64,000 bases of DNA from a virus, in the IMG/VR virus record IMGVR_UViG_3300043539_000897, positions 102,277 to 166,276 of that record; one strand, given 5' to 3'. Shown one piece after another: positions 1-64,000 of the stretch (within the stretch, counting starts at the first letter, position 1; every line of letters begins with the position of its first letter). Under the pieces are notes generated by a model, which did no database searches, was not told where the DNA came from, and was given only the letters and a program-made list of their open reading frames with translations. Made by a program: the position numbers and the translations under genes.

Positions 1-665
1 CTGAGGATTATGCAGAACGTAATAAGATTTATAGAGAAGAGATTCACTATGCATTATATAAGTTAACACAGAACTTAATTCATACTTTTAAATTCTACTA
101 CACAGAGGAAACAAACTTAGAAGACCTTCAGCACGAAGTAATTACCTTCCTACTAACTAAACTAGATCGCTTCAACCCTGAGAATGGAGCTAAAGCGTAT
201 TCTTATTTCGGAACAGTAGCTAAAAGATACCTAATTGCTTCTAATCAAAAGAATTATAAGAAGAGGTTAGAGTTACTCTCCTTAGATACCTTAAATACGG
301 AACAGGAAGACGGTGAGGTTGTTTATGGAGACGTATTAGATGTAAATGGGGTACAGGCTGACACTCAAGTGTACCATCCGGTAGATGAAGTGTCTGAGTT
401 CTTAGATATCTACGTGGAGCATTGTACAGATAACATCTACGAGTTATTCCCTAAAGATGAAGATGCACAGATTGCAGATGCTATTCTCGAATTATTCAGA
501 AAAAGAGAACATATAACAATCTTTAATAAGAAAGCTCTTTACATTTACATAAGGGAGATTATCGACGTTAAGACGCCTAGAATCACAAAAGTAGCTAACG
601 AACTAGGGGATCTCTATAAGAAACAGTATGCATTCTATGTAGAGAACGGGTACGCAGACTTCTAA
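1..665 (+). CDS. 55: Late-transcription sigma factor, gp55-like (5' partial)
   Basis: The reading frame is open from base 3 to the stop, so the gene starts upstream of the window; about 220 residues are visible. Residues 39-69 read like sigma region 2: NLEDLQHEV, then a Phe-Asn-Pro stretch and an aromatic AYSYF segment, followed by a basic KRYLIASNQKNYKK. This is the pattern of T4 gp55, the small sigma factor that directs host RNA polymerase to late promoters with gp33 and the sliding clamp. It is followed within 40 nt by a small gene with a late-type motif in front. Internal GTG at 369 is not a credible start because the conserved part lies before it. Family call is made by eye. Confidence 0.8.
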   Translation, partial: EDYAERNKIYREEIHYALYKLTQNLIHTFKFYYTEETNLEDLQHEVITFLLTKLDRFNPENGAKAYSYFGTVAKRYLIASNQKNYKKRLELLSLDTLNTEQEDGEVVYGDVLDVNGVQADTQVYHPVDEVSEFLDIYVEHCTDNIYELFPKDEDAQIADAILELFRKREHITIFNKKALYIYIREIIDVKTPRITKVANELGDLYKKQYAFYVENGYADF

Positions 666-679
666 ACTGTACTACTTTC

Positions 680-687
680 TATTTATA
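680..687 (+). promoter_or_regulatory. Late promoter-like motif TATTTATA
   Basis: Exact TATTTATA in the 37-nt gap between the sigma factor gene and the next gene, 15 nt before its ATG. It is one of about 15 copies or near copies placed directly before starts. It is the reverse complement of the T4 late -10 sequence TATAAATA. Promoter function is inferred. Confidence 0.45.
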
Positions 688-702
688 AAAAATAGATTAA
701 CC

Positions 703-1038
703 ATGAGTTTAGATAAATTAATTTTTAAAAATAAGAAATTCGCAGACCTTCTAGAGGAGATTTACGACAATCAGAAGAAGAAAGAAAAGCAGATTTCAAC
801 TCTTATCTCTGAGTTACGTCCTTTAATTGAAGATACCGGAGATGCAACTTTGATAGTACCTCTTATTAAAGAGTACTTAGAGATCGGAGTTAAGAATGAT
901 GACCAACTTGTAAAGGTTGCAACAATCATCCAACGTATATTCCAGAATCAAGACTCCGCTACTGACTCGTTCGGGATTACCGATGAAGAAAGGGAGCAGT
1001 TACTAAAAGAGATTAACAATATAAAAGAAGATAAGTAA
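703..1038 (+). CDS. Small charged protein next to late sigma factor; function unknown
   Basis: 111 aa, rich in Lys, Glu and Ile, and probably all helical. The N-terminus (MSLDKLIFKNKKFADLLEEI) and the 20-40 region look like coiled-coil or helical-hairpin sequence. I do not recognise the family. Its size (T4 gp33 is 112 aa) and position after gp55 make a late co-activator role possible, but it lacks the C-terminal hydrophobic LDFLL-type clamp-binding tail of T4 gp33 and ends in a charged NIKEDK. It is translationally coupled to the next gene through a TAATG stop-start overlap at 1036-1040. Confidence 0.75.
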   Translation: MSLDKLIFKNKKFADLLEEIYDNQKKKEKQISTLISELRPLIEDTGDATLIVPLIKEYLEIGVKNDDQLVKVATIIQRIFQNQDSATDSFGITDEEREQLLKEINNIKEDK

Positions 1039-2276
1039 TGGCAAAATTTGGCTTTGGAGCTCTAGATGGTAGTTTTAATAATAGCACCTCCGGTACTAGT
1101 AAAACCCTTGATGCATTAAAGTTAGCAAACTTAAATTCGACCGGGAGAGTACTTAGCGTCGTACTTGACGACTCTCACCCAAAGTATAAAGAATTAGGTG
1201 GGCCAAAAGCTATCGGTGCAGTTGAGATAATTGACCTCTCTGGAGGTACAGGAGACTACTCTACAGTATCTGAAAATCAAAACTATAAAGTTGCTTACCC
1301 TTTACAGCCCGGTATTAAGAACTATCCGCTCGTAAATGAGGTTGTCTACTTAGTATCACAGCCGACAAAGAAAATAATGCAGAGGAATTCTGCAAAAGCA
1401 CTATACTACATTAGTGTAGTTAATCTTTGGAATCACCCACATCATAACGCTATCCCATATTCTGCAGGATCTTTAACCCCTGAGAATTCTAAAAATTACC
1501 AGGACTCTGCTTTAGGAAGTACAAATAAATTAACAGATACTTCAGGTACAATTAGGTTTGGCAAATACTTTAAAGAACGTTCAGATATCTATCCACTACA
1601 GCCTTTCGAAGGAGATTTAATTTACGAAGGAAGGTGGGGCAATAGTATTAGGTTGAGCGGTACAGCTCCTGATAAAAACCCCTGGTCCACTGTGGGCACC
1701 CAAGGAGACGCTATAACAATTATTAGGAACGGTCAAACAGATAACCCTACTAAGAATGGATGGGATTTTACAGTAGAAGATATCAACACAGATGCATCTT
1801 CTATCTACTTAACAACAACTCAAAAAGTACCGCTACTAGCAAATACAAATTACTTTAGTTATAAATCGAATCCCCCTACCCTACCTGATGAATACACGGG
1901 CAAGCAGGTAATTATAAACTCTGGAAGGCTAGTCTTTAATACAACAGAAGATCACCTATTATTAAGTTCAGCAAAAAGTATCAGTTTAAGTTCTGCAGGA
2001 ACAGTTAACATAGATGCTTCTGAAATGATAATTCAAACTAGTAAAATATACTTAGGATCTAAATCTGCAAAAGAACCTTTACTACTTGGAGATACAACAG
2101 TAGAGTTACTAAAGACAATGATTGACGTGCTTAAAGAACTAGTAACAGCCTCTTTAAAAGCATCTAATTCAGGCGGCCCAATACCAAGTCTAAATAAAAA
2201 AGCACCTGCATTATTAAAGAAACTTTTAACATTAAATCCCGACCTTCTTAAATCTAACTCTAACTTTACAGTATAA
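1038..2276 (+). CDS. 5: Baseplate central spike / hub protein, gp5-like without lysozyme
   Basis: 412 aa. Residues about 35-110 resemble the OB-fold region of gp5/VgrG-type spikes (RVLSVVLDD, then PLVNEVVYLV). Residues 170-250 carry the FEGDLIYEGRWGNSIRLSG segment typical of marine T4-like gp5 homologues. Residues 300-350 are a short beta-helix-like stretch (LLLSSAKSISLSSAGTVNID, IIQTSKIYLGS). No T4 lysozyme domain is present, which is usual in marine relatives. It would form the membrane-piercing tip under the tail tube. The start overlaps the previous stop (TAATG), and the stop overlaps the next start in the same way. The gp5 assignment is from sequence pattern and position. Confidence 0.7.
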   Translation: MAKFGFGALDGSFNNSTSGTSKTLDALKLANLNSTGRVLSVVLDDSHPKYKELGGPKAIGAVEIIDLSGGTGDYSTVSENQNYKVAYPLQPGIKNYPLVNEVVYLVSQPTKKIMQRNSAKALYYISVVNLWNHPHHNAIPYSAGSLTPENSKNYQDSALGSTNKLTDTSGTIRFGKYFKERSDIYPLQPFEGDLIYEGRWGNSIRLSGTAPDKNPWSTVGTQGDAITIIRNGQTDNPTKNGWDFTVEDINTDASSIYLTTTQKVPLLANTNYFSYKSNPPTLPDEYTGKQVIINSGRLVFNTTEDHLLLSSAKSISLSSAGTVNIDASEMIIQTSKIYLGSKSAKEPLLLGDTTVELLKTMIDVLKELVTASLKASNSGGPIPSLNKKAPALLKKLLTLNPDLLKSNSNFTV

Positions 2277-3499
2277 TGGCAAACCCCTCCCCACCATACA
2301 TTAAATTATCAAACGGTGATGTTATTATCTTTGAAAAATTAGGACCTCAAAAAAGAGCGGTTTTATTAAACTCTCAAAGCATTAGGTTGAGACAAGGTAG
2401 TTATTTAATAGGTGCAACAGAGAGACAACTAGCTGATACTATTATCTTAAGTTATCCTGCCCCACCCCCAACAATTATTGAAGAAGTATTATTACCCTCC
2501 TCAACAACACCACCCCCCTCCCCACCCCCTGCACCTCCCACCACTCCCCCCATTGCTCCCCCTGAATTAGAAAAACAGAGAGAACAAGAAGCAGCTAAAA
2601 GAGATACTGTTAACAAAAAATTAAAGCTTCAAAGAACTCTGACTGCAGCAACCGTCGTTGCAACTGCAACACAATTAGCACCTCTGGATAGGATTAACCA
2701 AACAATCAATAGTAAGGTTGCAGATTTACAAGATAAAGCAATATCAACTTTACTATCTTTAGCGTCCCAACTAGGAATAGAAGGATTAGATACTGCTAAC
2801 CCGACCCTGCCAAATATATGCCCTCCACAGAGTATCCTAGATAGGGCATTACAGATACGTAATTCTTTAGGAACAGATATTGAAAATACTGCAAAATATG
2901 TTGATACTATAAATGCATCTTTAACAATACTAACTCCAATTGTAAATGGAACAGTTACATCTTTAGACGCTTTAACTTTACTAAAGACTGCTACATCAGT
3001 AGCTGCTAAGCTAGCTCCAACATTACCCGGAGCAGTTACAGCTTTAATAAGTGATTTAGATGACATTAAAACATCAATTACATTCAAATCAGACGGAACA
3101 CCTAAACTCCCGGAATTAAAAAGAGCTTTAGCACTGGGTAGTGAATACACCTCTGATGCAGCAAAAATACTTCAAACAATTTTAATAGTGTTAGACGTAG
3201 TTGACCTTGTATTAGTGAAGTGTGGTAAGAAACCTAACGCACTAGGAGCAAACACTAGTAAACTTCTAGATACCATAAAATTAGCAGCTACCTCTATTAT
3301 CGATTTGACCTATAAAGGTTTTACTTTTGAGATCGTAGAGAAACCGTTTAGCCCAACTCTAAAGCAAAAAATAGGTCAAGCTAAGAATAGTCAAGGAATC
3401 GTTTTACTACAAACAGAACCATCCTTCACAACAGACCCTCAAGTCCTTGTTAATGAATTAAAACTCATTATAGATAGGGATAACCTAAAAGCCAATTAA
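2276..3499 (+). CDS. Baseplate-region structural protein with Pro-rich linker, unknown
   Basis: 407 aa in three parts. Residues 1-65 are a beta-rich head that includes LSNGDVIIFEK and SIRLRQGSYLIGAT. Residues 68-100 are a striking Pro/Thr-rich linker, mostly PPP and TTP runs. Residues 100-407 are a long helical, Ala/Leu/Thr-rich region. It lies between the gp5-like spike and the gp25 operon and is coupled to the spike gene by TAATG, so a hub or baseplate role is inferred. T4 places gp27, gp29 and gp26 in the hub, but I cannot match this protein to any of them. Confidence 0.65.
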   Translation: MANPSPPYIKLSNGDVIIFEKLGPQKRAVLLNSQSIRLRQGSYLIGATERQLADTIILSYPAPPPTIIEEVLLPSSTTPPPSPPPAPPTTPPIAPPELEKQREQEAAKRDTVNKKLKLQRTLTAATVVATATQLAPLDRINQTINSKVADLQDKAISTLLSLASQLGIEGLDTANPTLPNICPPQSILDRALQIRNSLGTDIENTAKYVDTINASLTILTPIVNGTVTSLDALTLLKTATSVAAKLAPTLPGAVTALISDLDDIKTSITFKSDGTPKLPELKRALALGSEYTSDAAKILQTILIVLDVVDLVLVKCGKKPNALGANTSKLLDTIKLAATSIIDLTYKGFTFEIVEKPFSPTLKQKIGQAKNSQGIVLLQTEPSFTTDPQVLVNELKLIIDRDNLKAN

Positions 3500-3503
3500 G
3501 AAA

Positions 3504-3511
3504 TATTTATA
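3504..3511 (+). promoter_or_regulatory. Late promoter-like motif TATTTATA
   Basis: Exact copy in a 16-nt gap, ending 4 nt before the ATG at 3516. If it is a -10 element, the transcript would begin at or next to the start codon. Confidence 0.45.
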
Positions 3512-3515
3512 AAAG

Positions 3516-3893
3516 ATGGATACCAAAGTATTTAAAAAACTCATCAAAGAAGCCGTAAGAGAAGCTATTCAAGAAGAATTAAAGGAAATTCTACTAGAAG
3601 CAGTACGTGCCCCTAAAACAATCATTCAGGAGAGCTACTCAGCCCCTGTACCAGTTTCTACTCAACCAATAGTAGCCAGTATTAATGCAAGAGATAAATA
3701 CAAAGAACTACTAGGTGAAATGATGGAATCAAAAAATGGAAACATTTCAATGACCTCAAACGACGCCATGTCTTTCGGAGCACAGCCTGGATACAGACCA
3801 CCTGCAACAATAAATACTGCCGGTGAAGGATCAGCACTACCTGCAGGAGAAGTTAACCTAGACCAAATTATGGGTCTTATTAAGAAGAAGTAA
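3516..3893 (+). CDS. Small baseplate-region protein with amphipathic N-terminal helix, unknown
   Basis: 125 aa. Residues 1-30 form a strongly amphipathic charged helix (FKKLIKEAVREAIQEELKEI). A flexible Pro/Ser/Gly-rich middle and a short helical tail (LDQIMGLIKKK) follow. No family is recognised. It starts 4 nt after a late-type motif and is joined by TAATG to gp25, so it is probably made with the baseplate wedge proteins. The N-terminal helix includes LIKE-A, an (L/I)xE sequence like a T4 prohead protease site, but the same kind of helix could simply be an assembly domain. Confidence 0.65.
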   Translation: MDTKVFKKLIKEAVREAIQEELKEILLEAVRAPKTIIQESYSAPVPVSTQPIVASINARDKYKELLGEMMESKNGNISMTSNDAMSFGAQPGYRPPATINTAGEGSALPAGEVNLDQIMGLIKKK

Positions 3894-4300
3894 TGGCATT
3901 TGATGCAAAGAAGATATTCCCAATAGATAAGAAACCTTCAGTCGCTGTAGGAGTCGGAATACCCTTTGCTGCACCCGCTGTTTTTACCTCCACCTATACT
4001 ACTCAACAAGCTATTAAAAACAACCTGATTAACTTCTTTTTAACCGGGACCGGGCAGAGGTATTTAAATCCAACATTCGGAGCAGGGTTACAAGTTTATA
4101 TTTTTGAGCAATTAAACAATAATACAGATGCAGCTTTAGAGCAAGACATCCAAAGTATTATAAGCGAGTTTTTTCCGAGTGTTATTGTTGAAAATTTAAC
4201 GATAACCGGCAACCCTGATACAAATCAAATTACAGTCGCATTAAAATATTCAATTAAAGATACAGGTACAATAGATAGCTTACAAATATCATTCAACTAA
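3893..4300 (+). CDS. 25: Baseplate wedge protein gp25-like (GPW/gp25 family)
   Basis: 135 aa, the usual size for gp25. The family core is visible at residues 35-90: INFFLTGTGQRYLNPTFGAG, then VYIFEQL, and an acidic segment leading to the helix around ALEQDIQSIISEFFP, followed by a beta-rich end. GPW/gp25 proteins sit in the inner baseplate, contact gp6 and gp53, and help start sheath assembly. The gene is immediately upstream of gp6, the common order in marine T4-like phages. Confidence 0.85.
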   Translation: MAFDAKKIFPIDKKPSVAVGVGIPFAAPAVFTSTYTTQQAIKNNLINFFLTGTGQRYLNPTFGAGLQVYIFEQLNNNTDAALEQDIQSIISEFFPSVIVENLTITGNPDTNQITVALKYSIKDTGTIDSLQISFN

Positions 4301-4301
4301 A

Positions 4302-6158
4302 ATGGCAATTAAAAGAGACATAAAATATTTAAATAAAGATTTTAGCACACTAAGGGCTTCCTTAATTGACTATGCTAAAACTTATTTCCCTACAACCTAT
4401 AACGATTTCAGTCCGTCATCTCCTGGGATGATGTTTATGGAAATGGCAGCATACGTAGGGGACGTTATGTCATTTTACTTAGATAACCAAATTCAAGAAA
4501 CATACTTACAGTATGCTCGTCAGACAGATAACCTATTTGAATTAGCATACATGTTCGGGTACAAACCAAATGTAACAGGTGTTGCTACTACAACCATTGA
4601 TTTCTACCAACAAATACCATCTAAATCATCTGCAAGTGTCTACATACCTGATTTTGACTATACCTTATTAATTGCTGAAAACGCAGTTGTATCTTCAACC
4701 TCTAACAGCGAAGTTAAATTTTTAATTCAAGACAGCGTAGACTTTTCAGTATCTTCATCACAGGATCCAACTGAGGTTACAATCTTCCAAACAGCAGGAG
4801 TAAATCCAGTTAGCTACCTTTTGAAAAAAAGCAGACAAGCAATTTCTGCCACAATCAATTCCAGCGCCCTAACCTTCACTAGCCCAGTACAATTTGATAC
4901 ACGGTTAATTAACGTAGATAAGATTGTTGGAATTTTAGATGCTACAGATAGTGATGGTAATAATTGGTACGAAGTAGATTATTTAGCACAAGATGCGATT
5001 TACTCTGGTATTAAAAATACAAACCCCAATGACCCTAACCGGTCAATTGATAATGCAGATACACCATATATTCTACAGTTAGAACAAGTACAGAGAAGGT
5101 TTGCAACTAGATTTCTTGACTCAGGATCTCTACAACTACAATTTGGAGCAGGTACTGCAACAGATACAGACGAAACAATTGTACCGAATCCAAACAATGT
5201 AGGCCTAGGATTACCCTTCCAACAATCTAAACTAACAACTGCCTACTCACCTACAAACTTTATCTTTACAAAGACGTACGGTATCGCTCCTTCAAATACA
5301 ACTATTAACGTCAGGTATTTAACAGGAGGCGGAGTAGCTGCAAACGTTCCTTCAAACGACCTAACAGTAATTACAGGAGATATTAGCTTCTTAAACTCAA
5401 ACCTTAATGCAGCTACAGCTAATACTTACAGAGCGTCTTTAGCAGTAAATAACCCAGATGCAGCAGTTGGAGGTCAAGATGGTGATAGTATTGAAGAGCT
5501 TAGACAAAATACACTATCTAATTATCAAACTCAACTACGTAACGTAACCCAAGATGATTACCTAGTAAGATCATTGTCAATGCCTGCTAAATACGGAGTG
5601 ATCGCTAAAGCATATATTGAACAAACTAAGATTGCTAACTTAGGAATAGGAGAAACACCTACTACATTAGATCTATATGTACTTACATATAACAGCAGTA
5701 AAAACCTAGTAATAGCTTCGAATGCACTTAAGCAAAACCTAAACACCTATCTAGCACAATATAGAGTTATAGGAGATTCGGTTAGAGTTAAAGACGCTTT
5801 TGTGATTAACATAGGAGTTAATTTTGATATTACTGTTGCTGCAAACTACAATAGTAATGAAGTAATTTTTAATGCTATTACAGCAGTTAGAGAGTATTTT
5901 AATATAAATAACTGGCAAATTAACCAACCTATTTTACTTAAAAACTTAAGTCTTCTAATTGATAACATTGACGGAGTACAGACGGTTAAAAATGTTGAGG
6001 TTGTTAATTTAACTGGAGAAGCGCTAGGATATTCAAACTATTCATACGATACAAAAGGAGCAACTATTGACAACGTGGTATACCCTTCTATTGATCCTAT
6101 GATCTTTGAAGTTAAGTATCCGAATGTAGACATTAAAGGAAGAGTAGTTTCTCTTTAA
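4302..6158 (+). CDS. 6: Baseplate wedge protein gp6-like (baseplate J family)
   Basis: 618 aa, close to T4 gp6 (660 aa). The N-terminus contains YLNKDFSTLRASLIDYAKTY and the strongly conserved SPGMMFMEMAAYVGDVMSFY near residues 45-65. The C-terminal half carries baseplate-J-like sequence (DGDSIEELRQNTLSNY; DDYLVRSLSMP around residues 410-430). gp6 dimers form the continuous inner ring of the baseplate that rearranges when the tail contracts. One base separates it from the gp25 stop. Confident from pattern and neighbour. Confidence 0.9.
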   Translation: MAIKRDIKYLNKDFSTLRASLIDYAKTYFPTTYNDFSPSSPGMMFMEMAAYVGDVMSFYLDNQIQETYLQYARQTDNLFELAYMFGYKPNVTGVATTTIDFYQQIPSKSSASVYIPDFDYTLLIAENAVVSSTSNSEVKFLIQDSVDFSVSSSQDPTEVTIFQTAGVNPVSYLLKKSRQAISATINSSALTFTSPVQFDTRLINVDKIVGILDATDSDGNNWYEVDYLAQDAIYSGIKNTNPNDPNRSIDNADTPYILQLEQVQRRFATRFLDSGSLQLQFGAGTATDTDETIVPNPNNVGLGLPFQQSKLTTAYSPTNFIFTKTYGIAPSNTTINVRYLTGGGVAANVPSNDLTVITGDISFLNSNLNAATANTYRASLAVNNPDAAVGGQDGDSIEELRQNTLSNYQTQLRNVTQDDYLVRSLSMPAKYGVIAKAYIEQTKIANLGIGETPTTLDLYVLTYNSSKNLVIASNALKQNLNTYLAQYRVIGDSVRVKDAFVINIGVNFDITVAANYNSNEVIFNAITAVREYFNINNWQINQPILLKNLSLLIDNIDGVQTVKNVEVVNLTGEALGYSNYSYDTKGATIDNVVYPSIDPMIFEVKYPNVDIKGRVVSL

Positions 6159-6162
6159 TTCC

Positions 6163-6170
6163 TATTTATA
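6163..6170 (+). promoter_or_regulatory. Late promoter-like motif TATTTATA
   Basis: Exact copy in the 16-nt gap after gp6, ending 4 nt before the ATG at 6175. No Shine-Dalgarno site fits in the remaining space. Confidence 0.45.
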
Positions 6171-6174
6171 ACAA

Positions 6175-7287
6175 ATGGCAGTATATAAAATCTTCCCGGA
6201 GAAAGACGCTACCCTGTATAGTGAATACCCGAATATGAATTCTGGTATCGATGAAATCATTGAAGCAACCACCGGTACTGCAGTAGATGGAAGTACAGCA
6301 ACAGTAAGCCGTTTTGTAGTTAAGTACAATCAATCTGAACTTCAAGATGTAATTGCTAATAAAGCAACCGGGTCAATTGCAGCATATTTAAGAGTTTCCA
6401 TGGCAAAAGTCGAAGGACTGGGTCAAGAAACAACTTTATTTTGTCACCCAATATCTGGGTCATGGCAGAATGGAACAGGTAAATACCAAGACAGTCCAGC
6501 TACAACTAACGGAGTAAGTTGGAATTCTAGAATAACGTCAGGTTCTGGAAACTGGCTGACAGCAGGCTTTGGAACATCTGGAGCTACAGCTTCATTCTCA
6601 GCATCAAATCCCGGAGGCGGCAACTGGTATACAAGTTCAGTATATGCACAAAGTGCTTCTTACCAATATAGAAGTGATTTTGATATCCTACTAAACACAA
6701 CGAACACAGTAGTAGCTTGGTATACAGGTTCACTCACTAACGATGGATTTATTATTAAGCAAGCTGATTCTGCAGAATTCTCAACAGACCCTACTAAGAA
6801 GGTTGAATTTAAATACTTCTCAGTAGATACAAATACAATATACCCACCACAATTAGAGATTAGATGGGATGATTACTACTTTAATACTGGATCCTCTACA
6901 CAGACAATCTTAACAGATCCAGATATAGTTACAACCCTTCCCAATAATACAGGAACATACTATTCGGGATCTATACAGAGATTTAGAGTTAACGCAAGAC
7001 CACAATTCCCACCTAGAACATTTACAACAGGTTCTTTTTATACAGTAAACTACTATCTGCCAACAGCTTCTTTCTGGTCTATAAAAGATTTAGATACAAA
7101 TGAAGTTGTAATTGACTTCGATAGTACCTATACTAAGATTAGTGCTGACTCTAACAGTAATTACTTTGATGTGTACATGACTGGTTTAGAACCTGAAAGG
7201 TATTATCAAATACTGCTTAAAACACGTATTGACGGTGCTACGAAGATATTAGATGAAAAGTATTACTTTAAAGTTGTAAATGGATAA
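6175..7287 (+). CDS. Tail/baseplate structural protein with DNRLRE-like N-terminus
   Basis: 370 aa. The N-terminal two thirds (VYKIFPEKDATLYSEYPNMN, and later RFVVKYNQSELQD) resemble the beta-sandwich proteins of marine T4-like baseplates and the DNRLRE-type carbohydrate-binding fold. Ser/Thr/Gly/Tyr-rich strands follow. The C-terminal 80 residues look like a fibronectin-type beta domain (FTTGSFYTVNYYLPTASFWS, then GLEPERYYQILL). It sits between gp6 and the 1487-aa giant, so a baseplate wedge or tail-surface role is inferred. No exact T4 counterpart was recognised. Confidence 0.6.
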   Translation: MAVYKIFPEKDATLYSEYPNMNSGIDEIIEATTGTAVDGSTATVSRFVVKYNQSELQDVIANKATGSIAAYLRVSMAKVEGLGQETTLFCHPISGSWQNGTGKYQDSPATTNGVSWNSRITSGSGNWLTAGFGTSGATASFSASNPGGGNWYTSSVYAQSASYQYRSDFDILLNTTNTVVAWYTGSLTNDGFIIKQADSAEFSTDPTKKVEFKYFSVDTNTIYPPQLEIRWDDYYFNTGSSTQTILTDPDIVTTLPNNTGTYYSGSIQRFRVNARPQFPPRTFTTGSFYTVNYYLPTASFWSIKDLDTNEVVIDFDSTYTKISADSNSNYFDVYMTGLEPERYYQILLKTRIDGATKILDEKYYFKVVNG

Positions 7288-7643
7288 TGAGTTCGGTAGT
7301 TGATTTAAGCAAACAGGTATTTGAAAAACAGCAATACCAGCAAGTTATTGATACTTCATTTACACAGCTTACGCTAGGAGGTATCTCACCAACAGCCACT
7401 ACTGCTACACCCATACCTACTGTTCAAGAATTTTTTGATAACTACGCACAGCTATTCTACCAAATACCGAAAACAGGTGAGACAAACTCTCATCAATATT
7501 TAGTAAATCAGAGTAGTGCATACATAGGTGGGGAAGGTACTAATGAAGAGGTAACCGCATTACTTGTAGAAGTTACAGCTTTAAGAGAAGAAAACTTACA
7601 ATTGCAACAACAACTAGTAGATATAAAGCCGATTAATGGATAA
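7287..7643 (+). CDS. Small tail-region protein with C-terminal coiled coil, unknown
   Basis: 118 aa. Residues 1-85 are mixed and polar. Residues 85-115 form a clear heptad pattern (VTALLVEVTALREENLQLQQ), suggesting a trimeric or dimeric coiled coil. It is translationally linked at both ends: TAATG with the preceding gene and an 8-nt overlap with the following giant gene. It may be an assembly factor or connector for that giant protein; this is inferred from the coupling only. Confidence 0.65.
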   Translation: MSSVVDLSKQVFEKQQYQQVIDTSFTQLTLGGISPTATTATPIPTVQEFFDNYAQLFYQIPKTGETNSHQYLVNQSSAYIGGEGTNEEVTALLVEVTALREENLQLQQQLVDIKPING

Positions 7644-10600
7644 GCAGATATACATACAGGATGTACCCTTAATTGAACTTGGTGGGCAGACTTATACTCC
7701 GTCTGATGATTCGCTTATTGCTTCCTTTAATGCAGACATAACATTTAATAGCTCTACAGACTATATTGAGTATTATGTTTACAATGCCAATAAGCAAATA
7801 ATTGACACTGTAGAGAAATTACCAAGCTTTGCAATCTACGGAGAAGATTTAAGTATTAGCCCAGAAAAAGATTTAGAGAGTAGGGCATACCAAGAAGGAC
7901 AATACTACACAGTTTACAACTTTTTAAGACCGCTACTATCTTCAAGCATATTAGAAGCATACTATATTTCTGAAATATCAACAGACAGAACTGAAATTAG
8001 ACTTGCTAGCACAGATGTAATAGCTGGCGATATAGTTGATTCAACTGTAGCGTTAAAAACTTCAATAGAAACAACTCCATACCAGAGAGATTTTAATTTA
8101 AATTTTGGAGCGAACAACTTAATCATAGCAAACAACGTTTTACTTGATGATACTGATCCAAACAACGTCACTGTTCTAGTTAAACTTTACGAACCACTTC
8201 CCTCTCAGTTTGATATTCAATCAAAATGTTGGGGTGTAGAAAAAATTGCAGAATCAAAAGCATACCTAATAAACATTAAGACAACTTATAATCCTGAAGA
8301 TAATACAATTAAATTAAGAGGTCCTAATGTCAGTTTACAAGTAAGTTCTGAATTAAACAAGACAACAGAATATCAAAACACACAAGGATTAAATGATTCA
8401 GATAACTCTGCTTTAACGTATCAATTAAACAGTCTACTCGCTGAATCCGGTATAGAACTTAACATTGACTACAGTAGTTACGGTAATTTTGTATTTTTCT
8501 CTAGTGCACAAACTAGATTAGAAAACTTTTATTATAAGTTAGGTCTAATTGAAGAATATACTGTTAGCGGTAGCTACGGAAGTACCTCTAACGCCTATTA
8601 CAATTCTGCAAGTGTTAGTCACTGGGATTCAAAAATAAAAGAAGTTATAACTAATTTCGACGGTTACGAATACTACCTCTACTACGAATCTGGAAGTACA
8701 GCATGGCCTAAAACAAACAGTGTACCCCCTTATACAAATACTGGAACAACATCAGTATTGGGGCTAAATTGGTTTACAGCACAATCAACAATTGCGCAAG
8801 ATTTTGACGAAAACAATAAAGACGGTCTCGTAAGCTCTATACCACTTTATATTAGAGAAGACCCTGCTAATACTAGCTTTGAACTTTTTGTTGAAATGGT
8901 CGGGCAACATTTTGATAGTATTTGGGTTTATACTCAAGCAGTTACTCAGAAGTACAGCTCTGATAACCGAGTAGACTCAGGATTATCAAAAGATTTAGTA
9001 GGAACAGCTTTAAAAGATTTCGGTATTAAGCTATATCAGAACAACTTTACATCTGATAATTTATACAATACTTACTTAGGGTATACACCTTCAGGAAGTC
9101 TATTACCTTATACCGGACAAGAACTTATAACAACCTATGTAACAGCTTCTGCAACCGGATCTTTAATTCCATTAGATAATCTTTCATCAGAGGTTTATAA
9201 GAGACTTTACCACAACTTACCCTACCTTTTAAAGAAAAAAGGAACAGTTGAGGGATTAAATACATTAATTACAACGTTCGGTATTCCAGATACTATACTA
9301 AGGGTTTATGAGTACGGAGGAAAAGATAAAGCGTTAAATACTTGGGACCAGTGGCAGAATGAGTACGATTATGCTTTTGATACAAAAGGTACAAATTACG
9401 TAACATCTTCTTTTGTTATAAATTCTAACTGGAATGCAGACAATAACAGACCTCAAGCTGTAGAGCTTCGATTTCAAACCAGAGGTATTTCAATTGATAC
9501 TGGGTATTATTCTCAAAGCTTATGGTCTACCGATTCTGGATCTGCCTTAATACTTAAGTACAGTGGGTCTAATAATACATCAGGGTCATATACCGGTTCA
9601 GTAGTTAGTCCTTACAGTCAGTACGGAACATTAGAATTCTACCCAGACACTACCAACACTACTGCAACAGCAAGTATATACTTACCATACTTTAACGAAG
9701 GTTGGTGGTCTGTATTGATAAACAAATCGGGGAGTAGTGGATTTACGGTATATGCAAAAAATAACCTTTACCAAGGTCAAGATGGAAATACTTTAGGATT
9801 CCAAGGCAGTTCTTCAATAAGCTTATCAAACAACTGGAATATAAGCACAAGATCCTACTTCGGATCAGCATCATTCAGTGCTAAAGTATTCTCAGGATCT
9901 CTACAAGAGGTAAGATACTATAAAGGAGCCTTAAGTGAAAGTTCATTTAACGATTACGTAATGAACGCTTCTTCAATAGAAGGTAATAGTATAAACTCAG
10001 CACCAGATCAACTAGTCTTTAGAGCAACCCTAGGAGGAGAGCTTTATACTAGTTCAATCTCAATACATCCTAAAGTTACAGGAAGTCAAGCAACAACATC
10101 CTCATTTTCAGGGACAAGCAATTATTACTATATAAACACCCCAGTATTTGTACCGAATAGAGAAATTACATTTTACGACCAACCAGCAGTTGGAATTAAA
10201 AATGCAGTCTCTAATAAAATCAAAGTTGGTACTACAGACGTATACGGAACAGTCTTATCAGGACTAAATACCATACAGCAGAACTACGTAGTAAGTCAAA
10301 GCTACACCAGGGATGTAAATTACTTAGAGGTAGGTTTTTCTCCTCAAAATGAAATTAACGAAGATATTAATTCGCAGATTGGATACTTTAACATCGGAGA
10401 GTACATTGGAGATCCAAGAAGATTCTCAGATGATAATTACAAATACCCAGCATTAGATGAGCTAAGCACAGAGTACTTTAAAAAGTATACAGCTTCATAT
10501 AACTACAATGATTACCTTAGATTAATTAAGTTTTTTGATAATTCGTTATTTAAATTAATAAAAGACTTTATTCCTGCTAGAACAGGAGCTGCGACCGGTG

Positions 10601-12099
10601 CAATTGTTAAACAGCATTTACTTGAAAGGAACAGACAAAGACCTGCTCAAGTAGAATATACTCAACCTGAATATACAGCCTCAGTTACATCTGTAGCAAG
10701 AGACTATCAAACAGGGTCTATAGGGGTTTTCACAGGCGGTGCCGGTGGATCAGTTAACAGCTTAACAACTACAGCACAAGCATGGAGCTCTTCTATTCTA
10801 ACCAAAGCAGGGATTGTATCCGGAATAAATTCATCACAATATGAATTCTTTAACGGACAGTATTCCGGTTCAACTTTATACCCACAATTACATTACCAAT
10901 TAAACACGACACCGTTACTAAATAACGTTAGTGGTAGTAGATTGTCGACCGTTTATGAAGACGTAGATTATGGAACAGATGGATCAAATCCAGTTAACCA
11001 AGCTCTTATTCTCTCTGGAAGCGCATACCCTGCTTCTGTTCAAGATTCGAACTACTCTTCTGGAAGTGCATGGAGTAACACTAGATACGCAGGGGTTAAG
11101 TTAAATAGTAAACTATACAACAAATACACACCCGGAGATGTTTCTTACGGACAAACAGCTGTTATTGATAACTACTGCAACTACATTGCACAGTTTGACT
11201 GGATAGGAGGGTCAGATCCACAATACCCAGGAGGGGGTAACGTTCATATTATTAATTTAATTAACATAGACGGAACCGTAATTGGATTAGATGGAAGTAA
11301 CAGTAACCTAAATACAGTAGAGCAGATCTTTAAGCAAGGTGATCTAGCAACAGCTTACATTTCATCTTATAGCTCTAACCAGTCTGTAGGTACTGTTGAG
11401 ATTGAAATAGGAGGAGGTCTTTACCAGACGATATTCTATAATTCAGGATCAAACACCGCCCAATATACTATAAAGTGGAAAAACGATCTTCTTGCAACTA
11501 CTAAAACACCAGTCTACTTCTTTACCGGATCTACAACCGCAACTACGTTAACCGACAATAATCAGAATTGGCTATATCCATTCCTTACTAGTAGTGATGT
11601 AAATCTAGGAGAAGTAGAATACCTTAAACCAGATTCTGCAGACCAAAACTTCTTTTTCTTTAATAAGACCACAGGTACATATCCAGTAACAACCGATACT
11701 AACCGAGGTGCAACATTATATAAAGATACATTGCTACCGTTAAAGTATGGAGATTATATTAGATTTGGCACAACTGGATCTATACAAGATGATAGCGGAT
11801 CTCTTGACGGTAGTTTCACAGGTCTTGCCTTAACTGCTATTAGAACTTTAACCTACACAACCTCCAGTGCTACAAGCAGTCTTGAAATAACACCGACAGT
11901 AGTTGGAGGTAGCATGCTATTTGGAGCAACTAGTAATCTAAATCAGAACTACAGAGTATTCAGGAAGATACCAAACGAAACTTTCGTATTAGTAAAGAAC
12001 AAACCTATTTATGCAGGAGGCGGTTTACTAATACCTGCAAACTTCAATCCAAACTATAATCCACTAGATGTTGCTAGCAAAGCTGGCATAACATTATAA
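7636..12099 (+). CDS. Giant baseplate protein (1487 aa) with LamG-like domain; gp7-like candidate
   Basis: 1487 aa. Residues 490-580 contain a helical segment with VYKRLYHNLPYLLKKKGTVE, GLNTLITTFGIPDTILRVYEYGG, a pattern I know from marine T4-like baseplate proteins and from tail-protein-I families. Residues about 600-780 look like a concanavalin/LamG jelly roll (PQAVELRFQTRG, WWSVLINKSGSSGFTVY, SLQEVRYYKGALS). Residues 930-1030 hold another helical segment (LDELSTEYFKKY, LIKFFDNSLFKLIKDFIPAR), and the rest is beta-rich. By size and position it may replace T4 gp7 (1032 aa), the wedge organiser, or carry surface-binding modules. The gp7 analogy is inferred. Confidence 0.6.
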   Translation: MDKQIYIQDVPLIELGGQTYTPSDDSLIASFNADITFNSSTDYIEYYVYNANKQIIDTVEKLPSFAIYGEDLSISPEKDLESRAYQEGQYYTVYNFLRPLLSSSILEAYYISEISTDRTEIRLASTDVIAGDIVDSTVALKTSIETTPYQRDFNLNFGANNLIIANNVLLDDTDPNNVTVLVKLYEPLPSQFDIQSKCWGVEKIAESKAYLINIKTTYNPEDNTIKLRGPNVSLQVSSELNKTTEYQNTQGLNDSDNSALTYQLNSLLAESGIELNIDYSSYGNFVFFSSAQTRLENFYYKLGLIEEYTVSGSYGSTSNAYYNSASVSHWDSKIKEVITNFDGYEYYLYYESGSTAWPKTNSVPPYTNTGTTSVLGLNWFTAQSTIAQDFDENNKDGLVSSIPLYIREDPANTSFELFVEMVGQHFDSIWVYTQAVTQKYSSDNRVDSGLSKDLVGTALKDFGIKLYQNNFTSDNLYNTYLGYTPSGSLLPYTGQELITTYVTASATGSLIPLDNLSSEVYKRLYHNLPYLLKKKGTVEGLNTLITTFGIPDTILRVYEYGGKDKALNTWDQWQNEYDYAFDTKGTNYVTSSFVINSNWNADNNRPQAVELRFQTRGISIDTGYYSQSLWSTDSGSALILKYSGSNNTSGSYTGSVVSPYSQYGTLEFYPDTTNTTATASIYLPYFNEGWWSVLINKSGSSGFTVYAKNNLYQGQDGNTLGFQGSSSISLSNNWNISTRSYFGSASFSAKVFSGSLQEVRYYKGALSESSFNDYVMNASSIEGNSINSAPDQLVFRATLGGELYTSSISIHPKVTGSQATTSSFSGTSNYYYINTPVFVPNREITFYDQPAVGIKNAVSNKIKVGTTDVYGTVLSGLNTIQQNYVVSQSYTRDVNYLEVGFSPQNEINEDINSQIGYFNIGEYIGDPRRFSDDNYKYPALDELSTEYFKKYTASYNYNDYLRLIKFFDNSLFKLIKDFIPARTGAATGAIVKQHLLERNRQRPAQVEYTQPEYTASVTSVARDYQTGSIGVFTGGAGGSVNSLTTTAQAWSSSILTKAGIVSGINSSQYEFFNGQYSGSTLYPQLHYQLNTTPLLNNVSGSRLSTVYEDVDYGTDGSNPVNQALILSGSAYPASVQDSNYSSGSAWSNTRYAGVKLNSKLYNKYTPGDVSYGQTAVIDNYCNYIAQFDWIGGSDPQYPGGGNVHIINLINIDGTVIGLDGSNSNLNTVEQIFKQGDLATAYISSYSSNQSVGTVEIEIGGGLYQTIFYNSGSNTAQYTIKWKNDLLATTKTPVYFFTGSTTATTLTDNNQNWLYPFLTSSDVNLGEVEYLKPDSADQNFFFFNKTTGTYPVTTDTNRGATLYKDTLLPLKYGDYIRFGTTGSIQDDSGSLDGSFTGLALTAIRTLTYTTSSATSSLEITPTVVGGSMLFGATSNLNQNYRVFRKIPNETFVLVKNKPIYAGGGLLIPANFNPNYNPLDVASKAGITL

Positions 12100-12116
12100 A
12101 AGTTCATTAAATTACA

Positions 12117-12124
12117 TATTTATA
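12117..12124 (+). promoter_or_regulatory. Late promoter-like motif TATTTATA
   Basis: Exact copy in the 38-nt AT-rich gap after the 1487-aa gene, 13 nt before the ATG at 12138. Confidence 0.45.
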
Positions 12125-12137
12125 ATAAAAATACTAA

Positions 12138-12794
12138 ATGGGATACTTATCTAATACCGTAGTTACAGTTGATGCAATCTTAACTAAAAAGGGAAGAGAG
12201 CTTCTTGCAAGAGGAGATGGTTCTTTTAGAATCACACAATTTGCATTATCTGACGACGAAATTGACTACACACTGTACAATCCAACACAACCCTCTGGGT
12301 CTGCTTTTTACGGAGAAGCTATTGAAAATATGCCTCTGCTTGAAGCATTTCCCGACGAGACTCAAATTATGAAATATAAGTTGGTAACTCTACCAAGAGG
12401 TACTGCTAAGATGCCTGTTCTAGATATCGGATACTCTGCAATTACTATTAAACAAGGTGCAGGTTTAGCAATTACTCCTCAGACTTTAAATTACCTATCT
12501 CAGACTGCTCTTTACGAGTCTTCTGGATACACGTTCACGATTTCTGATGTTAGATTGTTTAATACTTTCAACGGTGTAGGTATCAATACCCCAGACGTTC
12601 AAGCTTTAAACCAAACTACTACAATCGGTACCACAGTATCCAAGACAGTGATCGGAACCACATTAAACTTAAGTGCAACTACAATTAATACATTGTTCGG
12701 ATCAAATACTTCATTATCAGCTACCTTGCAGGTGATTGGTAGAGATTCTGGTGCAAGACTTCAAATCCCCGTAACTGTTACCAAAACAAGCTAA
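12138..12794 (+). CDS. Conserved marine T4-like phage structural protein
   Basis: 218 aa. The N-terminus (VVTVDAILTKKGRELLARGD, then FRITQFALSDDEIDY) and the middle (AIENMPLLEAFPDETQIMKY) are signatures I associate with a conserved structural protein of marine T4-like phages. The C-terminal 60 residues are beta-rich and Thr-rich. It starts a block of three structural genes with its own late-type motif. The exact place in the virion (baseplate, sheath or neck) cannot be read from sequence. Confidence 0.65.
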   Translation: MGYLSNTVVTVDAILTKKGRELLARGDGSFRITQFALSDDEIDYTLYNPTQPSGSAFYGEAIENMPLLEAFPDETQIMKYKLVTLPRGTAKMPVLDIGYSAITIKQGAGLAITPQTLNYLSQTALYESSGYTFTISDVRLFNTFNGVGINTPDVQALNQTTTIGTTVSKTVIGTTLNLSATTINTLFGSNTSLSATLQVIGRDSGARLQIPVTVTKTS

Positions 12795-12804
12795 GATATA
12801 AACT

Positions 12805-13800
12805 ATGTCATTTAAAAGATTAGATCCAGAAGATTTCCTAGTTAGTATCGATTCGGTAACCGCTACTGCATGGTCTACTAACAACCCCACACTTACTACA
12901 TTTTTCACCTCATCAACCGCTACTACAAACGATAGCTATTATAAAAACGTATACCAAACCGGATCAACAGCATCAGGTTCTACAGTACAATTTGCAATCG
13001 CCTACGGTAATAGTAAAGGTTCCGGAAGTGCTAACTTTAATGATTTAGTACCCGGTGTATCTCCAACTAGAACTGTTTACGGGCAGTATAGAAACTTGGT
13101 TTACGGAGATGAAAATGCTCAATTTATTTTTGGAACAGTAACTGCTTCTGATTTCTGGGCAATCTCTATTGATAGAGCAAGGTACAAAGAGCATTTATTA
13201 AAAGGTACATTTAACATTAAACTATCAGGTTCTACTGTATTACAACTTACAGATAACTCTGCAATGGTATCTACAGATACTTATTTAGATTGCGGAAGAG
13301 TTTACCAAATCATTTCTGGTTCAAACGGAACTTCTTATAACGGAGGAACAGGTTATTCTGCTTCTTCTGGATCTTATGGATTATTCTTACCTGATATTGC
13401 TACAATCATTTTAAACCCGTTAGCCCTCTCACAATCAATTAATTTAAACCCTTCAAGATCATCAGACATTGATGGCGACAATACAGGGACCCTATTCAGA
13501 GCAATCTCCGGATCAGTAGCTGCCTCTTTCCAAGTAAATAGTGAAGAAACAGTATCATCTGATTACGTATTTGTAAGAGCTAGAAATGCTGAGTTTAACT
13601 ACTCAGAAAATCCTTCATTTATTTCAGGATCAACAGGGGATGTTATTTACAGCGTATTTATTAATTCTCCTCAGACCTACATGACCACTGTAGGATTCTA
13701 CAACGACACTAACGAATTACTTGCTGTAGCTAAACTATCTAAACCTCTAGTTAAAGACTTCACAAAAGAGTCTTTAGTAAGAGTTAAGCTTGACTTCTAA
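12805..13800 (+). CDS. Structural protein, paralogue A of an adjacent pair
   Basis: 331 aa, Ser/Thr/Gly-rich and beta-rich. Recognisable marine-phage segments include MSFKRLDPEDFLVSIDSVTA and FWAISIDRARYKEHLLKGTF. The last 65 residues (FNYSENPSFISGSTGDVIY, then MTTVGFYNDTNELLAVAKLS) match the C-terminus of the next protein nearly residue for residue, so the two genes share a duplicated C-terminal domain. Virion surface or tail role inferred from composition and neighbours. Confidence 0.65.
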   Translation: MSFKRLDPEDFLVSIDSVTATAWSTNNPTLTTFFTSSTATTNDSYYKNVYQTGSTASGSTVQFAIAYGNSKGSGSANFNDLVPGVSPTRTVYGQYRNLVYGDENAQFIFGTVTASDFWAISIDRARYKEHLLKGTFNIKLSGSTVLQLTDNSAMVSTDTYLDCGRVYQIISGSNGTSYNGGTGYSASSGSYGLFLPDIATIILNPLALSQSINLNPSRSSDIDGDNTGTLFRAISGSVAASFQVNSEETVSSDYVFVRARNAEFNYSENPSFISGSTGDVIYSVFINSPQTYMTTVGFYNDTNELLAVAKLSKPLVKDFTKESLVRVKLDF

Positions 13801-13805
13801 AATGA

Positions 13806-14777
13806 ATGACTGCGTTCAAACAACTACTAGCATCCGACATTATAGTCACGCCCTTTGAGGTAAACAAGTCTTTCCGATTCGTTGGAGCGGCTGAACTCAC
13901 TGGTTCTGATGTTGGTATTGACAGGTTGTTAGGACAAAATATTCAAGGGTTATTTAACTTAAGCGAAAACACTACAGGTAATGTAGGAGTAGAGTATAAG
14001 CGATTAATCTACAACTCAATTAAAGAGCTTTACTATTCAAACTACCTAAGCTCTATTTATGGTGACCCAGTATCAGTTCCTTTTAACTTTCCAGGTTCAA
14101 CCCCAGAAGGAAACGTGTTAATTGGTTCTGCTAGTTCTGCAGGAAGATACGAAAACTATTTAGAAACAACTTTAACATATGAAAGATACTATCCAACCTC
14201 TTCCAGTGCTGTTATAGGGGTAATCTCAATACCTTCTAAATTATTTGGAGACACAATTCAACCCGGATCTTTTATAATAACCTCAGATTCTGGAAGTATT
14301 ACTGATGATAGTAATGGAAACCTGTATTTTTCACTCGATGGAGAGTATTGCGGTAATATTATTTACCAACATGGATTAGCTATACTAACGAAAGATAACC
14401 AGGGAGGAGGTCCCTATTACGGAAGCGCTATTTACGGAGTCGATGTTTATGGAGGAGATGCGAATCCATTCATTCAGAATATAATACTATCCAACAATGT
14501 AACCTGTTCATTTAGCAGTTCATACACACTTTACGAAACTCAATTTAAATGTACTTTTGATCCCTCAGAGTTTAACTTCTCACTAAACCCATCACTAATT
14601 TCAGGATCCTCTGGAAACGTTTATGGCTTTGCAACAGGATCTTATTTTAACCCATACGTTACAACGGTTGGACTTTATAATGAAAATCAAGATCTAATTG
14701 CAGTCGGTAAGTTAGCGAAACCGCTGCCAAGTAATAATGTAACAGATACAACAATATTAATTAACATCGATAGATAA
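13806..14777 (+). CDS. Structural protein, paralogue B of an adjacent pair
   Basis: 323 aa. N-terminal half (FKQLLASDIIVTPFEVNKSF, later EYKRLIYNSIKELYYSNYLS) differs from the upstream protein, while the C-terminal 65 residues (FNFSLNPSLISGSSGNVYG, then VTTVGLYNENQDLIAVGKLA) match it. Two ATGs, at 13802 and 13806, lie after the previous stop; only 13806 is in this frame. Likely a tail or baseplate component made together with its paralogue. Confidence 0.65.
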   Translation: MTAFKQLLASDIIVTPFEVNKSFRFVGAAELTGSDVGIDRLLGQNIQGLFNLSENTTGNVGVEYKRLIYNSIKELYYSNYLSSIYGDPVSVPFNFPGSTPEGNVLIGSASSAGRYENYLETTLTYERYYPTSSSAVIGVISIPSKLFGDTIQPGSFIITSDSGSITDDSNGNLYFSLDGEYCGNIIYQHGLAILTKDNQGGGPYYGSAIYGVDVYGGDANPFIQNIILSNNVTCSFSSSYTLYETQFKCTFDPSEFNFSLNPSLISGSSGNVYGFATGSYFNPYVTTVGLYNENQDLIAVGKLAKPLPSNNVTDTTILINIDR

Positions 14778-14781
14778 AAAT

Positions 14782-15231
14782 ATGCCCAATTGGTTTTATG
14801 AAAATAAAGAAGTTACAGACGAATATCAATTTAACGAAAAAGCAGTCGGATTTGTTTACAGAATAACAAACATCGAGACTGATAAGTTTTATATTGGTAG
14901 AAAAGTATTTACTAATACACTGACTAAAAGACTCACAAAGAAAGAAATTTCTGAACAGTCCGGCCCAGGGAGAAAGCCTACTAAAAAGAAAGTTAGTAAG
15001 GAATCTAATTGGAGAGAATATTGGGGTTCATGTAAGCCTCTACTTGCCGAAGTTAAGGAGATTGGCGAAGATAAATTTAAAAGAGAGATTTTAAAGTTGT
15101 GTTTCTCTAAAAAACAATTAACTTATTATGAAATTGCTTACCAATGTAAATATGATGTACTTGAAACAAACTCATACAACGACAACGTTAATTCCAGATT
15201 TTTCCGAAAAGACTTGCTCTTACCCGATTAA
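14782..15231 (+). CDS. GIY-YIG family endonuclease (Seg-like)
   Basis: 149 aa. The GIY-YIG core is visible: FVYRI at residues 24-28, FYIGRK at 35-40, a basic stretch around RLTKK, then WREYWGSCKPLLAEV near residues 75-90 and EILKLCFSK. A catalytic-type Glu follows in LTYYEIAYQ (about residue 116). The family cuts DNA and in T4-like phages includes free-standing Seg-type homing enzymes. It is wedged between structural genes and primase with 4 nt upstream spacing, as expected for a mobile or recently inserted nuclease gene. No intron border is seen next to it. Confidence 0.75.
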   Translation: MPNWFYENKEVTDEYQFNEKAVGFVYRITNIETDKFYIGRKVFTNTLTKRLTKKEISEQSGPGRKPTKKKVSKESNWREYWGSCKPLLAEVKEIGEDKFKREILKLCFSKKQLTYYEIAYQCKYDVLETNSYNDNVNSRFFRKDLLLPD

Positions 15232-15244
15232 GTTTATATATTCG
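15213..15244 (+). promoter_or_regulatory. Host-type promoter candidate (CTTG-N20-TATATTCG)
   Basis: CTTG at 15213-15216, exactly 20 nt, then TATATTCG at 15237-15244. This resembles the Bacteroidota consensus TTTG, about 19-21 nt, TAnnTTTG. It ends 4 nt before the primase ATG. The same spacing recurs at 17665, 21917 and 58802. Confidence 0.4.
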
Positions 15245-15248
15245 GTTA

Positions 15249-16175
15249 ATGGTCAATCATCTACTAGTAAACCTAGTAAGTAGTGTTTTAGGAACGGGTA
15301 AACCTACATCGGGTACAAACTACTCGTACAACTGTCCATTCTGCAATCACTACAAGCCAAAATTAGAGATTAACTTTCAAGAAAACGAAGAAGGTGTTAA
15401 TCACTGGCATTGCTGGGTTTGTAATAAGAAAGGAAAAAAGCTAGTTAGTCTTTTCAAAGCAGTATCAGCTCCTGATCATAAGATTCAAGAACTTAAGAAT
15501 TACGTTAAGATTTCCTACCAGGAAGAGCATGGAGTTAAAGTTGAAGCTTTAGCTTTACCTAAAGAATATAAAACCCTCCACGATGCCAGTAGTTCCGAAG
15601 TTACTGTACGTCAGGCATTAAGGTACTTAAAGGAGAGAGGAATAACACCGACGGATATAAAAAGATACAGCTTAGGGTACTGTGAATCAGGTCGCTACAA
15701 GGATATGATTATTATCCCAAGCTACGATGAAAATGGAGTACTAAACTACTTTGTAGGACGTAACTTCGGACCTGGCGATATAAAATACAAGAATCCACAA
15801 GCATCTAAAAATATTATTGGATTTGATTTACTTATAAACTGGGATAGTCCAATTATACTATGTGAAGGTACATTTGATGCAATGGCAATTAAGCGTAATG
15901 CAATTCCGCTACTAGGGAAGACATTGCCGGAGAAACTTATGAAGAAGATTGTATCTTCTAGTGTTAAACAAATATTCATTGCATTAGATAATGATGCATT
16001 AAAGCAAGCAATACAGTACTGTGAGACCTTGCTAAACCATGGAAAAGAAGTATTTTTAGTAGATCTTAACGAAAAGGATCCGTCCGAGTTAGGGTTTGTT
16101 AATTTTGCAAAGTTATTACATAAAAGCACTCCCTTAACGCTTAGAACGTTGATGGAGAAAAAATTTGAATTATGA
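15249..16175 (+). CDS. 61: DNA primase, gp61-like
   Basis: 308 aa, near T4 gp61 (342 aa). The N-terminal zinc finger has Cys29, Cys32, Cys56 and Cys59 (CPFC ... HCWVC). The middle contains YLKERGITPTDIKRYSLGYC. The TOPRIM catalytic part includes LCEGTFDAMAI near residue 205 and FIALDNDA near residue 245, supplying the acidic metal-binding residues. It makes the RNA primers for lagging-strand synthesis with the gp41 helicase. It has its own host-type promoter candidate and overlaps the next nuclease gene by 4 nt (ATGA). Confidence 0.88.
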   Translation: MVNHLLVNLVSSVLGTGKPTSGTNYSYNCPFCNHYKPKLEINFQENEEGVNHWHCWVCNKKGKKLVSLFKAVSAPDHKIQELKNYVKISYQEEHGVKVEALALPKEYKTLHDASSSEVTVRQALRYLKERGITPTDIKRYSLGYCESGRYKDMIIIPSYDENGVLNYFVGRNFGPGDIKYKNPQASKNIIGFDLLINWDSPIILCEGTFDAMAIKRNAIPLLGKTLPEKLMKKIVSSSVKQIFIALDNDALKQAIQYCETLLNHGKEVFLVDLNEKDPSELGFVNFAKLLHKSTPLTLRTLMEKKFEL

Positions 16176-16966
16176 TAGAAAAAAACAACAACGTAAAGAA
16201 GGATAAACGAATTAATCGTATTGTTCAAACCGACCCAACATCAAGGCAGATTACTATTCTAGACTCTAGATACTACCAGAGAAACGAAGATACTTACTAC
16301 CCGTCAGTAACTTACGTACTCTCTTATTTCCCCAAAGATAGGTTCTTTGAAAGCTGGATTAAAGACGTAGGTCATAACTCCGACATCATTATGCGTAGAG
16401 CTGGAGATGAAGGTACTCAAGTACACAATGCTATTGAGGATTACCTAAAAGGAGAAGAGATTATCTGGATTGACGATAACGGAAACGTAAAGTATAACTT
16501 AGAGGTTTGGAAAATGATTTTAAAGTTTGCTGACTTTTGGGAAACACATAAACCTGAATTAATTGAATCAGAAGTACATTTATTTTCAGACGAATTACAG
16601 ATTGCAGGGACAGGTGACTTAATTTTAAAAATTGCAGATGAATTATGGTTAATTGATATTAAAACCTCCAACGCTCTTCACGATACCTATGACTTACAGC
16701 TTGCTTGTTATAGAAAAGCTTGGTCTGAATTATTTGATACTCCCGTACAACGAACCGGGATTTTATGGCTAAAAGCATCAACCAGGAGTGCTGATAAAAC
16801 AGGTAAGAAGATCCAAGGTAAAGGGTGGCAGTTAAAGGAGACAGAATCGGACTACGAAGAGAATATAGAGACATTTAAACACCTTTACGAAATTTTTAAG
16901 TTTAAAAACCCAGAGCTTAAACCATACTCACAATTATTGCCAACATCTATTAAGTTACAAGCGTAA
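16172..16966 (+). CDS. PD-(D/E)XK nuclease (RecB/Cas4-like exonuclease fold)
   Basis: 264 aa. Motifs are in the right order: RRAGDEGTQVHNAIEDYLKG near residue 75 (the H of motif I), SEVHLF near 130, GTGDLIL near 148 (Asp), LWLIDIKTS near 160 (the D-x-K pair), then YDLQLACYRKAW near 178 (motif QxxxY). This is the layout of Cas4/RecB-type PD-(D/E)XK nucleases. It overlaps primase by 4 nt, so the two are co-translated and probably act together in replication or recombination. Target DNA cannot be told from sequence. Confidence 0.8.
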   Translation: MIEKNNNVKKDKRINRIVQTDPTSRQITILDSRYYQRNEDTYYPSVTYVLSYFPKDRFFESWIKDVGHNSDIIMRRAGDEGTQVHNAIEDYLKGEEIIWIDDNGNVKYNLEVWKMILKFADFWETHKPELIESEVHLFSDELQIAGTGDLILKIADELWLIDIKTSNALHDTYDLQLACYRKAWSELFDTPVQRTGILWLKASTRSADKTGKKIQGKGWQLKETESDYEENIETFKHLYEIFKFKNPELKPYSQLLPTSIKLQA

Positions 16967-16967
16967 C

Positions 16968-16975
16968 TATTTATA
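16968..16975 (+). promoter_or_regulatory. Late promoter-like motif TATTTATA
   Basis: Exact copy directly after the nuclease stop, ending 4 nt before the ATG at 16980. It marks a switch from replication genes back to late genes. Confidence 0.45.
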
Positions 16976-16979
16976 GTAT

Positions 16980-17669
16980 ATGGAGTTGAACGGTCTAGTA
17001 TACGACATGATAAAAGATCTCCTACCGGAAGGTATGGAGGAAACCTATAAGGGTAAGAGGACTGACAACGGTGCTCCTGGAACTTTTAAAGCAAAGATTA
17101 CAAAAGCATATGGCGGAGATGTTACTATCGAGAAAGCCAGAAAGTTTAAAAGTAGGGAGAATGCTACTCCGTTAGATAAACAACAAGCAAACTGGTTTAT
17201 TAATTTTCATTCTAAGAATGAGAATCTAGAACCGTCTGATTTAAAAAATAATAGAAAATCAGCACCTTACGGATCTGAATATACTCCAGTGCAAGAGGTA
17301 TTAGTAGGATACATTCAGGAACTATCAAACTACATGAAGGAAGAGGGTTTAAATATTGAACCTGCACCTGCTGTAAAGATGGAAGATGATGCAGAGAATG
17401 CAAAAGATCCTCTAGGTAAAACTGCATATTACGATCCAAATAACAAAGTAATCGTATTATACATTACCGGAAGGCACTTAAAAGACATTTTAAGATCGTT
17501 TGCTCATGAAATGATTCACCATAACCAAAACCTAGAAGACAGGTTAGGTAAGATTGAAACAACTGACATTAACGAAGATGATAACCTAAAAGAGATTGAG
17601 AGAGAGGCTTACACAGAAGGAAACATGTACTTTAGGGGTTGGGAAAATTCAAAAAGAAGTAAAGTTTGA
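16980..17669 (+). CDS. Putative zinc metallopeptidase (HExxH)
   Basis: 229 aa. His176-Glu-Met-Ile-His180 forms the HExxH zinc site inside SFAHEMIHHNQN. A Glu-rich helix with EIEREAYTEG at residues 205-214 could give the third ligand, as in gluzincin-like peptidases. The N-terminus (MELNGLVYDMIKDLLPEG) is an amphipathic helix that ends in LPE-G, like the tags found on several neighbours. The late-type motif directly upstream suggests late expression and perhaps packaging in the head. Substrate unknown. HExxH is short, so the call depends on the whole segment. Confidence 0.6.
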   Translation: MELNGLVYDMIKDLLPEGMEETYKGKRTDNGAPGTFKAKITKAYGGDVTIEKARKFKSRENATPLDKQQANWFINFHSKNENLEPSDLKNNRKSAPYGSEYTPVQEVLVGYIQELSNYMKEEGLNIEPAPAVKMEDDAENAKDPLGKTAYYDPNNKVIVLYITGRHLKDILRSFAHEMIHHNQNLEDRLGKIETTDINEDDNLKEIEREAYTEGNMYFRGWENSKRSKV

Positions 17670-17696
17670 TAATAAGAATAAAAATTCGTATCTTTA
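17665..17696 (+). promoter_or_regulatory. Host-type promoter candidate (TTTG-N20-TATCTTTA)
   Basis: TTTG at 17665-17668, 20 nt, then TATCTTTA at 17689-17696, 6 nt before the ATG at 17703. This is the closest match in the window to the Bacteroidota consensus and overlaps the end of the metallopeptidase gene. Confidence 0.5.
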
Positions 17697-17702
17697 GCAA
17701 GA

Positions 17703-18305
17703 ATGAGAACATACAATAATTTACACGAGGATGACGATCAGGACTTTTACCTACTGCAAGATAGGGATTTAGTAGTAACGATTAAGAAACCACATACTGT
17801 TGAAGATGCAGATAAAGCTTTAAACAATAAGGATAACTACGGAAGGTATACCAGCACTATGAGAAACTCTAAAGTTTCTGATAAAGATGTGGAAGACTAT
17901 TTTGGACCTCGAAGTACTAACGTTAAGAATTTGAAGTTACAAGCTCGCTATGAAAAATTTAAAGAAGCAAATCCAGAATCAAAAATGGAGTATAATGAAT
18001 GGCTAACAAAAGGACCTGTGGGAACCGATATGGGACCTTATCCAGTTAGAACAAAAGATAACTACGATGCTTTTATAAATCCATCTATATCTAAACCAAA
18101 CTTACTACACTGGGGTATTCAAGATAATACTTTAATCTTCCCTAAGGATGCTAATCCGGGTAGAAACGAAATTAAATCAATCGTTACTACGGTTTTAAAA
18201 AATGCTGGCTTTGACGAAAAGTCTTTTACTTTTAAAACAGACGTAACAGAATCAAAGCTAAAAGCATTCTTAAAAGAAGAAATTCTTAAAACATACAAAA
18301 AATAA
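17703..18305 (+). CDS. Hypothetical protein, charged
   Basis: 200 aa, highly charged and not recognised. The N-terminus (MRTYNNLHEDDD) is reminiscent of the MKTYxxF start of T4 internal head proteins, and has LHE-D as an (L/I)xE site. The middle has a charged helix (RYEKFKEANPESKMEYNEWL) and the C-terminus ends in another helix (KLKAFLKEEILKTYKK). It follows a host-type promoter candidate. No enzymatic motif seen. Confidence 0.6.
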   Translation: MRTYNNLHEDDDQDFYLLQDRDLVVTIKKPHTVEDADKALNNKDNYGRYTSTMRNSKVSDKDVEDYFGPRSTNVKNLKLQARYEKFKEANPESKMEYNEWLTKGPVGTDMGPYPVRTKDNYDAFINPSISKPNLLHWGIQDNTLIFPKDANPGRNEIKSIVTTVLKNAGFDEKSFTFKTDVTESKLKAFLKEEILKTYKK

Positions 18306-18308
18306 TTT

Positions 18309-18878
18309 ATGTCTGAATCGGTTTTAAAGAAAGAATTTAGAGGAGCAGATCTTCAAAGGCTACGTAATTTAGTACAAGGAAAGATGGGGGATAAAACTTC
18401 TGTTTCTTCTGGATACGTTAAAGATCATGTTGACCGCAAAGAAGGAGAGATTTGGGAAGAGGATAGCCGTCAATGGACTATTAAGAACGGAGTTAAACAA
18501 ACTATCTCAAAACTACAAGCAGTAAGAGATGTTGCTCTAACACCTTTATTCTGCCCGGACTGTAAAGCCTTAATGAAACATCGATACGATAATCAGTTCT
18601 ACAAGATCCACCGTCACTGCTTTGACTGCCATGTTAAATTTGAAACAGAATTAAAAAGAACAGGTAAGTGGGACGAATACCAAAAACAAGTTGAAAACTC
18701 TGAAATTGATGGAATGATTAACAATTATGAGATTTGGGTTGACGATTTACTAAATGAAACTAACGATGGGTTTGTAACTGAACTTGGAGAAGTCGAAAGC
18801 TGGTCCAAAGTTAACAGAGATAAAATTATAAAGCAGAAGGAAGAAGCTATTGAGTACTTGAAAAAGTTAAAGAAATAA
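18309..18878 (+). CDS. Zinc-ribbon protein, conserved in marine T4-like phages
   Basis: 189 aa. A zinc-binding centre is visible at residues 79-115: FCPDCKALMKHRYD followed by HRHCFDCHVKFE (CxxC ... HCxxCH). Long helices flank it: an N-terminal helix (ADLQRLRNLVQGKMG) and a C-terminal one rich in Lys and Glu. Zinc ribbons of this type usually hold nucleic acid or a protein partner. It starts 3 nt after the previous stop in an operon of small proteins. Role unknown. Confidence 0.65.
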   Translation: MSESVLKKEFRGADLQRLRNLVQGKMGDKTSVSSGYVKDHVDRKEGEIWEEDSRQWTIKNGVKQTISKLQAVRDVALTPLFCPDCKALMKHRYDNQFYKIHRHCFDCHVKFETELKRTGKWDEYQKQVENSEIDGMINNYEIWVDDLLNETNDGFVTELGEVESWSKVNRDKIIKQKEEAIEYLKKLKK

Positions 18879-18881
18879 AGC

Positions 18882-18889
18882 TATTTATT
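18882..18889 (+). promoter_or_regulatory. Late promoter-like motif, variant TATTTATT
   Basis: One-base variant (final A to T), ending 3 nt before the ATG at 18893 in a 14-nt gap. Confidence 0.3.
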
Positions 18890-18892
18890 AAT

Positions 18893-19519
18893 ATGACGAA
18901 CTCATTTAACATGTCTAATTGGAGACGTAAGCATATTTTAATGGCTGAAAACGATAGTGATCCTAAAGCTGCTCGAGAATATGATCAAGCTATCCACGGT
19001 AAAATAACTAGTTTTGAGGATGTGCTCTTCGAACCAGAAGAAGCTCCTACAAATATTATCTTTAGCGTAGCTACAGAAAAGGATACAGAAAATGCAAAAG
19101 ACATTACAGTACCTTTTGAAAAATTTGCAAAATGGGCTAACGAAGAGGGTTTTGATCTTGAAGATGAAAATATAAGTAGAGATGCTGGTAAAAAGTATTT
19201 TGAAGAGTACTACTCCAACTACTTAACCGACGAAGGTAAAAAGTCTTTAAGAGCTCAAATGCAAGAAGCAGAAGAACCTTCACAAGAAGAAAATCCTATT
19301 GATATTATCAGCGTGGATGTACCTTTATTCATTAGAATGCTTGAATTTGCAAGAGAAGATGCTTCTACAGATATGGACCTACATGACTTAGCTCAAAAAG
19401 CAATTAAAATGAGTAGCAAAGGTGAGCCATTAACTATGATACATTACGATGAATTAACCAGTAAAGAAGCTCCTGTAACTGATGCAATGAGCTTATACGA
19501 AAAATACTTTAACGCTTAA
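18893..19519 (+). CDS. Hypothetical acidic protein
   Basis: 208 aa, acidic and rich in Glu, Asp and Ala; not recognised. A short basic N-terminal stretch (NMSNWRRKHILMAEN) precedes an acidic body with helices (TVPFEKFAKWANEEGFDLED, later LFIRMLEFAREDAST). Acidic composition and the late-type motif in front fit a scaffold-like or internal head role, but nothing in the sequence proves it. Confidence 0.6.
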   Translation: MTNSFNMSNWRRKHILMAENDSDPKAAREYDQAIHGKITSFEDVLFEPEEAPTNIIFSVATEKDTENAKDITVPFEKFAKWANEEGFDLEDENISRDAGKKYFEEYYSNYLTDEGKKSLRAQMQEAEEPSQEENPIDIISVDVPLFIRMLEFAREDASTDMDLHDLAQKAIKMSSKGEPLTMIHYDELTSKEAPVTDAMSLYEKYFNA

Positions 19520-19523
19520 CAAT

Positions 19524-20705
19524 ATGCCAATCAGAAAGAATGCACCAATGAGCACTTACATTAACGATTTTAGGAAGTCTGATGCTCCTCAATTTCAAGG
19601 TAAGTCTGAAGATAAAAGAGATGAAATGGCTATAGCTGCAAAATTACAAGCTATGGATAAAATGATGGAAGAAGGCACTAATAAATACCAACCTCTTTTT
19701 AATGATCTATATACAAAGTATAAAGATACTTTAAATACTTTAGAAGTACATAATGAATTCGACCTGATGGATAAAGTTAGGAAGAATAATAAATTTATGG
19801 ATATCTACAAGCTACTTCCTAATCACAGAAAACAAGTAGATGCGTATATAGCCTCTTTAAAACCAAAGACCGAACTCACTGAAAAGAAAGCTACTTACTG
19901 TTACGCATGTAAACACACTCACGTTAAAGGAACTGCATGCCTTAAAGAAGAAGCTGCAATGACCGATATGTATGATGATGCTCCAGAACTAAAAGGAGGT
20001 CAAAAAAGACTTCCTGACATGTTGCAAAAGGCAATCGTCGATAAAGTAGTTGGTAAAATTAAAGAAGCAGCACTTACCATTAACTATGATAATCCGACAC
20101 AAACAGACGATATTTTAAATATAAGCACAGCAGCCGATACAACAGCAGCAGCCAATACATTTAAGACTAGCCCTAGCTTTAAAGGAACAGTTAAAAATGA
20201 TAAAGGCAAAGTACTAGTACGTAGGGAAAATCTAGCTGAAGGATTGGAGAGAGATTACGAAGGTGAAATGGCTAAATCTCAATTATTCTCTATTGTAAAA
20301 AATGCCAAGGAACTTTTTGATATGATAGATAACAGTACACAGCTTGAAGGTTGGGTACAATCCAAATTAACAAAAGCAGAGGACTACCTTTCAGCAGTTA
20401 CGAGCTACCTAGAAGGACAAAGCATTACTTCAACCACTCCAGTAATGGTAGCTGAAGAAGCTATTAAAGATGAAGAAGGTAGCAGCCTGAGTGTAGGAGA
20501 TGTGGTTAAGGCTGGTGACGGTGGCATCTACCAGATTATTTACTCTCATTCAATGTCTAAACCTTTTTTAGTACCTTTTGATTTAAAGAAGAAAAGAATC
20601 GGTAATTTACGAACTAAAATCGCTTTTGATAGTGATTCAATGATACCTAAAAAACTCCACAAAGTAATGTCACATTCAGCCACTAAGGGTGGTTTTACGA
20701 AATAA
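19524..20705 (+). CDS. Hypothetical protein with small Cys/His cluster
   Basis: 393 aa, mostly helical and charged. A compact Cys/His cluster lies near residues 125-138 (TYCYACKHTHVKGTACL), which could bind zinc. The last 90 residues look like a small beta-barrel (LSVGDVVKAGDGGIYQIIYS, then FLVPFDLKKKRIGNL). No family is recognised. It is in the same run as the acidic 208-aa protein and the 170-aa protein, with gaps of under 10 nt. Confidence 0.6.
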   Translation: MPIRKNAPMSTYINDFRKSDAPQFQGKSEDKRDEMAIAAKLQAMDKMMEEGTNKYQPLFNDLYTKYKDTLNTLEVHNEFDLMDKVRKNNKFMDIYKLLPNHRKQVDAYIASLKPKTELTEKKATYCYACKHTHVKGTACLKEEAAMTDMYDDAPELKGGQKRLPDMLQKAIVDKVVGKIKEAALTINYDNPTQTDDILNISTAADTTAAANTFKTSPSFKGTVKNDKGKVLVRRENLAEGLERDYEGEMAKSQLFSIVKNAKELFDMIDNSTQLEGWVQSKLTKAEDYLSAVTSYLEGQSITSTTPVMVAEEAIKDEEGSSLSVGDVVKAGDGGIYQIIYSHSMSKPFLVPFDLKKKRIGNLRTKIAFDSDSMIPKKLHKVMSHSATKGGFTK

Positions 20706-20714
20706 CCACAGTCA

Positions 20715-21227
20715 ATGCTGAACAAACATCAACTTAGGTCATTAATTAAAAAAACCATTGTAGGAAAACTACAAAGGCAAGGTATCAACAAATACAAAGA
20801 ATATAAGGTTTTAAATCACATACCTGATTTGATTTCAATTTTAACAGACTTAATGTCTCCAAAGTTTGATTTGTTCGTTAAGGATATTGAATGGGTATCA
20901 CCAAAGCCGCCTACGTTTAGAGTCGTACTTGAAAACGATCAGTATTACTACCTATCAGACCTTACTAGGTCTTGGGTTGCAGAAGTACAGGGTAAAAAAT
21001 TCTACCTACTAAACTTAGGAGAGGAAGAAATGGCAGTCTCTGCTATTTCAAGACTACTTCGCTACGGTAAGCCAGTTAACCCCGATATGGGCTTTGCTGA
21101 AACAGCTAACAGTGCAGGAGGGGGCGGTGGAATGGAAGCACAGCTTGACCAAGCACCCGAAGGGGGAGCAGCAGAAACAGGTACAGAAGAAAGACCAGAA
21201 GGAATTCCTGACGAACTATTATACTAA
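20715..21227 (+). CDS. Hypothetical protein with Gly/Glu-rich tail
   Basis: 170 aa. The basic amphipathic N-terminal helix (MLNKHQLRSLIKKTIVGKLQ) is followed by a compact domain of about 100 residues (LFVKDIEWVSPKPPTFRVVL; YYYLSDLTRSWVAEVQGKKF) and a low-complexity Gly/Ala/Glu tail ending DELLY. It is coupled to the ADP-ribosyltransferase-like gene by TAATG at 21225-21229. Not recognised; the disordered tail suggests a linker or a part that contacts a partner. Confidence 0.6.
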   Translation: MLNKHQLRSLIKKTIVGKLQRQGINKYKEYKVLNHIPDLISILTDLMSPKFDLFVKDIEWVSPKPPTFRVVLENDQYYYLSDLTRSWVAEVQGKKFYLLNLGEEEMAVSAISRLLRYGKPVNPDMGFAETANSAGGGGGMEAQLDQAPEGGAAETGTEERPEGIPDELLY

Positions 21228-21934
21228 TGGACGCATTACAGCGCTTTATAGAACTTAACAGTTATAGGTTTCCGAAAGGATACCCAGACATTAATCTTAA
21301 AGAAGACAAGGATCTGCTATTCGCTCTCGTAAGGGAAGCAATAGACGGTATGGATGTAGGGTATCACATAGGAGACTTTAAGAACCCCGCAGAAAGCCTT
21401 TCTGATAGAAACTGGAACTTTAAGAATAAAACAGGTTACTTAGGTACCGGATTTTACTTTTATGGAGATCTAGAGAATGCAAAGCAGGACAGTGATTATC
21501 TGAAGGGAATCGGGAAGGGAGAAATTTACGAAATAGATTTATCAAAATACAAACTTTACCGCAGCTCAAATCCCACTAACTTCTACGATACAATGTCGGA
21601 AGTAACCAAGCAGGTAGGTCAAGTAGCTCCTAACATTCAAGAAGAAGACTTACAATCTCCGGAAATTAAAGAGGCTATGAAAGAAATAGTGGACGTAATT
21701 ACTAAGGAGTTAGGACTTCCTATAGAAGAAGGTACTGTCGTAGGAATTGTTTCTAAATTCATAAAGGATGTTAGAGAGAAAGTGAACGGAGAGATGCTTA
21801 GTAATAGACTACTAAAAACATTAGGATACGAAGGTATCGACAATAGAGATACTAACCTAGACCACTTTGGAGTAGGTTCAGTACTATTTACTTATAAACC
21901 AGGTTCTGCAAAATTAGTTGCAAACACAAAATAA
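21227..21934 (+). CDS. ADP-ribosyltransferase-like fold protein (candidate)
   Basis: 235 aa. The N-terminal half has GYHIGDFKNPAESLSDR, then GYLGTGFYFYGDLENAK at about residues 70-86, then GEIYEIDLSKYKLYR. The C-terminus has TLGYEGIDNRDTNLDH and GSVLFTYKPGSAKLV. This order (YHxG, GTGFYF..D...A, beta strand, GYEGI.., VLF.P) is that of ADP-ribosyltransferase-like domains found in phage polyvalent proteins. T4 injects ART enzymes (Alt) with its DNA, so an injected host-modifying enzyme is possible. The catalytic Glu is not certain. Alternative: a structural relic of the fold. Confidence 0.5.
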   Translation: MDALQRFIELNSYRFPKGYPDINLKEDKDLLFALVREAIDGMDVGYHIGDFKNPAESLSDRNWNFKNKTGYLGTGFYFYGDLENAKQDSDYLKGIGKGEIYEIDLSKYKLYRSSNPTNFYDTMSEVTKQVGQVAPNIQEEDLQSPEIKEAMKEIVDVITKELGLPIEEGTVVGIVSKFIKDVREKVNGEMLSNRLLKTLGYEGIDNRDTNLDHFGVGSVLFTYKPGSAKLVANTK

Positions 21935-21948
21935 AATCGTTATATTTA
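21917..21948 (+). promoter_or_regulatory. Host-type promoter candidate (GTTG-N20-TATATTTA)
   Basis: GTTG at 21917-21920, 20 nt, then TATATTTA at 21941-21948, 6 nt before the ATG of the phosphoesterase at 21955. The first element overlaps the end of the previous gene. Confidence 0.45.
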
Positions 21949-21954
21949 GAACAC

Positions 21955-23049
21955 ATGAATACTGAAAAAGTTATAACCTCTGAGGTGACCAACCGTGTTG
22001 TCACTATTGAGAAGTTATTAGAAATCTACAACATCGACTTAGAAATTTGGGAGATTGAGAAAAAAGTAGTTAATACATGGGAAGTAGGGGCTAAAGACCC
22101 TAACGGAGCAATTGTAACTACACCGTTATTCCAAGTAAAGCTTTGGTTAAAGAAAAAGCAAGTTGCTTATGATTTAAATGTACTAAGAACACAATTCTTA
22201 GAAGACCTTAAAAAACTATCACCATCAGTTAAAGAATACAAAAGAACTTTATCTTTAGAAACTCCTAAGTTATTAGAGATCAACGTTTTCGATTTACACT
22301 TTGGGAAAGTAGCTTGGGATGAAGAAGTGGGTGAAAACTACAGCATCGATATTGCGACCAAGCGTTTTAACGACTGTATTGAATATTTTATCAATACTTA
22401 CAGAAACCACAATATTGAAAAGATTCTTCTACCAATTGGAAACGACTTCTTTAACTCAGATAGATCTCATCCATTCAATTCTACAACAAGCGGTACTCCT
22501 CAAGAAGAAGATGCTCGTTGGCAGAATACATTCAGAAAAGGAAGAGAATTAATTATTAGCAACGTACAGAAGCTAACACAGCTTGCCCCTGTTGAAATTA
22601 AAATTATACCAGGTAACCACGACTACGAAAGAACTTTCTACTTAGGAGATTCTTTAGAGGGTTGGTTTTCAAACAATCAGAATGTAGTGGTAGATAACAG
22701 TGCAAACCCACGTAAGTACTATATGTTTGGTAAATGTTTAATTGGATATACACACGGTAACAATGAAAAAATTACAGACTTACCGATGATTATGGCTCAA
22801 GAGAATCCTGTACAGTGGGCTAAGACTTTCTACCGTGAATTTCACTTAGGTCATTTACACCACAAGAAAGAAACTCAGCTTAAATCTACCAACGAATACC
22901 AAGGAGTAATCGTAAGATTTATGAACTCATTATCAGGGACTGATAGCTGGCATCATAAGAAAGGATACATCGGAGCTAGAAAATCTGCAGAAGCTTTCCT
23001 ATGGGATAGCGAAAAAGGATTACAAAACCAGACTTACTTCAATATTTAA
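21955..23049 (+). CDS. Calcineurin-like metallophosphoesterase
   Basis: 364 aa. The five metallophosphoesterase blocks are present: DLHFGK near residue 114, GNDFFNSD near 162, GNHDYE near 220, GYTHGN near 264, and HLGHLHHKKE near 298. These supply the Asp, Asn and His ligands of a di-metal site. The 100-residue N-terminal extension is helical and specific to this protein. Phage members of the family act as nucleases or phosphatases. The host-type promoter candidate in front sets it apart from the surrounding late genes, so earlier expression and a nucleic-acid role are inferred. Confidence 0.85.
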   Translation: MNTEKVITSEVTNRVVTIEKLLEIYNIDLEIWEIEKKVVNTWEVGAKDPNGAIVTTPLFQVKLWLKKKQVAYDLNVLRTQFLEDLKKLSPSVKEYKRTLSLETPKLLEINVFDLHFGKVAWDEEVGENYSIDIATKRFNDCIEYFINTYRNHNIEKILLPIGNDFFNSDRSHPFNSTTSGTPQEEDARWQNTFRKGRELIISNVQKLTQLAPVEIKIIPGNHDYERTFYLGDSLEGWFSNNQNVVVDNSANPRKYYMFGKCLIGYTHGNNEKITDLPMIMAQENPVQWAKTFYREFHLGHLHHKKETQLKSTNEYQGVIVRFMNSLSGTDSWHHKKGYIGARKSAEAFLWDSEKGLQNQTYFNI

Positions 23050-23051
23050 TA

Positions 23052-23627
23052 TTGATGGAGGATATCCTTTTTGAAGATTTAATCAATAAAATGTATGCAC
23101 TTCTGGAAGAAGAAAATCCAGAAGAGCCAGAACCTTTGCCTGGAATTGATACCTTAAGTAAGGAGCAGTTGCGTTATATTCTAAAAAATAGTAAAGGTAA
23201 AATTATGACCGTCGTATATAGAAAAAAAGACGGAAGCATTAGAACCATTAACACGCGTACCGGAGTTCAGAAAAACATTACCGGAGCAGGATTAAAATAC
23301 AATCCAGATGAACATGGTTATGTTATTTTATGGGATTTAGGAAAACAAGCTTACAGAACAGTTAATTTAAACACAGTAACTGCACTAAAAGGCGGTGGAA
23401 AAGTATATGCCATAAAAGAAGCTTTGGATAAAATACCGCTATCTTTTAAAAGCGGGGGTATAAATTTAACCGGAGAAGCTGCTTGGAATAAATGGAAAAG
23501 ATGGGCTGACCTTAATAGAAGAGATAACTATATCTATAAAGTCTTAGATACCATTAAAAAGCAGAGCTACTTTGCCACCCCTAGACAGTATCAAGTATTA
23601 GTAAATTGGTTTAACCGGAAGAGGTAA
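23052..23627 (+). CDS. SH3-like beta-barrel protein of Bacteroidota phage type
   Basis: 191 aa. Residues 40-120 hold a strand-rich barrel with KIMTVVYRKKDGSIRTINTR, TGVQKNITGAGLKY, and YVILWDLGKQAYRTVNL, a pattern I associate with SH3-barrel-fold proteins widespread in Bacteroidota phages. The N-terminus has an acidic helix (DLINKMYALLEEEN) with LEE, and the C-terminal 60 residues are basic and helical (WNKWKRWADLNRRDN). Function unknown; a nucleic-acid contact is plausible from the basic tail. It starts 2 nt after the phosphoesterase stop. Confidence 0.65.
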   Translation: MMEDILFEDLINKMYALLEEENPEEPEPLPGIDTLSKEQLRYILKNSKGKIMTVVYRKKDGSIRTINTRTGVQKNITGAGLKYNPDEHGYVILWDLGKQAYRTVNLNTVTALKGGGKVYAIKEALDKIPLSFKSGGINLTGEAAWNKWKRWADLNRRDNYIYKVLDTIKKQSYFATPRQYQVLVNWFNRKR

Positions 23628-23628
23628 C

Positions 23629-23636
23629 TATTTATA
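23629..23636 (+). promoter_or_regulatory. Late promoter-like motif TATTTATA
   Basis: Exact copy in a 13-nt gap, ending 4 nt before the ATG at 23641. Confidence 0.45.
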
Positions 23637-23640
23637 CCAT

Positions 23641-24657
23641 ATGAGTACCGAGACTAAATCCTGTTCTTGTGGATGCAATTCTTGCGGAAACAAAGCACCT
23701 CTGCTTACGGAAGGGATAATTTTTTCACAACGAATTTCAGAAAACCTTTTATACCATATCAATAATGAAAAGCCTTTAACAGAGAATACTTTTAGATATG
23801 GGTCAACAGCTTTTTTAGATTTGTGGAGAGAGGCTAGAACTTTATATTCTAGAAATATTCTGAGTGTAGGAGATGAAGATGAACACATTCTTCTTGAGTC
23901 AAATTTAGGAGAATATGGAATGTTCGAAGGAGATAGAGTTGCTTTAGATTTGCCAATGCTTGACGAAGGCACCTTCTACTCTAAAGAGCATATTGCAACT
24001 TATGGAGATGATGAAGGTAATATGGCAGATGTTTACAAAAACTACAACGGAAAAGACTTCTACGTCAATACTAACGAGTATGATTTTGATGCAACTAACC
24101 TACATGACCTTCAAGAAAAACTTAAGGGTTATGGCTTTATCCACCACATTAGCGGTAGACTAGAGGAAGTAAACCTTAAGGAAGTTAATATCAAGTCAAG
24201 TAACGTTAAAGATTTACTAAGAAGACTTTACAACGATTCTAAGCTAGTAAATTTTTTAGAGTTTAAAGACTTTAGGAATGCTTTAAGATTTATTAAAAAT
24301 GCATCTTTAGAGGAATGGTATGATTTAATGAATGATGTTAGTACATACGAAACTTCACTAACTGAAGCTAAATACCAAGGAGAAGAAGTAGCTTTAGGAA
24401 AACCTAAGAGAGGTGGAGCTAAAAAGTTCTACGTTTACGTAATGAATCCTAAAACTAAGAAAGTACAGAAAGTTTCTTTCGGAGGTACAACAGGGTTAAA
24501 AGCAAAAATAAACGATTCAGAAGCCAGAACAAACTTTGCAAAAAGACATAACTGTGCTGAAAAGAAAGATAAAACAAAACCAGGTTACTGGTCTTGTAGA
24601 CTACCAAGATATGCTTCTCTATTAGGCTTGAAAGGATCTTATTCAGGATTCTGGTAA
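23641..24657 (+). CDS. Conserved T4-like marine phage protein with DUF-type Cys/Trp C-terminus
   Basis: 338 aa. The N-terminus is unusually Cys-rich (CSCGCNSCGNKAPLLTEG). The final 100 residues carry a widespread marine-phage domain: KKFYVYVMNPKTKKVQKVSFG, then FAKRHNCAEKKDKTKPGYWSC. This resembles the DUF5872 group; I am not sure of the number. The domain is common near head genes. LLTE-G after the Cys cluster fits a prohead protease site. Virion or internal protein is inferred; no enzyme motif seen. Confidence 0.6.
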   Translation: MSTETKSCSCGCNSCGNKAPLLTEGIIFSQRISENLLYHINNEKPLTENTFRYGSTAFLDLWREARTLYSRNILSVGDEDEHILLESNLGEYGMFEGDRVALDLPMLDEGTFYSKEHIATYGDDEGNMADVYKNYNGKDFYVNTNEYDFDATNLHDLQEKLKGYGFIHHISGRLEEVNLKEVNIKSSNVKDLLRRLYNDSKLVNFLEFKDFRNALRFIKNASLEEWYDLMNDVSTYETSLTEAKYQGEEVALGKPKRGGAKKFYVYVMNPKTKKVQKVSFGGTTGLKAKINDSEARTNFAKRHNCAEKKDKTKPGYWSCRLPRYASLLGLKGSYSGFW

Positions 24658-24658
24658 T

Positions 24659-25105
24659 ATGGAAAACTTAGAGCTACTTATAAGAAAAGTACTAGAAGAG
24701 CGCAGTCTTAGAGACTGGGTTAAAGAGAAGTGGGTACGTATAGATTCCGACGGTGATATTGCAGGTGCTTGTGGGACTTCAAAAAATAAACAAAGGCCTG
24801 ATCGATGCTTACCTCAAGCCAAAGCACAGTCACTATCTAAATCTGAAAGAGCAGCAACTGCACAGAAAAAGAAAAAAACATCTGCACAAGTTGTTGCAAA
24901 CACTAAAAAAGCAAGAGTTACAGAAATACTACAAATCTTAGAATCAGATTATACACCAATAAACAAGGAGTTATGGTCTAGAGCTACAGCAGCTGCTAGA
25001 GCTAAATTTGATACATATCCATCAGCTTACGCTAATTTATGGGCCTCTAAATGGTATAAAAAAAGAGGCGGAAGTTGGAAAAAAAAGAAAAAGAAAAAGA
25101 AATGA
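24659..25105 (+). CDS. Basic conserved phage protein (DUF-type, poly-Lys tail)
   Basis: 148 aa, very basic. The segment LRDWVKEKWVRID, GDIAGACG, then RPDRCLPQAKAQSLSKSERA at residues 17-66 is a recurrent marine-phage motif with two Cys that may bind metal. The C-terminus (FDTYPSAYANLWASKWYKKR) leads into eight consecutive lysines. DNA binding inside the capsid is plausible from charge. The poly-Lys codons contain a dnaX-type A AAA AAG heptamer at 25081-25087, and the stop overlaps the next ATG (ATGA), see findings. Confidence 0.6.
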   Translation: MENLELLIRKVLEERSLRDWVKEKWVRIDSDGDIAGACGTSKNKQRPDRCLPQAKAQSLSKSERAATAQKKKKTSAQVVANTKKARVTEILQILESDYTPINKELWSRATAAARAKFDTYPSAYANLWASKWYKKRGGSWKKKKKKKK

Positions 25106-25419
25106 ACTTATTAGACATATTAAAAGAAGTTAAAGAATCTTTTCAAGAATTTGCAGAAACCCGAGGAAAAGGTGCTGCTAAAATTTCTAACTCTGCTCAT
25201 GAAAAAGGAGGGTTATCTCTTTTAACTTGGCATCACTTTAAAGTTAAATTACCATACTACACAAAAGCAGCTGCAGGTAAATTAGATATGGAAGCAACTA
25301 AAAAAGAGTTTGACGAAACATATAAAAAAATCTCTTTAGATATGACTCAAATTGAGTTTCAAAGAGAAATGGGACGTTTAGAAGTTTTAGGTGAACTTAT
25401 TATTAGAAATAAAAAATGA
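25102..25419 (+). CDS. Hypothetical protein with NLLDILKE N-terminal tag
   Basis: 105 aa from ATG 25102. I choose this start over the in-frame ATG at 25075 because it gives an ATGA overlap with the preceding gene and an N-terminus (MNLLDILKEVKES) matching the next two genes. The body has SNSAHEKGGLSLLTWHHFKV near residues 30-50, then charged helices (YKKISLDMTQIEFQREMGRL). The HEKGGLSLLTWHHFK segment is one I associate with marine-phage proteins. Function unknown; ILKE-V may be a prohead protease site. Confidence 0.6.
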   Translation: MNLLDILKEVKESFQEFAETRGKGAAKISNSAHEKGGLSLLTWHHFKVKLPYYTKAAAGKLDMEATKKEFDETYKKISLDMTQIEFQREMGRLEVLGELIIRNKK

Positions 25420-25868
25420 TAAACTTATTAGATATAATAAAAGAAATAGGTGATGCAAGTTCACAACCGTATAAATTTGAATTTTACGGAAGTCCTTATG
25501 ATGAAGAAAGATACTATGGTTTCGAAACATCCCATTACCCATACTCAGTACATATTACCAATTATGAAGATAATGAAATAGAAATTTCATTTTTTGTACC
25601 TAATGAAGAAGATCCTGACCAAGAACGTTACGATATAGAAACTAATAGAGGTGATTTATTTAAAATTATGGCAACTGTAATTGCTATAGTAAAACAAGAT
25701 TTAAAAACACACCCAGATGTTGATACATTAGTATTTACTCCTGTTAAAAAAGAAGGGGCAGTTGATAATAGTTCTAGAGCAAATTTATATTTACGTTATG
25801 TTAAGCATAGTTATCCTGGTGCTAAAGTTGAAACTAATGGAGATGAAATAATAGTTAAAATTAAATAA
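25416..25868 (+). CDS. Hypothetical protein with MINLLDIIKE N-terminal tag
   Basis: 150 aa; starts by an ATGA overlap with the previous gene. The first ten residues repeat the MINLLDI tag of its neighbours, also at DNA level. The body is an alpha/beta domain (YGFETSHYPYSVHITNYEDN; FKIMATVIAIVKQDLKTHPD; LYLRYVKHSYPGAKVET). I do not recognise it. The ordered domain suggests a soluble protein rather than scaffold, and IIKE-I after the tag is compatible with head-protease trimming. Confidence 0.6.
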   Translation: MINLLDIIKEIGDASSQPYKFEFYGSPYDEERYYGFETSHYPYSVHITNYEDNEIEISFFVPNEEDPDQERYDIETNRGDLFKIMATVIAIVKQDLKTHPDVDTLVFTPVKKEGAVDNSSRANLYLRYVKHSYPGAKVETNGDEIIVKIK

Positions 25869-25875
25869 TTACATA

Positions 25876-25929
25876 ATGACCCCATACACAGACATAGAAG
25901 TTACAGACAAATACATCTAACGTGAATAA
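25876..25929 (+). pseudogene. Decayed 5' fragment of a cupin-like gene (paralogue of 26812)
   Basis: ATG at 25876 gives MTPYTDIEVTDKYI and then stop, arginine, glutamate, stop. Aligned with the intact gene at 26812 (MEKPYIDLEVTNEYTIREF) it matches at P-Y-x-D-x-E-V-T-x-x-Y, with R-E after the first stop. So it is the first 18 codons of a second copy, with two stop codons replacing I and F. The rest is missing; the next gene begins 6 nt later. This is read directly by comparison. It could still be translated as a 14-aa peptide. Confidence 0.6.
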
Positions 25930-25935
25930 AAGAAA

Positions 25936-26370
25936 ATGATAAACTTATTAGACATATTAAGTGAAGCAGAGATAGCAAAATGCCCTGCACCTACTCAAAA
26001 TATTGAACTTAACCTTGAAAATAGGCAGAAGGCAATTAATGAGTATGGATACGGACCATTAAATCCTAATGAACCTAATAAGAAGTTTTGGCAAGCTAAA
26101 GTTGATATGTGGAAGCTTGATTCAGCAGGAGAAGCTAAAAAGTCACTCTGCGGTAATTGTGCAGCATTTGATATAACAAAAAAGACTCTAGACTGTATTG
26201 CAAAAGGAATAGGTGACGATGAAGGTTCTGAAGATCCTTTTGATGTTATTGAAGCTGGTGATTTAGGTTACTGTAGGTTCTTAAAGTTCAAATGTGCAGC
26301 TGCTAGAACTTGTGATGCTTGGGTTGTTGGTGGGCCAATAACAGACGAAAAGAATGATAAGCAAGCTTAA
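25936..26370 (+). CDS. Conserved Cys-rich phage protein with MINLLDILSE tag
   Basis: 144 aa. After the tag (MINLLDILSEAE) comes a conserved cluster: LCGNCAAFDITKKTLDCIAKG at residues 69-89, then GDLGYCRFLKFKCAAARTCD at 108-127, followed by AWVVGGPI. Six cysteines in this spacing suggest a metal or Fe-S centre. The family is familiar from marine T4-like phages, but no function is known to me. It overlaps the next gene by 17 nt. Confidence 0.6.
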   Translation: MINLLDILSEAEIAKCPAPTQNIELNLENRQKAINEYGYGPLNPNEPNKKFWQAKVDMWKLDSAGEAKKSLCGNCAAFDITKKTLDCIAKGIGDDEGSEDPFDVIEAGDLGYCRFLKFKCAAARTCDAWVVGGPITDEKNDKQA

Positions 26371-26836
26371 AGAATGGTTTAACCATTTAATTATACCAAG
26401 ACCGGAATTAAGTAATATGCCGATCTGTCCATTTGCTAAATCAGCAGTGGCAAACCAAGAATACACTGTAGAAGAAACAAACCTCGATGATATTGCATTT
26501 CAAATTAGTAATGCAAACGTTCAAGTTTATAAAGTTTGTATTTACTACCTACCTAATTACGAACTCTACGAAGTAGAAGCATTAGAAGCTAAAACTAAAA
26601 TGCTTAATCGTAACTTTAAACATAACAATAAAGTAGTTTTAGATAGCGATCCTAGAAACCCTTTTGTAATTAACGGAGTAACAACAACCTTTCCAGATTG
26701 TTATATTTGGATAGTTCAGGACCTAGCAGACTTGACTTCTAAGTCAAATAGTCTTAAATTTACTGATTATTATAGTTATTGGACTAAAGAACAATTAGAC
26801 GAAGTTGTAACATGGAGAAACCTTACATTGACCTAG
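26354..26836 (+). CDS. Conserved hypothetical phage protein (MPICPFAK motif)
   Basis: 160 aa. The hallmark is NMPICPFAKSAVANQEYTVE near residues 20-40, then an alpha/beta domain (VQVYKVCIYYLPNYELYEVE; TTFPDCYIWIVQDLADL). The CPFAK segment recurs in phage proteins of unknown function; the single Cys next to Pro-Phe may be reactive. It overlaps genes on both sides (17 and 25 nt), so expression is linked to the Cys-rich gene and the cupin-like gene. Confidence 0.6.
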   Translation: MISKLKEWFNHLIIPRPELSNMPICPFAKSAVANQEYTVEETNLDDIAFQISNANVQVYKVCIYYLPNYELYEVEALEAKTKMLNRNFKHNNKVVLDSDPRNPFVINGVTTTFPDCYIWIVQDLADLTSKSNSLKFTDYYSYWTKEQLDEVVTWRNLTLT

Positions 26837-27075
26837 AAGTTACTAACGAGTATACCATTCGTGAGTTTAACGAAAACATAGACCCCATAGAATTACTATG
26901 GCATAGAGATGATGAAGATAGAACCGTGGAGATACTTGGAGAAACAGATTGGAAGTTACAGCTAGATAACCAGTTGCCAACTTCTTTAAATGAGTCTATA
27001 TTTATAAAGAGACATGAGTGGCACCGGGTAATAAAAGGAACCGGCACACTGAAGTTAAAAATACATAAGTCATGA
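26812..27075 (+). CDS. Small cupin-like conserved phage protein
   Basis: 87 aa. Residues 28-85 show a cupin-like small beta-barrel: LLWHRDDEDRTVEILGETDW, QLDNQLPTSL, then FIKRHEWHRVIKGTGTLKLK. Histidines at W-H-R-D and E-W-H-R are in positions that could bind metal or sugar. The family is common in T4-like phages. A broken copy of its beginning lies 0.9 kb upstream (25876). It overlaps the following spanin-like gene by 4 nt. Confidence 0.65.
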   Translation: MEKPYIDLEVTNEYTIREFNENIDPIELLWHRDDEDRTVEILGETDWKLQLDNQLPTSLNESIFIKRHEWHRVIKGTGTLKLKIHKS

Positions 27076-27410
27076 AACAAATCATAATTTGGATTATCGT
27101 CCTACTATTTGCAGGAGGTATTGCTTACACTCGCTTTATTAAGCCTCAACAAAAACTACCAGATACCTCTATTTTTGAAAAAAGGATTGATTCGTTAAAT
27201 AACGAAATCGAATTACACAATCAAAAAATAATGGAGCTAGATTCTTTAGTTGACGTACAAAAAGCTAGGGTTTTAAAACTTGAAAATAAACTAGGTAAAA
27301 CCGCAGCTGAAGCTGCTAAAGAACATAAACAACATGAAGAAGATCTTAAGCGTATTAGTGCTATGTCTAATAGCGATGTCGCATCTCTATTCACAGAAAG
27401 TTTCAAGTGA
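27072..27410 (+). CDS. Candidate inner-membrane spanin (Rz-like)
   Basis: 112 aa. One N-terminal membrane helix (IIIWIIVLLFAGGIAYT, residues 4-20) follows two residues and a Lys, then a periplasm-facing coiled coil (FEKRIDSLNNEIELHNQKIM onward to about residue 80) and a basic C-terminus. This is the type II anchor plus coiled-coil plan of i-spanins. A second secreted protein is encoded within its 3' end in another frame, as in Rz/Rz1. Spanins disrupt the outer membrane at lysis. The assignment is architectural; no residue motif is diagnostic. Confidence 0.5.
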   Translation: MKQIIIWIIVLLFAGGIAYTRFIKPQQKLPDTSIFEKRIDSLNNEIELHNQKIMELDSLVDVQKARVLKLENKLGKTAAEAAKEHKQHEEDLKRISAMSNSDVASLFTESFK

Positions 27411-27738
27411 TACTTGCTGTGTACCTTGTAATGCTTTAAGAAAAGCAATTATTGTAAAAGAGGAAAGAGTGTACTGCGGGAAGCAATTAGGTTTTGCCCG
27501 TGATTCTATCACAACAATGAAGGAAATTATCTTTGCAAAAGATACTATTATTCTTCATAGAGATAGCTCTATTGCTGAATATAAAGCAAACGAAATAAAC
27601 TATAAGCAGGTTATTAAAGAAAAAGACTCTATCATTGAAACGTATAAGAAAGAAAATAAACGTTTGAATGCAGCTAAAATAGTAGCCTACGCTGTCAGTA
27701 TTGCTTCGATGATCTCAGGTTTACTATTAGGAATATGA
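27334..27738 (+). CDS. Candidate outer-membrane or unimolecular spanin, overlapping the previous gene
   Basis: 134 aa, overlapping the previous gene by 77 nt in another frame. Residues 1-21 are a signal peptide (KKILSVLVLCLIAMSHLYSQ) with a Bacteroidota-like end, then a Cys cluster (DTCCVPC), a helical charged middle (EYKANEINYKQVIKEKDSII) and a C-terminal membrane helix (IVAYAVSIASMISGLLLGI). N-terminal export signal plus C-terminal helix resembles unimolecular spanins, although a canonical lipobox is not clear. An alternative is a holin-like or envelope protein. Its stop overlaps the terminase start by 4 nt. Confidence 0.5.
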   Translation: MKKILSVLVLCLIAMSHLYSQKVSSDTCCVPCNALRKAIIVKEERVYCGKQLGFARDSITTMKEIIFAKDTIILHRDSSIAEYKANEINYKQVIKEKDSIIETYKKENKRLNAAKIVAYAVSIASMISGLLLGI

Positions 27739-29309
27739 GTCAAGATTTAAAACAAATTATTAGACAGGAGTACGTTAAGTGCGTGGTTGATCCCGTACAC
27801 TTTATGAAGAAATACTGCTACATTCAGCACCCACTAAGAGGGAGGATTCTATTTCATTTATACCCTTTTCAGGAAACAGTACTAAAACACTTTCAAGATA
27901 ACCCATATTCTATTATTTTAAAGTCAAGACAGTTAGGTATTTCGACTTTAGGTGCAGGATATGCACTATGGTTAATGCTTTTTCACAAAGACAAGAACGT
28001 TTTAACCTTAGCGACTACGCAGGCAACTGCACGTAACTTGGTGTCAAAAGTACAGTTTATGTACGAAAATTTACCTTCTTGGCTGAGAATTGATGCAGAA
28101 GAAAAGAACAAATTAAGTTTACGACTCTCAAACGGATCTAAAATCACAGCTAAATCATCAAATTCAGATGCTGCTCGTTCAGAAGCTGTATCACTACTGT
28201 TAATTGACGAGGCGGCCTTCATCGATAACATCGGAGAGACATGGGCATCAGCTCAACAGACCTTAGCAACGGGTGGTGGTGCTATTGTACTATCAACTCC
28301 TAACGGAACTGGTAACTGGTTTCACCAAACCTGGGTTAGGGGGGAAGCAAAAGAGAATGAATTTTTACCAATTAAGTTACCTTGGTACGTTCATCCTGAA
28401 AGAGATCAGACTTGGAGAGATGCTCAAGATAATTTACTGGGTGACCCAAGACTTGCAGCACAAGAATGTGACTGTGACTTCTCAACATCAGGGGATACTG
28501 TATTCTATGGCGAGTATTTAGAGTTTTACCAGCAGACCTACATGGCTGACCCAATGGAAAGACGTGGTGTAGACCACAACTTATGGATCTGGGAACCTGT
28601 TGATTACTCAAGAAGTTACATGGTAGTTGCTGACGTAGCTAGAGGTGATGGAAAAGACTTTTCAAGCTTCCATGTTATTGATATTGAAAACAATTCTCAA
28701 GTTGGAGAATACAAAGGACAACTAGGAACTAAAGAATTTGGATACCTACTAGTAGGCATAGCCAGTGAGTATAATGAAGCATTATTAGTAATTGAAAACG
28801 CATCCATTGGATGGTCAACAATTCAGACTGTCATTGATAGAGGATATCTTAACCTATACTACTCACCAAAAGGAGGTAACATGACTGCCGATTCTTACTT
28901 CGACCAATACGATTATAACTCAAATATGGTTGCTGGATTCTCTATGAATTCAAGAACTAGACCGCTAGTTGTTGGTAAGTTTCAAGAGTACGTTAATGAG
29001 AAAGCAGTTACCATACGTTCTAAACGTTTAATCGAAGAGATGAAAGTGTTTATATGGAAGAATGGTAAAGCAGAAGCACAGCACGGTTATAATGACGACT
29101 TAGTTATGGCTTTTGGTATTGCTATGTACATTAGGGATACTGCATTAAAATTCAGACAGCAGGGATTGGACCTAACCCGTAATGCATTAAACAACATATC
29201 AGTTACAAGACCTACTTACCAAGGTGTTTACCTACCCTCTCACGTAGCTAATCCCTATGAGATCGACAATGGTAAAGGAGGAAAAGAAGATATAAGCTGG
29301 ATTTATTAA
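27735..29309 (+). CDS. 17: Terminase large subunit, gp17-like
   Basis: 524 aa. The ATPase half has Walker A-like LKSRQLGIST at residues 62-71, Walker B LLLIDEAAF at 154-162, and the coupling motif LSTPNGTGNWFH. The nuclease half has VVADVARGDGKDFS near 298 and GYNDDLVMAFGIA near 455, supplying the Asp residues of an RNase H-like cut site. It is the motor that packages DNA into the prohead through the portal encoded next. T4 gp17 is 610 aa; this shorter length is usual in marine relatives. Confidence 0.95.
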   Translation: MSQDLKQIIRQEYVKCVVDPVHFMKKYCYIQHPLRGRILFHLYPFQETVLKHFQDNPYSIILKSRQLGISTLGAGYALWLMLFHKDKNVLTLATTQATARNLVSKVQFMYENLPSWLRIDAEEKNKLSLRLSNGSKITAKSSNSDAARSEAVSLLLIDEAAFIDNIGETWASAQQTLATGGGAIVLSTPNGTGNWFHQTWVRGEAKENEFLPIKLPWYVHPERDQTWRDAQDNLLGDPRLAAQECDCDFSTSGDTVFYGEYLEFYQQTYMADPMERRGVDHNLWIWEPVDYSRSYMVVADVARGDGKDFSSFHVIDIENNSQVGEYKGQLGTKEFGYLLVGIASEYNEALLVIENASIGWSTIQTVIDRGYLNLYYSPKGGNMTADSYFDQYDYNSNMVAGFSMNSRTRPLVVGKFQEYVNEKAVTIRSKRLIEEMKVFIWKNGKAEAQHGYNDDLVMAFGIAMYIRDTALKFRQQGLDLTRNALNNISVTRPTYQGVYLPSHVANPYEIDNGKGGKEDISWIY

Positions 29310-29310
29310 C

Positions 29311-29318
29311 TATTTATA
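29311..29318 (+). promoter_or_regulatory. Late promoter-like motif TATTTATA
   Basis: Exact copy in the 28-nt gap between terminase and portal, 19 nt before the portal ATG. Confidence 0.45.
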
Positions 29319-29337
29319 CTTATATTAACACTACACA

Positions 29338-31227
29338 ATGGCTGATACTAGTATATTTTCAAGATTACGTAGACTTTTTTCTACAGATGTTATTATTCGG
29401 AACGTCGGAGGTAATCAGTTATCTGTAGCAGATACAAACCAAATTCAAATGTCAGGAGAGTTAGAAAATAACTCTTTAATGGCTAGGTACAATAGAATAT
29501 ACACTACATCACCTACATCTCTCTACGGATACCAGTCTTCATTTAACTATCAAACATTAAGAACTCAATTATATTCTGAGTACGATGCAATGGATACAGA
29601 TGCAATCATTGCTTCTGCTCTTGATATTCTCTCTGAAGAATCTACCCTTAAGAATGATATGGGAGAGGTTCTACATATTAGGTCTTCTGATGAGAACATT
29701 CAGAAAATCCTTTACAACTTATTCTACGATGTATTAAATATTGAATTTAATTTAAGTTGGTGGATCAGAAACATGTGTAAGTACGGGGATTTCTTTTTAA
29801 AATTAGAAGCTTCAGAAAAGTACGGTGTTTATAATGTTATTCCTTTCTCTGCTTTTAACATAGAGAGGCAGGAAAACTACGATCCAGAAAATCCAACAGC
29901 AGTAAGGTACAGATATGACCCTGATGGATTAGCAGCAGATACTTACGGGTATTTTAAAACTCCAAACCAGAGTGATGCTAAGTCAATCTACTTTGATAAC
30001 TATGAAATAGCTCACTTCCGTTTATTAACAGATGTAAACTACCTACCATACGGCCGTTCTTACATTGAACCTGCTCGTAAATTATTTAAGCAGTATACTT
30101 TGATGGAAGATGCTATGTTAATTCACAGGATTGTAAGAGCTCCTGAGAAGAGAGTATTCTATATGAACGTAGGTGGTATTCCTCCTGCAGAGGTAGAAAA
30201 CTTTATGCAGAAGGCTATCTCTAAAATGAAGCGTACTCCTTATATCGACCAACAAACAGGTGAATATAACTTAAAGTACAACATGCAGAACTTAATGGAG
30301 GATTTTTATATCCCCATGAGAGGTAATGATTCATCAACTAAGATCGAAACATTAGGTGGTCTACAGTACGATGGTATTACAGACGTAAATTACTTAAGAG
30401 ATAAGCTATTCGCTGCTTTAAGAATTCCAAAAGCATTCTTAGGGTATGATGAAAAGTTACAAGGTAAAGCAACACTTGCTGCAGAAGATATTCGCTTCGG
30501 TAGAACAGTAGAGAAACTACAAAGAATTATGGTTTCTGAACTATATAAGATTGCATTTGTGCACTTATACATTCAGGGATACAGAGATGAATCATTAACT
30601 AACTTTGAATTATCGTTAACAACACCTTCTATCATTTATGATCAGGAAAGAGTGATGTTGATGAAAGAAAAGATTGAGTTAGCTCAAACAATGATGGATT
30701 CTCAATTGATTTCTTCTGATTGGATCTACGATAATATCTTCCACTTAAGTACAGATCAGTACGATGAGATGAGAGAGTTAATCCTACAAGATGCTAAGCG
30801 TAAATTTAGAATGTCTCAGATTGAAAACGAAGGAAATGATCCTTTGGAGACTGGAGAATCATACGGTACTCCGCACGATATTGCATCATCTTACGGTAAA
30901 GGTAGAGTCTACGATAGACCGGATGCAGTACCTGCTGGATATGATAGAGACCGACCAGGAGTGGGTAGACCAGAAGAAAAAGCTTCAAATATTGATACTA
31001 CAAACGATCCGTTAGGTATGGATAGATTGGGTAGAAAAGCAATGAAGACAGATGACCAACAAGGATACGGAAGAGATAATACTTCACCGTTTACAATGGA
31101 GACCACTAAGAGACAGTTATCAAAACACTCTAGGTTATTAGATGAGATACCAGTGCGTAAAAAGATGGTTTTTGAATCTCAAAATAATGCAGAAGGTTTA
31201 TTAGATGAGAGACAAATTAGGGAATAA
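29338..31227 (+). CDS. 20: Portal vertex protein, gp20-like
   Basis: 629 aa (T4 gp20 is 524). Conserved portal segments are visible: YDAMDTDAIIASALDILSEE near 82-101, WWIRNMCKYGDFFLKL near 140, FRLLTDVNYLPYGRSYIEPA near 227-246, HRIVRAPEKRVFYMNVGGIP near 262, and LQGKATLAAEDIRFGRTVEK near 370. The C-terminal 130 residues are charged, low-complexity and extended. It forms the dodecameric ring that seeds prohead assembly and holds the terminase. Order gp17-gp20-...-gp21-gp22-gp23 matches T4. Confidence 0.95.
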   Translation: MADTSIFSRLRRLFSTDVIIRNVGGNQLSVADTNQIQMSGELENNSLMARYNRIYTTSPTSLYGYQSSFNYQTLRTQLYSEYDAMDTDAIIASALDILSEESTLKNDMGEVLHIRSSDENIQKILYNLFYDVLNIEFNLSWWIRNMCKYGDFFLKLEASEKYGVYNVIPFSAFNIERQENYDPENPTAVRYRYDPDGLAADTYGYFKTPNQSDAKSIYFDNYEIAHFRLLTDVNYLPYGRSYIEPARKLFKQYTLMEDAMLIHRIVRAPEKRVFYMNVGGIPPAEVENFMQKAISKMKRTPYIDQQTGEYNLKYNMQNLMEDFYIPMRGNDSSTKIETLGGLQYDGITDVNYLRDKLFAALRIPKAFLGYDEKLQGKATLAAEDIRFGRTVEKLQRIMVSELYKIAFVHLYIQGYRDESLTNFELSLTTPSIIYDQERVMLMKEKIELAQTMMDSQLISSDWIYDNIFHLSTDQYDEMRELILQDAKRKFRMSQIENEGNDPLETGESYGTPHDIASSYGKGRVYDRPDAVPAGYDRDRPGVGRPEEKASNIDTTNDPLGMDRLGRKAMKTDDQQGYGRDNTSPFTMETTKRQLSKHSRLLDEIPVRKKMVFESQNNAEGLLDERQIRE

Positions 31228-31238
31228 CATTTAACACA

Positions 31239-31246
31239 TATTTATT
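31239..31246 (+). promoter_or_regulatory. Late promoter-like motif, variant TATTTATT
   Basis: Variant copy in the 35-nt gap after the portal gene, 16 nt before the ATG at 31263. Confidence 0.3.
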
Positions 31247-31262
31247 ATAAAATCATCGATAG

Positions 31263-32096
31263 ATGTCAATAAAACATTCAAAGTTTAAAAATACGGGACT
31301 TCTTTTTGAACTTCTAGTAAGGCAGATCACCTCTGACACCTTAGAGGGAAAGAACTCTATCGCTATTAGTATACTTAAGAAGTATTTTGTTAATACTGAA
31401 TTAGGAAAAGAATATAAGTTGTACGAACAGTTAGGCGCTTATAAGAACTTAACTGAAGTTAAAGCTGAGATGGTTATCAACACTCTAGTAGAGACATCTA
31501 CAAAGTTAAAGAGGACAGAGATTAGAAAGCAAAAGTATAACTTAGTTAGAGAAATTAAAGAAAGCTACAACGTAGAAAACTTCTTTAAAGCAAAGGTAAC
31601 CAATTACAAAGTATTTGCTGCATTAAACAACCTGATTGAAAATCAATCATCAGAAAAGGTAGCTCCAGAAACAGTAATTAACAATAAAATTACATTATTC
31701 GAACACTTAACTAAAGTACCGGTAGTAGTACAATCAGATGAACTCTTAGAGGAATACAAAGGATATAGTAAGGATTTACGTATCTTAACGTACAAAATGT
31801 TACTAGAGAAGTTCAATGAGAAGTATGACCACCTAACACCTCAGCAAAAAGAAGTACTAAGAGAGGTTGTTACAGCAGTTGATAATACAGACAAGTTAAA
31901 GGAGTACTACAATGCTAAAATTACAGAAGTACAAAACTTACTAAGTAAGAAAACAAGTGTACTTAAAGACGAAGTCTTAAAAATTAAAATTACAGAAATT
32001 ATAAAATACGTTAAGCCTTTAGAAAAGACTGAAAAAGTAACTAATGACTGTATCATTAACTTGTTACAATACTACGAACTTGTTAATGAGCTATAA
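31263..32096 (+). CDS. Helical protein between portal and protease; prohead core candidate
   Basis: 277 aa, almost entirely charged helix. Start region KHSKFKNTGLLFELLVRQIT is a conserved marker I associate with T4-like phages of this type. The rest is Lys/Glu/Leu-rich. In T4 the genes between portal and protease (67, 68) encode prohead core proteins, so a core or scaffold role is inferred from position and composition. It is coupled to the next gene by TAATG. Confidence 0.6.
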   Translation: MSIKHSKFKNTGLLFELLVRQITSDTLEGKNSIAISILKKYFVNTELGKEYKLYEQLGAYKNLTEVKAEMVINTLVETSTKLKRTEIRKQKYNLVREIKESYNVENFFKAKVTNYKVFAALNNLIENQSSEKVAPETVINNKITLFEHLTKVPVVVQSDELLEEYKGYSKDLRILTYKMLLEKFNEKYDHLTPQQKEVLREVVTAVDNTDKLKEYYNAKITEVQNLLSKKTSVLKDEVLKIKITEIIKYVKPLEKTEKVTNDCIINLLQYYELVNEL

Positions 32097-32320
32097 TGGC
32101 AACCAGAAGACAGCTCAAAGAAAAGCTTAAACAGTGGCTTAGAGAGGAATCAACCTCTGGAGCAGCTGGCGGCTATATGACCCCCAACGCTTTTAATCCA
32201 AATAAAAAAGCTAGCGGTACTTCACGTAACTACTACTTAAAGATGGGTTATAAACTCGTCAATAAAAATAAAGTACGTAAAGCAGCTAAGGGGATGGTGT
32301 ATAAAGATCTTTGGAAATAA
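32096..32320 (+). CDS. Small basic head-region protein
   Basis: 74 aa, strongly basic. The N-terminal amphipathic helix (RRQLKEKLKQWLREES) includes LRE-E, then a Gly-rich stretch (SGAAGGYMTPNAFNPNKKAS) and a Tyr/Lys-rich tail (YYLKMGYKLVNKNKV). Position in the head cluster and the (L/I)xE after the helix fit a small internal or core protein like T4 gp67/gp68, but there is no sequence match I can claim. Confidence 0.6.
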   Translation: MATRRQLKEKLKQWLREESTSGAAGGYMTPNAFNPNKKASGTSRNYYLKMGYKLVNKNKVRKAAKGMVYKDLWK

Positions 32321-32328
32321 ACAATACC

Positions 32329-32336
32329 TATTTATA
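32329..32336 (+). promoter_or_regulatory. Late promoter-like motif TATTTATA
   Basis: Exact copy in a 20-nt gap, ending 4 nt before the ATG at 32341. Confidence 0.45.
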
Positions 32337-32340
32337 ACAT

Positions 32341-33483
32341 ATGAAAAGCCTACAAAATCGATACAATCTTATTAAAGAAGGTAAAGGCAATAAAGAAATC
32401 TTCTTAAAAGAAGTTAGAGCTGAATTCCCTCAGTATATTACCAATGTTCAAACGTTTGATCAAGTTATTCACTCTCTTGCCGAGAAAGGAATTATCAACG
32501 AAGCTATGGTATTAGTATCTGCTAACAGACCTGAAACTCCAAATTGGTTTAAAATATTTCAAGAGAATACCGAAACTGTAAAAGCAGACTTAAAAGATAC
32601 TGATAAATCAGTAACCGAGAAAGAGACTGCTGGATACAACTACGAAGATAAGAAGAACAACAACAACATTTCAACTCAAGAAATCCTTAACGGATACTAT
32701 GCTGAGATGAAAGATCCTAAGAATGCTGATAAAACAGAGGATGAAATCAAAGCAGTTGTATTTAAGAACTTAGAAAAAGATCCTTTGTTCTATATTAAGA
32801 ATGCAGCATTCGGAGTTAAAGGTATTGGATACACTCAAGATGCTCCTGGTTTAGGACCAACAAAAGAAGTAACAGGTAAATATAAATCTTCAGGAATGGA
32901 ACCCGTTAACCTAAACGAAGCTAAGAAAAGAGCTATTCAAAAAGAAATCGACCAAATTGAAAAAATGGGCGAAGTAGCTGCTTGGGAAAATAGGATTATG
33001 AAAACTCAAGAGAAGATTGATGAGTTGGCTAAAAAAATGACTGTAGCAGAAGGCGATGATGTTAAAGAATACATTAACGAAAAAGCAGTTAAAGACACAC
33101 AGAGAGATATTAAGCTACTAGAAAAGAAAAAAGCTCTATACGAAAAGCAGAAAACTAAAGCAGCTAAGAAAGTAAACAATAAATCAATGATGGAAGATAC
33201 GGTTCTCGAAAATAGTCCTGTATTAGAAGTAGATGCTACTGGTATGCCAACCACTGCAATGATGTTACAGATGGCCGATAACAATCCAAAGAAGTTTAAA
33301 GAGTATGTTAAACAAATGGATGCTGATCCTGCTTTTAAAACTCAGTTTATGAAGAAGCTAAGCCCTGCTGAAAAAGAAGAGCTTACTAAGAAGATAGAAG
33401 CACACTCAAAACCTAAGACAGAATCTTGGTCTGGAATGGTTAGAGAGTTGATTAACAGAAAGAATTTAAAAGTAGGCAAATGA
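32341..33483 (+). CDS. Charged helical protein upstream of the protease; prohead core candidate
   Basis: 380 aa, Lys/Glu-rich. The N-terminus (SLQNRYNLIKEGKGNKEIFL) includes LIKE-G. A central segment (NISTQEILNGYYAEMKDPKN, then LFYIKNAAFGVKGIGYTQDA) looks ordered and conserved. The C-terminal third is coiled-coil-like, then TGMPTTAMMLQMADNNPKKF. It ends overlapping gp21 by 4 nt, so the two are co-translated. Scaffold or core role inferred. Confidence 0.6.
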   Translation: MKSLQNRYNLIKEGKGNKEIFLKEVRAEFPQYITNVQTFDQVIHSLAEKGIINEAMVLVSANRPETPNWFKIFQENTETVKADLKDTDKSVTEKETAGYNYEDKKNNNNISTQEILNGYYAEMKDPKNADKTEDEIKAVVFKNLEKDPLFYIKNAAFGVKGIGYTQDAPGLGPTKEVTGKYKSSGMEPVNLNEAKKRAIQKEIDQIEKMGEVAAWENRIMKTQEKIDELAKKMTVAEGDDVKEYINEKAVKDTQRDIKLLEKKKALYEKQKTKAAKKVNNKSMMEDTVLENSPVLEVDATGMPTTAMMLQMADNNPKKFKEYVKQMDADPAFKTQFMKKLSPAEKEELTKKIEAHSKPKTESWSGMVRELINRKNLKVGK

Positions 33484-34082
33484 GTAAGAACTTACTTATT
33501 GAAACTATATCTTTTCAACCCCGTGCTTTGAAGTTATCTGAAGCGAAGGGAAGTTCTGGTCTTCCATTAGTAGAAGGTCCTTTGGCGACTGCTGAAATCA
33601 AAAACGGCAATGGTAGATACTACAGTAAAAAGATTTGGGAAAGAGAAATTGATAAGTACATGGACTCTGTTAGACACAATAGAGCAGTTGGTGAGTTAGA
33701 TCACCCTGAATCTACTGTTATTAACCTTAAAAATGTATGTCATAACATCAAAGACATTTGGTGGGACGGTAATAACATTATGGGTAAGATTGAAATCCTA
33801 CCAACTCCTTCTGGAAATATACTACAAGCTCTAATGAACTCAGGCATCACTGTTGGTGTATCATCTAGAGGAATGGGATCAGTAAAACAAATGGGGGAAA
33901 CACTAGAAGTTCAAGAAGATTTCGAATTACTATGCTGGGATTTTGTATCTACTCCATCAAATCCAGGTTCTTGGATGCACCCATTACATGAGGGTCTATC
34001 TAAGACCGTAAGTCAGTTCAGTAAAGCTAATGAGATTATAAGAGAGATCTTATGTGCTCATGGCAACTGTCCGATATTTTAA
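33480..34082 (+). CDS. 21: Prohead protease, gp21-like (peptidase U9 family)
   Basis: 200 aa (T4 gp21 is 212). Catalytic-type residues are visible: His75 in GELDHPES and Ser128/Ser129 in VGVSSRGMGS, with IKNGNGRYYSKKIWEREI near residue 40 and CWDFVSTPSNPGSWM near the C-terminus. This is the herpesvirus-like serine protease fold. It cleaves the scaffold, gp23 and tagged internal proteins after (L/I)xE, which is relevant to the tag-like N-termini of many genes in this window. Confidence 0.9.
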   Translation: MSKNLLIETISFQPRALKLSEAKGSSGLPLVEGPLATAEIKNGNGRYYSKKIWEREIDKYMDSVRHNRAVGELDHPESTVINLKNVCHNIKDIWWDGNNIMGKIEILPTPSGNILQALMNSGITVGVSSRGMGSVKQMGETLEVQEDFELLCWDFVSTPSNPGSWMHPLHEGLSKTVSQFSKANEIIREILCAHGNCPIF

Positions 34083-34111
34083 CCCCTCTTAGGATAGCAT
34101 CCTTTGACTGA

Positions 34112-34140
34112 CCCTCCCCTAAAAAAGGAGGGTTTCATAT
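34112..34140 (+). terminator. Rho-independent-type terminator after gp21
   Basis: CCCTCC (34112-34117) pairs with GGAGGG (34127-34132) around a 9-nt A-rich loop, followed by TTTCATATTTTT. The U run is interrupted, so strength is moderate. Confidence 0.6.
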
Positions 34141-34158
34141 TTTTACCAGAATAGTGCA

Positions 34159-34166
34159 TATTTATA
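34159..34166 (+). promoter_or_regulatory. Late promoter-like motif TATTTATA (gp22/gp23 unit)
   Basis: Exact copy directly after the terminator, 102 nt before the gp22 ATG. With the terminators on both sides it would define a separate gp22-gp23 transcript with a long leader. Confidence 0.45.
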
Positions 34167-34268
34167 TTCGTATGTACCACGGTTTAATGCGGTACCACTT
34201 ATTACTCTAAAAAATTATTACGCTCTTATTAATAAGCGTATTTCCCAAAAAAAACTATTATTAGGAAA

Positions 34269-35216
34269 ATGACAAACAGAGAATTGTTAAAAGAAGCTAT
34301 TGCTGATGCAAAAGCTGTAAAGGAAGTCGCTATCACTAATGCAAAAGCTGCATTAGAAGAGGCTTTCACACCACATTTGAAATCGATGTTCGAAAAGAAA
34401 ATGATGGACATGGAAGAAGACGAAATCATCACTGAATCTTTAGACACCACCGACGCTGAAATTGAAGAGCTTTTAAAAGAGCTTGAAGAAGGCGAAGATC
34501 TTATCAATGACGCTGACACTGCTTCAACTGCTCATGATCACATGAAAGAAGAAGAAGAAAGCGAAAAAGAAGAAGGTAAAGAAGATGAAGACGATGTTGA
34601 AATCGATCTTGAAGAAATGACTGAAGAAGACTTAAAGAAATTTATTGAATCTGTGGTAGATGAAATGATCGAAGCTGGTGAATTAGAGGCTGGTCACGAA
34701 GGAATGGAAGATGAAGCTGGTGCTGAAGTAGAGGAGCCTGAAGAGGGCGCTGAAAAAGAAGTATCTGATGAAGAAGAAATTGCTGAAGTGTCTCACGAAG
34801 AAGATCCAATGAAAGAAGCTAAAAAAGACCATCAAGAGAAGGAAACTGAAAAGATGAAAGCTATGGAGTCTGAATTAACTGAAGCTATCGAAACTATTAA
34901 CACATTGAAGTCAGAATTACACGAAATTAACTTGTTGAATTCTAAACTTCTTTACACCAACAAAATTTTCAAGGCTAAAAACCTTACTGAATCACAAAAA
35001 GTTAAAGTATTAACTGCTTTTGACAAAGCTGAGACAGTAAAAGAAGTTAAGTTGGTATTCGAAACTCTACAAGAAGGCTTAGAAAGAGTCGCTAAGAAAG
35101 AGTTGGTAAGAGAAAGCAAAGGATTTGCTTCTAAATCAATCGGTACTTCACCAAAACAGCCTGTGGTAGAAGTTAATCCGACATTCGAAAGAATGAAAAA
35201 ACTTGCAGGCTTATAA
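34269..35216 (+). CDS. 22: Prohead core scaffold protein, gp22-like
   Basis: 315 aa (T4 gp22 is 269), extremely acidic in the middle with long Glu/Asp runs between residues 90 and 190. N-terminus MTNRELLKEAIADAKAVKEV contains LLKE-A, a likely gp21 cut site. The C-terminal third has the family pattern LLNSKLLYTNKIFKAKNLTE and KVLTAFDKAETVKEVKLVFE, ending NPTFERMKKLAGL. It is the inner scaffold around which gp23 assembles, later degraded by gp21. Position between gp21 and gp23 is as in T4. Confidence 0.9.
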   Translation: MTNRELLKEAIADAKAVKEVAITNAKAALEEAFTPHLKSMFEKKMMDMEEDEIITESLDTTDAEIEELLKELEEGEDLINDADTASTAHDHMKEEEESEKEEGKEDEDDVEIDLEEMTEEDLKKFIESVVDEMIEAGELEAGHEGMEDEAGAEVEEPEEGAEKEVSDEEEIAEVSHEEDPMKEAKKDHQEKETEKMKAMESELTEAIETINTLKSELHEINLLNSKLLYTNKIFKAKNLTESQKVKVLTAFDKAETVKEVKLVFETLQEGLERVAKKELVRESKGFASKSIGTSPKQPVVEVNPTFERMKKLAGL

Positions 35217-35246
35217 AAAATAAAAAAAATACTATACATTAATACA

Positions 35247-36893
35247 ATGTCTAACGTACAATCATTACTCGAATCTGCTAACCCCTGGCAGAGTTTGCAA
35301 TCTGACGCTGCCAGATTGTCAAAAAAGTGGGGAGCTACAGGTCTTTTAGAAGGCTTTAGCCACGAAACTGAAAAAAATAACATGTCAATGATCCTTGAGA
35401 ATCAAGCCAAGCAATTGGTTATTGAGCAATCTCAAACTGGAACAGGTGCTAGCTTCACAGCCGGTACTGGTGAACAGTGGGCTGGAATCGCTTTACCTTT
35501 AGTGCGTAAGGTGTTCGGTCAGATCGCTGCTAAAGAATTTGTTTCAGTTCAACCTATGAACTTACCTTCAGGTCTAGTATTCTTCTTGGATTTCCAATAC
35601 GGAACTAACAAGAATCCTTTTACCTCTGGCGACTCTACGTATGGTGCATCTTCTGCTAACTTCGGTAACACCTCAACTGGTGGTTTATACGGAGCTGGTC
35701 GTTTCACCTACTCTACTAACCAATTCTCTGCTTCTGGAGTTGCTGTAGTACAAGCTACTACTTTCTCTACTGCATCTTTCGCAGATGTTAACTTTAACTC
35801 AGATTTCTCAGCTTCAGCTGCTGCTGGTCAGATTAAGAAATTAACTGTTGCTACTTCATCAATCTCTGCTGATATCGATATCTTAGGTGTAAGAGGCTTT
35901 CTTATCACTTCTGGTTCTATCACATCTGCTAGAAACTTAAATGAATTTACTTACTTCTCTTCTCCTAACGTAGTATTCTTCGTAACTGCTTCAACTGCTG
36001 AAATTCCAACTTCAAGTAGCTTTGTAGTTGAGTACAACAAGTTAACTAAAGACAATGCAAGAGGTGATTTCGAAGCTGGTGCTTCTTATGCAGTTCCTAA
36101 CTCTGAGTCTCCTACTGAAATCGTTATTCCACAGATCAACGTTCAAATGAGATCTGAAGCCATCGTTGCTAAAACTAAGAAGTTGAAAGCACAGTGGACT
36201 CCTGAATTCGCTCAAGATTTGAACGCTTACCATTCTTTGGATGCTGAAGCTGAATTGACTGCTGTAATGTCTGAGTACATTTCTTTGGAAATTGACTTGG
36301 AAATCTTGGATATGTTGATCGAATCAGCTGCTGCTGGTACTGAGTACTGGTCTGCTGTTTCTAACGAATTCATCAACGCTTCTAACACTGCCTTCACTGG
36401 CTTGTCAGTAGCTGCAGGTGGATACTACAACACTCAAGGTCAGTGGTTCCAAACTTTGGGAACTAAGATGCAGAAATTGTCTAACATCATTCACCAAAGA
36501 ACTTTGCGTGGTGGTGCTAACTTCTGCGTTGTATCTCCAACAGTTGCTACTATCTTGGAAAGTATCCCAGGCTTTGCTTCTACTTCAAACGGTGACGTTT
36601 CTGTAGCTAGCTACGCTTTCGGTGTACAGAAGATGGGTCAAATCAACAACAGATATACCATCTACAAGAACCCTTACATGAAGGAAAACACAATCTTGAT
36701 GGGCTTCAAAGGTAGCCAATTCTTGGAAACTGGTGCAGTATTTGCTCCTTACATTCCATTAATCATGACTCCTTTGGTGTACGATCCTGATACCTTCGTA
36801 CCAAGAAAAGGTTTATTGACTAGATATGCTAAGAAAATGGTTCGTCCTGAATTCTACGGTAAGATCTACGTTAGTGGTTTGAACACTTTGTAA
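35247..36893 (+). CDS. 23: Major capsid protein, gp23-like
   Basis: 548 aa (T4 gp23 is 521). HK97-fold family segments: GEQWAGIALPLVRKVFGQIA near 73-92, SVQPMNLPSGLVFFLDFQYG near 99-118, EIVIPQINVQMRSEAIVAKT and LKAQWTPEFAQDLNAYHSLD in the middle, and FVPRKGLLTRYAKKMVRPEF near the end. The first 65 residues hold several (L/I)xE sites (SLLE-S, GLLE-G, MILE-N), so an N-terminal propeptide cut by gp21 is expected. Codon use is visibly more selective (GCT, TTG, AAC, ATC) than in neighbours, fitting very high expression. Confidence 0.97.
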   Translation: MSNVQSLLESANPWQSLQSDAARLSKKWGATGLLEGFSHETEKNNMSMILENQAKQLVIEQSQTGTGASFTAGTGEQWAGIALPLVRKVFGQIAAKEFVSVQPMNLPSGLVFFLDFQYGTNKNPFTSGDSTYGASSANFGNTSTGGLYGAGRFTYSTNQFSASGVAVVQATTFSTASFADVNFNSDFSASAAAGQIKKLTVATSSISADIDILGVRGFLITSGSITSARNLNEFTYFSSPNVVFFVTASTAEIPTSSSFVVEYNKLTKDNARGDFEAGASYAVPNSESPTEIVIPQINVQMRSEAIVAKTKKLKAQWTPEFAQDLNAYHSLDAEAELTAVMSEYISLEIDLEILDMLIESAAAGTEYWSAVSNEFINASNTAFTGLSVAAGGYYNTQGQWFQTLGTKMQKLSNIIHQRTLRGGANFCVVSPTVATILESIPGFASTSNGDVSVASYAFGVQKMGQINNRYTIYKNPYMKENTILMGFKGSQFLETGAVFAPYIPLIMTPLVYDPDTFVPRKGLLTRYAKKMVRPEFYGKIYVSGLNTL

Positions 36894-36919
36894 CCTAACC
36901 CCTTTTTAACTTAAGAAAG

Positions 36920-36948
36920 AGCCTGGAGAAATCCAGGCTTTTTTTTTA
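36920..36948 (+). terminator. Strong rho-independent terminator after gp23
   Basis: Perfect 8-bp stem AGCCTGGA/TCCAGGCT closed by a GAAA tetraloop (36928-36931) and followed by a run of nine or more T. It is the best terminator in the window and ends the capsid transcript. Confidence 0.9.
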
Positions 36949-36953
36949 CTTTC

Positions 36954-36961
36954 TATTTATA
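36954..36961 (+). promoter_or_regulatory. Late promoter-like motif TATTTATA
   Basis: Exact copy a few nt after the gp23 terminator, 13 nt before the PhoH ATG at 36975. It would restart transcription into the fibre locus. Confidence 0.5.
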
Positions 36962-36974
36962 AGTAAATACATTT

Positions 36975-37664
36975 ATGTCAAGCGATCCACACACCGCGGA
37001 GGTTTTTAAAGAGAAGAGAAGACCTAAAACTCCAATTAAATTTGGAATTAATTTAAACGAAGAACAGAAGAAAGGAAAAGCACAGATACTACTTAACGAC
37101 GTTACAGCTATTCAAGGTAAAGCCGGTTCAGGAAAAACCTTATTAGCAGTTCAGGTAGCTTTAGATATGCTTTTCAACAAAGACGTTGAAAAGATCATTA
37201 TTGCCCGACCTTACGTAACTGCCGGAGAAGATATTGGACACCTACCGGGAAACGTAGATGAGAAGCTATCGTACCTTACCTCTCCTATTTATAATATAAT
37301 GTATGAACTTGTTGGAAAAGAAAAGACAGACAAATTAATAACCGAAGGGGTTGTCACAGTGTCTCCCTTTGGCTTTCTAAGAGGTAATACATTCACTAAC
37401 TGCTTTGTTCTAATTGATGAGGCACAGAATGCCACAATGAGACAGACTGAATTAATGATAGGACGATTAGGAATTAATTCTAAGATGGTATTCTGCGGGG
37501 ATATGTCCCAATGTGACCTTAGAGATAAGAAAGATTCCGGTTTTGATTTCTTTATGAAGTTAGAATTGCAGGTTCCTGCTGTTAAAGTTGTACATTTAAA
37601 ACAGAATCATAGACACGCAGTCGTTGATCCAATCTTAGACGTCTTTACAGCATACAGGAATTAA
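36975..37664 (+). CDS. phoH: PhoH-like ATPase
   Basis: 229 aa. Walker A is AIQGKAGSGKTLLA near residues 46-58; then ARPYVTAGEDIGHLPGNVDE near 77-96, Walker B CFVLIDEAQNATMRQTE near 143-159, and MVFCGDMSQCDLR near 175. These are the full PhoH/RNA-helicase-like ATPase motifs. PhoH is common in marine phages, with an unclear role (RNA or phosphate-stress metabolism). It is unusual here in that it heads the fibre operon with a late-type motif and is joined by TAATG to the first fibre gene. Confidence 0.88.
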   Translation: MSSDPHTAEVFKEKRRPKTPIKFGINLNEEQKKGKAQILLNDVTAIQGKAGSGKTLLAVQVALDMLFNKDVEKIIIARPYVTAGEDIGHLPGNVDEKLSYLTSPIYNIMYELVGKEKTDKLITEGVVTVSPFGFLRGNTFTNCFVLIDEAQNATMRQTELMIGRLGINSKMVFCGDMSQCDLRDKKDSGFDFFMKLELQVPAVKVVHLKQNHRHAVVDPILDVFTAYRN

Positions 37665-39547
37665 TGCCACAAATCAGACCCATAGGAGTATCAGGTAGTA
37701 TACCTTCAGTCAATCAGTTGGCTTTAGGGGATATTGCTATAAACACCTATGACGGTAAGGCATACATAAAAAAAGCAATAGGTAACAATCAGACTATCCT
37801 TGAGCTAGGAACGGGAGGATCATCAGTATCTGCTTCTTTTGCAAGTACAGCCTCATACGCATTCTTTGCTGTAACTGCTTCTTTTGCTCAAAACTTTAAC
37901 CCAGCAGCTACTGCTTCTTATGCATTATTTGCAATAAGTTCTTCTTATGCAAGCTCTAGTCTCAGTGCATCCTATGCTCTAAGCTCTTCTCATAGCAATA
38001 CTACAGGTTTTGCCATCAGTTCTTCCTATGCTTTAAGCTCATCTTATAGTTTATTTGCAGAATCTAGCACTAGCTCTTCCTATGCCTTAAGCTCTTCTTA
38101 TAGTAGTAATGCAGGATCTAGTATAAGTTCTTCTTACGCCATAAGTGCCTCTTATGCAGCTACAGCTTCTTCAGTAGGAATATTAAACCAAAACGTAGTA
38201 ATTAACGGTAATTTAAATGTTACCGGTACTGCTTCATTTACATATGTAACATCTTCAATAGTTCAAGTTGGAGCTAGTGTTATTACGTTGAATACAGATT
38301 TTCCTGCTGTAAGGTTTGGCGGTATAACCGTAATAGATTCAGGATCCTTCGGTAATAGTTCAACAGGATCTATATTTTGGGATTCTTTAAATAATAAATG
38401 GATTTATTCAAATCCTTCCGGATCAAATTATGACGGAGGAATGTTTATTTCCGGTCCAAGAAATACATCTGGATTAGGTAACGAACAAGGAACTACTTTA
38501 AATGCTATATTAAAAGGACAGGGTGGAGATCACTTAACCTCCTCTGGAATGTTCGAAGATTCTGCAGGTAATATAGGGGTAGGATTAACAGGGTCTTCTT
38601 TAGCAAAATTACAAGTAGCAGGTAATGTTTACGCTACTTCATTTACAGGTTCTTTTTTTGGAACTGCATCAAATGCTGAAAGTTCTTCTTATGCTGTAAC
38701 AGCATCTTATGCGGTATCCTCTTCTTTTGCAAGCACTGCAGCTACTGCATCTTATGTTTTAAATGCAGTTTCGGCTAGTTATTCTACAAATGCATTAAGT
38801 GCATCTTACGCCGATACGGCAGTCTCTGCATCTTATGCAATTTCTTCTAGTGTAGTTTTTATTAGCAACCAATCAACAACCAACGTTGATTATCCGTTAA
38901 TCTTTAAAGGAGATTCAGCTGCATTAGATAGCTACAGAACCTTAGCAGCAGATACCGGAGGACCTTATTACAATCCATTAAGAAACACTTTAGGATCAGT
39001 ATCAGGATTAATTATTTCTGCTAGTTCTTTTTCAGGACCATTAACAGGTTCTCTACTAGGAACAGCTTCATATGCTGATAACGCTAAGGTATTTCCTTTT
39101 ACAGGTTCAGCAATAATCTCCGGATCTTTAACAGTTGAAGGAAACGTTAGTGTAACTAGTGCAACTTCAGTTGATTTTAATACAAGTGTCTTAAACATTA
39201 ATGCACCGTTACTACAAGTTCCTTCTTTTGGATTACCTTATTCTCCTTCAGCAAACGTACGGGTAGTAATGTACGATGCAGTCAGTAACGCTTTATTTGT
39301 TACTGCTTCTGCTCCATCATCTCCTATAATTACAAATTTTATAGCGACAGGATCAATATCTGCTTCTGTTCAGATAGGTCCTGGGGCAGCCGTACCGTAC
39401 TTCTTTTTAGTACAGTCCGGATCAGTAGAAATGTTAAAAATTAATGCCGAAAGAGTAGTAGTATTAGAAGCAAGAATAGACATCCCAACCCCAGTAACCG
39501 GTGGACTTTACTACTCCGCCTCAGGTGACTTTTTCTTTGGTATGTAA
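37664..39547 (+). CDS. Tail fibre protein with ASYA repeats
   Basis: 627 aa. N-terminus IPSVNQLALGDIAINTYDGK followed by AYIKKAIGNNQ is the attachment-type module of many marine-phage fibres. Residues 55-165 are an irregular SSSYALSSSYA repeat (A/S-S-Y-A), which returns at 330-385 (SASYADTAVSASYAISSS). Between and after lie beta-rich sections (VNGNLNVTGTASFTYVTSS-like). The end IPTPVTGGLYYSASGDFFFG is a common fibre terminus. It probably forms a trimeric fibre rod. Part of a four-gene fibre set. Confidence 0.75.
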   Translation: MPQIRPIGVSGSIPSVNQLALGDIAINTYDGKAYIKKAIGNNQTILELGTGGSSVSASFASTASYAFFAVTASFAQNFNPAATASYALFAISSSYASSSLSASYALSSSHSNTTGFAISSSYALSSSYSLFAESSTSSSYALSSSYSSNAGSSISSSYAISASYAATASSVGILNQNVVINGNLNVTGTASFTYVTSSIVQVGASVITLNTDFPAVRFGGITVIDSGSFGNSSTGSIFWDSLNNKWIYSNPSGSNYDGGMFISGPRNTSGLGNEQGTTLNAILKGQGGDHLTSSGMFEDSAGNIGVGLTGSSLAKLQVAGNVYATSFTGSFFGTASNAESSSYAVTASYAVSSSFASTAATASYVLNAVSASYSTNALSASYADTAVSASYAISSSVVFISNQSTTNVDYPLIFKGDSAALDSYRTLAADTGGPYYNPLRNTLGSVSGLIISASSFSGPLTGSLLGTASYADNAKVFPFTGSAIISGSLTVEGNVSVTSATSVDFNTSVLNINAPLLQVPSFGLPYSPSANVRVVMYDAVSNALFVTASAPSSPIITNFIATGSISASVQIGPGAAVPYFFLVQSGSVEMLKINAERVVVLEARIDIPTPVTGGLYYSASGDFFFGM

Positions 39548-39548
39548 C

Positions 39549-39556
39549 TATTTATA
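39549..39556 (+). promoter_or_regulatory. Late promoter-like motif TATTTATA
   Basis: Exact copy beginning next to the previous fibre stop, 13 nt before the ATG at 39570. Confidence 0.45.
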
Positions 39557-39569
39557 AATAATATAAACT

Positions 39570-40841
39570 ATGGCAAGTTGGAAAAAAGTAGTAGTCTCCG
39601 GTAGTAGTGCAGCACTTGCTGCTTTACAGGTAGACAACCTGACATCAGGGCAGGTCGTAATCGGCGGTGGATCCGCTGGAAACTTATCAACTACTGCAAT
39701 CAACGGTACTGGTAATATCTTAGCGACCACTGGTGCATCCGGTGTATCAATATCAGGTTCTTTCTCAGGATCGTTCTTCGGTAACGGTGCAGGGTTAACC
39801 GGAGTAACCGCAACTGCAATATTCCCAGTAACGCAGCTAACTCCAATCGCTCCAACAACGCAGGTTTTTGTAAACGATGGTTCAAATAAGTTCGCTACAG
39901 TCTCTCAGTTTACCTCTGCATCTTTTGCAGGGATTTCCGGTGATATTTTAGTTAGTTCTTTAGGTGTAGCAACGATCCAACCTAACTCTGTTGCAATCAG
40001 CACTGATGTTTCCGGATTAGGAACAGGTGTTGCTTCCTCTTTAGCTCTCAATGCATCTACTGCCGGTGGTATAGTTACATTTAACGGCGCATTAGGAACA
40101 CCATCCTCAGGTACTCTAACTAACGCAACTGGTCTACCAATTTCAACCGGTGTATCTGGACTAGGTACAGGTGTTGCAACTGCATTAGCGTTTAATGCTG
40201 GTTCTGCTGGATCAATATTAATTAATGGCGGAGTATTAGGTACTCCTTCTAGTGGTACTTTAACTAACGCTACTGGATTACCAATCTCAACTGGTGTGTC
40301 CGGCCTAGGAACAGGTATTGCTACCTTTTTAACAACTCCATCATCTGCTAACTTAGCAGCAGCAGTAACCGATGAAACAGGAACTGGTGCATTAGTATTT
40401 GCAGGATCACCAACATTCACAGGTACTGCAAACTTCGGTAGTTTAAGCACTACAGGAAACGCAGTTATCGGAGGTGACTTAACGGTTGCTGGTACTGCTT
40501 CATTTACCAATGTTGATAACTTAACAGTAAGGGATAAGTTTATTCTCATCAACTCAGGGTCAACAACCTTAGCAGATTCAGGATGGGTTACTCAATATAA
40601 TGCCGCCGGATCAGGTTCTGCCTTCTACTTAGAAGCTAGTTCAACAGGTACTTACGGTCGTTTTGCAATGGCATACGATGTCATCGGAACGGCTACCGCC
40701 TTAACTGCCGACGAGTACGTAGTATCTGCTAAAACAGCAGCCGGTGCTCCTGCAGCAAATCCAACATGGGGTGGAGCTACTAATGGTTTTGGCAACGTAT
40801 ACGTAAACTCGTCAAACGGGGATATTTATATGTACAGTTAA
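39570..40841 (+). CDS. Tail fibre protein with GLGTGVA repeats
   Basis: 423 aa. The N-terminus (MASWKKVVVSGSSAALAALQ) closely resembles that of the giant fibre at 41376, suggesting the same docking site. Residues 145-255 contain a run of about 45-55-residue repeats (ISTGVSGLGTGVA, then LGTPSSGTLTNATGLP) in three partial copies. A beta-rich C-terminal part contains VIGGDLTVAGTASFTNVDNL and YVNSSNGDIYMYS. Likely a shorter fibre or a connector in the tail-fibre network. Confidence 0.7.
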   Translation: MASWKKVVVSGSSAALAALQVDNLTSGQVVIGGGSAGNLSTTAINGTGNILATTGASGVSISGSFSGSFFGNGAGLTGVTATAIFPVTQLTPIAPTTQVFVNDGSNKFATVSQFTSASFAGISGDILVSSLGVATIQPNSVAISTDVSGLGTGVASSLALNASTAGGIVTFNGALGTPSSGTLTNATGLPISTGVSGLGTGVATALAFNAGSAGSILINGGVLGTPSSGTLTNATGLPISTGVSGLGTGIATFLTTPSSANLAAAVTDETGTGALVFAGSPTFTGTANFGSLSTTGNAVIGGDLTVAGTASFTNVDNLTVRDKFILINSGSTTLADSGWVTQYNAAGSGSAFYLEASSTGTYGRFAMAYDVIGTATALTADEYVVSAKTAAGAPAANPTWGGATNGFGNVYVNSSNGDIYMYS

Positions 40842-40850
40842 TAAAAGTTT

Positions 40851-41063
40851 ATGGCACTAAAAGCAGACAATCTAGTCGTTGGTTCTGAACAAATCAGTCA
40901 ACCACAACCCCTATCTCCTGTTACTCAGGATCATTCACTCACAAGAGAAGAACTTCAGTTCCTACTTTCTATGATCAAACAGTCTACTTTTCAAGGAGAA
41001 GCAATTGAAATGTTATATAAGCTTGTAATAAAGCTTCAAAACCATTATATTATTAGTAAATAA
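40851..41063 (+). CDS. Small helical protein in fibre operon, unknown
   Basis: 70 aa. N-terminal 30 residues are polar (MALKADNLVVGSEQISQPQP); residues 30-68 form a helix pair (LTREELQFLLSMIKQSTFQG, then EMLYKLVIKLQNHY). With the next 75-aa gene it forms a pair of small helical proteins directly before the giant fibres. Fibre-assembly chaperones are encoded in such positions, but there is no family match to support this. Confidence 0.55.
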   Translation: MALKADNLVVGSEQISQPQPLSPVTQDHSLTREELQFLLSMIKQSTFQGEAIEMLYKLVIKLQNHYIISK

Positions 41064-41065
41064 TT

Positions 41066-41293
41066 ATGAATTACGAAATTGGACTTTCTCCGGAAGAAAT
41101 CGCTATTATGAGACAATCTCTAGATATTATTCAGATATCTGGAAAGAGTGCAAGAGTGATTGCAGGATTACAGGATAAACTTGATGAAGCTATAATGAAC
41201 ATTCAATTCACTATAGAAGCTGAAGAAGCTAAAAAACAAGAGGAGCTTCAAAAACTTGTTGAGAAGAATACGACAAGTAAGTTGAAATCTTAA
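41066..41293 (+). CDS. Small helical protein in fibre operon, unknown
   Basis: 75 aa, helical throughout: LSPEEIAIMRQSLDIIQISG, then a long charged helix (IEAEEAKKQEELQKLVEK). It starts 2 nt after the previous stop and is followed immediately by the late-type motif and leader of the first giant fibre gene. Chaperone or assembly factor is a guess from position. Confidence 0.55.
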   Translation: MNYEIGLSPEEIAIMRQSLDIIQISGKSARVIAGLQDKLDEAIMNIQFTIEAEEAKKQEELQKLVEKNTTSKLKS

Positions 41294-41294
41294 A

Positions 41295-41302
41295 TATTTA
41301 TA
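41295..41302 (+). promoter_or_regulatory. Late promoter-like motif TATTTATA (first giant fibre)
   Basis: Exact copy continued as ACAAAC, the same extension as the copy at 50059. It lies 73 nt before the ATG, leaving room for a structured leader. Confidence 0.5.
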
Positions 41303-41375
41303 ACAAACCTAATGTTGGCCCGCAAGGGAAGTAGGCAGCAACGTCGCTGTTTCTAACCGCAAAAGGAGTATATAT
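41303..41375 (+). promoter_or_regulatory. Structured leader with strong Shine-Dalgarno site
   Basis: Two local hairpins can be drawn: CCC-GCAA-GGG near 41320-41329 (GNRA tetraloop), and GCAGC-AACGTC-GCTGT near 41336-41351. Then AAAAGGAG ends 7 nt before the ATG, the clearest Shine-Dalgarno site seen in the window. The GC-richer leader contrasts with the leaderless-looking neighbours. Function inferred. Confidence 0.4.
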
Positions 41376-44300
41376 ATGCCAAATTGGAGAAAACTGATTG
41401 TATCGGGGTCTGATGCCTCATTGAATTCACTTAATGTTACTCAAAATGTAACAGCACAATCATTTACAGGCTCTTTATTCGGTACAGCCTCGTTTGCCAT
41501 TTCTGCTTCTTATGCACTAACTGCTTCATTTGTATCAGGATCAGTAAACATTACCAACAATACAGATAATTTCCTTTTAACAGCAACTGGTACTCCGGCT
41601 ATTAACGGTGAAGCAAATGCTACCTTTAACGGTTCGACTTTAGCAATTACCGGTAATACTACATCTACTTTAGATTCAACATTTAATAGTGTTAGTGTTG
41701 GATTAGGAGGAGGAAGTGTTTCTAGTAACACTGCAATAGGTTTTTGTGTATTAAGAAATAACACAACAGGAACTGGAAATACAGGTATTGGAAACCAAGC
41801 TCTTTTTTCAAATACAACAGGAGCAAATAACACAGCTTTAGGTCAAAATGCTTTATTATTTAATACAACAGGAGTAAACAACACAGCTGTAGGTCTTAAT
41901 AGTTTATTATGTAATACAGTAGGAACAAACAACACATCTATAGGTCTTAATAGTTTAATATGTAACACAATTGGAGGAGGTAATACTTCTGTAGGTTTTG
42001 GGGCTATGTCTCAAAACACAATAGGTTACAGTAATACAGCTATTGGTTCTAGTGCATTGCAGAATAATACAACAGGTACAAATAACGTATCTATAGGTGT
42101 ATCTGCTCTTTGCTCTAATATAACTGGTAGAAGTAATGTAGCAGTTGGACAACAATCACTCCAACAAAATACAACAGGTATTTGTAACACAGCTTTAGGA
42201 GCATTATCACTTCGAAATAATACTACAGGTGCATTTAATACAGCATTAGGTCGGGCAGCACTTTATGCTAATACAGGCGGTAATAACAACACCGCACTTG
42301 GTTATAATGCACTTGTTCAAAATACAGCATCAAATAACGTAGCTGTTGGTAAAGAAACATTACCTAACAATACTACAGGAACTTTAAATACCGCTGTTGG
42401 TACTCAAGCACTTTTTTCTAATAGCGCCGGTAATAATAATACAGCGCTAGGATATCAATCATTACTTTGTAACACAGCATCAAACAATACAGCAGTCGGC
42501 TTCTGTGCATTAAGAAGTAATACCACAGGAACAAATAACGTAGCGGTAGGTGTAATTACACTACGCAACAACACAATAGGTACTAGAAATACAGCTGTAG
42601 GTAGAACAGCATTATACGCTAATACAACCGGTGGTTCAAACGTAGCATTAGGTTATTACGCAGCTTATAGTAGTACAGGGGCCTCTAGTAATGTTGCTGT
42701 TGGTGATAGCGCTTTACGTGCTAACACAGCATCAAACAACACAGCAGTCGGCTTCTGTGCATTAAGAAGTAATACAACAGGAGATGTAAACACAGCAGTA
42801 GGTAGAAGTGCGCTTGTTTCTAATACAGTTGGTAGAAGAAATAATGCATTTGGATTTTGTGCTTTAGCATTAAATGTAACTGGGTGTTATAGTACTGCAA
42901 TTGGAGACTATGCCTTAAGGAATAGCACAGCAGGCTCAAACGTAGCAATAGGTATTAATGCTTTAGGAGGTACTACAACAGGTGTAAATAATACGGCCGT
43001 TGGTTTTAATACTTTATTTTCTAATACAGTAGGTGCTTCTAATACTGCTCTAGGTCACCAATCTTTAACTTCTAATACAACAGGTAATAGTAATACAGCA
43101 GTTGGTGTTCAATCATTATTATCTAACACAGCTTCAAACAATACAGCAGTAGGTTTCTATAGTTTAAGAAGTAATACAACCGGTCTTAGAAATGTAGCGA
43201 TTGGTACTGAATCTTTAAGATTTAATACAATAGGTTCAAATAATGTATCAGTAGGGATGGATTCTGGTTTTTACAATACCACAGGTAATTGTAATACAGC
43301 AGTAGGAGACCAATCATTAACTAACAATACAGTCGGTAGTAATAATGTTGCTATTGGTAAATTAGCTTTATTTTGCAATACAGCATCAAATAATACAGCC
43401 GTAGGATTTTGTTCATTAAGAAGTAATACAGTAGGATACTATAATGCAGCTTTAGGATCATCAGCTTTACAAAACAACACTACAGGAAAAAGAAATACTG
43501 CTGTTGGCGCTTTATCATTACAGTGTAACACTGTAGGTTTTTGTAATACTGCATTAGGAACTCTTTCTTTAAGAAATAACACCACAGGAACATACAATAC
43601 AGCATTAGGAGCTAGTAGTTTAGCTTTAAATACTATAGGTAGTGGTAATACTGCAGTAGGTGCTAATGCTTTGTTAGCTAATACCACAGGAGGTTCAAAT
43701 ACAGCAGTTGGTTCAGGTGCACTTTCTAGCAACACAATAGGACAATATAATACTGCTTTAGGTGGAGGAGCATTATCAAGCAATACAACCGGTAATAATA
43801 ACATAGGAGTTGGTATATTATCTCAATTAAGAACAACAACAGGTACTTTTAACTTATCTATTGGTAACTGTGCTTTATATTGTATAACAACAGCCTCACA
43901 AAACATTGCTATAGGTAATAGTGCTTTACGTGTAAGTACTGCCTCTGAAAACATGGCAGTAGGTCATGGTGCTCTTAATGTTAATACAACAGGTACTAAT
44001 AACATTGCTGTAGGAAATAGTGCTTTAAGAAATAATACTGTAGGTTCCAATAATACCGCTTTAGGTAGATCTACTTTATATAATAATACTCTAGGTAGTC
44101 AAAATACAGCTGTAGGTAGGGTATCATTAAGAAATAATACTACTGGTAATTATAATACTGCTGTTGGTGATGGTAGTTTATATAGTAACACTATAGGTAA
44201 AAGTAATACAGCAGTTGGATTTTATACACTTCTTTCTAACACAGCCTCTAATAACACAGCAGTAGGTTTCTGTGCATTAAGAAATAATACAGCAGGATGC

Positions 44301-47300
44301 AGAAACGTAGCTCTAGGTTATAAAGCACTAAGATGTAACACAACCGGTAATCAAAACATAGCAATTGGTACTAATTCTTTAACAGCAAATACCGCCGGTA
44401 CAAACAATATTGCTATTGGTTATAGAGCAGCAGGCTCAGTTACAGGAAATACTGTTATTGCTATTGGAGAAGCAGCAATGTATGCCAGTCCAGGTATTGG
44501 AAATACTATAGGTATAGGTACTGACGCTTTAAGAAATAATACAGGTGCTAATAATGTTGGTATAGGTCAATTAGCTCTAGCTTATAACACTTCTGGAGTA
44601 AGTAATACCGCTGTAGGTACACAAGCCTTAAAGTTTAACACTACAGGTATTTTAAATACAGCCGTAGGTACATATTCTTTACAAAATAATACTGTAGGTG
44701 TATGTAATACAGCAATAGGTTTTCAATCTTTATGTGTAAATACAACAGGAACTGAAAATACAGCTGTTGGTTTAGGATCTCTTAGATTTAATACAGGAGG
44801 TGCTTTTAACACAGCAATTGGTAGAGGTTCTATGTTCTGCAATACTACCGGAGCAAATAATACCGCAGTAGGATTTGGTAGTTTACAGTATAATACTGTA
44901 GGAACAAATAATACAGCTCTAGGATTCTTTTCATTATTCTGCAACACAGTATCTAACAATACAGCAGTCGGATACTTATCATTAAGAAATAATACAACAG
45001 GAGTAAACAATACAGCAGTTGGTGTTAATGCCTTAAGAACTAATACAACAGGAGCATATAATACATCATTAGGTGCTAGTGCTTTATTTACCAATACAAC
45101 AGGTTTTAATAATACTGCTGTTGGTGCTGTAGCTTTACAAAATAATACTATTGGATTTAACAATACTGCTTTAGGTAATAGTGCATTAAGATGTAATACA
45201 ACAGGTGCTAATAACGTAGCTGTTGGTAGAGTAGCTTTAATACTTAATACTACTGGTTTTAGAAACAATGCTTTAGGTAATGGAGCATTATATTCTAATA
45301 CAACTGGATTTGATAATAGTGCTTTTGGATATCTTTCTGTATCAAGCAACACCACAGGAGCGTACAATGCTGGTTTTGGACACAGAACATTATATGGAAC
45401 AACAACAGGAGGAAAAAATACAGCTGTTGGTGCTTTTGCTTTAACTTGTAACACAGCCTCAAACAACACAGCAGTAGGTTTCTGTGCATTGAGAAGTAAT
45501 ACAACAGGATTATATAATGTTGCTTTAGGGTCTCTAGCGTTAAGAAGTAATACAACAGGAGCACAGAACACTGCTGTAGGTACTAGTGCTTTACAGTATA
45601 ATACAGTAGGAATTAAAAATACAGCAATAGGCGGAGGTGCTTTACAGTATAATACAACAGGGGTTAATAATACAGCTTTAGGACATTATAGTCTAAACTG
45701 CAATACAGCATCCAACAACACAACCATTGGTTTTTGTGCATTAAGAAGTAATACAACAGGAACACTTAATACAGCTGTTGGTGTTACATCATTGTCAAAC
45801 AACACTATTGGTTCATATAATACTTCATTAGGTGCTTTATCTCTTCAAAGTAATACTACAGGTGTTTTAAATACAGCAATAGGTATATCAGCCTTAAGAT
45901 ACACTACTGTAGGCTCTTGTAATACATCAGTAGGTAACGATTCTTTAAATAGTAATATAAGTGGTAATAATAATACAGCTTTAGGTTCTAGAGCACTTCA
46001 AGCAAATACAGCATCAAACAACACAGCAGTAGGTTTCTGTGCATTAAGAAATAATACTACAGGTGTTCAAAATACAGCTTTAGGTTTTCAAGCCCTTCGA
46101 GATAATACAACAGGGGGTGCTAATACAGCAGTAGGTTATAATGCCTTAGCTCTTAACACTTCCGGAGTAGCAAATACAGCTATAGGGTATAGTTCTATGA
46201 TTGCTAACTTAACAGGTTGTAGAAACGTAGCCGCAGGCCGTAGTTCCTTACGTTGTAATTCTACTGGTGTTGGTAACGTAGGTTTAGGTTACTATGCTTT
46301 ATGTTCAAACACTACAGGTGTACAAAACGTAACTGTTGGTAATCTCTCAATGAGATTAAACCAAGGCGGTAGTTATAATATTGCCATGGGTTGCGGTGCT
46401 TTATATTCTAATGTTGCCGGAACAAATAATACAGCTCTTGGATTTAGATCTTTATTCTCTAACACAGCATCAAACAATACAGCTGTTGGATATAGTGCTT
46501 TACGAAGTAATACAACAGGTAAATATAACGTTTCAGTAGGTTCAAATTCTTTAAAATGTAACACAACAGGTATTAATAATACTTCAGTTGGTACATTATC
46601 ATTATTTAACAATACCGGAGGTATAAATAACGTAGCTTTAGGTTATGAAACAGCATGTAAAATTACTACAGGTAACCGTAACACTGCTATAGGAACACAA
46701 GCTCTTATATGTAACATTACCGGTGATAATAACGTATCGTTAGGTTTTAGGTCTTTGCTTATTAATACAGCTTCATCTAACACAGCAGTAGGTACTTGCG
46801 CGTTATCTAGTAATACAACAGGTGTACATAATACTGCCGTAGGTTTTAGAGTGTTAGAAAGTAATACAGTCGGAACAGGTAACACCGGTGTTGGTAAATA
46901 TACCTTAATAGGTAATACAACCGGTATTAATAATACGGCTTTAGGATATAATACTTTAAGATGTAATACAACCGGAGTTAATAACGTTTCTATAGGTATA
47001 AATGCTTTAATAGCTAATACAAACGGTAGCAATAATGTTGGTATTGGTGTAAACTCTTTAAACTCAGCTACTGCCAACAACTACAACGTGGGTGTAGGTA
47101 CAAATACATTAAGAAACATTACTGGTAACTACAACACAGCCCTTGGTGGTGCTGCTTTATGTGCAAACACAGGTGGTGCTAGTAACGTGGCTGTAGGAAC
47201 TAGTGCAATGCAGGTTGGAAATGCTGGTTCAAACAATACAGCTGTTGGTTTCCAATCAATGTTGTATAATACAGCTAATAGTAATACTGCTGTAGGTTTT

Positions 47301-50057
47301 TATACATTAAGAAGTAATACAACAGGAACAAGTAACACAGCAGTAGGTTTTTGTTCACTAAGACAAAATACAACAGGAACAAACAACGTAGCTGTAGGTA
47401 CTTGTGCTTTAGTTAATACTACAATAGGAGGATGTAATACTGCCCTTGGTGCTTTTGCTTTACGTAATAATACAACAGGTGTTGATAACACAGCAGTAGG
47501 TTTAGGAGCCCTTCAACTTAACACTACAGGATACAATAACACAGCAGTAGGTAGACAAGCCTTGTACAGTAATGTCACAGGACGTTCTAATACCGCAATG
47601 GGTAGAAGTTCTTTACTGTTCAATACAGCCAACAGCAATACTGCTTTTGGATACTATTCTTTACGTAGTAATACAACAGGAACAAAAAACACAGCAGTTG
47701 GTGTATTTGCCCTAAGAGCAAACCAAACCGGTATTAATAATACCGCTATAGGTTACCAAGCCCTAACAAGCAACACAGCCTCATACAACACAGCAGTAGG
47801 CTTTCAGTCTTTACGGTGCAACACTACAGGAACTTATAATGTAGCTCTAGGTCATAATGCTTTAAGAGACAACACTACAGGTAAATCAAACATTGCTATT
47901 GGCTTAAGTGCTTTATTAACAAATACTGTAGGGTCAAGTAATGTAGGTATTGGATATTATGCTTTAAGAACTAACACAGCCTCAAACAACACAGCTGTAG
48001 GTTACAATTCATTAAGAAGTAATACAACCGGAACAACAAACACAGCCGTTGGTGTTAATGCTCTATGTTCTAACACTATTGGTACCAGAAATGTGGGAAT
48101 AGGACATTTCTCACTAAGACTGAATACAACAGGAAAACTCAATACAGCTGTTGGATATTATACATTAAGAAACAATAGTACAGGAGAAAATAACGTTGCT
48201 GTAGGTAACCAGTCACTAGCTTACAACCTTGTTGGTTCAAACAACACAGCATTAGGAACTAACGCATTACGTTGTAACACAGCATCAAACAACACAGCAG
48301 TAGGTTTCTGTGCATTAAGAAGTAATACAACAGGAACAAATAACGTAGCTGTAGGTATTAATTCATTATCAACAAATACAATTGGTAGTTCAAACACAGC
48401 CTTAGGAACTAATGCTTTGCAACTTAACACAATAGGTGATAGAAATACAGCAGTAGGTTCTAGTGCCTTATTTAATAATACAACAGCAGGTGGAAACACA
48501 GCAATTGGTAGAGGTGCTTTAGAAGCTACTACCACAGGATCTAACAATACAGCAGTAGGTTGGTACTCTCAACTTTGTAACAGTACAGGTCAAGCAAACA
48601 CAGCTTTAGGTGTTTATTCTTTAAGAAATAATACAACAGGTATTTCTAACGTTGCTATAGGTTTAAATGCTTTATGTGCTAACACAGCATCAAATAACAC
48701 AGCAGTAGGTTATGCCGCTTTGAGGGCTAATACAACAGGAACAAATAACGTAGCTGTAGGCTGTGGTGCCTTGATTTCTAATATTGTAGGTACCCAAAAC
48801 ACAGCTGTAGGTACTCAAGCTCTTATAGACAATACAGCCTCTGGTAATACAGCGGTTGGTTTCTGTGCCGCTAGGTGTAATGCTGGGGGTTACGGAAACA
48901 CAGCTATAGGTAGATGCACTTTAAGATTAAACATTTCAGGTACTGGAAATACTGCTTTAGGGGATCAAGCATTAGAAGCAAATACAGTTAGTGGAAATAC
49001 AGCTGTTGGTACATATGCTATGGAATCTACCACTACAGGCGCTAATAACACAGCCATGGGTTTTGCAGCACTTGTTGCTAATACAACTGGAGCAGAAAAC
49101 GCAGCTGTAGGACATAGTGCTTTAAGAGCAAATATTATAGGTTCAGGTAATGTAGGTATTGGATTTTATGCTTTACGAGGTAATACTGCTAATAACAATA
49201 CAGCAGTTGGTGGAAGTGCTTTAAGATGTAACACAACAGGTACCGCTAACTCAGCTGTTGGTGCTGGTGCTTTATTTTACAATGTTAACGGTGTAAGAAA
49301 CTCAGCTTTTGGTCAAAGTGCTTTATTAATCAACACCGGGGGATCAAATAACACAGCTATAGGTTATAATAACTCAAGAGCTAGTGTCGGTAACAATAAT
49401 ACATCTTTAGGAGCCTATGCTTTAAGGTACAATGCTGTCAGTTATAATACTGCTGTAGGAAGTAGTGCTTTAAGAAATGTTACTTATGGTAACAGAAATA
49501 CAGCCATCGGTCTATCATCTGGTATCTGTATTACAACAGGAGCTTGTAACGTAATCTTAGGTGGAGCATCAGCTAACGGATTCGGTACTCAAAACTGTAA
49601 CATCTTCATCTCCGACGGTGCAGGTAACATAAGAATGTTTGTTACCGGTTCAACAGGATTTGTCGGTGTTAACACTACCTCCCCCCAACAGCAACTCCAT
49701 ATCGGAGGAGCATTATCAATCTCCGGATCAGTAATAGACTACGAAGTAGCACCGGCATTACTAAGTCCAGGCCCAGGTACTAATATTATTTCATTTGTAC
49801 CCGGTACAACCTATGCAGCCTTCGTTGATTACGTTATAAAAGACGCATCAACAGGTGCAAACCAACGTGTTGGAACTATAATGGTATCGGTTTCTCTTGC
49901 AGCTACAAGTGCTGTCATCAATGAAGTAGTTACGACAGATATCGGTAACACTTCCGCAATAAGCTTTGCGATAACCTACGGAGCACCGACCTGGCTATCA
50001 GCTGCAAACTCAGGGATAACTCCTTTCGATATTAATTACATGGTTAGGTACTTCTAA
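41376..50057 (+). CDS. Giant tail fibre 1, 17-residue NTAVG repeats (2893 aa)
   Basis: 2893 aa in one open frame. Residues 1-60: docking module MPNWRKLIVSGSDASLNSLN and SASYA-type linker. Residues 118-2714: about 153 units of 17 residues with consensus NTTGxNNTAVGxxALxx, some 16-residue units of form NTASNNTAVGFCALRS. The pattern resembles YadA-type left-handed beta-roll repeats. Residues 2715-2770 hold GACNVILGG, NIFISDGAGNIRMFVTGSTG. The end (QRVGTIMVSVSL, TTDIGNTSAISFAI, FDINYMVRYF) resembles a fibre-tip domain of marine phages; no S74 chaperone is present. Probably a very long trimeric adhesion fibre. Structured leader upstream. Confidence 0.8.
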   Translation: MPNWRKLIVSGSDASLNSLNVTQNVTAQSFTGSLFGTASFAISASYALTASFVSGSVNITNNTDNFLLTATGTPAINGEANATFNGSTLAITGNTTSTLDSTFNSVSVGLGGGSVSSNTAIGFCVLRNNTTGTGNTGIGNQALFSNTTGANNTALGQNALLFNTTGVNNTAVGLNSLLCNTVGTNNTSIGLNSLICNTIGGGNTSVGFGAMSQNTIGYSNTAIGSSALQNNTTGTNNVSIGVSALCSNITGRSNVAVGQQSLQQNTTGICNTALGALSLRNNTTGAFNTALGRAALYANTGGNNNTALGYNALVQNTASNNVAVGKETLPNNTTGTLNTAVGTQALFSNSAGNNNTALGYQSLLCNTASNNTAVGFCALRSNTTGTNNVAVGVITLRNNTIGTRNTAVGRTALYANTTGGSNVALGYYAAYSSTGASSNVAVGDSALRANTASNNTAVGFCALRSNTTGDVNTAVGRSALVSNTVGRRNNAFGFCALALNVTGCYSTAIGDYALRNSTAGSNVAIGINALGGTTTGVNNTAVGFNTLFSNTVGASNTALGHQSLTSNTTGNSNTAVGVQSLLSNTASNNTAVGFYSLRSNTTGLRNVAIGTESLRFNTIGSNNVSVGMDSGFYNTTGNCNTAVGDQSLTNNTVGSNNVAIGKLALFCNTASNNTAVGFCSLRSNTVGYYNAALGSSALQNNTTGKRNTAVGALSLQCNTVGFCNTALGTLSLRNNTTGTYNTALGASSLALNTIGSGNTAVGANALLANTTGGSNTAVGSGALSSNTIGQYNTALGGGALSSNTTGNNNIGVGILSQLRTTTGTFNLSIGNCALYCITTASQNIAIGNSALRVSTASENMAVGHGALNVNTTGTNNIAVGNSALRNNTVGSNNTALGRSTLYNNTLGSQNTAVGRVSLRNNTTGNYNTAVGDGSLYSNTIGKSNTAVGFYTLLSNTASNNTAVGFCALRNNTAGCRNVALGYKALRCNTTGNQNIAIGTNSLTANTAGTNNIAIGYRAAGSVTGNTVIAIGEAAMYASPGIGNTIGIGTDALRNNTGANNVGIGQLALAYNTSGVSNTAVGTQALKFNTTGILNTAVGTYSLQNNTVGVCNTAIGFQSLCVNTTGTENTAVGLGSLRFNTGGAFNTAIGRGSMFCNTTGANNTAVGFGSLQYNTVGTNNTALGFFSLFCNTVSNNTAVGYLSLRNNTTGVNNTAVGVNALRTNTTGAYNTSLGASALFTNTTGFNNTAVGAVALQNNTIGFNNTALGNSALRCNTTGANNVAVGRVALILNTTGFRNNALGNGALYSNTTGFDNSAFGYLSVSSNTTGAYNAGFGHRTLYGTTTGGKNTAVGAFALTCNTASNNTAVGFCALRSNTTGLYNVALGSLALRSNTTGAQNTAVGTSALQYNTVGIKNTAIGGGALQYNTTGVNNTALGHYSLNCNTASNNTTIGFCALRSNTTGTLNTAVGVTSLSNNTIGSYNTSLGALSLQSNTTGVLNTAIGISALRYTTVGSCNTSVGNDSLNSNISGNNNTALGSRALQANTASNNTAVGFCALRNNTTGVQNTALGFQALRDNTTGGANTAVGYNALALNTSGVANTAIGYSSMIANLTGCRNVAAGRSSLRCNSTGVGNVGLGYYALCSNTTGVQNVTVGNLSMRLNQGGSYNIAMGCGALYSNVAGTNNTALGFRSLFSNTASNNTAVGYSALRSNTTGKYNVSVGSNSLKCNTTGINNTSVGTLSLFNNTGGINNVALGYETACKITTGNRNTAIGTQALICNITGDNNVSLGFRSLLINTASSNTAVGTCALSSNTTGVHNTAVGFRVLESNTVGTGNTGVGKYTLIGNTTGINNTALGYNTLRCNTTGVNNVSIGINALIANTNGSNNVGIGVNSLNSATANNYNVGVGTNTLRNITGNYNTALGGAALCANTGGASNVAVGTSAMQVGNAGSNNTAVGFQSMLYNTANSNTAVGFYTLRSNTTGTSNTAVGFCSLRQNTTGTNNVAVGTCALVNTTIGGCNTALGAFALRNNTTGVDNTAVGLGALQLNTTGYNNTAVGRQALYSNVTGRSNTAMGRSSLLFNTANSNTAFGYYSLRSNTTGTKNTAVGVFALRANQTGINNTAIGYQALTSNTASYNTAVGFQSLRCNTTGTYNVALGHNALRDNTTGKSNIAIGLSALLTNTVGSSNVGIGYYALRTNTASNNTAVGYNSLRSNTTGTTNTAVGVNALCSNTIGTRNVGIGHFSLRLNTTGKLNTAVGYYTLRNNSTGENNVAVGNQSLAYNLVGSNNTALGTNALRCNTASNNTAVGFCALRSNTTGTNNVAVGINSLSTNTIGSSNTALGTNALQLNTIGDRNTAVGSSALFNNTTAGGNTAIGRGALEATTTGSNNTAVGWYSQLCNSTGQANTALGVYSLRNNTTGISNVAIGLNALCANTASNNTAVGYAALRANTTGTNNVAVGCGALISNIVGTQNTAVGTQALIDNTASGNTAVGFCAARCNAGGYGNTAIGRCTLRLNISGTGNTALGDQALEANTVSGNTAVGTYAMESTTTGANNTAMGFAALVANTTGAENAAVGHSALRANIIGSGNVGIGFYALRGNTANNNTAVGGSALRCNTTGTANSAVGAGALFYNVNGVRNSAFGQSALLINTGGSNNTAIGYNNSRASVGNNNTSLGAYALRYNAVSYNTAVGSSALRNVTYGNRNTAIGLSSGICITTGACNVILGGASANGFGTQNCNIFISDGAGNIRMFVTGSTGFVGVNTTSPQQQLHIGGALSISGSVIDYEVAPALLSPGPGTNIISFVPGTTYAAFVDYVIKDASTGANQRVGTIMVSVSLAATSAVINEVVTTDIGNTSAISFAITYGAPTWLSAANSGITPFDINYMVRYF
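41727..49518 (+). repeat. 51-bp coding tandem repeat array 1 (about 153 units)
   Basis: In-frame degenerate 51-bp units of the type AAT ACA ACA GGA ... AAT ACA GCT GTA GGT. Copy number is the array length (7792 bp) divided by 51. Near-identical blocks recur, for example AACACAGCATCAAACAA followed by CAGCAGTAGGTTTCTGTGC at many sites. Because 51 is a multiple of 3, unit gain or loss keeps the frame. Confidence 0.85.
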
Positions 50058-50058
50058 C

Positions 50059-50066
50059 TATTTATA
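50059..50066 (+). promoter_or_regulatory. Late promoter-like motif TATTTATA (second giant fibre)
   Basis: Exact copy overlapping the end of the first giant gene region, extended as ACAAAC like the one at 41295; 36 nt before the ATG at 50103. The leader contains CCCG-GACAGTGAA-CGGG (50079-50095). Confidence 0.45.
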
Positions 50067-50102
50067 ACAAACACCTGCCCCGGACAGTGAACGGGTATAC
50101 TT

Positions 50103-53100
50103 ATGGCTAATGAATTTGTAATTAAAAATGGTCTTATTGTCTCCGGATCTACCCGCGTATCGGGAGGAGTGACAGCACAATCTTTTACAGGGTCTTTTTC
50201 AGGATCAATCAGTAATGCAGTCTCTGCATCGTATGCAGCTACGGCCTCCTATGCCCTCAATGCAGGTGATTCTGTCTGGACCGGTTCGGCAGGTAATATC
50301 TACTATTCAGGAGGAAATGTTGGTATTAATACATCATCACCTTCAGCAAAATTTGAAGTTGCAAGCTGTGATATTTTAGTAAATAGTGTCAGTGTTGGTT
50401 TAGGTGGAGGAAGTATTGCTAGTAACACTAGAGTAGGGTGTAATGCTTTATTAAATAATACAACAGGAATAGACAACACAGCAGTTGGCTGTAGTGCTTT
50501 AGCAGCAAATACTATTGGTGTTTCAAATACAGCTATAGGAAGAAGTGCTTTAGAAAGTAACACAACAGGAACTAGTAATACAGCAGTAGGTAGAACAGCT
50601 TTACTAAATAATACAGTAGGTACTAGAAATACAGCCGTAGGCAGAACAGCTTTAAGATTTAATATAACAGGTGGTTCAAACGTAGCTGTAGGTTATTATG
50701 CAGCTTATAATAGTACAGGTGCTTCTAGTAATGTTGCAATTGGTGATAGTGCTTTACGTTCAAATACAGCATCAAATAATACAGCAGTCGGTTCATGTGC
50801 ATTATGTAGTAATACAACAGGTACCCAAAACGTAGCAGTTGGTAATAGGGTGTTTAACTATAATAGTGTAGGCAGTTACAATACTGCAGTTGGTTTCCAT
50901 GCAGCATATACCCTAACCTCAGGAACGTATAACGTAGCAATGGGTAGAACTGCATTAAGAAATGTCTTAGCAGGTAGCAATAACGTTGCTTTAGGAGGAA
51001 GTGCTTTAAGAAATGTAGGTAATGCTAACAATAACGTAGGTGTAGGCCATTTAGCTTTATATGTCAATGCAGTTTCTAATAATGTTGCAGTTGGATTCTC
51101 AGCTCTAAGATGTAATACTACAGGTGGAGAAAACACTGCTTTAGGAACATATGCTTTAAGAAATAATACAACAGGAGGAAATAACACAGCTATTGGTAGA
51201 AGTGCTTTAGCATGTAATACAATTGGTACTCTTAATACAGCTGTAGGTATTAACGCTTTATGTGCTAATACAACTGGTCAACAAAATACAGCAGTAGGTG
51301 CTACAGCTTTAGCCGCTAATACAACAGGAGTTAATAATACAGCTTTAGGTGATATTGCTTTAAGAAGCAATACTACAGGTACATTAAATACAGCTTTAGG
51401 TAGAGCAGCTTTGTATGCTAACATAGTAGGTGCTCAAAACGTTGCTGTAGGTCTTTACGCTTTACTTTGTAATACAGCTTCAAACAATACCGCAGTTGGT
51501 ACTTGTGCCCTACAATTAAATACAGCATCAAACAACACAGCAGTTGGTTTCTGTGCATTAAGAAATAATACTACTGGTACAAGAACTACAGCAGTAGGTT
51601 TTTGTGCATTAGCAACTAATACAGTAGGTGATAAAAATACAGCAGTAGGATTTTGTTCTTTACGAGCAAATACATCTGGTTTTAGAAACACGGCTGTAGG
51701 AGATTTAGCATTAAAAGACAATACAACCGGAGCAAACAACGATGCTTTTGGGTATGCTGCTTTAATAAGTAATACCACAGGAACATTTAATACTGCCGTC
51801 GGTACAAATGCTTTAGGCAATAACTTAGTAGGAAGCAATAACGTTGCTGTAGGATACCTATCTCTCTACAAAACCACCGCTTCAAATAATACCTCAGTTG
51901 GATTTCAAGCTTTACGAGAAAACACAGCATCAAACAACACAGCAGTAGGTTTCTGTGCATTACGAAGTAATACAACAGGTATTCAGAATGTCGCTGTAGG
52001 AACATGTTCTTTAGTAAATAACACAGTAGGTACATTTAATACATCTGTAGGTGTATTTTCATTATGTTCAAATACAGTTGGAACACGAAATTCTGGATTT
52101 GGTGTTGCCGCTCTTCGTAATAATACTACAGGTGTAGATAATATTGCTATAGGATATCAGACTTTATATGGAAATGTTGTAGGAAGTAATAATGTAGCTG
52201 TAGGTAGAGATGCTTTACTCTGCAACACAGCATCAAACAACACAGCAGTAGGTTTTTGTGCATTAAGAAGTAATACAGCGGGTAGTTATAATACCGCTTT
52301 AGGAAGAACAGCATTACAAAATAATACAACAGGTTTATTAAATACAGCTTTAGGAGCTAATACTTTACAATCTAATACTACTGGTGTTGGTAATACCGCT
52401 GTTGGAACATCAGCTCTAAGTACAAATACTGTAGGTAGTTTCAATACAGCTGTTGGTAGAAGTTCACTTGCGGTTAATACCGCTTCAAACAACACAGCAG
52501 TAGGATATTTTTCATTAAGATATAATACAACAGGTGGAGAAAACACTGCTTTAGGAACATATGCATTAAGAAGTAATACAACAGGAACATTTAACGTAGC
52601 AGTTGGTGTGTCTGCTCTTAACGCAAACACAGTAGGTCAATATAATACAGGTATAGGATTTCAAGCACTTGTAAACAATACCGCTTCACGAAATACCGCA
52701 CTCGGAGCTTGTGCTCTACACCAAAATACAACAGGAACAAGAAACACCGCTTTAGGATATAAGGCCTCAATATTAAATACTACAGGGGTTAATAATACAT
52801 CTATTGGATATTGTTCTTTAGCGTTAAATACTGTAGGCACTAATAACACAGCAGTTGGTATTTGTGCATTAAGAAGTAATACAACATCTTCAAATAATAC
52901 AGCTGTCGGTAATTGTGCATTATTGAGCAATACAACAGGAGCCTTAAACGTTGCTGTTGGTTCACAAGCATTACAAAATAGTACAGTAGGTGATTGTAAC
53001 ATAGCAGTAGGACACGGTGCTTTACAGTACAACTCTTCAGGTAATAAAAACGTAGCTATTGGTCACCAAGCATTAGTATATAATGGTGCTGGATTAAACA

Positions 53101-56100
53101 ACGTAGGTATTGGATATAGAACTTTATTTAACAATACAGCATCAAACAACACAGCAGTTGGTTTCTGTGCATTAAGAAATAATACGACAGGAACATATAA
53201 CGTAGCAGTTGGTACTTTATCACTATTAGCCAATACTGTGGGTACACGAAACGTAGGTATTGGTGTAAATACAATAAGATGTAACACTTCAGGTGCCAAT
53301 AATGTTGCTTTTGGACATAACGCAATGTACTCTAATATTAGCGGTGTTAATAACGTAGCTCTTGGTTATAGAGCATTAGTATTTGCAAATGCTGATCGTA
53401 ACGTTGCAATTGGAACAGGTGTTTTAACCTATGGTGGTAGTAATAACGTTGGTGTCGGTTTTTGTGCTTTATTCTGCAATTCAGCATCAAACAACACAGC
53501 AGTAGGTTATTGTGCATTAAGAACTAACACAACAGGAACTAAAAATGTAGCTATTGGTAGTTGTGCTTTAAGGGCTAATATAGTAGGTAGTTACAACACA
53601 GCAATTGGTTTTAATGCTCTAAGATGTAATACAAATGCAACAAGTAATATAGCTATAGGATATGCTGCTGCTGCTTCTAATACAATTGGAACGTCTTTAG
53701 TTGCTATAGGTGTTAATGCTCTTGTCTATAATACAACTGGAGCACGAAATGTAGCTGTAGGTCAATCAGCACTGTATTGCAACATAATTGGAGAAAATAA
53801 TGTAGCAGTAGGTCATTTTACCCTTCGCGACAATAAAGCCTCAAACAATACAGCAGTAGGTACTAGTGCTTTAAGATATAATACAACAGGAACTCGAAAT
53901 GTAGGTGTAGGACATATAGCATTAACATCAAACACAACAGGTATAGATAATACCGCATTAGGATATAGAGCACTAAAATCTAATACAATTGGTCTTAGAA
54001 ATACAGCAATTGGCAGTTATGCTCTCGATGTAAATACAACAGGAAATAGTAACACTTCTGTTGGTTGGGCTTCTTTATTAAGTAATACTGTAGGTACTTC
54101 TAATACTGCTGTAGGTATAGATGCTTTAAGATATAATACAGTATCAGGTAATACAGCTGTAGGTTTTAATGCTTTATGTAATAATACAACAGGAACTAAT
54201 AATACAGCACTAGGATTTTGTGCCTTAAGAGCTAATACAACAGGAACTGCTAATACTTCAGTAGGTAATCAATCATTAAGAGATAACACAACAGGTATAC
54301 AGAATACTTCTATAGGTTTTGCTACACTAGCTAAAAATACAGTAGGTTCACGAAATAGTGCCTTTGGTGATAATACTCTATTTAATAACACCACAGGTGG
54401 ATACAATTCAGCTTTTGGTAGAGCATCTATGTATTCAAATGTTTCCGGTGCTAACAATACTGCATTAGGTTTTTATAGTTTATTTTCTAACACAGCATCA
54501 AACAATACAGCAGTAGGTTTCTGCGCATTAAGAAGTAATACAACAGGAACACAAAACACAGCTTTAGGTGTTTTAGCTCTACAAGCAAACACTACCGGAG
54601 GATACAACACAGCAGTGGGTAGAAGTGCTTTACAATCCAATACCGTAGGTGCTCTTAATATTAGTGTAGGTGCTTTTTCACTTTTTAGAAATACTATAGG
54701 TATTCGAAATATTGGTATGGGTAATAGCGCACTTGAATTTAATACTTCAGGTAATTACAATGTTGCGATAGGAGTTTCAGCTTTATATACTAATAATGCT
54801 GGTTCTAATAACGTAGCTATTGGTGAACAAACACTTCGTCAAAACACAGCATCAAACAATACAGCAATCGGTTTCTGTACATTAAGAAATAATACGGCGG
54901 GTAGTTATAATACTGCTTTAGGTAGAAGTGCATTAAGTGCTAATACAATTGGTACGGATAATATAGCTGTAGGCCCTTTTTCTTTAGGGTTAAACACTAC
55001 AGGTATTCAAAACGTTGCTGTTGGTCCAGCGGCTTTATTCTGTAATACTGTAGGTATAAATAACGTTGCTATAGGACATGTAGCTCTTTATAAAAACACA
55101 GCCTCAAACAATACAGCCGTAGGCTTCAATGCATTAAGATGTAATACAACAGGAACTGAAAATACTTCACTAGGACTTTGTTCAATGAGATTAAATACTA
55201 CCGGGAGATATAATACCTCTGTAGGTTCTAAATCATCTGCCAACAATACTACAGGATGTGCGAATGTATCCTTAGGACAAGGTGCACTATATTCAAATAT
55301 TGTCGGAAACAATAACACAGCTATAGGCCGTTCATCATTAGGATATAACACAGCCTCAAACAACACAGCAGTAGGCTTTAGTGCTCTAAGAAATAATACA
55401 ACAGGAGGAGCTAACACAGCTGTTGGATTTTATGCTCTTTGTGCCAATACTACAGGAGATAACAACACGGCAGTTGGTAGAGAAGCTTTACGTTTAGGTA
55501 CAACAGGTAGATTCAATACAGCTCTAGGTAGGTACGCAGGATGTTCTATCAACTCCAACTACAATACTGCCGTTGGTTTTGCTGCTTTACGTTACACTAC
55601 CACAGGAAGTTCAAACACCGCTTTAGGTCTTGAGTCTTTAAGAAATAATACACTAGGTGGTAGTAACGTAGGTGTTGGTGTCCAAGCTTTAAAAAACAAT
55701 ACTACGGGTAATAATAACGTATCAGTTGGTAGAGATTCAATGTACTGTAATACTGTAGGTGCTTCTAATACTGCTGTAGGTCATTATTCTTTACGCTCAA
55801 ACACAGCTTCAAACAATACAGCAGTAGGCTTCTGTGCCTTAAGAAATAATACAACAGGAGCAAGTAATACAGCGGTAGGTTTCTGTGCTTTATCAACTAA
55901 TATAACAGGTGTTAGAAATACAGCTGTTGGATATAATGCTTTAACAAGTAATTTAAGCAGTGATAATGCTGCTTTTGGTAGATTTGCTTTACTTAGTAAT
56001 ACTACCGGTACAAATAACATAGGAATAAATACAAATGCTTTAATATGCAATATAAATGGTTCAAATAACGTAGCCATTGGTAGAGATGCTTTATTTAGTA

Positions 56101-58115
56101 ATTCTGGAGGTAACAACAATGTTGGTATAGGTACAAATGCTTTATTTGGTAATACAGCATCAAATAATACAGCAGTTGGTAATAGTGCCTTACAAAACAA
56201 TACAACAGGGTGTTATAATACAGCTTTAGGACAGTGTGCCTTATCAAGTAATACTACTGGAGGATATAATGTTGCTATAGGCAGAATAGCATTAAGAGAT
56301 AATACAACTGGGGCTAGTAACACAGCAGTTGGTAATTTTACTTTAGGATTTAATATAACAGGAACAGGAAATACTGCTGTTGGTTCAGTAGCTCTCCTTG
56401 GAGGACAAGGAAACAATAATACAGCAGTAGGAAATCTTGCTTTATGTACAAACTCAACTTCCTGTAATAACACAGCTTTAGGTGCTGAAGCTCTTCGCTG
56501 TAACACAGCCTCAAACAACACAGCAGTTGGTTTCTGTGCATTAAGAAGTAATACAACAGGAACCAACAATACATCGGTTGGTATTTGTTCATTACTAGCA
56601 AACACATCAGGTGAACAAAACACATCTGTTGGTAACTTCGCATTACTTTCAAACACAACAGGTGTAAATAATTCAGCTTTTGGCTATAGAGCTTTAGCTA
56701 GTAATACAACAGCTAATGGAAATACAGCTTTTGGAGTAAGAGCATTATGTCTAAATACAACAGGAGGAAACAATACAGCTGTAGGAGTTGGAGCACTTAG
56801 ATTAAACATATCAGGAGAAAATAACATAGCATTAGGTACATCAGCTCTTTATTCTAACACAGCCTCAAACAATACAGCAGTAGGTTTCTTAGCAATGAGA
56901 AATAATACCTCAGGTACAAAAAATGTTGGATTAGGTAGAACGGCACTTTACGGTAACATAACAGGAAATTATAACGTAGCTGTAGGATATGATTCACAAA
57001 GATGTAGTGGTGGAGGTTCAAATAACACTTCATTAGGTTTCTATTCTTTATTCGCCAACACAGCCTCAAACAATACAGCAGTAGGCTTCAATGCATTAAG
57101 ATGTAATACAACAGGAACAGGTAATTCAAGTTTAGGATATGCTTCATTAGTCGCTAATACAACAGGTAATAATAACACGGCATTAGGTTTTCTTGCATTA
57201 CGTTTTAATACAGCAAGTAGCAACACAGCCGTAGGTTTTTATGCTTTAAGAAATAATACAACAGGTACAAATAACGTAGCTGTAGGTAATAATGCTTTAG
57301 TAAACAATACCTTTGCTGTTAGAAACGTAGCTATTGGTACTAGTGCTTTATGTGCTAACACATCTTCCTCAAACAATACAGCCGTTGGATATATTGCTTT
57401 ACAGGCCAATAACGGTGGTACAAATAATACAGCTTTAGGTGTTAATGCTTTAAGATCTAATACAACAGGATGTGATAATACGGCTTTAGGATCTTTAGCA
57501 TTAGATTATAATGTTACAGGAATTAATAATACCGCAGTAGGCAGGTGTGCTTTAAGAAATAACACAGCCTCTAATAATACAGCTATCGGCCTTAATGCAG
57601 GTATATGTATTACTTCAGGAGCTTGTAACGTAATCCTAGGTTCAGCCACAGCCACAGGATTTGCTGCAGAGAATAAAAACATCTTTATATCAGACGGAGC
57701 AGGTAACATAAGAATGTTTGTTACCGGTTCAACAGGATTTGTAGGTGTAGGACCCGGATTTACAGCCCCTATATATCCTCTACATGTATCTGGTTCATCA
57801 GGAGGTATTTCAATTTATGCTACTAATGATATAGCTGCTTTCTCAGATGAATCTGTTAAAACAGAATTACAAGTTATAGAAAATGCTTTAGAAAAAGTTA
57901 AAGAAATTAACGGATACACTTATGTTCGTTCTGATTCTGAAGATACTACTAGACGAGCAGGTGTTATAGCCCAAGAAATACAAAAAGTATTACCTGAAGT
58001 AATTACTAAAAACCCAGACGGTACCTTAAACGTTGCTTATCCTAACTTAGTAGCTCTATTGATTGAGGCAATTAAAGAACTAGATAAAGAACTACAAGAA
58101 CTAAAAAGTAAATAA
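50103..58115 (+). CDS. Giant tail fibre 2, 17-residue repeats with S74 chaperone (2670 aa)
   Basis: 2670 aa. N-terminus EFVIKNGLIVSGSTRVSGGV and VSASYAATASYALNAG. About 140 units of the same 17-residue repeat at residues 108-2499. Then GACNVILGS and the NIFISDGAGNIRMFVTGSTG module shared with fibre 1. The C-terminal 95 residues are a Peptidase_S74 intramolecular chaperone: AAFSDESVKTELQVIENALE (Ser near 2580 as nucleophile, Lys following), then YTYVRS, RRAGVIAQEIQKVLPEVI and NLVALLIEAIKELD. S74 domains trimerise the fibre and cut themselves off. The next gene is coupled by TAATG. Confidence 0.85.
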   Translation: MANEFVIKNGLIVSGSTRVSGGVTAQSFTGSFSGSISNAVSASYAATASYALNAGDSVWTGSAGNIYYSGGNVGINTSSPSAKFEVASCDILVNSVSVGLGGGSIASNTRVGCNALLNNTTGIDNTAVGCSALAANTIGVSNTAIGRSALESNTTGTSNTAVGRTALLNNTVGTRNTAVGRTALRFNITGGSNVAVGYYAAYNSTGASSNVAIGDSALRSNTASNNTAVGSCALCSNTTGTQNVAVGNRVFNYNSVGSYNTAVGFHAAYTLTSGTYNVAMGRTALRNVLAGSNNVALGGSALRNVGNANNNVGVGHLALYVNAVSNNVAVGFSALRCNTTGGENTALGTYALRNNTTGGNNTAIGRSALACNTIGTLNTAVGINALCANTTGQQNTAVGATALAANTTGVNNTALGDIALRSNTTGTLNTALGRAALYANIVGAQNVAVGLYALLCNTASNNTAVGTCALQLNTASNNTAVGFCALRNNTTGTRTTAVGFCALATNTVGDKNTAVGFCSLRANTSGFRNTAVGDLALKDNTTGANNDAFGYAALISNTTGTFNTAVGTNALGNNLVGSNNVAVGYLSLYKTTASNNTSVGFQALRENTASNNTAVGFCALRSNTTGIQNVAVGTCSLVNNTVGTFNTSVGVFSLCSNTVGTRNSGFGVAALRNNTTGVDNIAIGYQTLYGNVVGSNNVAVGRDALLCNTASNNTAVGFCALRSNTAGSYNTALGRTALQNNTTGLLNTALGANTLQSNTTGVGNTAVGTSALSTNTVGSFNTAVGRSSLAVNTASNNTAVGYFSLRYNTTGGENTALGTYALRSNTTGTFNVAVGVSALNANTVGQYNTGIGFQALVNNTASRNTALGACALHQNTTGTRNTALGYKASILNTTGVNNTSIGYCSLALNTVGTNNTAVGICALRSNTTSSNNTAVGNCALLSNTTGALNVAVGSQALQNSTVGDCNIAVGHGALQYNSSGNKNVAIGHQALVYNGAGLNNVGIGYRTLFNNTASNNTAVGFCALRNNTTGTYNVAVGTLSLLANTVGTRNVGIGVNTIRCNTSGANNVAFGHNAMYSNISGVNNVALGYRALVFANADRNVAIGTGVLTYGGSNNVGVGFCALFCNSASNNTAVGYCALRTNTTGTKNVAIGSCALRANIVGSYNTAIGFNALRCNTNATSNIAIGYAAAASNTIGTSLVAIGVNALVYNTTGARNVAVGQSALYCNIIGENNVAVGHFTLRDNKASNNTAVGTSALRYNTTGTRNVGVGHIALTSNTTGIDNTALGYRALKSNTIGLRNTAIGSYALDVNTTGNSNTSVGWASLLSNTVGTSNTAVGIDALRYNTVSGNTAVGFNALCNNTTGTNNTALGFCALRANTTGTANTSVGNQSLRDNTTGIQNTSIGFATLAKNTVGSRNSAFGDNTLFNNTTGGYNSAFGRASMYSNVSGANNTALGFYSLFSNTASNNTAVGFCALRSNTTGTQNTALGVLALQANTTGGYNTAVGRSALQSNTVGALNISVGAFSLFRNTIGIRNIGMGNSALEFNTSGNYNVAIGVSALYTNNAGSNNVAIGEQTLRQNTASNNTAIGFCTLRNNTAGSYNTALGRSALSANTIGTDNIAVGPFSLGLNTTGIQNVAVGPAALFCNTVGINNVAIGHVALYKNTASNNTAVGFNALRCNTTGTENTSLGLCSMRLNTTGRYNTSVGSKSSANNTTGCANVSLGQGALYSNIVGNNNTAIGRSSLGYNTASNNTAVGFSALRNNTTGGANTAVGFYALCANTTGDNNTAVGREALRLGTTGRFNTALGRYAGCSINSNYNTAVGFAALRYTTTGSSNTALGLESLRNNTLGGSNVGVGVQALKNNTTGNNNVSVGRDSMYCNTVGASNTAVGHYSLRSNTASNNTAVGFCALRNNTTGASNTAVGFCALSTNITGVRNTAVGYNALTSNLSSDNAAFGRFALLSNTTGTNNIGINTNALICNINGSNNVAIGRDALFSNSGGNNNVGIGTNALFGNTASNNTAVGNSALQNNTTGCYNTALGQCALSSNTTGGYNVAIGRIALRDNTTGASNTAVGNFTLGFNITGTGNTAVGSVALLGGQGNNNTAVGNLALCTNSTSCNNTALGAEALRCNTASNNTAVGFCALRSNTTGTNNTSVGICSLLANTSGEQNTSVGNFALLSNTTGVNNSAFGYRALASNTTANGNTAFGVRALCLNTTGGNNTAVGVGALRLNISGENNIALGTSALYSNTASNNTAVGFLAMRNNTSGTKNVGLGRTALYGNITGNYNVAVGYDSQRCSGGGSNNTSLGFYSLFANTASNNTAVGFNALRCNTTGTGNSSLGYASLVANTTGNNNTALGFLALRFNTASSNTAVGFYALRNNTTGTNNVAVGNNALVNNTFAVRNVAIGTSALCANTSSSNNTAVGYIALQANNGGTNNTALGVNALRSNTTGCDNTALGSLALDYNVTGINNTAVGRCALRNNTASNNTAIGLNAGICITSGACNVILGSATATGFAAENKNIFISDGAGNIRMFVTGSTGFVGVGPGFTAPIYPLHVSGSSGGISIYATNDIAAFSDESVKTELQVIENALEKVKEINGYTYVRSDSEDTTRRAGVIAQEIQKVLPEVITKNPDGTLNVAYPNLVALLIEAIKELDKELQELKSK
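50424..57600 (+). repeat. 51-bp coding tandem repeat array 2 (about 140 units)
   Basis: Same unit as array 1; 7177 bp divided by 51. Blocks such as the NTASNNTAVGFCALR coding segment are shared with array 1 at near-identity, for example around 51930, 52230, 54490 and 56510. Confidence 0.85.
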
Positions 58116-58795
58116 TGACCGTACCTACCACAAACGTAAAATTTAGTGATATTTGGAGTGAGGCAAATGGGGCTTATAGTTCTGGTTTGCTTACTTTAAA
58201 CAGTATGAGCTTCTTTTCATATTTTGCTGGTCCAAATGGTTCAAACTCCGTACCAGACAATAACTGGGGTCAAGGCGAAGTATCAGGAGCAAACAGAATT
58301 TATGGAACATCAGCTAAAACTACAAATATTGCTGTAGGTGATTTTGACGGATTAACTTATTTTTACGATAATTCTACGTTTCAGGTAACTTTAAATGTAA
58401 CAAATAATAAAACAAACCCACCACCGTTTCCACCTCCACCAGTAGATAATGCTGTTAACGTGAATGTTGAGTTATGGGATTCTTCATTTTCATATCAATA
58501 TTTAAATGGTGGTGGTATGGCTATGGCCCCTGGTACTTATGGACCTAGTGCTGTAAGTCAAACAAATGATCCTATTATATTTAGGGGTTATTGGAAAGTA
58601 ACAGTTTCTGGAGCTTTTCCTTCATTTGCCGGAGGTACTGCAAATTTATCTATAAATGGAATTGTTTTCTTCGCAGGACAAGGAGTAGCAGCTGGTTCAG
58701 GTGGAACTACATTTACTTCAACCACATTTGGAACAGCAGATGTAGCATCTTATTTAGGACTTACAGGTTTATATTTTGATGTAACAGTCAATTAA
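58115..58795 (+). CDS. Gly/Ser-rich beta protein after giant fibres; adhesin or tip candidate
   Basis: 226 aa. N-terminus VKFSDIWSEANGAYSSGLLT and LNSMSFFSYFAGPNGSN; a Pro run (TNPPPFPPPPVDN) near residue 105; then Gly-rich strands (YQYLNGGGMAMAPGTYGPSA; FFAGQGVAAGSGGTTFTS). Start overlaps the giant fibre stop (TAATG), so stoichiometry is linked. The MxVP..NVKFSDIxxE start recurs in marine-phage tail proteins as far as I recall. Receptor-binding tip (functionally like T4 gp38) is inferred, not shown. Confidence 0.55.
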   Translation: MTVPTTNVKFSDIWSEANGAYSSGLLTLNSMSFFSYFAGPNGSNSVPDNNWGQGEVSGANRIYGTSAKTTNIAVGDFDGLTYFYDNSTFQVTLNVTNNKTNPPPFPPPPVDNAVNVNVELWDSSFSYQYLNGGGMAMAPGTYGPSAVSQTNDPIIFRGYWKVTVSGAFPSFAGGTANLSINGIVFFAGQGVAAGSGGTTFTSTTFGTADVASYLGLTGLYFDVTVN

Positions 58796-58801
58796 GGATA
58801 A

Positions 58802-58833
58802 TTTGGTTTTTTAAAATAAATTCATTATATTAA
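58802..58833 (+). promoter_or_regulatory. Host-type promoter candidate (TTTG-N20-TATATTAA)
   Basis: TTTG at 58802-58805, 20 nt, TATATTAA at 58826-58833, 4 nt before the ATG of the first glycan gene. The second element is a weaker match than at 17689. Confidence 0.4.
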
Positions 58834-58837
58834 CATC

Positions 58838-59494
58838 ATGCGTAGAGTTTTAATCGGAACCCCTTCTTACGATGGAAGAATTGATGTTTGGTTTGCAAAC
58901 AGTTTAATAGAGACTGTTAAAATAGCTGAAAAAAAGGGTATTTTTGTACATGCCATCTATACAAGTTATGATTCCTTAGTTCAAAGAGCAAGAAACAGCT
59001 TGATCAAACTAGCTATTGATGGACAGTATGACGATTTATTCTTCATAGATTCAGATACTGAATGGGAACCAGAATGGTTTTTTAATTTACTAGAAAGACC
59101 CGAACCGATTGTTGGCGGTGCTTTGATTAAAAAGACTGAGAAAGAAGGATACACAGTAAAACTTCTAGACAAGAAACTTAAACGCTCTGAGGATAAAAAA
59201 TTACTAGAAGTAGACGGAGTAGGAACAGGGTTTATGAAAGTTTCTAAGTTTGCTTTTGATAAACTTTGGGAGATAAGCGATGAATATACTTCCGAAGGAG
59301 AAAAGCACCGAATGGTATTCGATATTAAAGTTGAGAACGGAGACCTAATCTCAGAAGATTACGTGTTATGTAATAAATGGAAAGCATTAGGATATAAAGT
59401 ATGGTTAGATCCTACAATTACCTGCAATCACATTGGCATTAAAAAATTTAAAGGAGACTTTAAAAAGTTTATAGCAAAGAATGGATACGTTTGA
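58838..59494 (+). CDS. Glycosyltransferase, GT-A fold (GT2-like)
   Basis: 218 aa. Begins with a nucleotide-sugar-binding strand (VLIGTPSYDGRIDVWFANSL) and has the DxD-type metal site in LFFIDSDTEWEPEWFFNLL near residues 66-84, then EPIVGGALIKK and the acceptor-side VDGVGTGFMKVSKFAFDKL. This is the short phage type of GT-A enzyme. It opens a cluster of eight sugar and sulfate genes and overlaps the next gene by 14 nt. Donor and acceptor are unknown. Confidence 0.75.
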   Translation: MRRVLIGTPSYDGRIDVWFANSLIETVKIAEKKGIFVHAIYTSYDSLVQRARNSLIKLAIDGQYDDLFFIDSDTEWEPEWFFNLLERPEPIVGGALIKKTEKEGYTVKLLDKKLKRSEDKKLLEVDGVGTGFMKVSKFAFDKLWEISDEYTSEGEKHRMVFDIKVENGDLISEDYVLCNKWKALGYKVWLDPTITCNHIGIKKFKGDFKKFIAKNGYV

Positions 59495-60416
59495 TAAACC
59501 GAAAGGTGGGACGGAATTAATGTTTGATGAATTAATGAGAAGACTTCCTATGAATTACCAGGAAGAATTTTCAATATTTAATTACTTACCCTACGCCGAT
59601 TTTAATAAACCGACCATCTACTGGAATCAACTATCTTATGATCAAGACGCAGTTCAGTTTCTTAAAGAACCGGATTGGATCAATAAAATCGATCAATTTG
59701 TATTCGTTAGTCACTGGCAGGCAGAGAAGTTTAGACAGCTCTATAATATACCCGGATACAAAACTCACGTTTTTAAAAATGCATCTTTAGGAGTAAAACC
59801 AAGAGAGCATGGAGAGCGAAAAAAAATAAAACTATGCTACACCTCAACTCCCTGGCGTGGATTGGAAGTATTATTAAAAGCATGGGAAATACTAAAGCCG
59901 GAAAATGCTGAACTCCACGTATTCTCAAGCTGTAAAATCTACGGTAAGGAATTCGGTGAATCTGATTCTCAGTACGAGCATCTTTATAATAAGTGTAAAA
60001 CCCTTCCAGGAGTAGTCTATAGAGGTTCAATCGCTAACGAAAAACTAAGAGACGAATTACCTCAGTTTGATATTCTAGCATACCCCAGTACCTTCGAGGA
60101 AACCTCGTGTATCGCAGTGGTAGAAGCACTTTCAGCTGGTCTTAGAGTAATCACATCAGCCCTTGGTGCTCTACCTGAGACAACCGAAGGATGGGCGAGA
60201 ATGTATTCCTATTTACCCAACTTGGATTTACATGCAGAAGCATTTGCAAAAATACTAGATCAAGAAATCGAACTAATTAGAGAGAATAAACTACAGGAGC
60301 ATTTAACTGATCAGATTAACATCTACGGTAAAAAATGGAGCTGGGATTACAGAATAACTGAATGGATAAAATATTTAGATGGACTATATCAAACTACTAA
60401 ACTACATCAATCCTAG
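59481..60416 (+). CDS. Glycosyltransferase, GT-B fold (GT4-like)
   Basis: 311 aa. GT4 features: FVFVSHWQAEKFRQLYNIPG near residue 73, YTSTPWRGLEVLLKAWEIL near 125, GVVYRGSIANEKLRDELPQF near 175, and the donor-binding DILAYPSTFEETSCIAVVEA near 195 with the Glu-x7-Glu pattern, then SAGLRVITSALGALPE. The N-terminus is short (DKPKGGTELMFDELMRRL), close to GGTE loops of GT4 enzymes. Overlaps the methyltransferase gene by 38 nt. Confidence 0.85.
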   Translation: MDTFDKPKGGTELMFDELMRRLPMNYQEEFSIFNYLPYADFNKPTIYWNQLSYDQDAVQFLKEPDWINKIDQFVFVSHWQAEKFRQLYNIPGYKTHVFKNASLGVKPREHGERKKIKLCYTSTPWRGLEVLLKAWEILKPENAELHVFSSCKIYGKEFGESDSQYEHLYNKCKTLPGVVYRGSIANEKLRDELPQFDILAYPSTFEETSCIAVVEALSAGLRVITSALGALPETTEGWARMYSYLPNLDLHAEAFAKILDQEIELIRENKLQEHLTDQINIYGKKWSWDYRITEWIKYLDGLYQTTKLHQS

Positions 60417-60996
60417 AAGGATTGTTGACATTGGAGCTCACGTCGGAGACTTCACTTCTGATATAATTAGAAGAGCACCTGAATGTGAGATTATAATGGT
60501 GGAAGCAAATAAGAATTGTGAACCCTACCTTCAAAAATTAAACAGGGGGTACGAAATACTAGCTCTCTCTAATAAAACCGGTACGGCAGAACTTTTTGTA
60601 GAAAAAGCAAATGCTCTAGGAACCGGTGCTTCTTTATATAGAGAAAATACAGAATGGTATGCTGACGGAAAATTTGAAAAAGTTGAAGTTGAGCTTGATA
60701 CTCTAGATAATCGTTCGTATTTTTCTGACGAAGTGATTGATTTAGTAAAACTTGATGTTCAAGGATCTGAATTAGATATACTACAGGGAGGAAGAAAAAC
60801 AATCATGCGAAGCCATTACGTACTCATGGAAGTATCCTTAACTCAATATAACGAAAAAGCCCCGCTAATCGATAGCATAGTACCTGTAATGAAGGAGTAT
60901 GGATTCTGTATTGAGGATATTCTACACTACGCAAAATTACCAAACAATCAAATCTTCCAGATGGATCTTTTGTTTAAAAACATATATATTTATTAG
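60379..60996 (+). CDS. FkbM-family methyltransferase
   Basis: 205 aa. SAM-binding motif I is VDIGAHVGDFTSDIIRR at residues 16-32, then IIMVEANKNCEPYLQKL near 39, and the family motif VKLDVQGSELDILQGG near 123-138. FkbM enzymes often O-methylate sugars on glycans. In-frame start at 60379 lies inside the previous gene by 38 nt; later starts would cut into the fold. Acceptor unknown; the neighbourhood suggests a phage-modified glycan. Confidence 0.85.
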   Translation: MDYIKLLNYINPRRIVDIGAHVGDFTSDIIRRAPECEIIMVEANKNCEPYLQKLNRGYEILALSNKTGTAELFVEKANALGTGASLYRENTEWYADGKFEKVEVELDTLDNRSYFSDEVIDLVKLDVQGSELDILQGGRKTIMRSHYVLMEVSLTQYNEKAPLIDSIVPVMKEYGFCIEDILHYAKLPNNQIFQMDLLFKNIYIY

Positions 60997-61025
60997 TATA
61001 AATCGGTTATTTTAAGTTAAAGTTT

Positions 61026-61847
61026 ATGATAAAAAAAGTTTTTTATAACAGTTCCATGCCAAGAGCTGGTTCTACTCTAATCCAAAACATTCTAGGACAA
61101 AATCCAGATCTGTACACAACTCCTACGTCAGGTTTATTTGAGATGCTTGCAGCTTCAAGAACTATTTTTACAGATAGTCTAGAATTCAAAGCCCAGGATG
61201 AATCTCAAATGATGACCGGTTTTAAGTCTTACCTAAAAGGAGGACTTTATGGGTTTTATGAAAACCTAACTGACAAGCCTTACGTTATCGATAAATGCCG
61301 AGGATGGAACTCGGAGTGGGAATTCGTAAATGCTTTCGATCCTAACCCTAAAATGATATGTATGATCAGGGATATTAGATCAGTATACGCTTCTTTAGAG
61401 AAGAAATTCAGAAAGAATCCATTACAGGATCACCATCTTGCTAACTGGGGTAATTTGACAGGCACTACTACCGATAAAAGAGTTAGTGTATGGTCTGTAA
61501 ATCCACCCATCGGTCCTTCGATGGATAGGGTTTATCAAGTATTAGTGCAGGGTCTTCATAAAAATATTTTATTTGTTAAATTCGAAGAATTGTGTGCCGA
61601 TCCTGATACACAACTAAAACGCATCTACGAGTATTTAGAAATACCCTTCTACCAGCACGATTTCAACAATATCAAACAAGTTACTCACGAGGACGATAAA
61701 TGGTACGGTATTTTCGGAGACCATATTATCCGTCAGGAATTAAAACCATTCAAAGAAGACTTCAGAGAGGTATTAGGTCCTAACGCCTGTAAGCTAATTG
61801 AGGAAAGTTACTCCTGGTTCTTTAACGATTTTGATTATAAGATCTAA
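61026..61847 (+). CDS. PAPS-dependent sulfotransferase
   Basis: 273 aa. The 5'-phosphosulfate loop is YNSSMPRAGSTLIQNILGQN at residues 7-26 (equivalent to PxSGTT/S), and the 3'-phosphate motif is KMICMIRDIRSVYASLEKKF near 108-127 (R..S). Later FVKFEELCADPDTQLKRIYE and YLEIPF are the usual C-terminal helix. It moves sulfate from PAPS to a hydroxyl, here probably on a sugar. An APS-kinase-like gene 1.8 kb downstream could supply PAPS. Stop and next start share TAATG. Confidence 0.85.
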   Translation: MIKKVFYNSSMPRAGSTLIQNILGQNPDLYTTPTSGLFEMLAASRTIFTDSLEFKAQDESQMMTGFKSYLKGGLYGFYENLTDKPYVIDKCRGWNSEWEFVNAFDPNPKMICMIRDIRSVYASLEKKFRKNPLQDHHLANWGNLTGTTTDKRVSVWSVNPPIGPSMDRVYQVLVQGLHKNILFVKFEELCADPDTQLKRIYEYLEIPFYQHDFNNIKQVTHEDDKWYGIFGDHIIRQELKPFKEDFREVLGPNACKLIEESYSWFFNDFDYKI

Positions 61848-62842
61848 TGAAAGTAGGATTTAAAGTACAGAGCGAGAGTGAATTTAAATCAATTGTAGTT
61901 CCCGACATTACAATGTCACCCACCTTAGTTTCAATAGCACAGCAAAAAGATAATAACATGGATAATAAGTTTTTAGTTTGGCACATCGAAGGCGGATTAG
62001 GTAAGAATGTAGCAGCAACTGCTCTCCTACCTGCTCTTGCTAAGCAATACAAGACCAGAAAAATAGTTGTAGTTGCTTCCTATCCGGAAGTATTTTTAAA
62101 CCACCCTGAAGTTCATAGGGTTTATAGAGTAGGTATGACCGCTTATTTTTACGAAGATTTTATTTTAGGTAAAGATACTCTAGTATTTAGACACGAACCT
62201 TACTTTCAAACAGGTCATATTTTAAAGCAAAAGCATCTAGTACAGAACTGGGCCGAATTATTAGGGGTTGATTATAAGAAACAACTACCTAACCTGCATT
62301 TTAATATGGTGCAGAAACAGTTATCTGGGTTGTGGCAAAGACAAAAGCCTGTCCTACTAATACAGACTAATGGAGGAATGTATCAAGGACAACCCTTGAA
62401 TTACACTTGGACTAGAGATATGCCTGTCGACCTTGCTTTATACATTGTTAATAAATTTAAGAATGACTATCATATCATTCAGTTAACAAGAGAGGGTAGC
62501 TACCAACTTGAAGGAGTGGAGGTAGTAAGCCAGCAAATGACTAACATGGAATTATTCAGTTTAGTAGCAGCTTCAGAGAAACGATTCTTAATTGACTCTT
62601 GTTTACAGCATGCAGCAGCTGCCCTAGAACTACCTTCAACAGTATTCTGGATTGGAACTTCACCTGAGAATTTCGGGTATGATATGCATACAAATATCAA
62701 AGCAATGCCTCCTAAAGGAAATACTAAGTTAATTGATGCTTATTTATTTGATTATTCTTTTGATGGTCCACTACATGAGTGTCCTTATGCAGACGTTAAT
62801 GAAATGTTTGATGCTAACGAATTAGATAAAGTAATAAAATGA
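61847..62842 (+). CDS. GT9-like glycosyltransferase (heptosyltransferase family)
   Basis: 331 aa from ATG 61847. The GT9 plan is visible: LVWHIEGGLGKNVAATALLP near residue 43, KIVVVASYPEVFLNHPEVHR near 68-87, then KPVLLIQTNGGMYQGQ near 165, and LFSLVAASEKRFLIDSCLQH, AAAALELPSTVFWIGTSPEN near 235-275. The first 34 residues are not typical, so an internal ATG at 61949 is an alternative start; I keep the first because of its stop-start overlap. Probably transfers a sugar in the glycan pathway. Confidence 0.7.
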   Translation: MKVGFKVQSESEFKSIVVPDITMSPTLVSIAQQKDNNMDNKFLVWHIEGGLGKNVAATALLPALAKQYKTRKIVVVASYPEVFLNHPEVHRVYRVGMTAYFYEDFILGKDTLVFRHEPYFQTGHILKQKHLVQNWAELLGVDYKKQLPNLHFNMVQKQLSGLWQRQKPVLLIQTNGGMYQGQPLNYTWTRDMPVDLALYIVNKFKNDYHIIQLTREGSYQLEGVEVVSQQMTNMELFSLVAASEKRFLIDSCLQHAAAALELPSTVFWIGTSPENFGYDMHTNIKAMPPKGNTKLIDAYLFDYSFDGPLHECPYADVNEMFDANELDKVIK

Positions 62843-63273
62843 TTATAGTATTATTTGGACAACCGCACTCTGGTAAAACAACTATCGCCCAAGAGTTGAT
62901 TAAGGATTTACCTAACACCGAATTAATCGACGGAGATAGATTCCGGGCAGTATTTAAGAATACTGATTATTCAAAAGAAGGTAGAATAAAGAACTTATCT
63001 AAGGCCTGCGATATTGGCTATTATTTAACCTCAACGGAGATAAAAACTAACGTAATTTACTCGATGGTATTTCCATACTTAGAAGTTAGGGATTATTTAA
63101 GATCCTTGATGCCGGAAGCTAAATTCTTTTGTTTAAGTTACGATAATCCAAGAGGAAGAGAAAACTTTCACGTTGCTGACTTTGAGCTTGCAGAAGACGA
63201 AGATTATACTTATATTAATACTGACACTCTATCAATTGAAGATACAGTTAAATTAGTAAGAGAGCAATTATAA
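62839..63273 (+). CDS. Adenylylsulfate (APS) kinase-like P-loop kinase
   Basis: 144 aa, shorter than bacterial CysC (about 200). P-loop FGQPHSGKTTIAQELI at residues 6-21; ELIDGDRFRAVFKNTDYSKE at 29-48, with the D-G-D and the D-Y-S-K-E-G-R region typical of APS kinases, then IKNLSKACDIGYYL. APS kinase makes PAPS, the sulfate donor of the upstream sulfotransferase. The later part is shortened, so another small-molecule kinase is possible. Overlaps the GT9-like gene by 4 nt. Confidence 0.7.
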   Translation: MIIVLFGQPHSGKTTIAQELIKDLPNTELIDGDRFRAVFKNTDYSKEGRIKNLSKACDIGYYLTSTEIKTNVIYSMVFPYLEVRDYLRSLMPEAKFFCLSYDNPRGRENFHVADFELAEDEDYTYINTDTLSIEDTVKLVREQL

Positions 63274-63274
63274 C

Positions 63275-63616
63275 TTGGAAAAGAAGAATACAATATTCTG
63301 CGATATCGATGGTACTATTTTTAAATACCGTAAATTTGAGACATATAAAACCTCAGAAGCAGAACCTATACTATCAACTATTGATTACCTCCAGAAACAA
63401 CATGAGGAAGGACATATGATTATACTAACGACTGCAAGACCGGATAATCTTCTCGTACACACTCTAAAGGAATTAAAATCCAATTTAGTACCTTACGACA
63501 GAGTAATAATGGGACTTGAAAGAGGGCCTAGGTATTTAATTAACGATATGGACCCTGAGAAAGAGGGCGAAAGAGCAATAGCAGTAAATTTAATAAGAGA
63601 TCAAGGATTTAACTAA
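63275..63616 (+). CDS. HAD-like phosphatase, TTG start
   Basis: 113 aa. HAD motif I is IFCDIDGTIFKY at residues 7-18 (Asp nucleophile and acid), motif II MIILTTARPDNLL near 48-60, and the later YLINDMDPEKEG supplies acidic residues. Small HADs of this kind occur with sugar-nucleotide genes in phages. No ATG precedes the catalytic DID in this frame before the upstream stop, so the start is TTG at 63275, one nt after the kinase stop. Confidence 0.75.
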   Translation: MEKKNTIFCDIDGTIFKYRKFETYKTSEAEPILSTIDYLQKQHEEGHMIILTTARPDNLLVHTLKELKSNLVPYDRVIMGLERGPRYLINDMDPEKEGERAIAVNLIRDQGFN

Positions 63617-63617
63617 T

Positions 63618-64000
63618 ATGACAAACTGGACTAAAAAATTACACGTAGGATCATCACTACCGGCAAAACCAGGCCAACATGCAATGTTTGTTGGAAGATG
63701 GCAGCCCTTACACCCCGGCCACCAAGCTCTATTTCAGAAAGCAATGGACGAAGAAAAGAACGTTCTAATATGCATCAGGGATATTCAACCTGACGAAAAG
63801 AATCCATTTTCAGCCCAGCAGGTTCTAGAAAATATTACGACTTTCTATAAAGACGAACCTCGGGTTACAGTGATGATTATCCCTGATATCTGCTCTATCG
63901 AATTCGGTAGAGGGGTTGGTTACGATATAATTGAGCATATTCCACCGACAGAAATCGCTGACATCTCAGCAACTAAGGTCCGTGAACAGATGAGACAGGA
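63618..64000 (+). CDS. Nucleotidyltransferase, HxGH superfamily (3' partial)
   Basis: 127 codons visible; runs off the window. FVGRWQPLHPGHQALFQKA at residues 24-42 gives the HxGH site; CIRDIQPDEKNPFSAQQVLE near 58-77; then MIIPDICSIEFGRGVGYDII, and ADISATKVREQM near 115-126, the second nucleotide-binding motif. This is the cytidylyl/adenylyltransferase superfamily in the form common in cyanophages. It is not a clear ATP sulfurylase. It may activate a sugar or cofactor for the glycan cluster. Starts 1 nt after the HAD stop. Confidence 0.8.
   Translation, partial: MTNWTKKLHVGSSLPAKPGQHAMFVGRWQPLHPGHQALFQKAMDEEKNVLICIRDIQPDEKNPFSAQQVLENITTFYKDEPRVTVMIIPDICSIEFGRGVGYDIIEHIPPTEIADISATKVREQMRQ

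Follow-up and report, generated by a model that had tools for sequence, protein, structure and literature searches.

Two adjacent open reading frames, covering 16.7 kb of a viral genome, raise the question of what is built from proteins made almost entirely of one short repeat, and how large the resulting structure would be. They lie in the window, by which we mean the whole 64,000-nucleotide stretch analysed, the final 64 kb of a 166,276-bp virus record. An earlier note on this DNA had described two giant genes of 2893 and 2670 aminoacids, with nearly 300 copies of one 17-residue repeat making up about 90% of the proteins. Both frames were recovered exactly, in position and length, and the repeat count and its share of the proteins hold as well. 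The two genes are laid out as follows.

41376..50057, + strand: giant fibre gene 1, open reading frame of 2893 aminoacids
41376..41726, + strand: gene 1 N-terminal region, residues 1-117, probable virion-attachment end
41727..49595, + strand: gene 1 array, about 155 units, 126 of 17 and 28 of 16 residues
49596..50054, + strand: gene 1 adaptor (NIFISDGAGNIRMFVTGSTGFVGV) and C-terminal domain, without database match
50103..58115, + strand: giant fibre gene 2, open reading frame of 2670 aminoacids
50103..50423, + strand: gene 2 N-terminal region, residues 1-107, retained in relatives whose shaft differs
50424..57674, + strand: gene 2 array, about 143 units, 113 of 17, 28 of 16 and one of 15 residues
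57675..58112, + strand: gene 2 adaptor and tip

Both proteins are tripartite, with an N-terminal region of about 110 residues, an array that takes up about 91%, and a C-terminal part of about 150 residues. The arrays span residues 118-2740 in gene 1 and 108-2524 in gene 2 (90.7% and 90.6% of the proteins), with 155 and 143 units by a joint profile, or 156 and 144 by unit parsing. The unit follows the pattern N-T-A-V-G-x-x-A-L-x-x-N-T-T-G-x-x, and the steps between units are 17 or 16 residues throughout, with a single exception of 15. Autocorrelation at lag 17 is 0.385 for gene 1 and 0.370 for gene 2, against a maximum of 0.13 in 200 shuffles over lags 5-119. Mean unit identity is 49% and every 17-mer but one is unique, which rules out an expanded exact repeat; within the 16.7 kb, exact DNA repeats reach 50-59 bp at most.

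As for the phage itself, profile matches in the record to T4-like PHROGs (terminase, portal, protease, major head protein and baseplate wedge) give it the background of a T4-like myovirus, and the fibre cassette adjoins the T4-like terminase, portal, protease, capsid and PhoH genes. Among isolates, Flavobacterium phage immuto has the nearest capsid protein (56%), so the host is likely, rather than demonstrated, to be a member of Bacteroidota. No giant fibre gene was found near the capsid genes of immuto, a point against the tail fibre reading given below.

The giant proteins repeatedly match PHROGs 23837 and 6002 (virion structural) and 4636 (tail spike), with E about 0 in 19-32 stretches each. 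Together with the gene 2 tip and a fold match to a P-SSM2 fibre, both described below, this supports the earlier assignment as phage fibre genes. The gene 2 protein matches 1379 phage records, some probably through its C-terminal S74 end only. Shorter arrays of the repeat had already been seen in marine phages, in SPO1 and in PHROGs, and YadA-type domains have been described in hypervariable host-recognition regions of pelagiphages (PMC3909814, PMC7029224). We found the same NTAVG..AL..NTTG unit in the proximal tail fibre of Prochlorococcus phage P-SSM2, in pelagiphage HTVC111P, Methylophilales phage Venkman, Bacillus phage SPO1 gp2.52 and Kyanoviridae AG-345-L05. Several of these fibres end in an S74-type C-terminus, and the annotated ones are named tail fibre or tail spike. 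The isolate-phage arrays examined hold 11 to 33 units and that of the single-cell Kyanoviridae AG-345-L05 holds 83, compared with 155 and 143 in the window. Giant arrays of 65 to 210 units, with interspersed 16-residue units and some in tandem pairs, are present in six IMG/VR contigs (G006, L131, L132, L133, L134 and L136), whose N-terminal parts and tips differ from those of the window. The window arrays belong to a family, of which they are long but not unique examples, and rank among the longest in this comparison. The fibre of L132 is longer than either window gene: it has at least 4621 aminoacids, 210 units, an S74-like end and an N-terminal part rich in GTSG.

Judging from the genes alone, it is quite probable that the two genes encode T4-like tail fibre shafts, in which stacked β-roll turns form an array that swaps blocks, between fixed ends and with an exchangeable tip. 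An AlphaFold2 model of 10 units, computed as a monomer with a 101-row alignment drawn only from the units of this phage and of its relative, showed the units regularly stacked, each contributing one short strand (pLDDT 84, pTM 0.78). Each unit is thus predicted to form one β-roll turn, with G5 of NTAVG as the invariant glycine after the inner strand, present in 100% of units. A Foldseek search of predicted viral proteins returned 57 matches at E ≤ 1e-3, among them several giant-virus proteins and the P-SSM2 protein annotated as T4-like proximal tail fibre (TM 0.77). In the PDB, nothing reached E 1e-3 with the 10-unit model. The best fold matches by probability were the trimeric-adhesin heads BoaA (3s6l, 0.98) and CbpF (0.87), the former with TM 0.58/0.63 but E 0.46. 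An ice-binding role rested only on a ryegrass ice-binding protein among the weak fold matches, and was set aside as nothing further supported it.

YadA-like heads had been proposed as the nearest known design. They do stand among the best fold matches, but kinship at the sequence level is absent: the unit profile matched no PDB sequence, and Pfam YadA_head (PF05658) matched nowhere in the record at E ≤ 10, nor by hmmscan. The link is therefore by fold only. With YadA, BoaA and BpaC the arrays have in common a short repeat whose inner strand is followed by an invariant glycine, a turn (here predicted) for each repeat, and long tandem arrays. The period of the left-handed parallel β-roll in these heads is 14 residues per turn, mostly 15 in UspA1 (PMC9543794), in contrast to 17 and 16 in the window arrays. 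They are also bacterial trimeric autotransporter adhesins, and the β-roll of BpaC has 42 layers (PMC9543794); the window rods are phage-borne and would have about 150 turns. No autotransporter membrane anchor was found in either window protein, whose C-termini carry S74 or an unmatched domain instead. The unit probably works like a YadA β-roll, a resemblance in fold and not in sequence.

Solved β-rolls rise 4.8 Å per turn (PMC9543794). At one turn per unit and 0.48 nm per turn, about 150 turns stacked head to tail would give a stiff rod of about 70-75 nm, with predicted lengths of about 74 nm for gene 1 and 69 nm for gene 2. The rod would probably be a homotrimer. Each would be about half of the T4 long tail fibre (145 nm; PMC6957217), so the expectation of an extremely long fibre is unsupported. 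The size of the proteins reflects the cost of a β-roll, 17 residues for each 0.48 nm, and not an unusual fibre length.

The repeat was first described as a single 17-residue unit. The register is strict, but there are two unit lengths, 17 and 16, and the shorter one had been overlooked. Each window array has 28 units of 16 residues, in which T-A-S-N replaces T-T-G-x-x, as in this example.

54456..54554, + strand: 16-residue unit and the conserved unit that follows it, residues 1452-1484 of gene 2

The short units recur every 5.0 to 5.2 units, and the variance of their spacing is 5.8 and 4.2, compared with 21.5 and 18.1 after shuffling (p ≤ 0.0002 for both genes). Even spacing was found at p < 0.05 in 12 of 13 arrays, which share some blocks and are not fully independent; the exception is L131, which also stands outside the mean unit length of 16.8-16.9 seen in the other tested arrays. 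Venkman has four 16-residue units and HTVC111P one. The unit after a short unit is more conserved than the others, with 60% and 73% identity in the window genes against 49%, and it more often keeps the same codons (0.55 and 0.64 against 0.51-0.52). Near-identical copies of 44 bp were found in different phages. A DNA pattern coding for TASNNTAVGFCALR had no match in bacterial genome contigs. The codon conservation could be explained by common descent of this unit type. In the simplest reading, a turn one residue shorter about every fifth turn, with the conserved turn next to it, probably corrects the register or twist of the stack. We found no earlier mention of a regular 16-residue punctuation in the literature searched; its even spacing of about 5 units, and the conservation of the next unit in both DNA and protein, are new here.

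Cysteine makes up 2.1-2.4% of the arrays (window 41727-57674) and up to 3.2% in relatives, which is unusual for an extracellular fibre. Within the unit they mainly occupy positions 7 and 11, often in an FCALR that follows a short unit.

In terms of how the arrays change, one comparison is with G006, a relative whose capsid protein is 95% identical and whose fibre gene ends, outside the arrays, have about 92% DNA identity with those of the window. Its arrays have 204 and 176 units and barely align with the window arrays, apart from a few blocks (e.g. 714 bp of gene 2 at 93%). Among 19 arrays compared, some that otherwise barely align have blocks of 3 to 15 units in common, with a mean identity of 87-98%, and several of these blocks link different phages. 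The arrays are thus mosaics, and both the fixed ends around diverged arrays in a relative and the blocks common to other phages are new here. Similarity between neighbouring units scarcely exceeds that between units far apart (gene 1, 0.51 against 0.50; gene 2, 0.54 against 0.51), which speaks against local duplication as the current mode of growth; the present pattern is therefore one of block exchange, not of recent slippage. By gaining and swapping blocks of turns with other phages, an array would vary in length between ends that do not change. Blocks shared with the window have dN/dS of 0.17, 0.19, 0.19, 0.34, 0.04 and 0.58, mostly 0.17-0.34, hence the protein is under purifying selection. 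Edges of blocks fall at the short-unit punctuation in 29 of 72 edge sides against 15.7 expected, about twofold, a count in which the two sides of one edge are not independent and extension into conserved sequence is a further bias. As most edges fall elsewhere, recombination solely at the punctuation is unsupported and the enrichment is only suggestive.

The ends of the two genes behave differently from their arrays. Their N-termini are related to each other (39% over 117 aminoacids), and may attach the proteins to the virion or to another part of the fibre. After the last unit, a shared adaptor would carry an exchangeable C-terminal module. As had been reported, an S74 domain is present in one of the two paralogues and a different C-terminus in the other: PF13884 is found in gene 2 and is absent from gene 1. 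The tip of gene 2 and the gene that follows it are given here.

57843..58001, + strand: Peptidase_S74 intramolecular chaperone domain of gene 2 (PF13884, residues 2581-2633, E 3.4e-12)
58115..58795, + strand: gene of 226 aminoacids overlapping the gene 2 stop, probable tip-associated adhesin

The S74 match scores 46.9 bits against a cut-off of 22, and the gene 2 C-terminus also matches a long tail fibre distal subunit (PDB 6f45_A, E 2.4e-8). An S-D-x-x-x-K stretch, SDESVK, is present, which we take to be the S74 dyad motif and a candidate for self-cleavage. The domain would help the trimer to fold and may then cut itself off. As for the 226-residue product, no sequence match to a solved adhesin was found; it is a candidate adhesin on the gene 2 tip.

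The C-terminus of gene 1 lacks S74 and any database match. A tblastn search with this tip in isolate phages found no match, and AlphaFold2 with a seven-row alignment gave no usable model (pLDDT 41). It is the most conserved piece, with dN/dS of 0.055 against the relative. In another relative, L086, related N-termini (47% for gene 1, 77% for gene 2) and the gene 1 C-terminus (67%) are joined to shafts without these units. This joining of the same ends to a different shaft is new here, and the array therefore acts like a spacer that can be exchanged. The gene 2 tip differs among three lineages while the gene 1 C-terminus stays fixed. The window and L088 have the S74 tip followed by the 226-aminoacid gene (86% in one relative), and G006 has a different tip domain followed by a Laminin_G_3 lectin gene in place of the 226-aminoacid gene. 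The gene 2 tip and its neighbouring gene seem to switch together, as expected for receptor binding.

Whether the two shafts belong to two fibres or to one is where the readings part. The earlier note had proposed two separate fibres of similar length with different receptors, a reading that we hold to be somewhat short of an even chance. The C-termini do differ, the related N-termini could dock at equivalent sites, and tandem pairs recur in three further contigs (L133, L136 and L137). The part concerning two fibres and two receptors is unproven, however, as the gene 1 C-terminus varies little among relatives, unlike what is expected of a receptor-binding tip. Near-fixed while the gene 2 tip is swapped, it may be a joint, and fits one as well as it fits a receptor-binding tip.

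With such a joint, gene 1 and gene 2 could be the proximal and distal halves of one long tail fibre, like gp34 and gp37 of T4, a reading that suits the data no less than two fibres do and that we regard as possible and put forward tentatively. T4-family long tail fibres (gp34, gp37, gp38) share the fibre role with the window genes, and the order of fibre half, fibre half and tip gene resembles T4 34...37-38; their shaft is not the single-type repeat array of the window. The strong constraint on the gene 1 C-terminus suits this arrangement, as do the three different gene 2 tips and the retention in L086 of the gene 1 C-terminus and gene 2 N-terminus though both shafts differ. The predicted rods sum to about 143 nm, close to the 145 nm of T4 (PMC6957217), but this match may be chance, since the relative's arrays would sum to about 182 nm. 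No gene like gp35 or gp36 was recognised between the giant genes, and the first genes of the tandem pairs in L133 and L136 bear S74 or large variable domains, as receptor-binding tips would.

A more specific proposal, which we consider rather doubtful, combines several of these points: a short turn every five turns or so would correct the stack, its conserved DNA would double as a junction for homologous recombination, and phages would swap cassettes of about five turns and so tune fibre length, with the two genes supplying the halves of a jointed fibre about as long in total as that of T4.

Since PHROGs 23837 and 6002 are classed with head and packaging, the proteins could be fibres of the head or neck instead of the tail. 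This reading, which extends to whiskers, has in its favour that the giant genes come just after the capsid and PhoH genes. It is nevertheless quite unlikely, given that PHROG 4636 is a tail spike, that S74 and the 6f45 match point to a tail fibre, and that swapping of a tip with an adjacent lectin gene is typical of host recognition.

In terms of authenticity, the region recurs in two other IMG samples, at 100% over 11,777 bp (L082) and at 99.99% over 17,111 bp (L083); the sole difference, G43305T in L083, changes Gly644 of gene 1 to a stop and is a polymorphism or an error. An assembly artefact, named in advance as what could overturn the arrays, or decaying repeats, would agree with the metagenomic contig and with that stop at residue 644, but both are highly implausible, as separate assemblies hold identical arrays, exact repeats of 60 bp or more are absent, two frames stay open for more than 2600 codons each, and dN/dS is well below 1 in most shared blocks. 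The locus is a real, intact and long example of a known phage fibre design.

Fibre length and tip govern how a phage finds its host. Read as tail fibre shafts, the locus is a modular design, with fixed ends, a tip that can be swapped together with a neighbouring lectin-like gene, and a shaft of variable length: phages whose capsid proteins are 95% identical differ by a quarter to a third in its number of turns. Should the short turns prove to be genuine punctuation, the arrays would make up a natural series of β-roll rods whose length follows a readable rule.

Lastly, several features were observed around the two genes.

37664..39547, + strand: SASYA-rich fibre-like gene of the same cassette, upstream, without family match
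39570..40841, + strand: upstream fibre-like gene without family match, N-terminus resembling that of gene 1 (MASWKKVVVSGSSA / MPNWRKLIVSGSDA)
41295..41303, + strand: TATTTATAA box, late-promoter-like, 81 bp 5' of gene 1
50059..50067, + strand: TATTTATAA box, late-promoter-like, 44 bp 5' of gene 2

The TATTTATAA boxes look like late promoters; the coding strand has 11 of them (window 680-50067) and the opposite strand 1, mostly 12-81 bp 5' of gene starts, those of both giant genes included. The stretch preceding gene 1 (GGGAAGTAGGCAGCAACG...CTGTTTCTAACCGCAAAAGGAGTATATAT, window 41308-41375) is kept in L002 and L085, and is possibly a structured or translated leader. Beside the baseplate genes, window 7636-12099 encodes a protein of 1487 aminoacids without PHROG or Pfam match. 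Directly 3' of the fibre cassette, window 58838-63616 contains genes for glycosyltransferases, an FkbM methyltransferase, a sulfotransferase, and APS-kinase-like and HAD proteins. Their order is kept in G006 (L139), and the glycosyltransferase-rich host-recognition clusters of pelagimyophages resemble this region.
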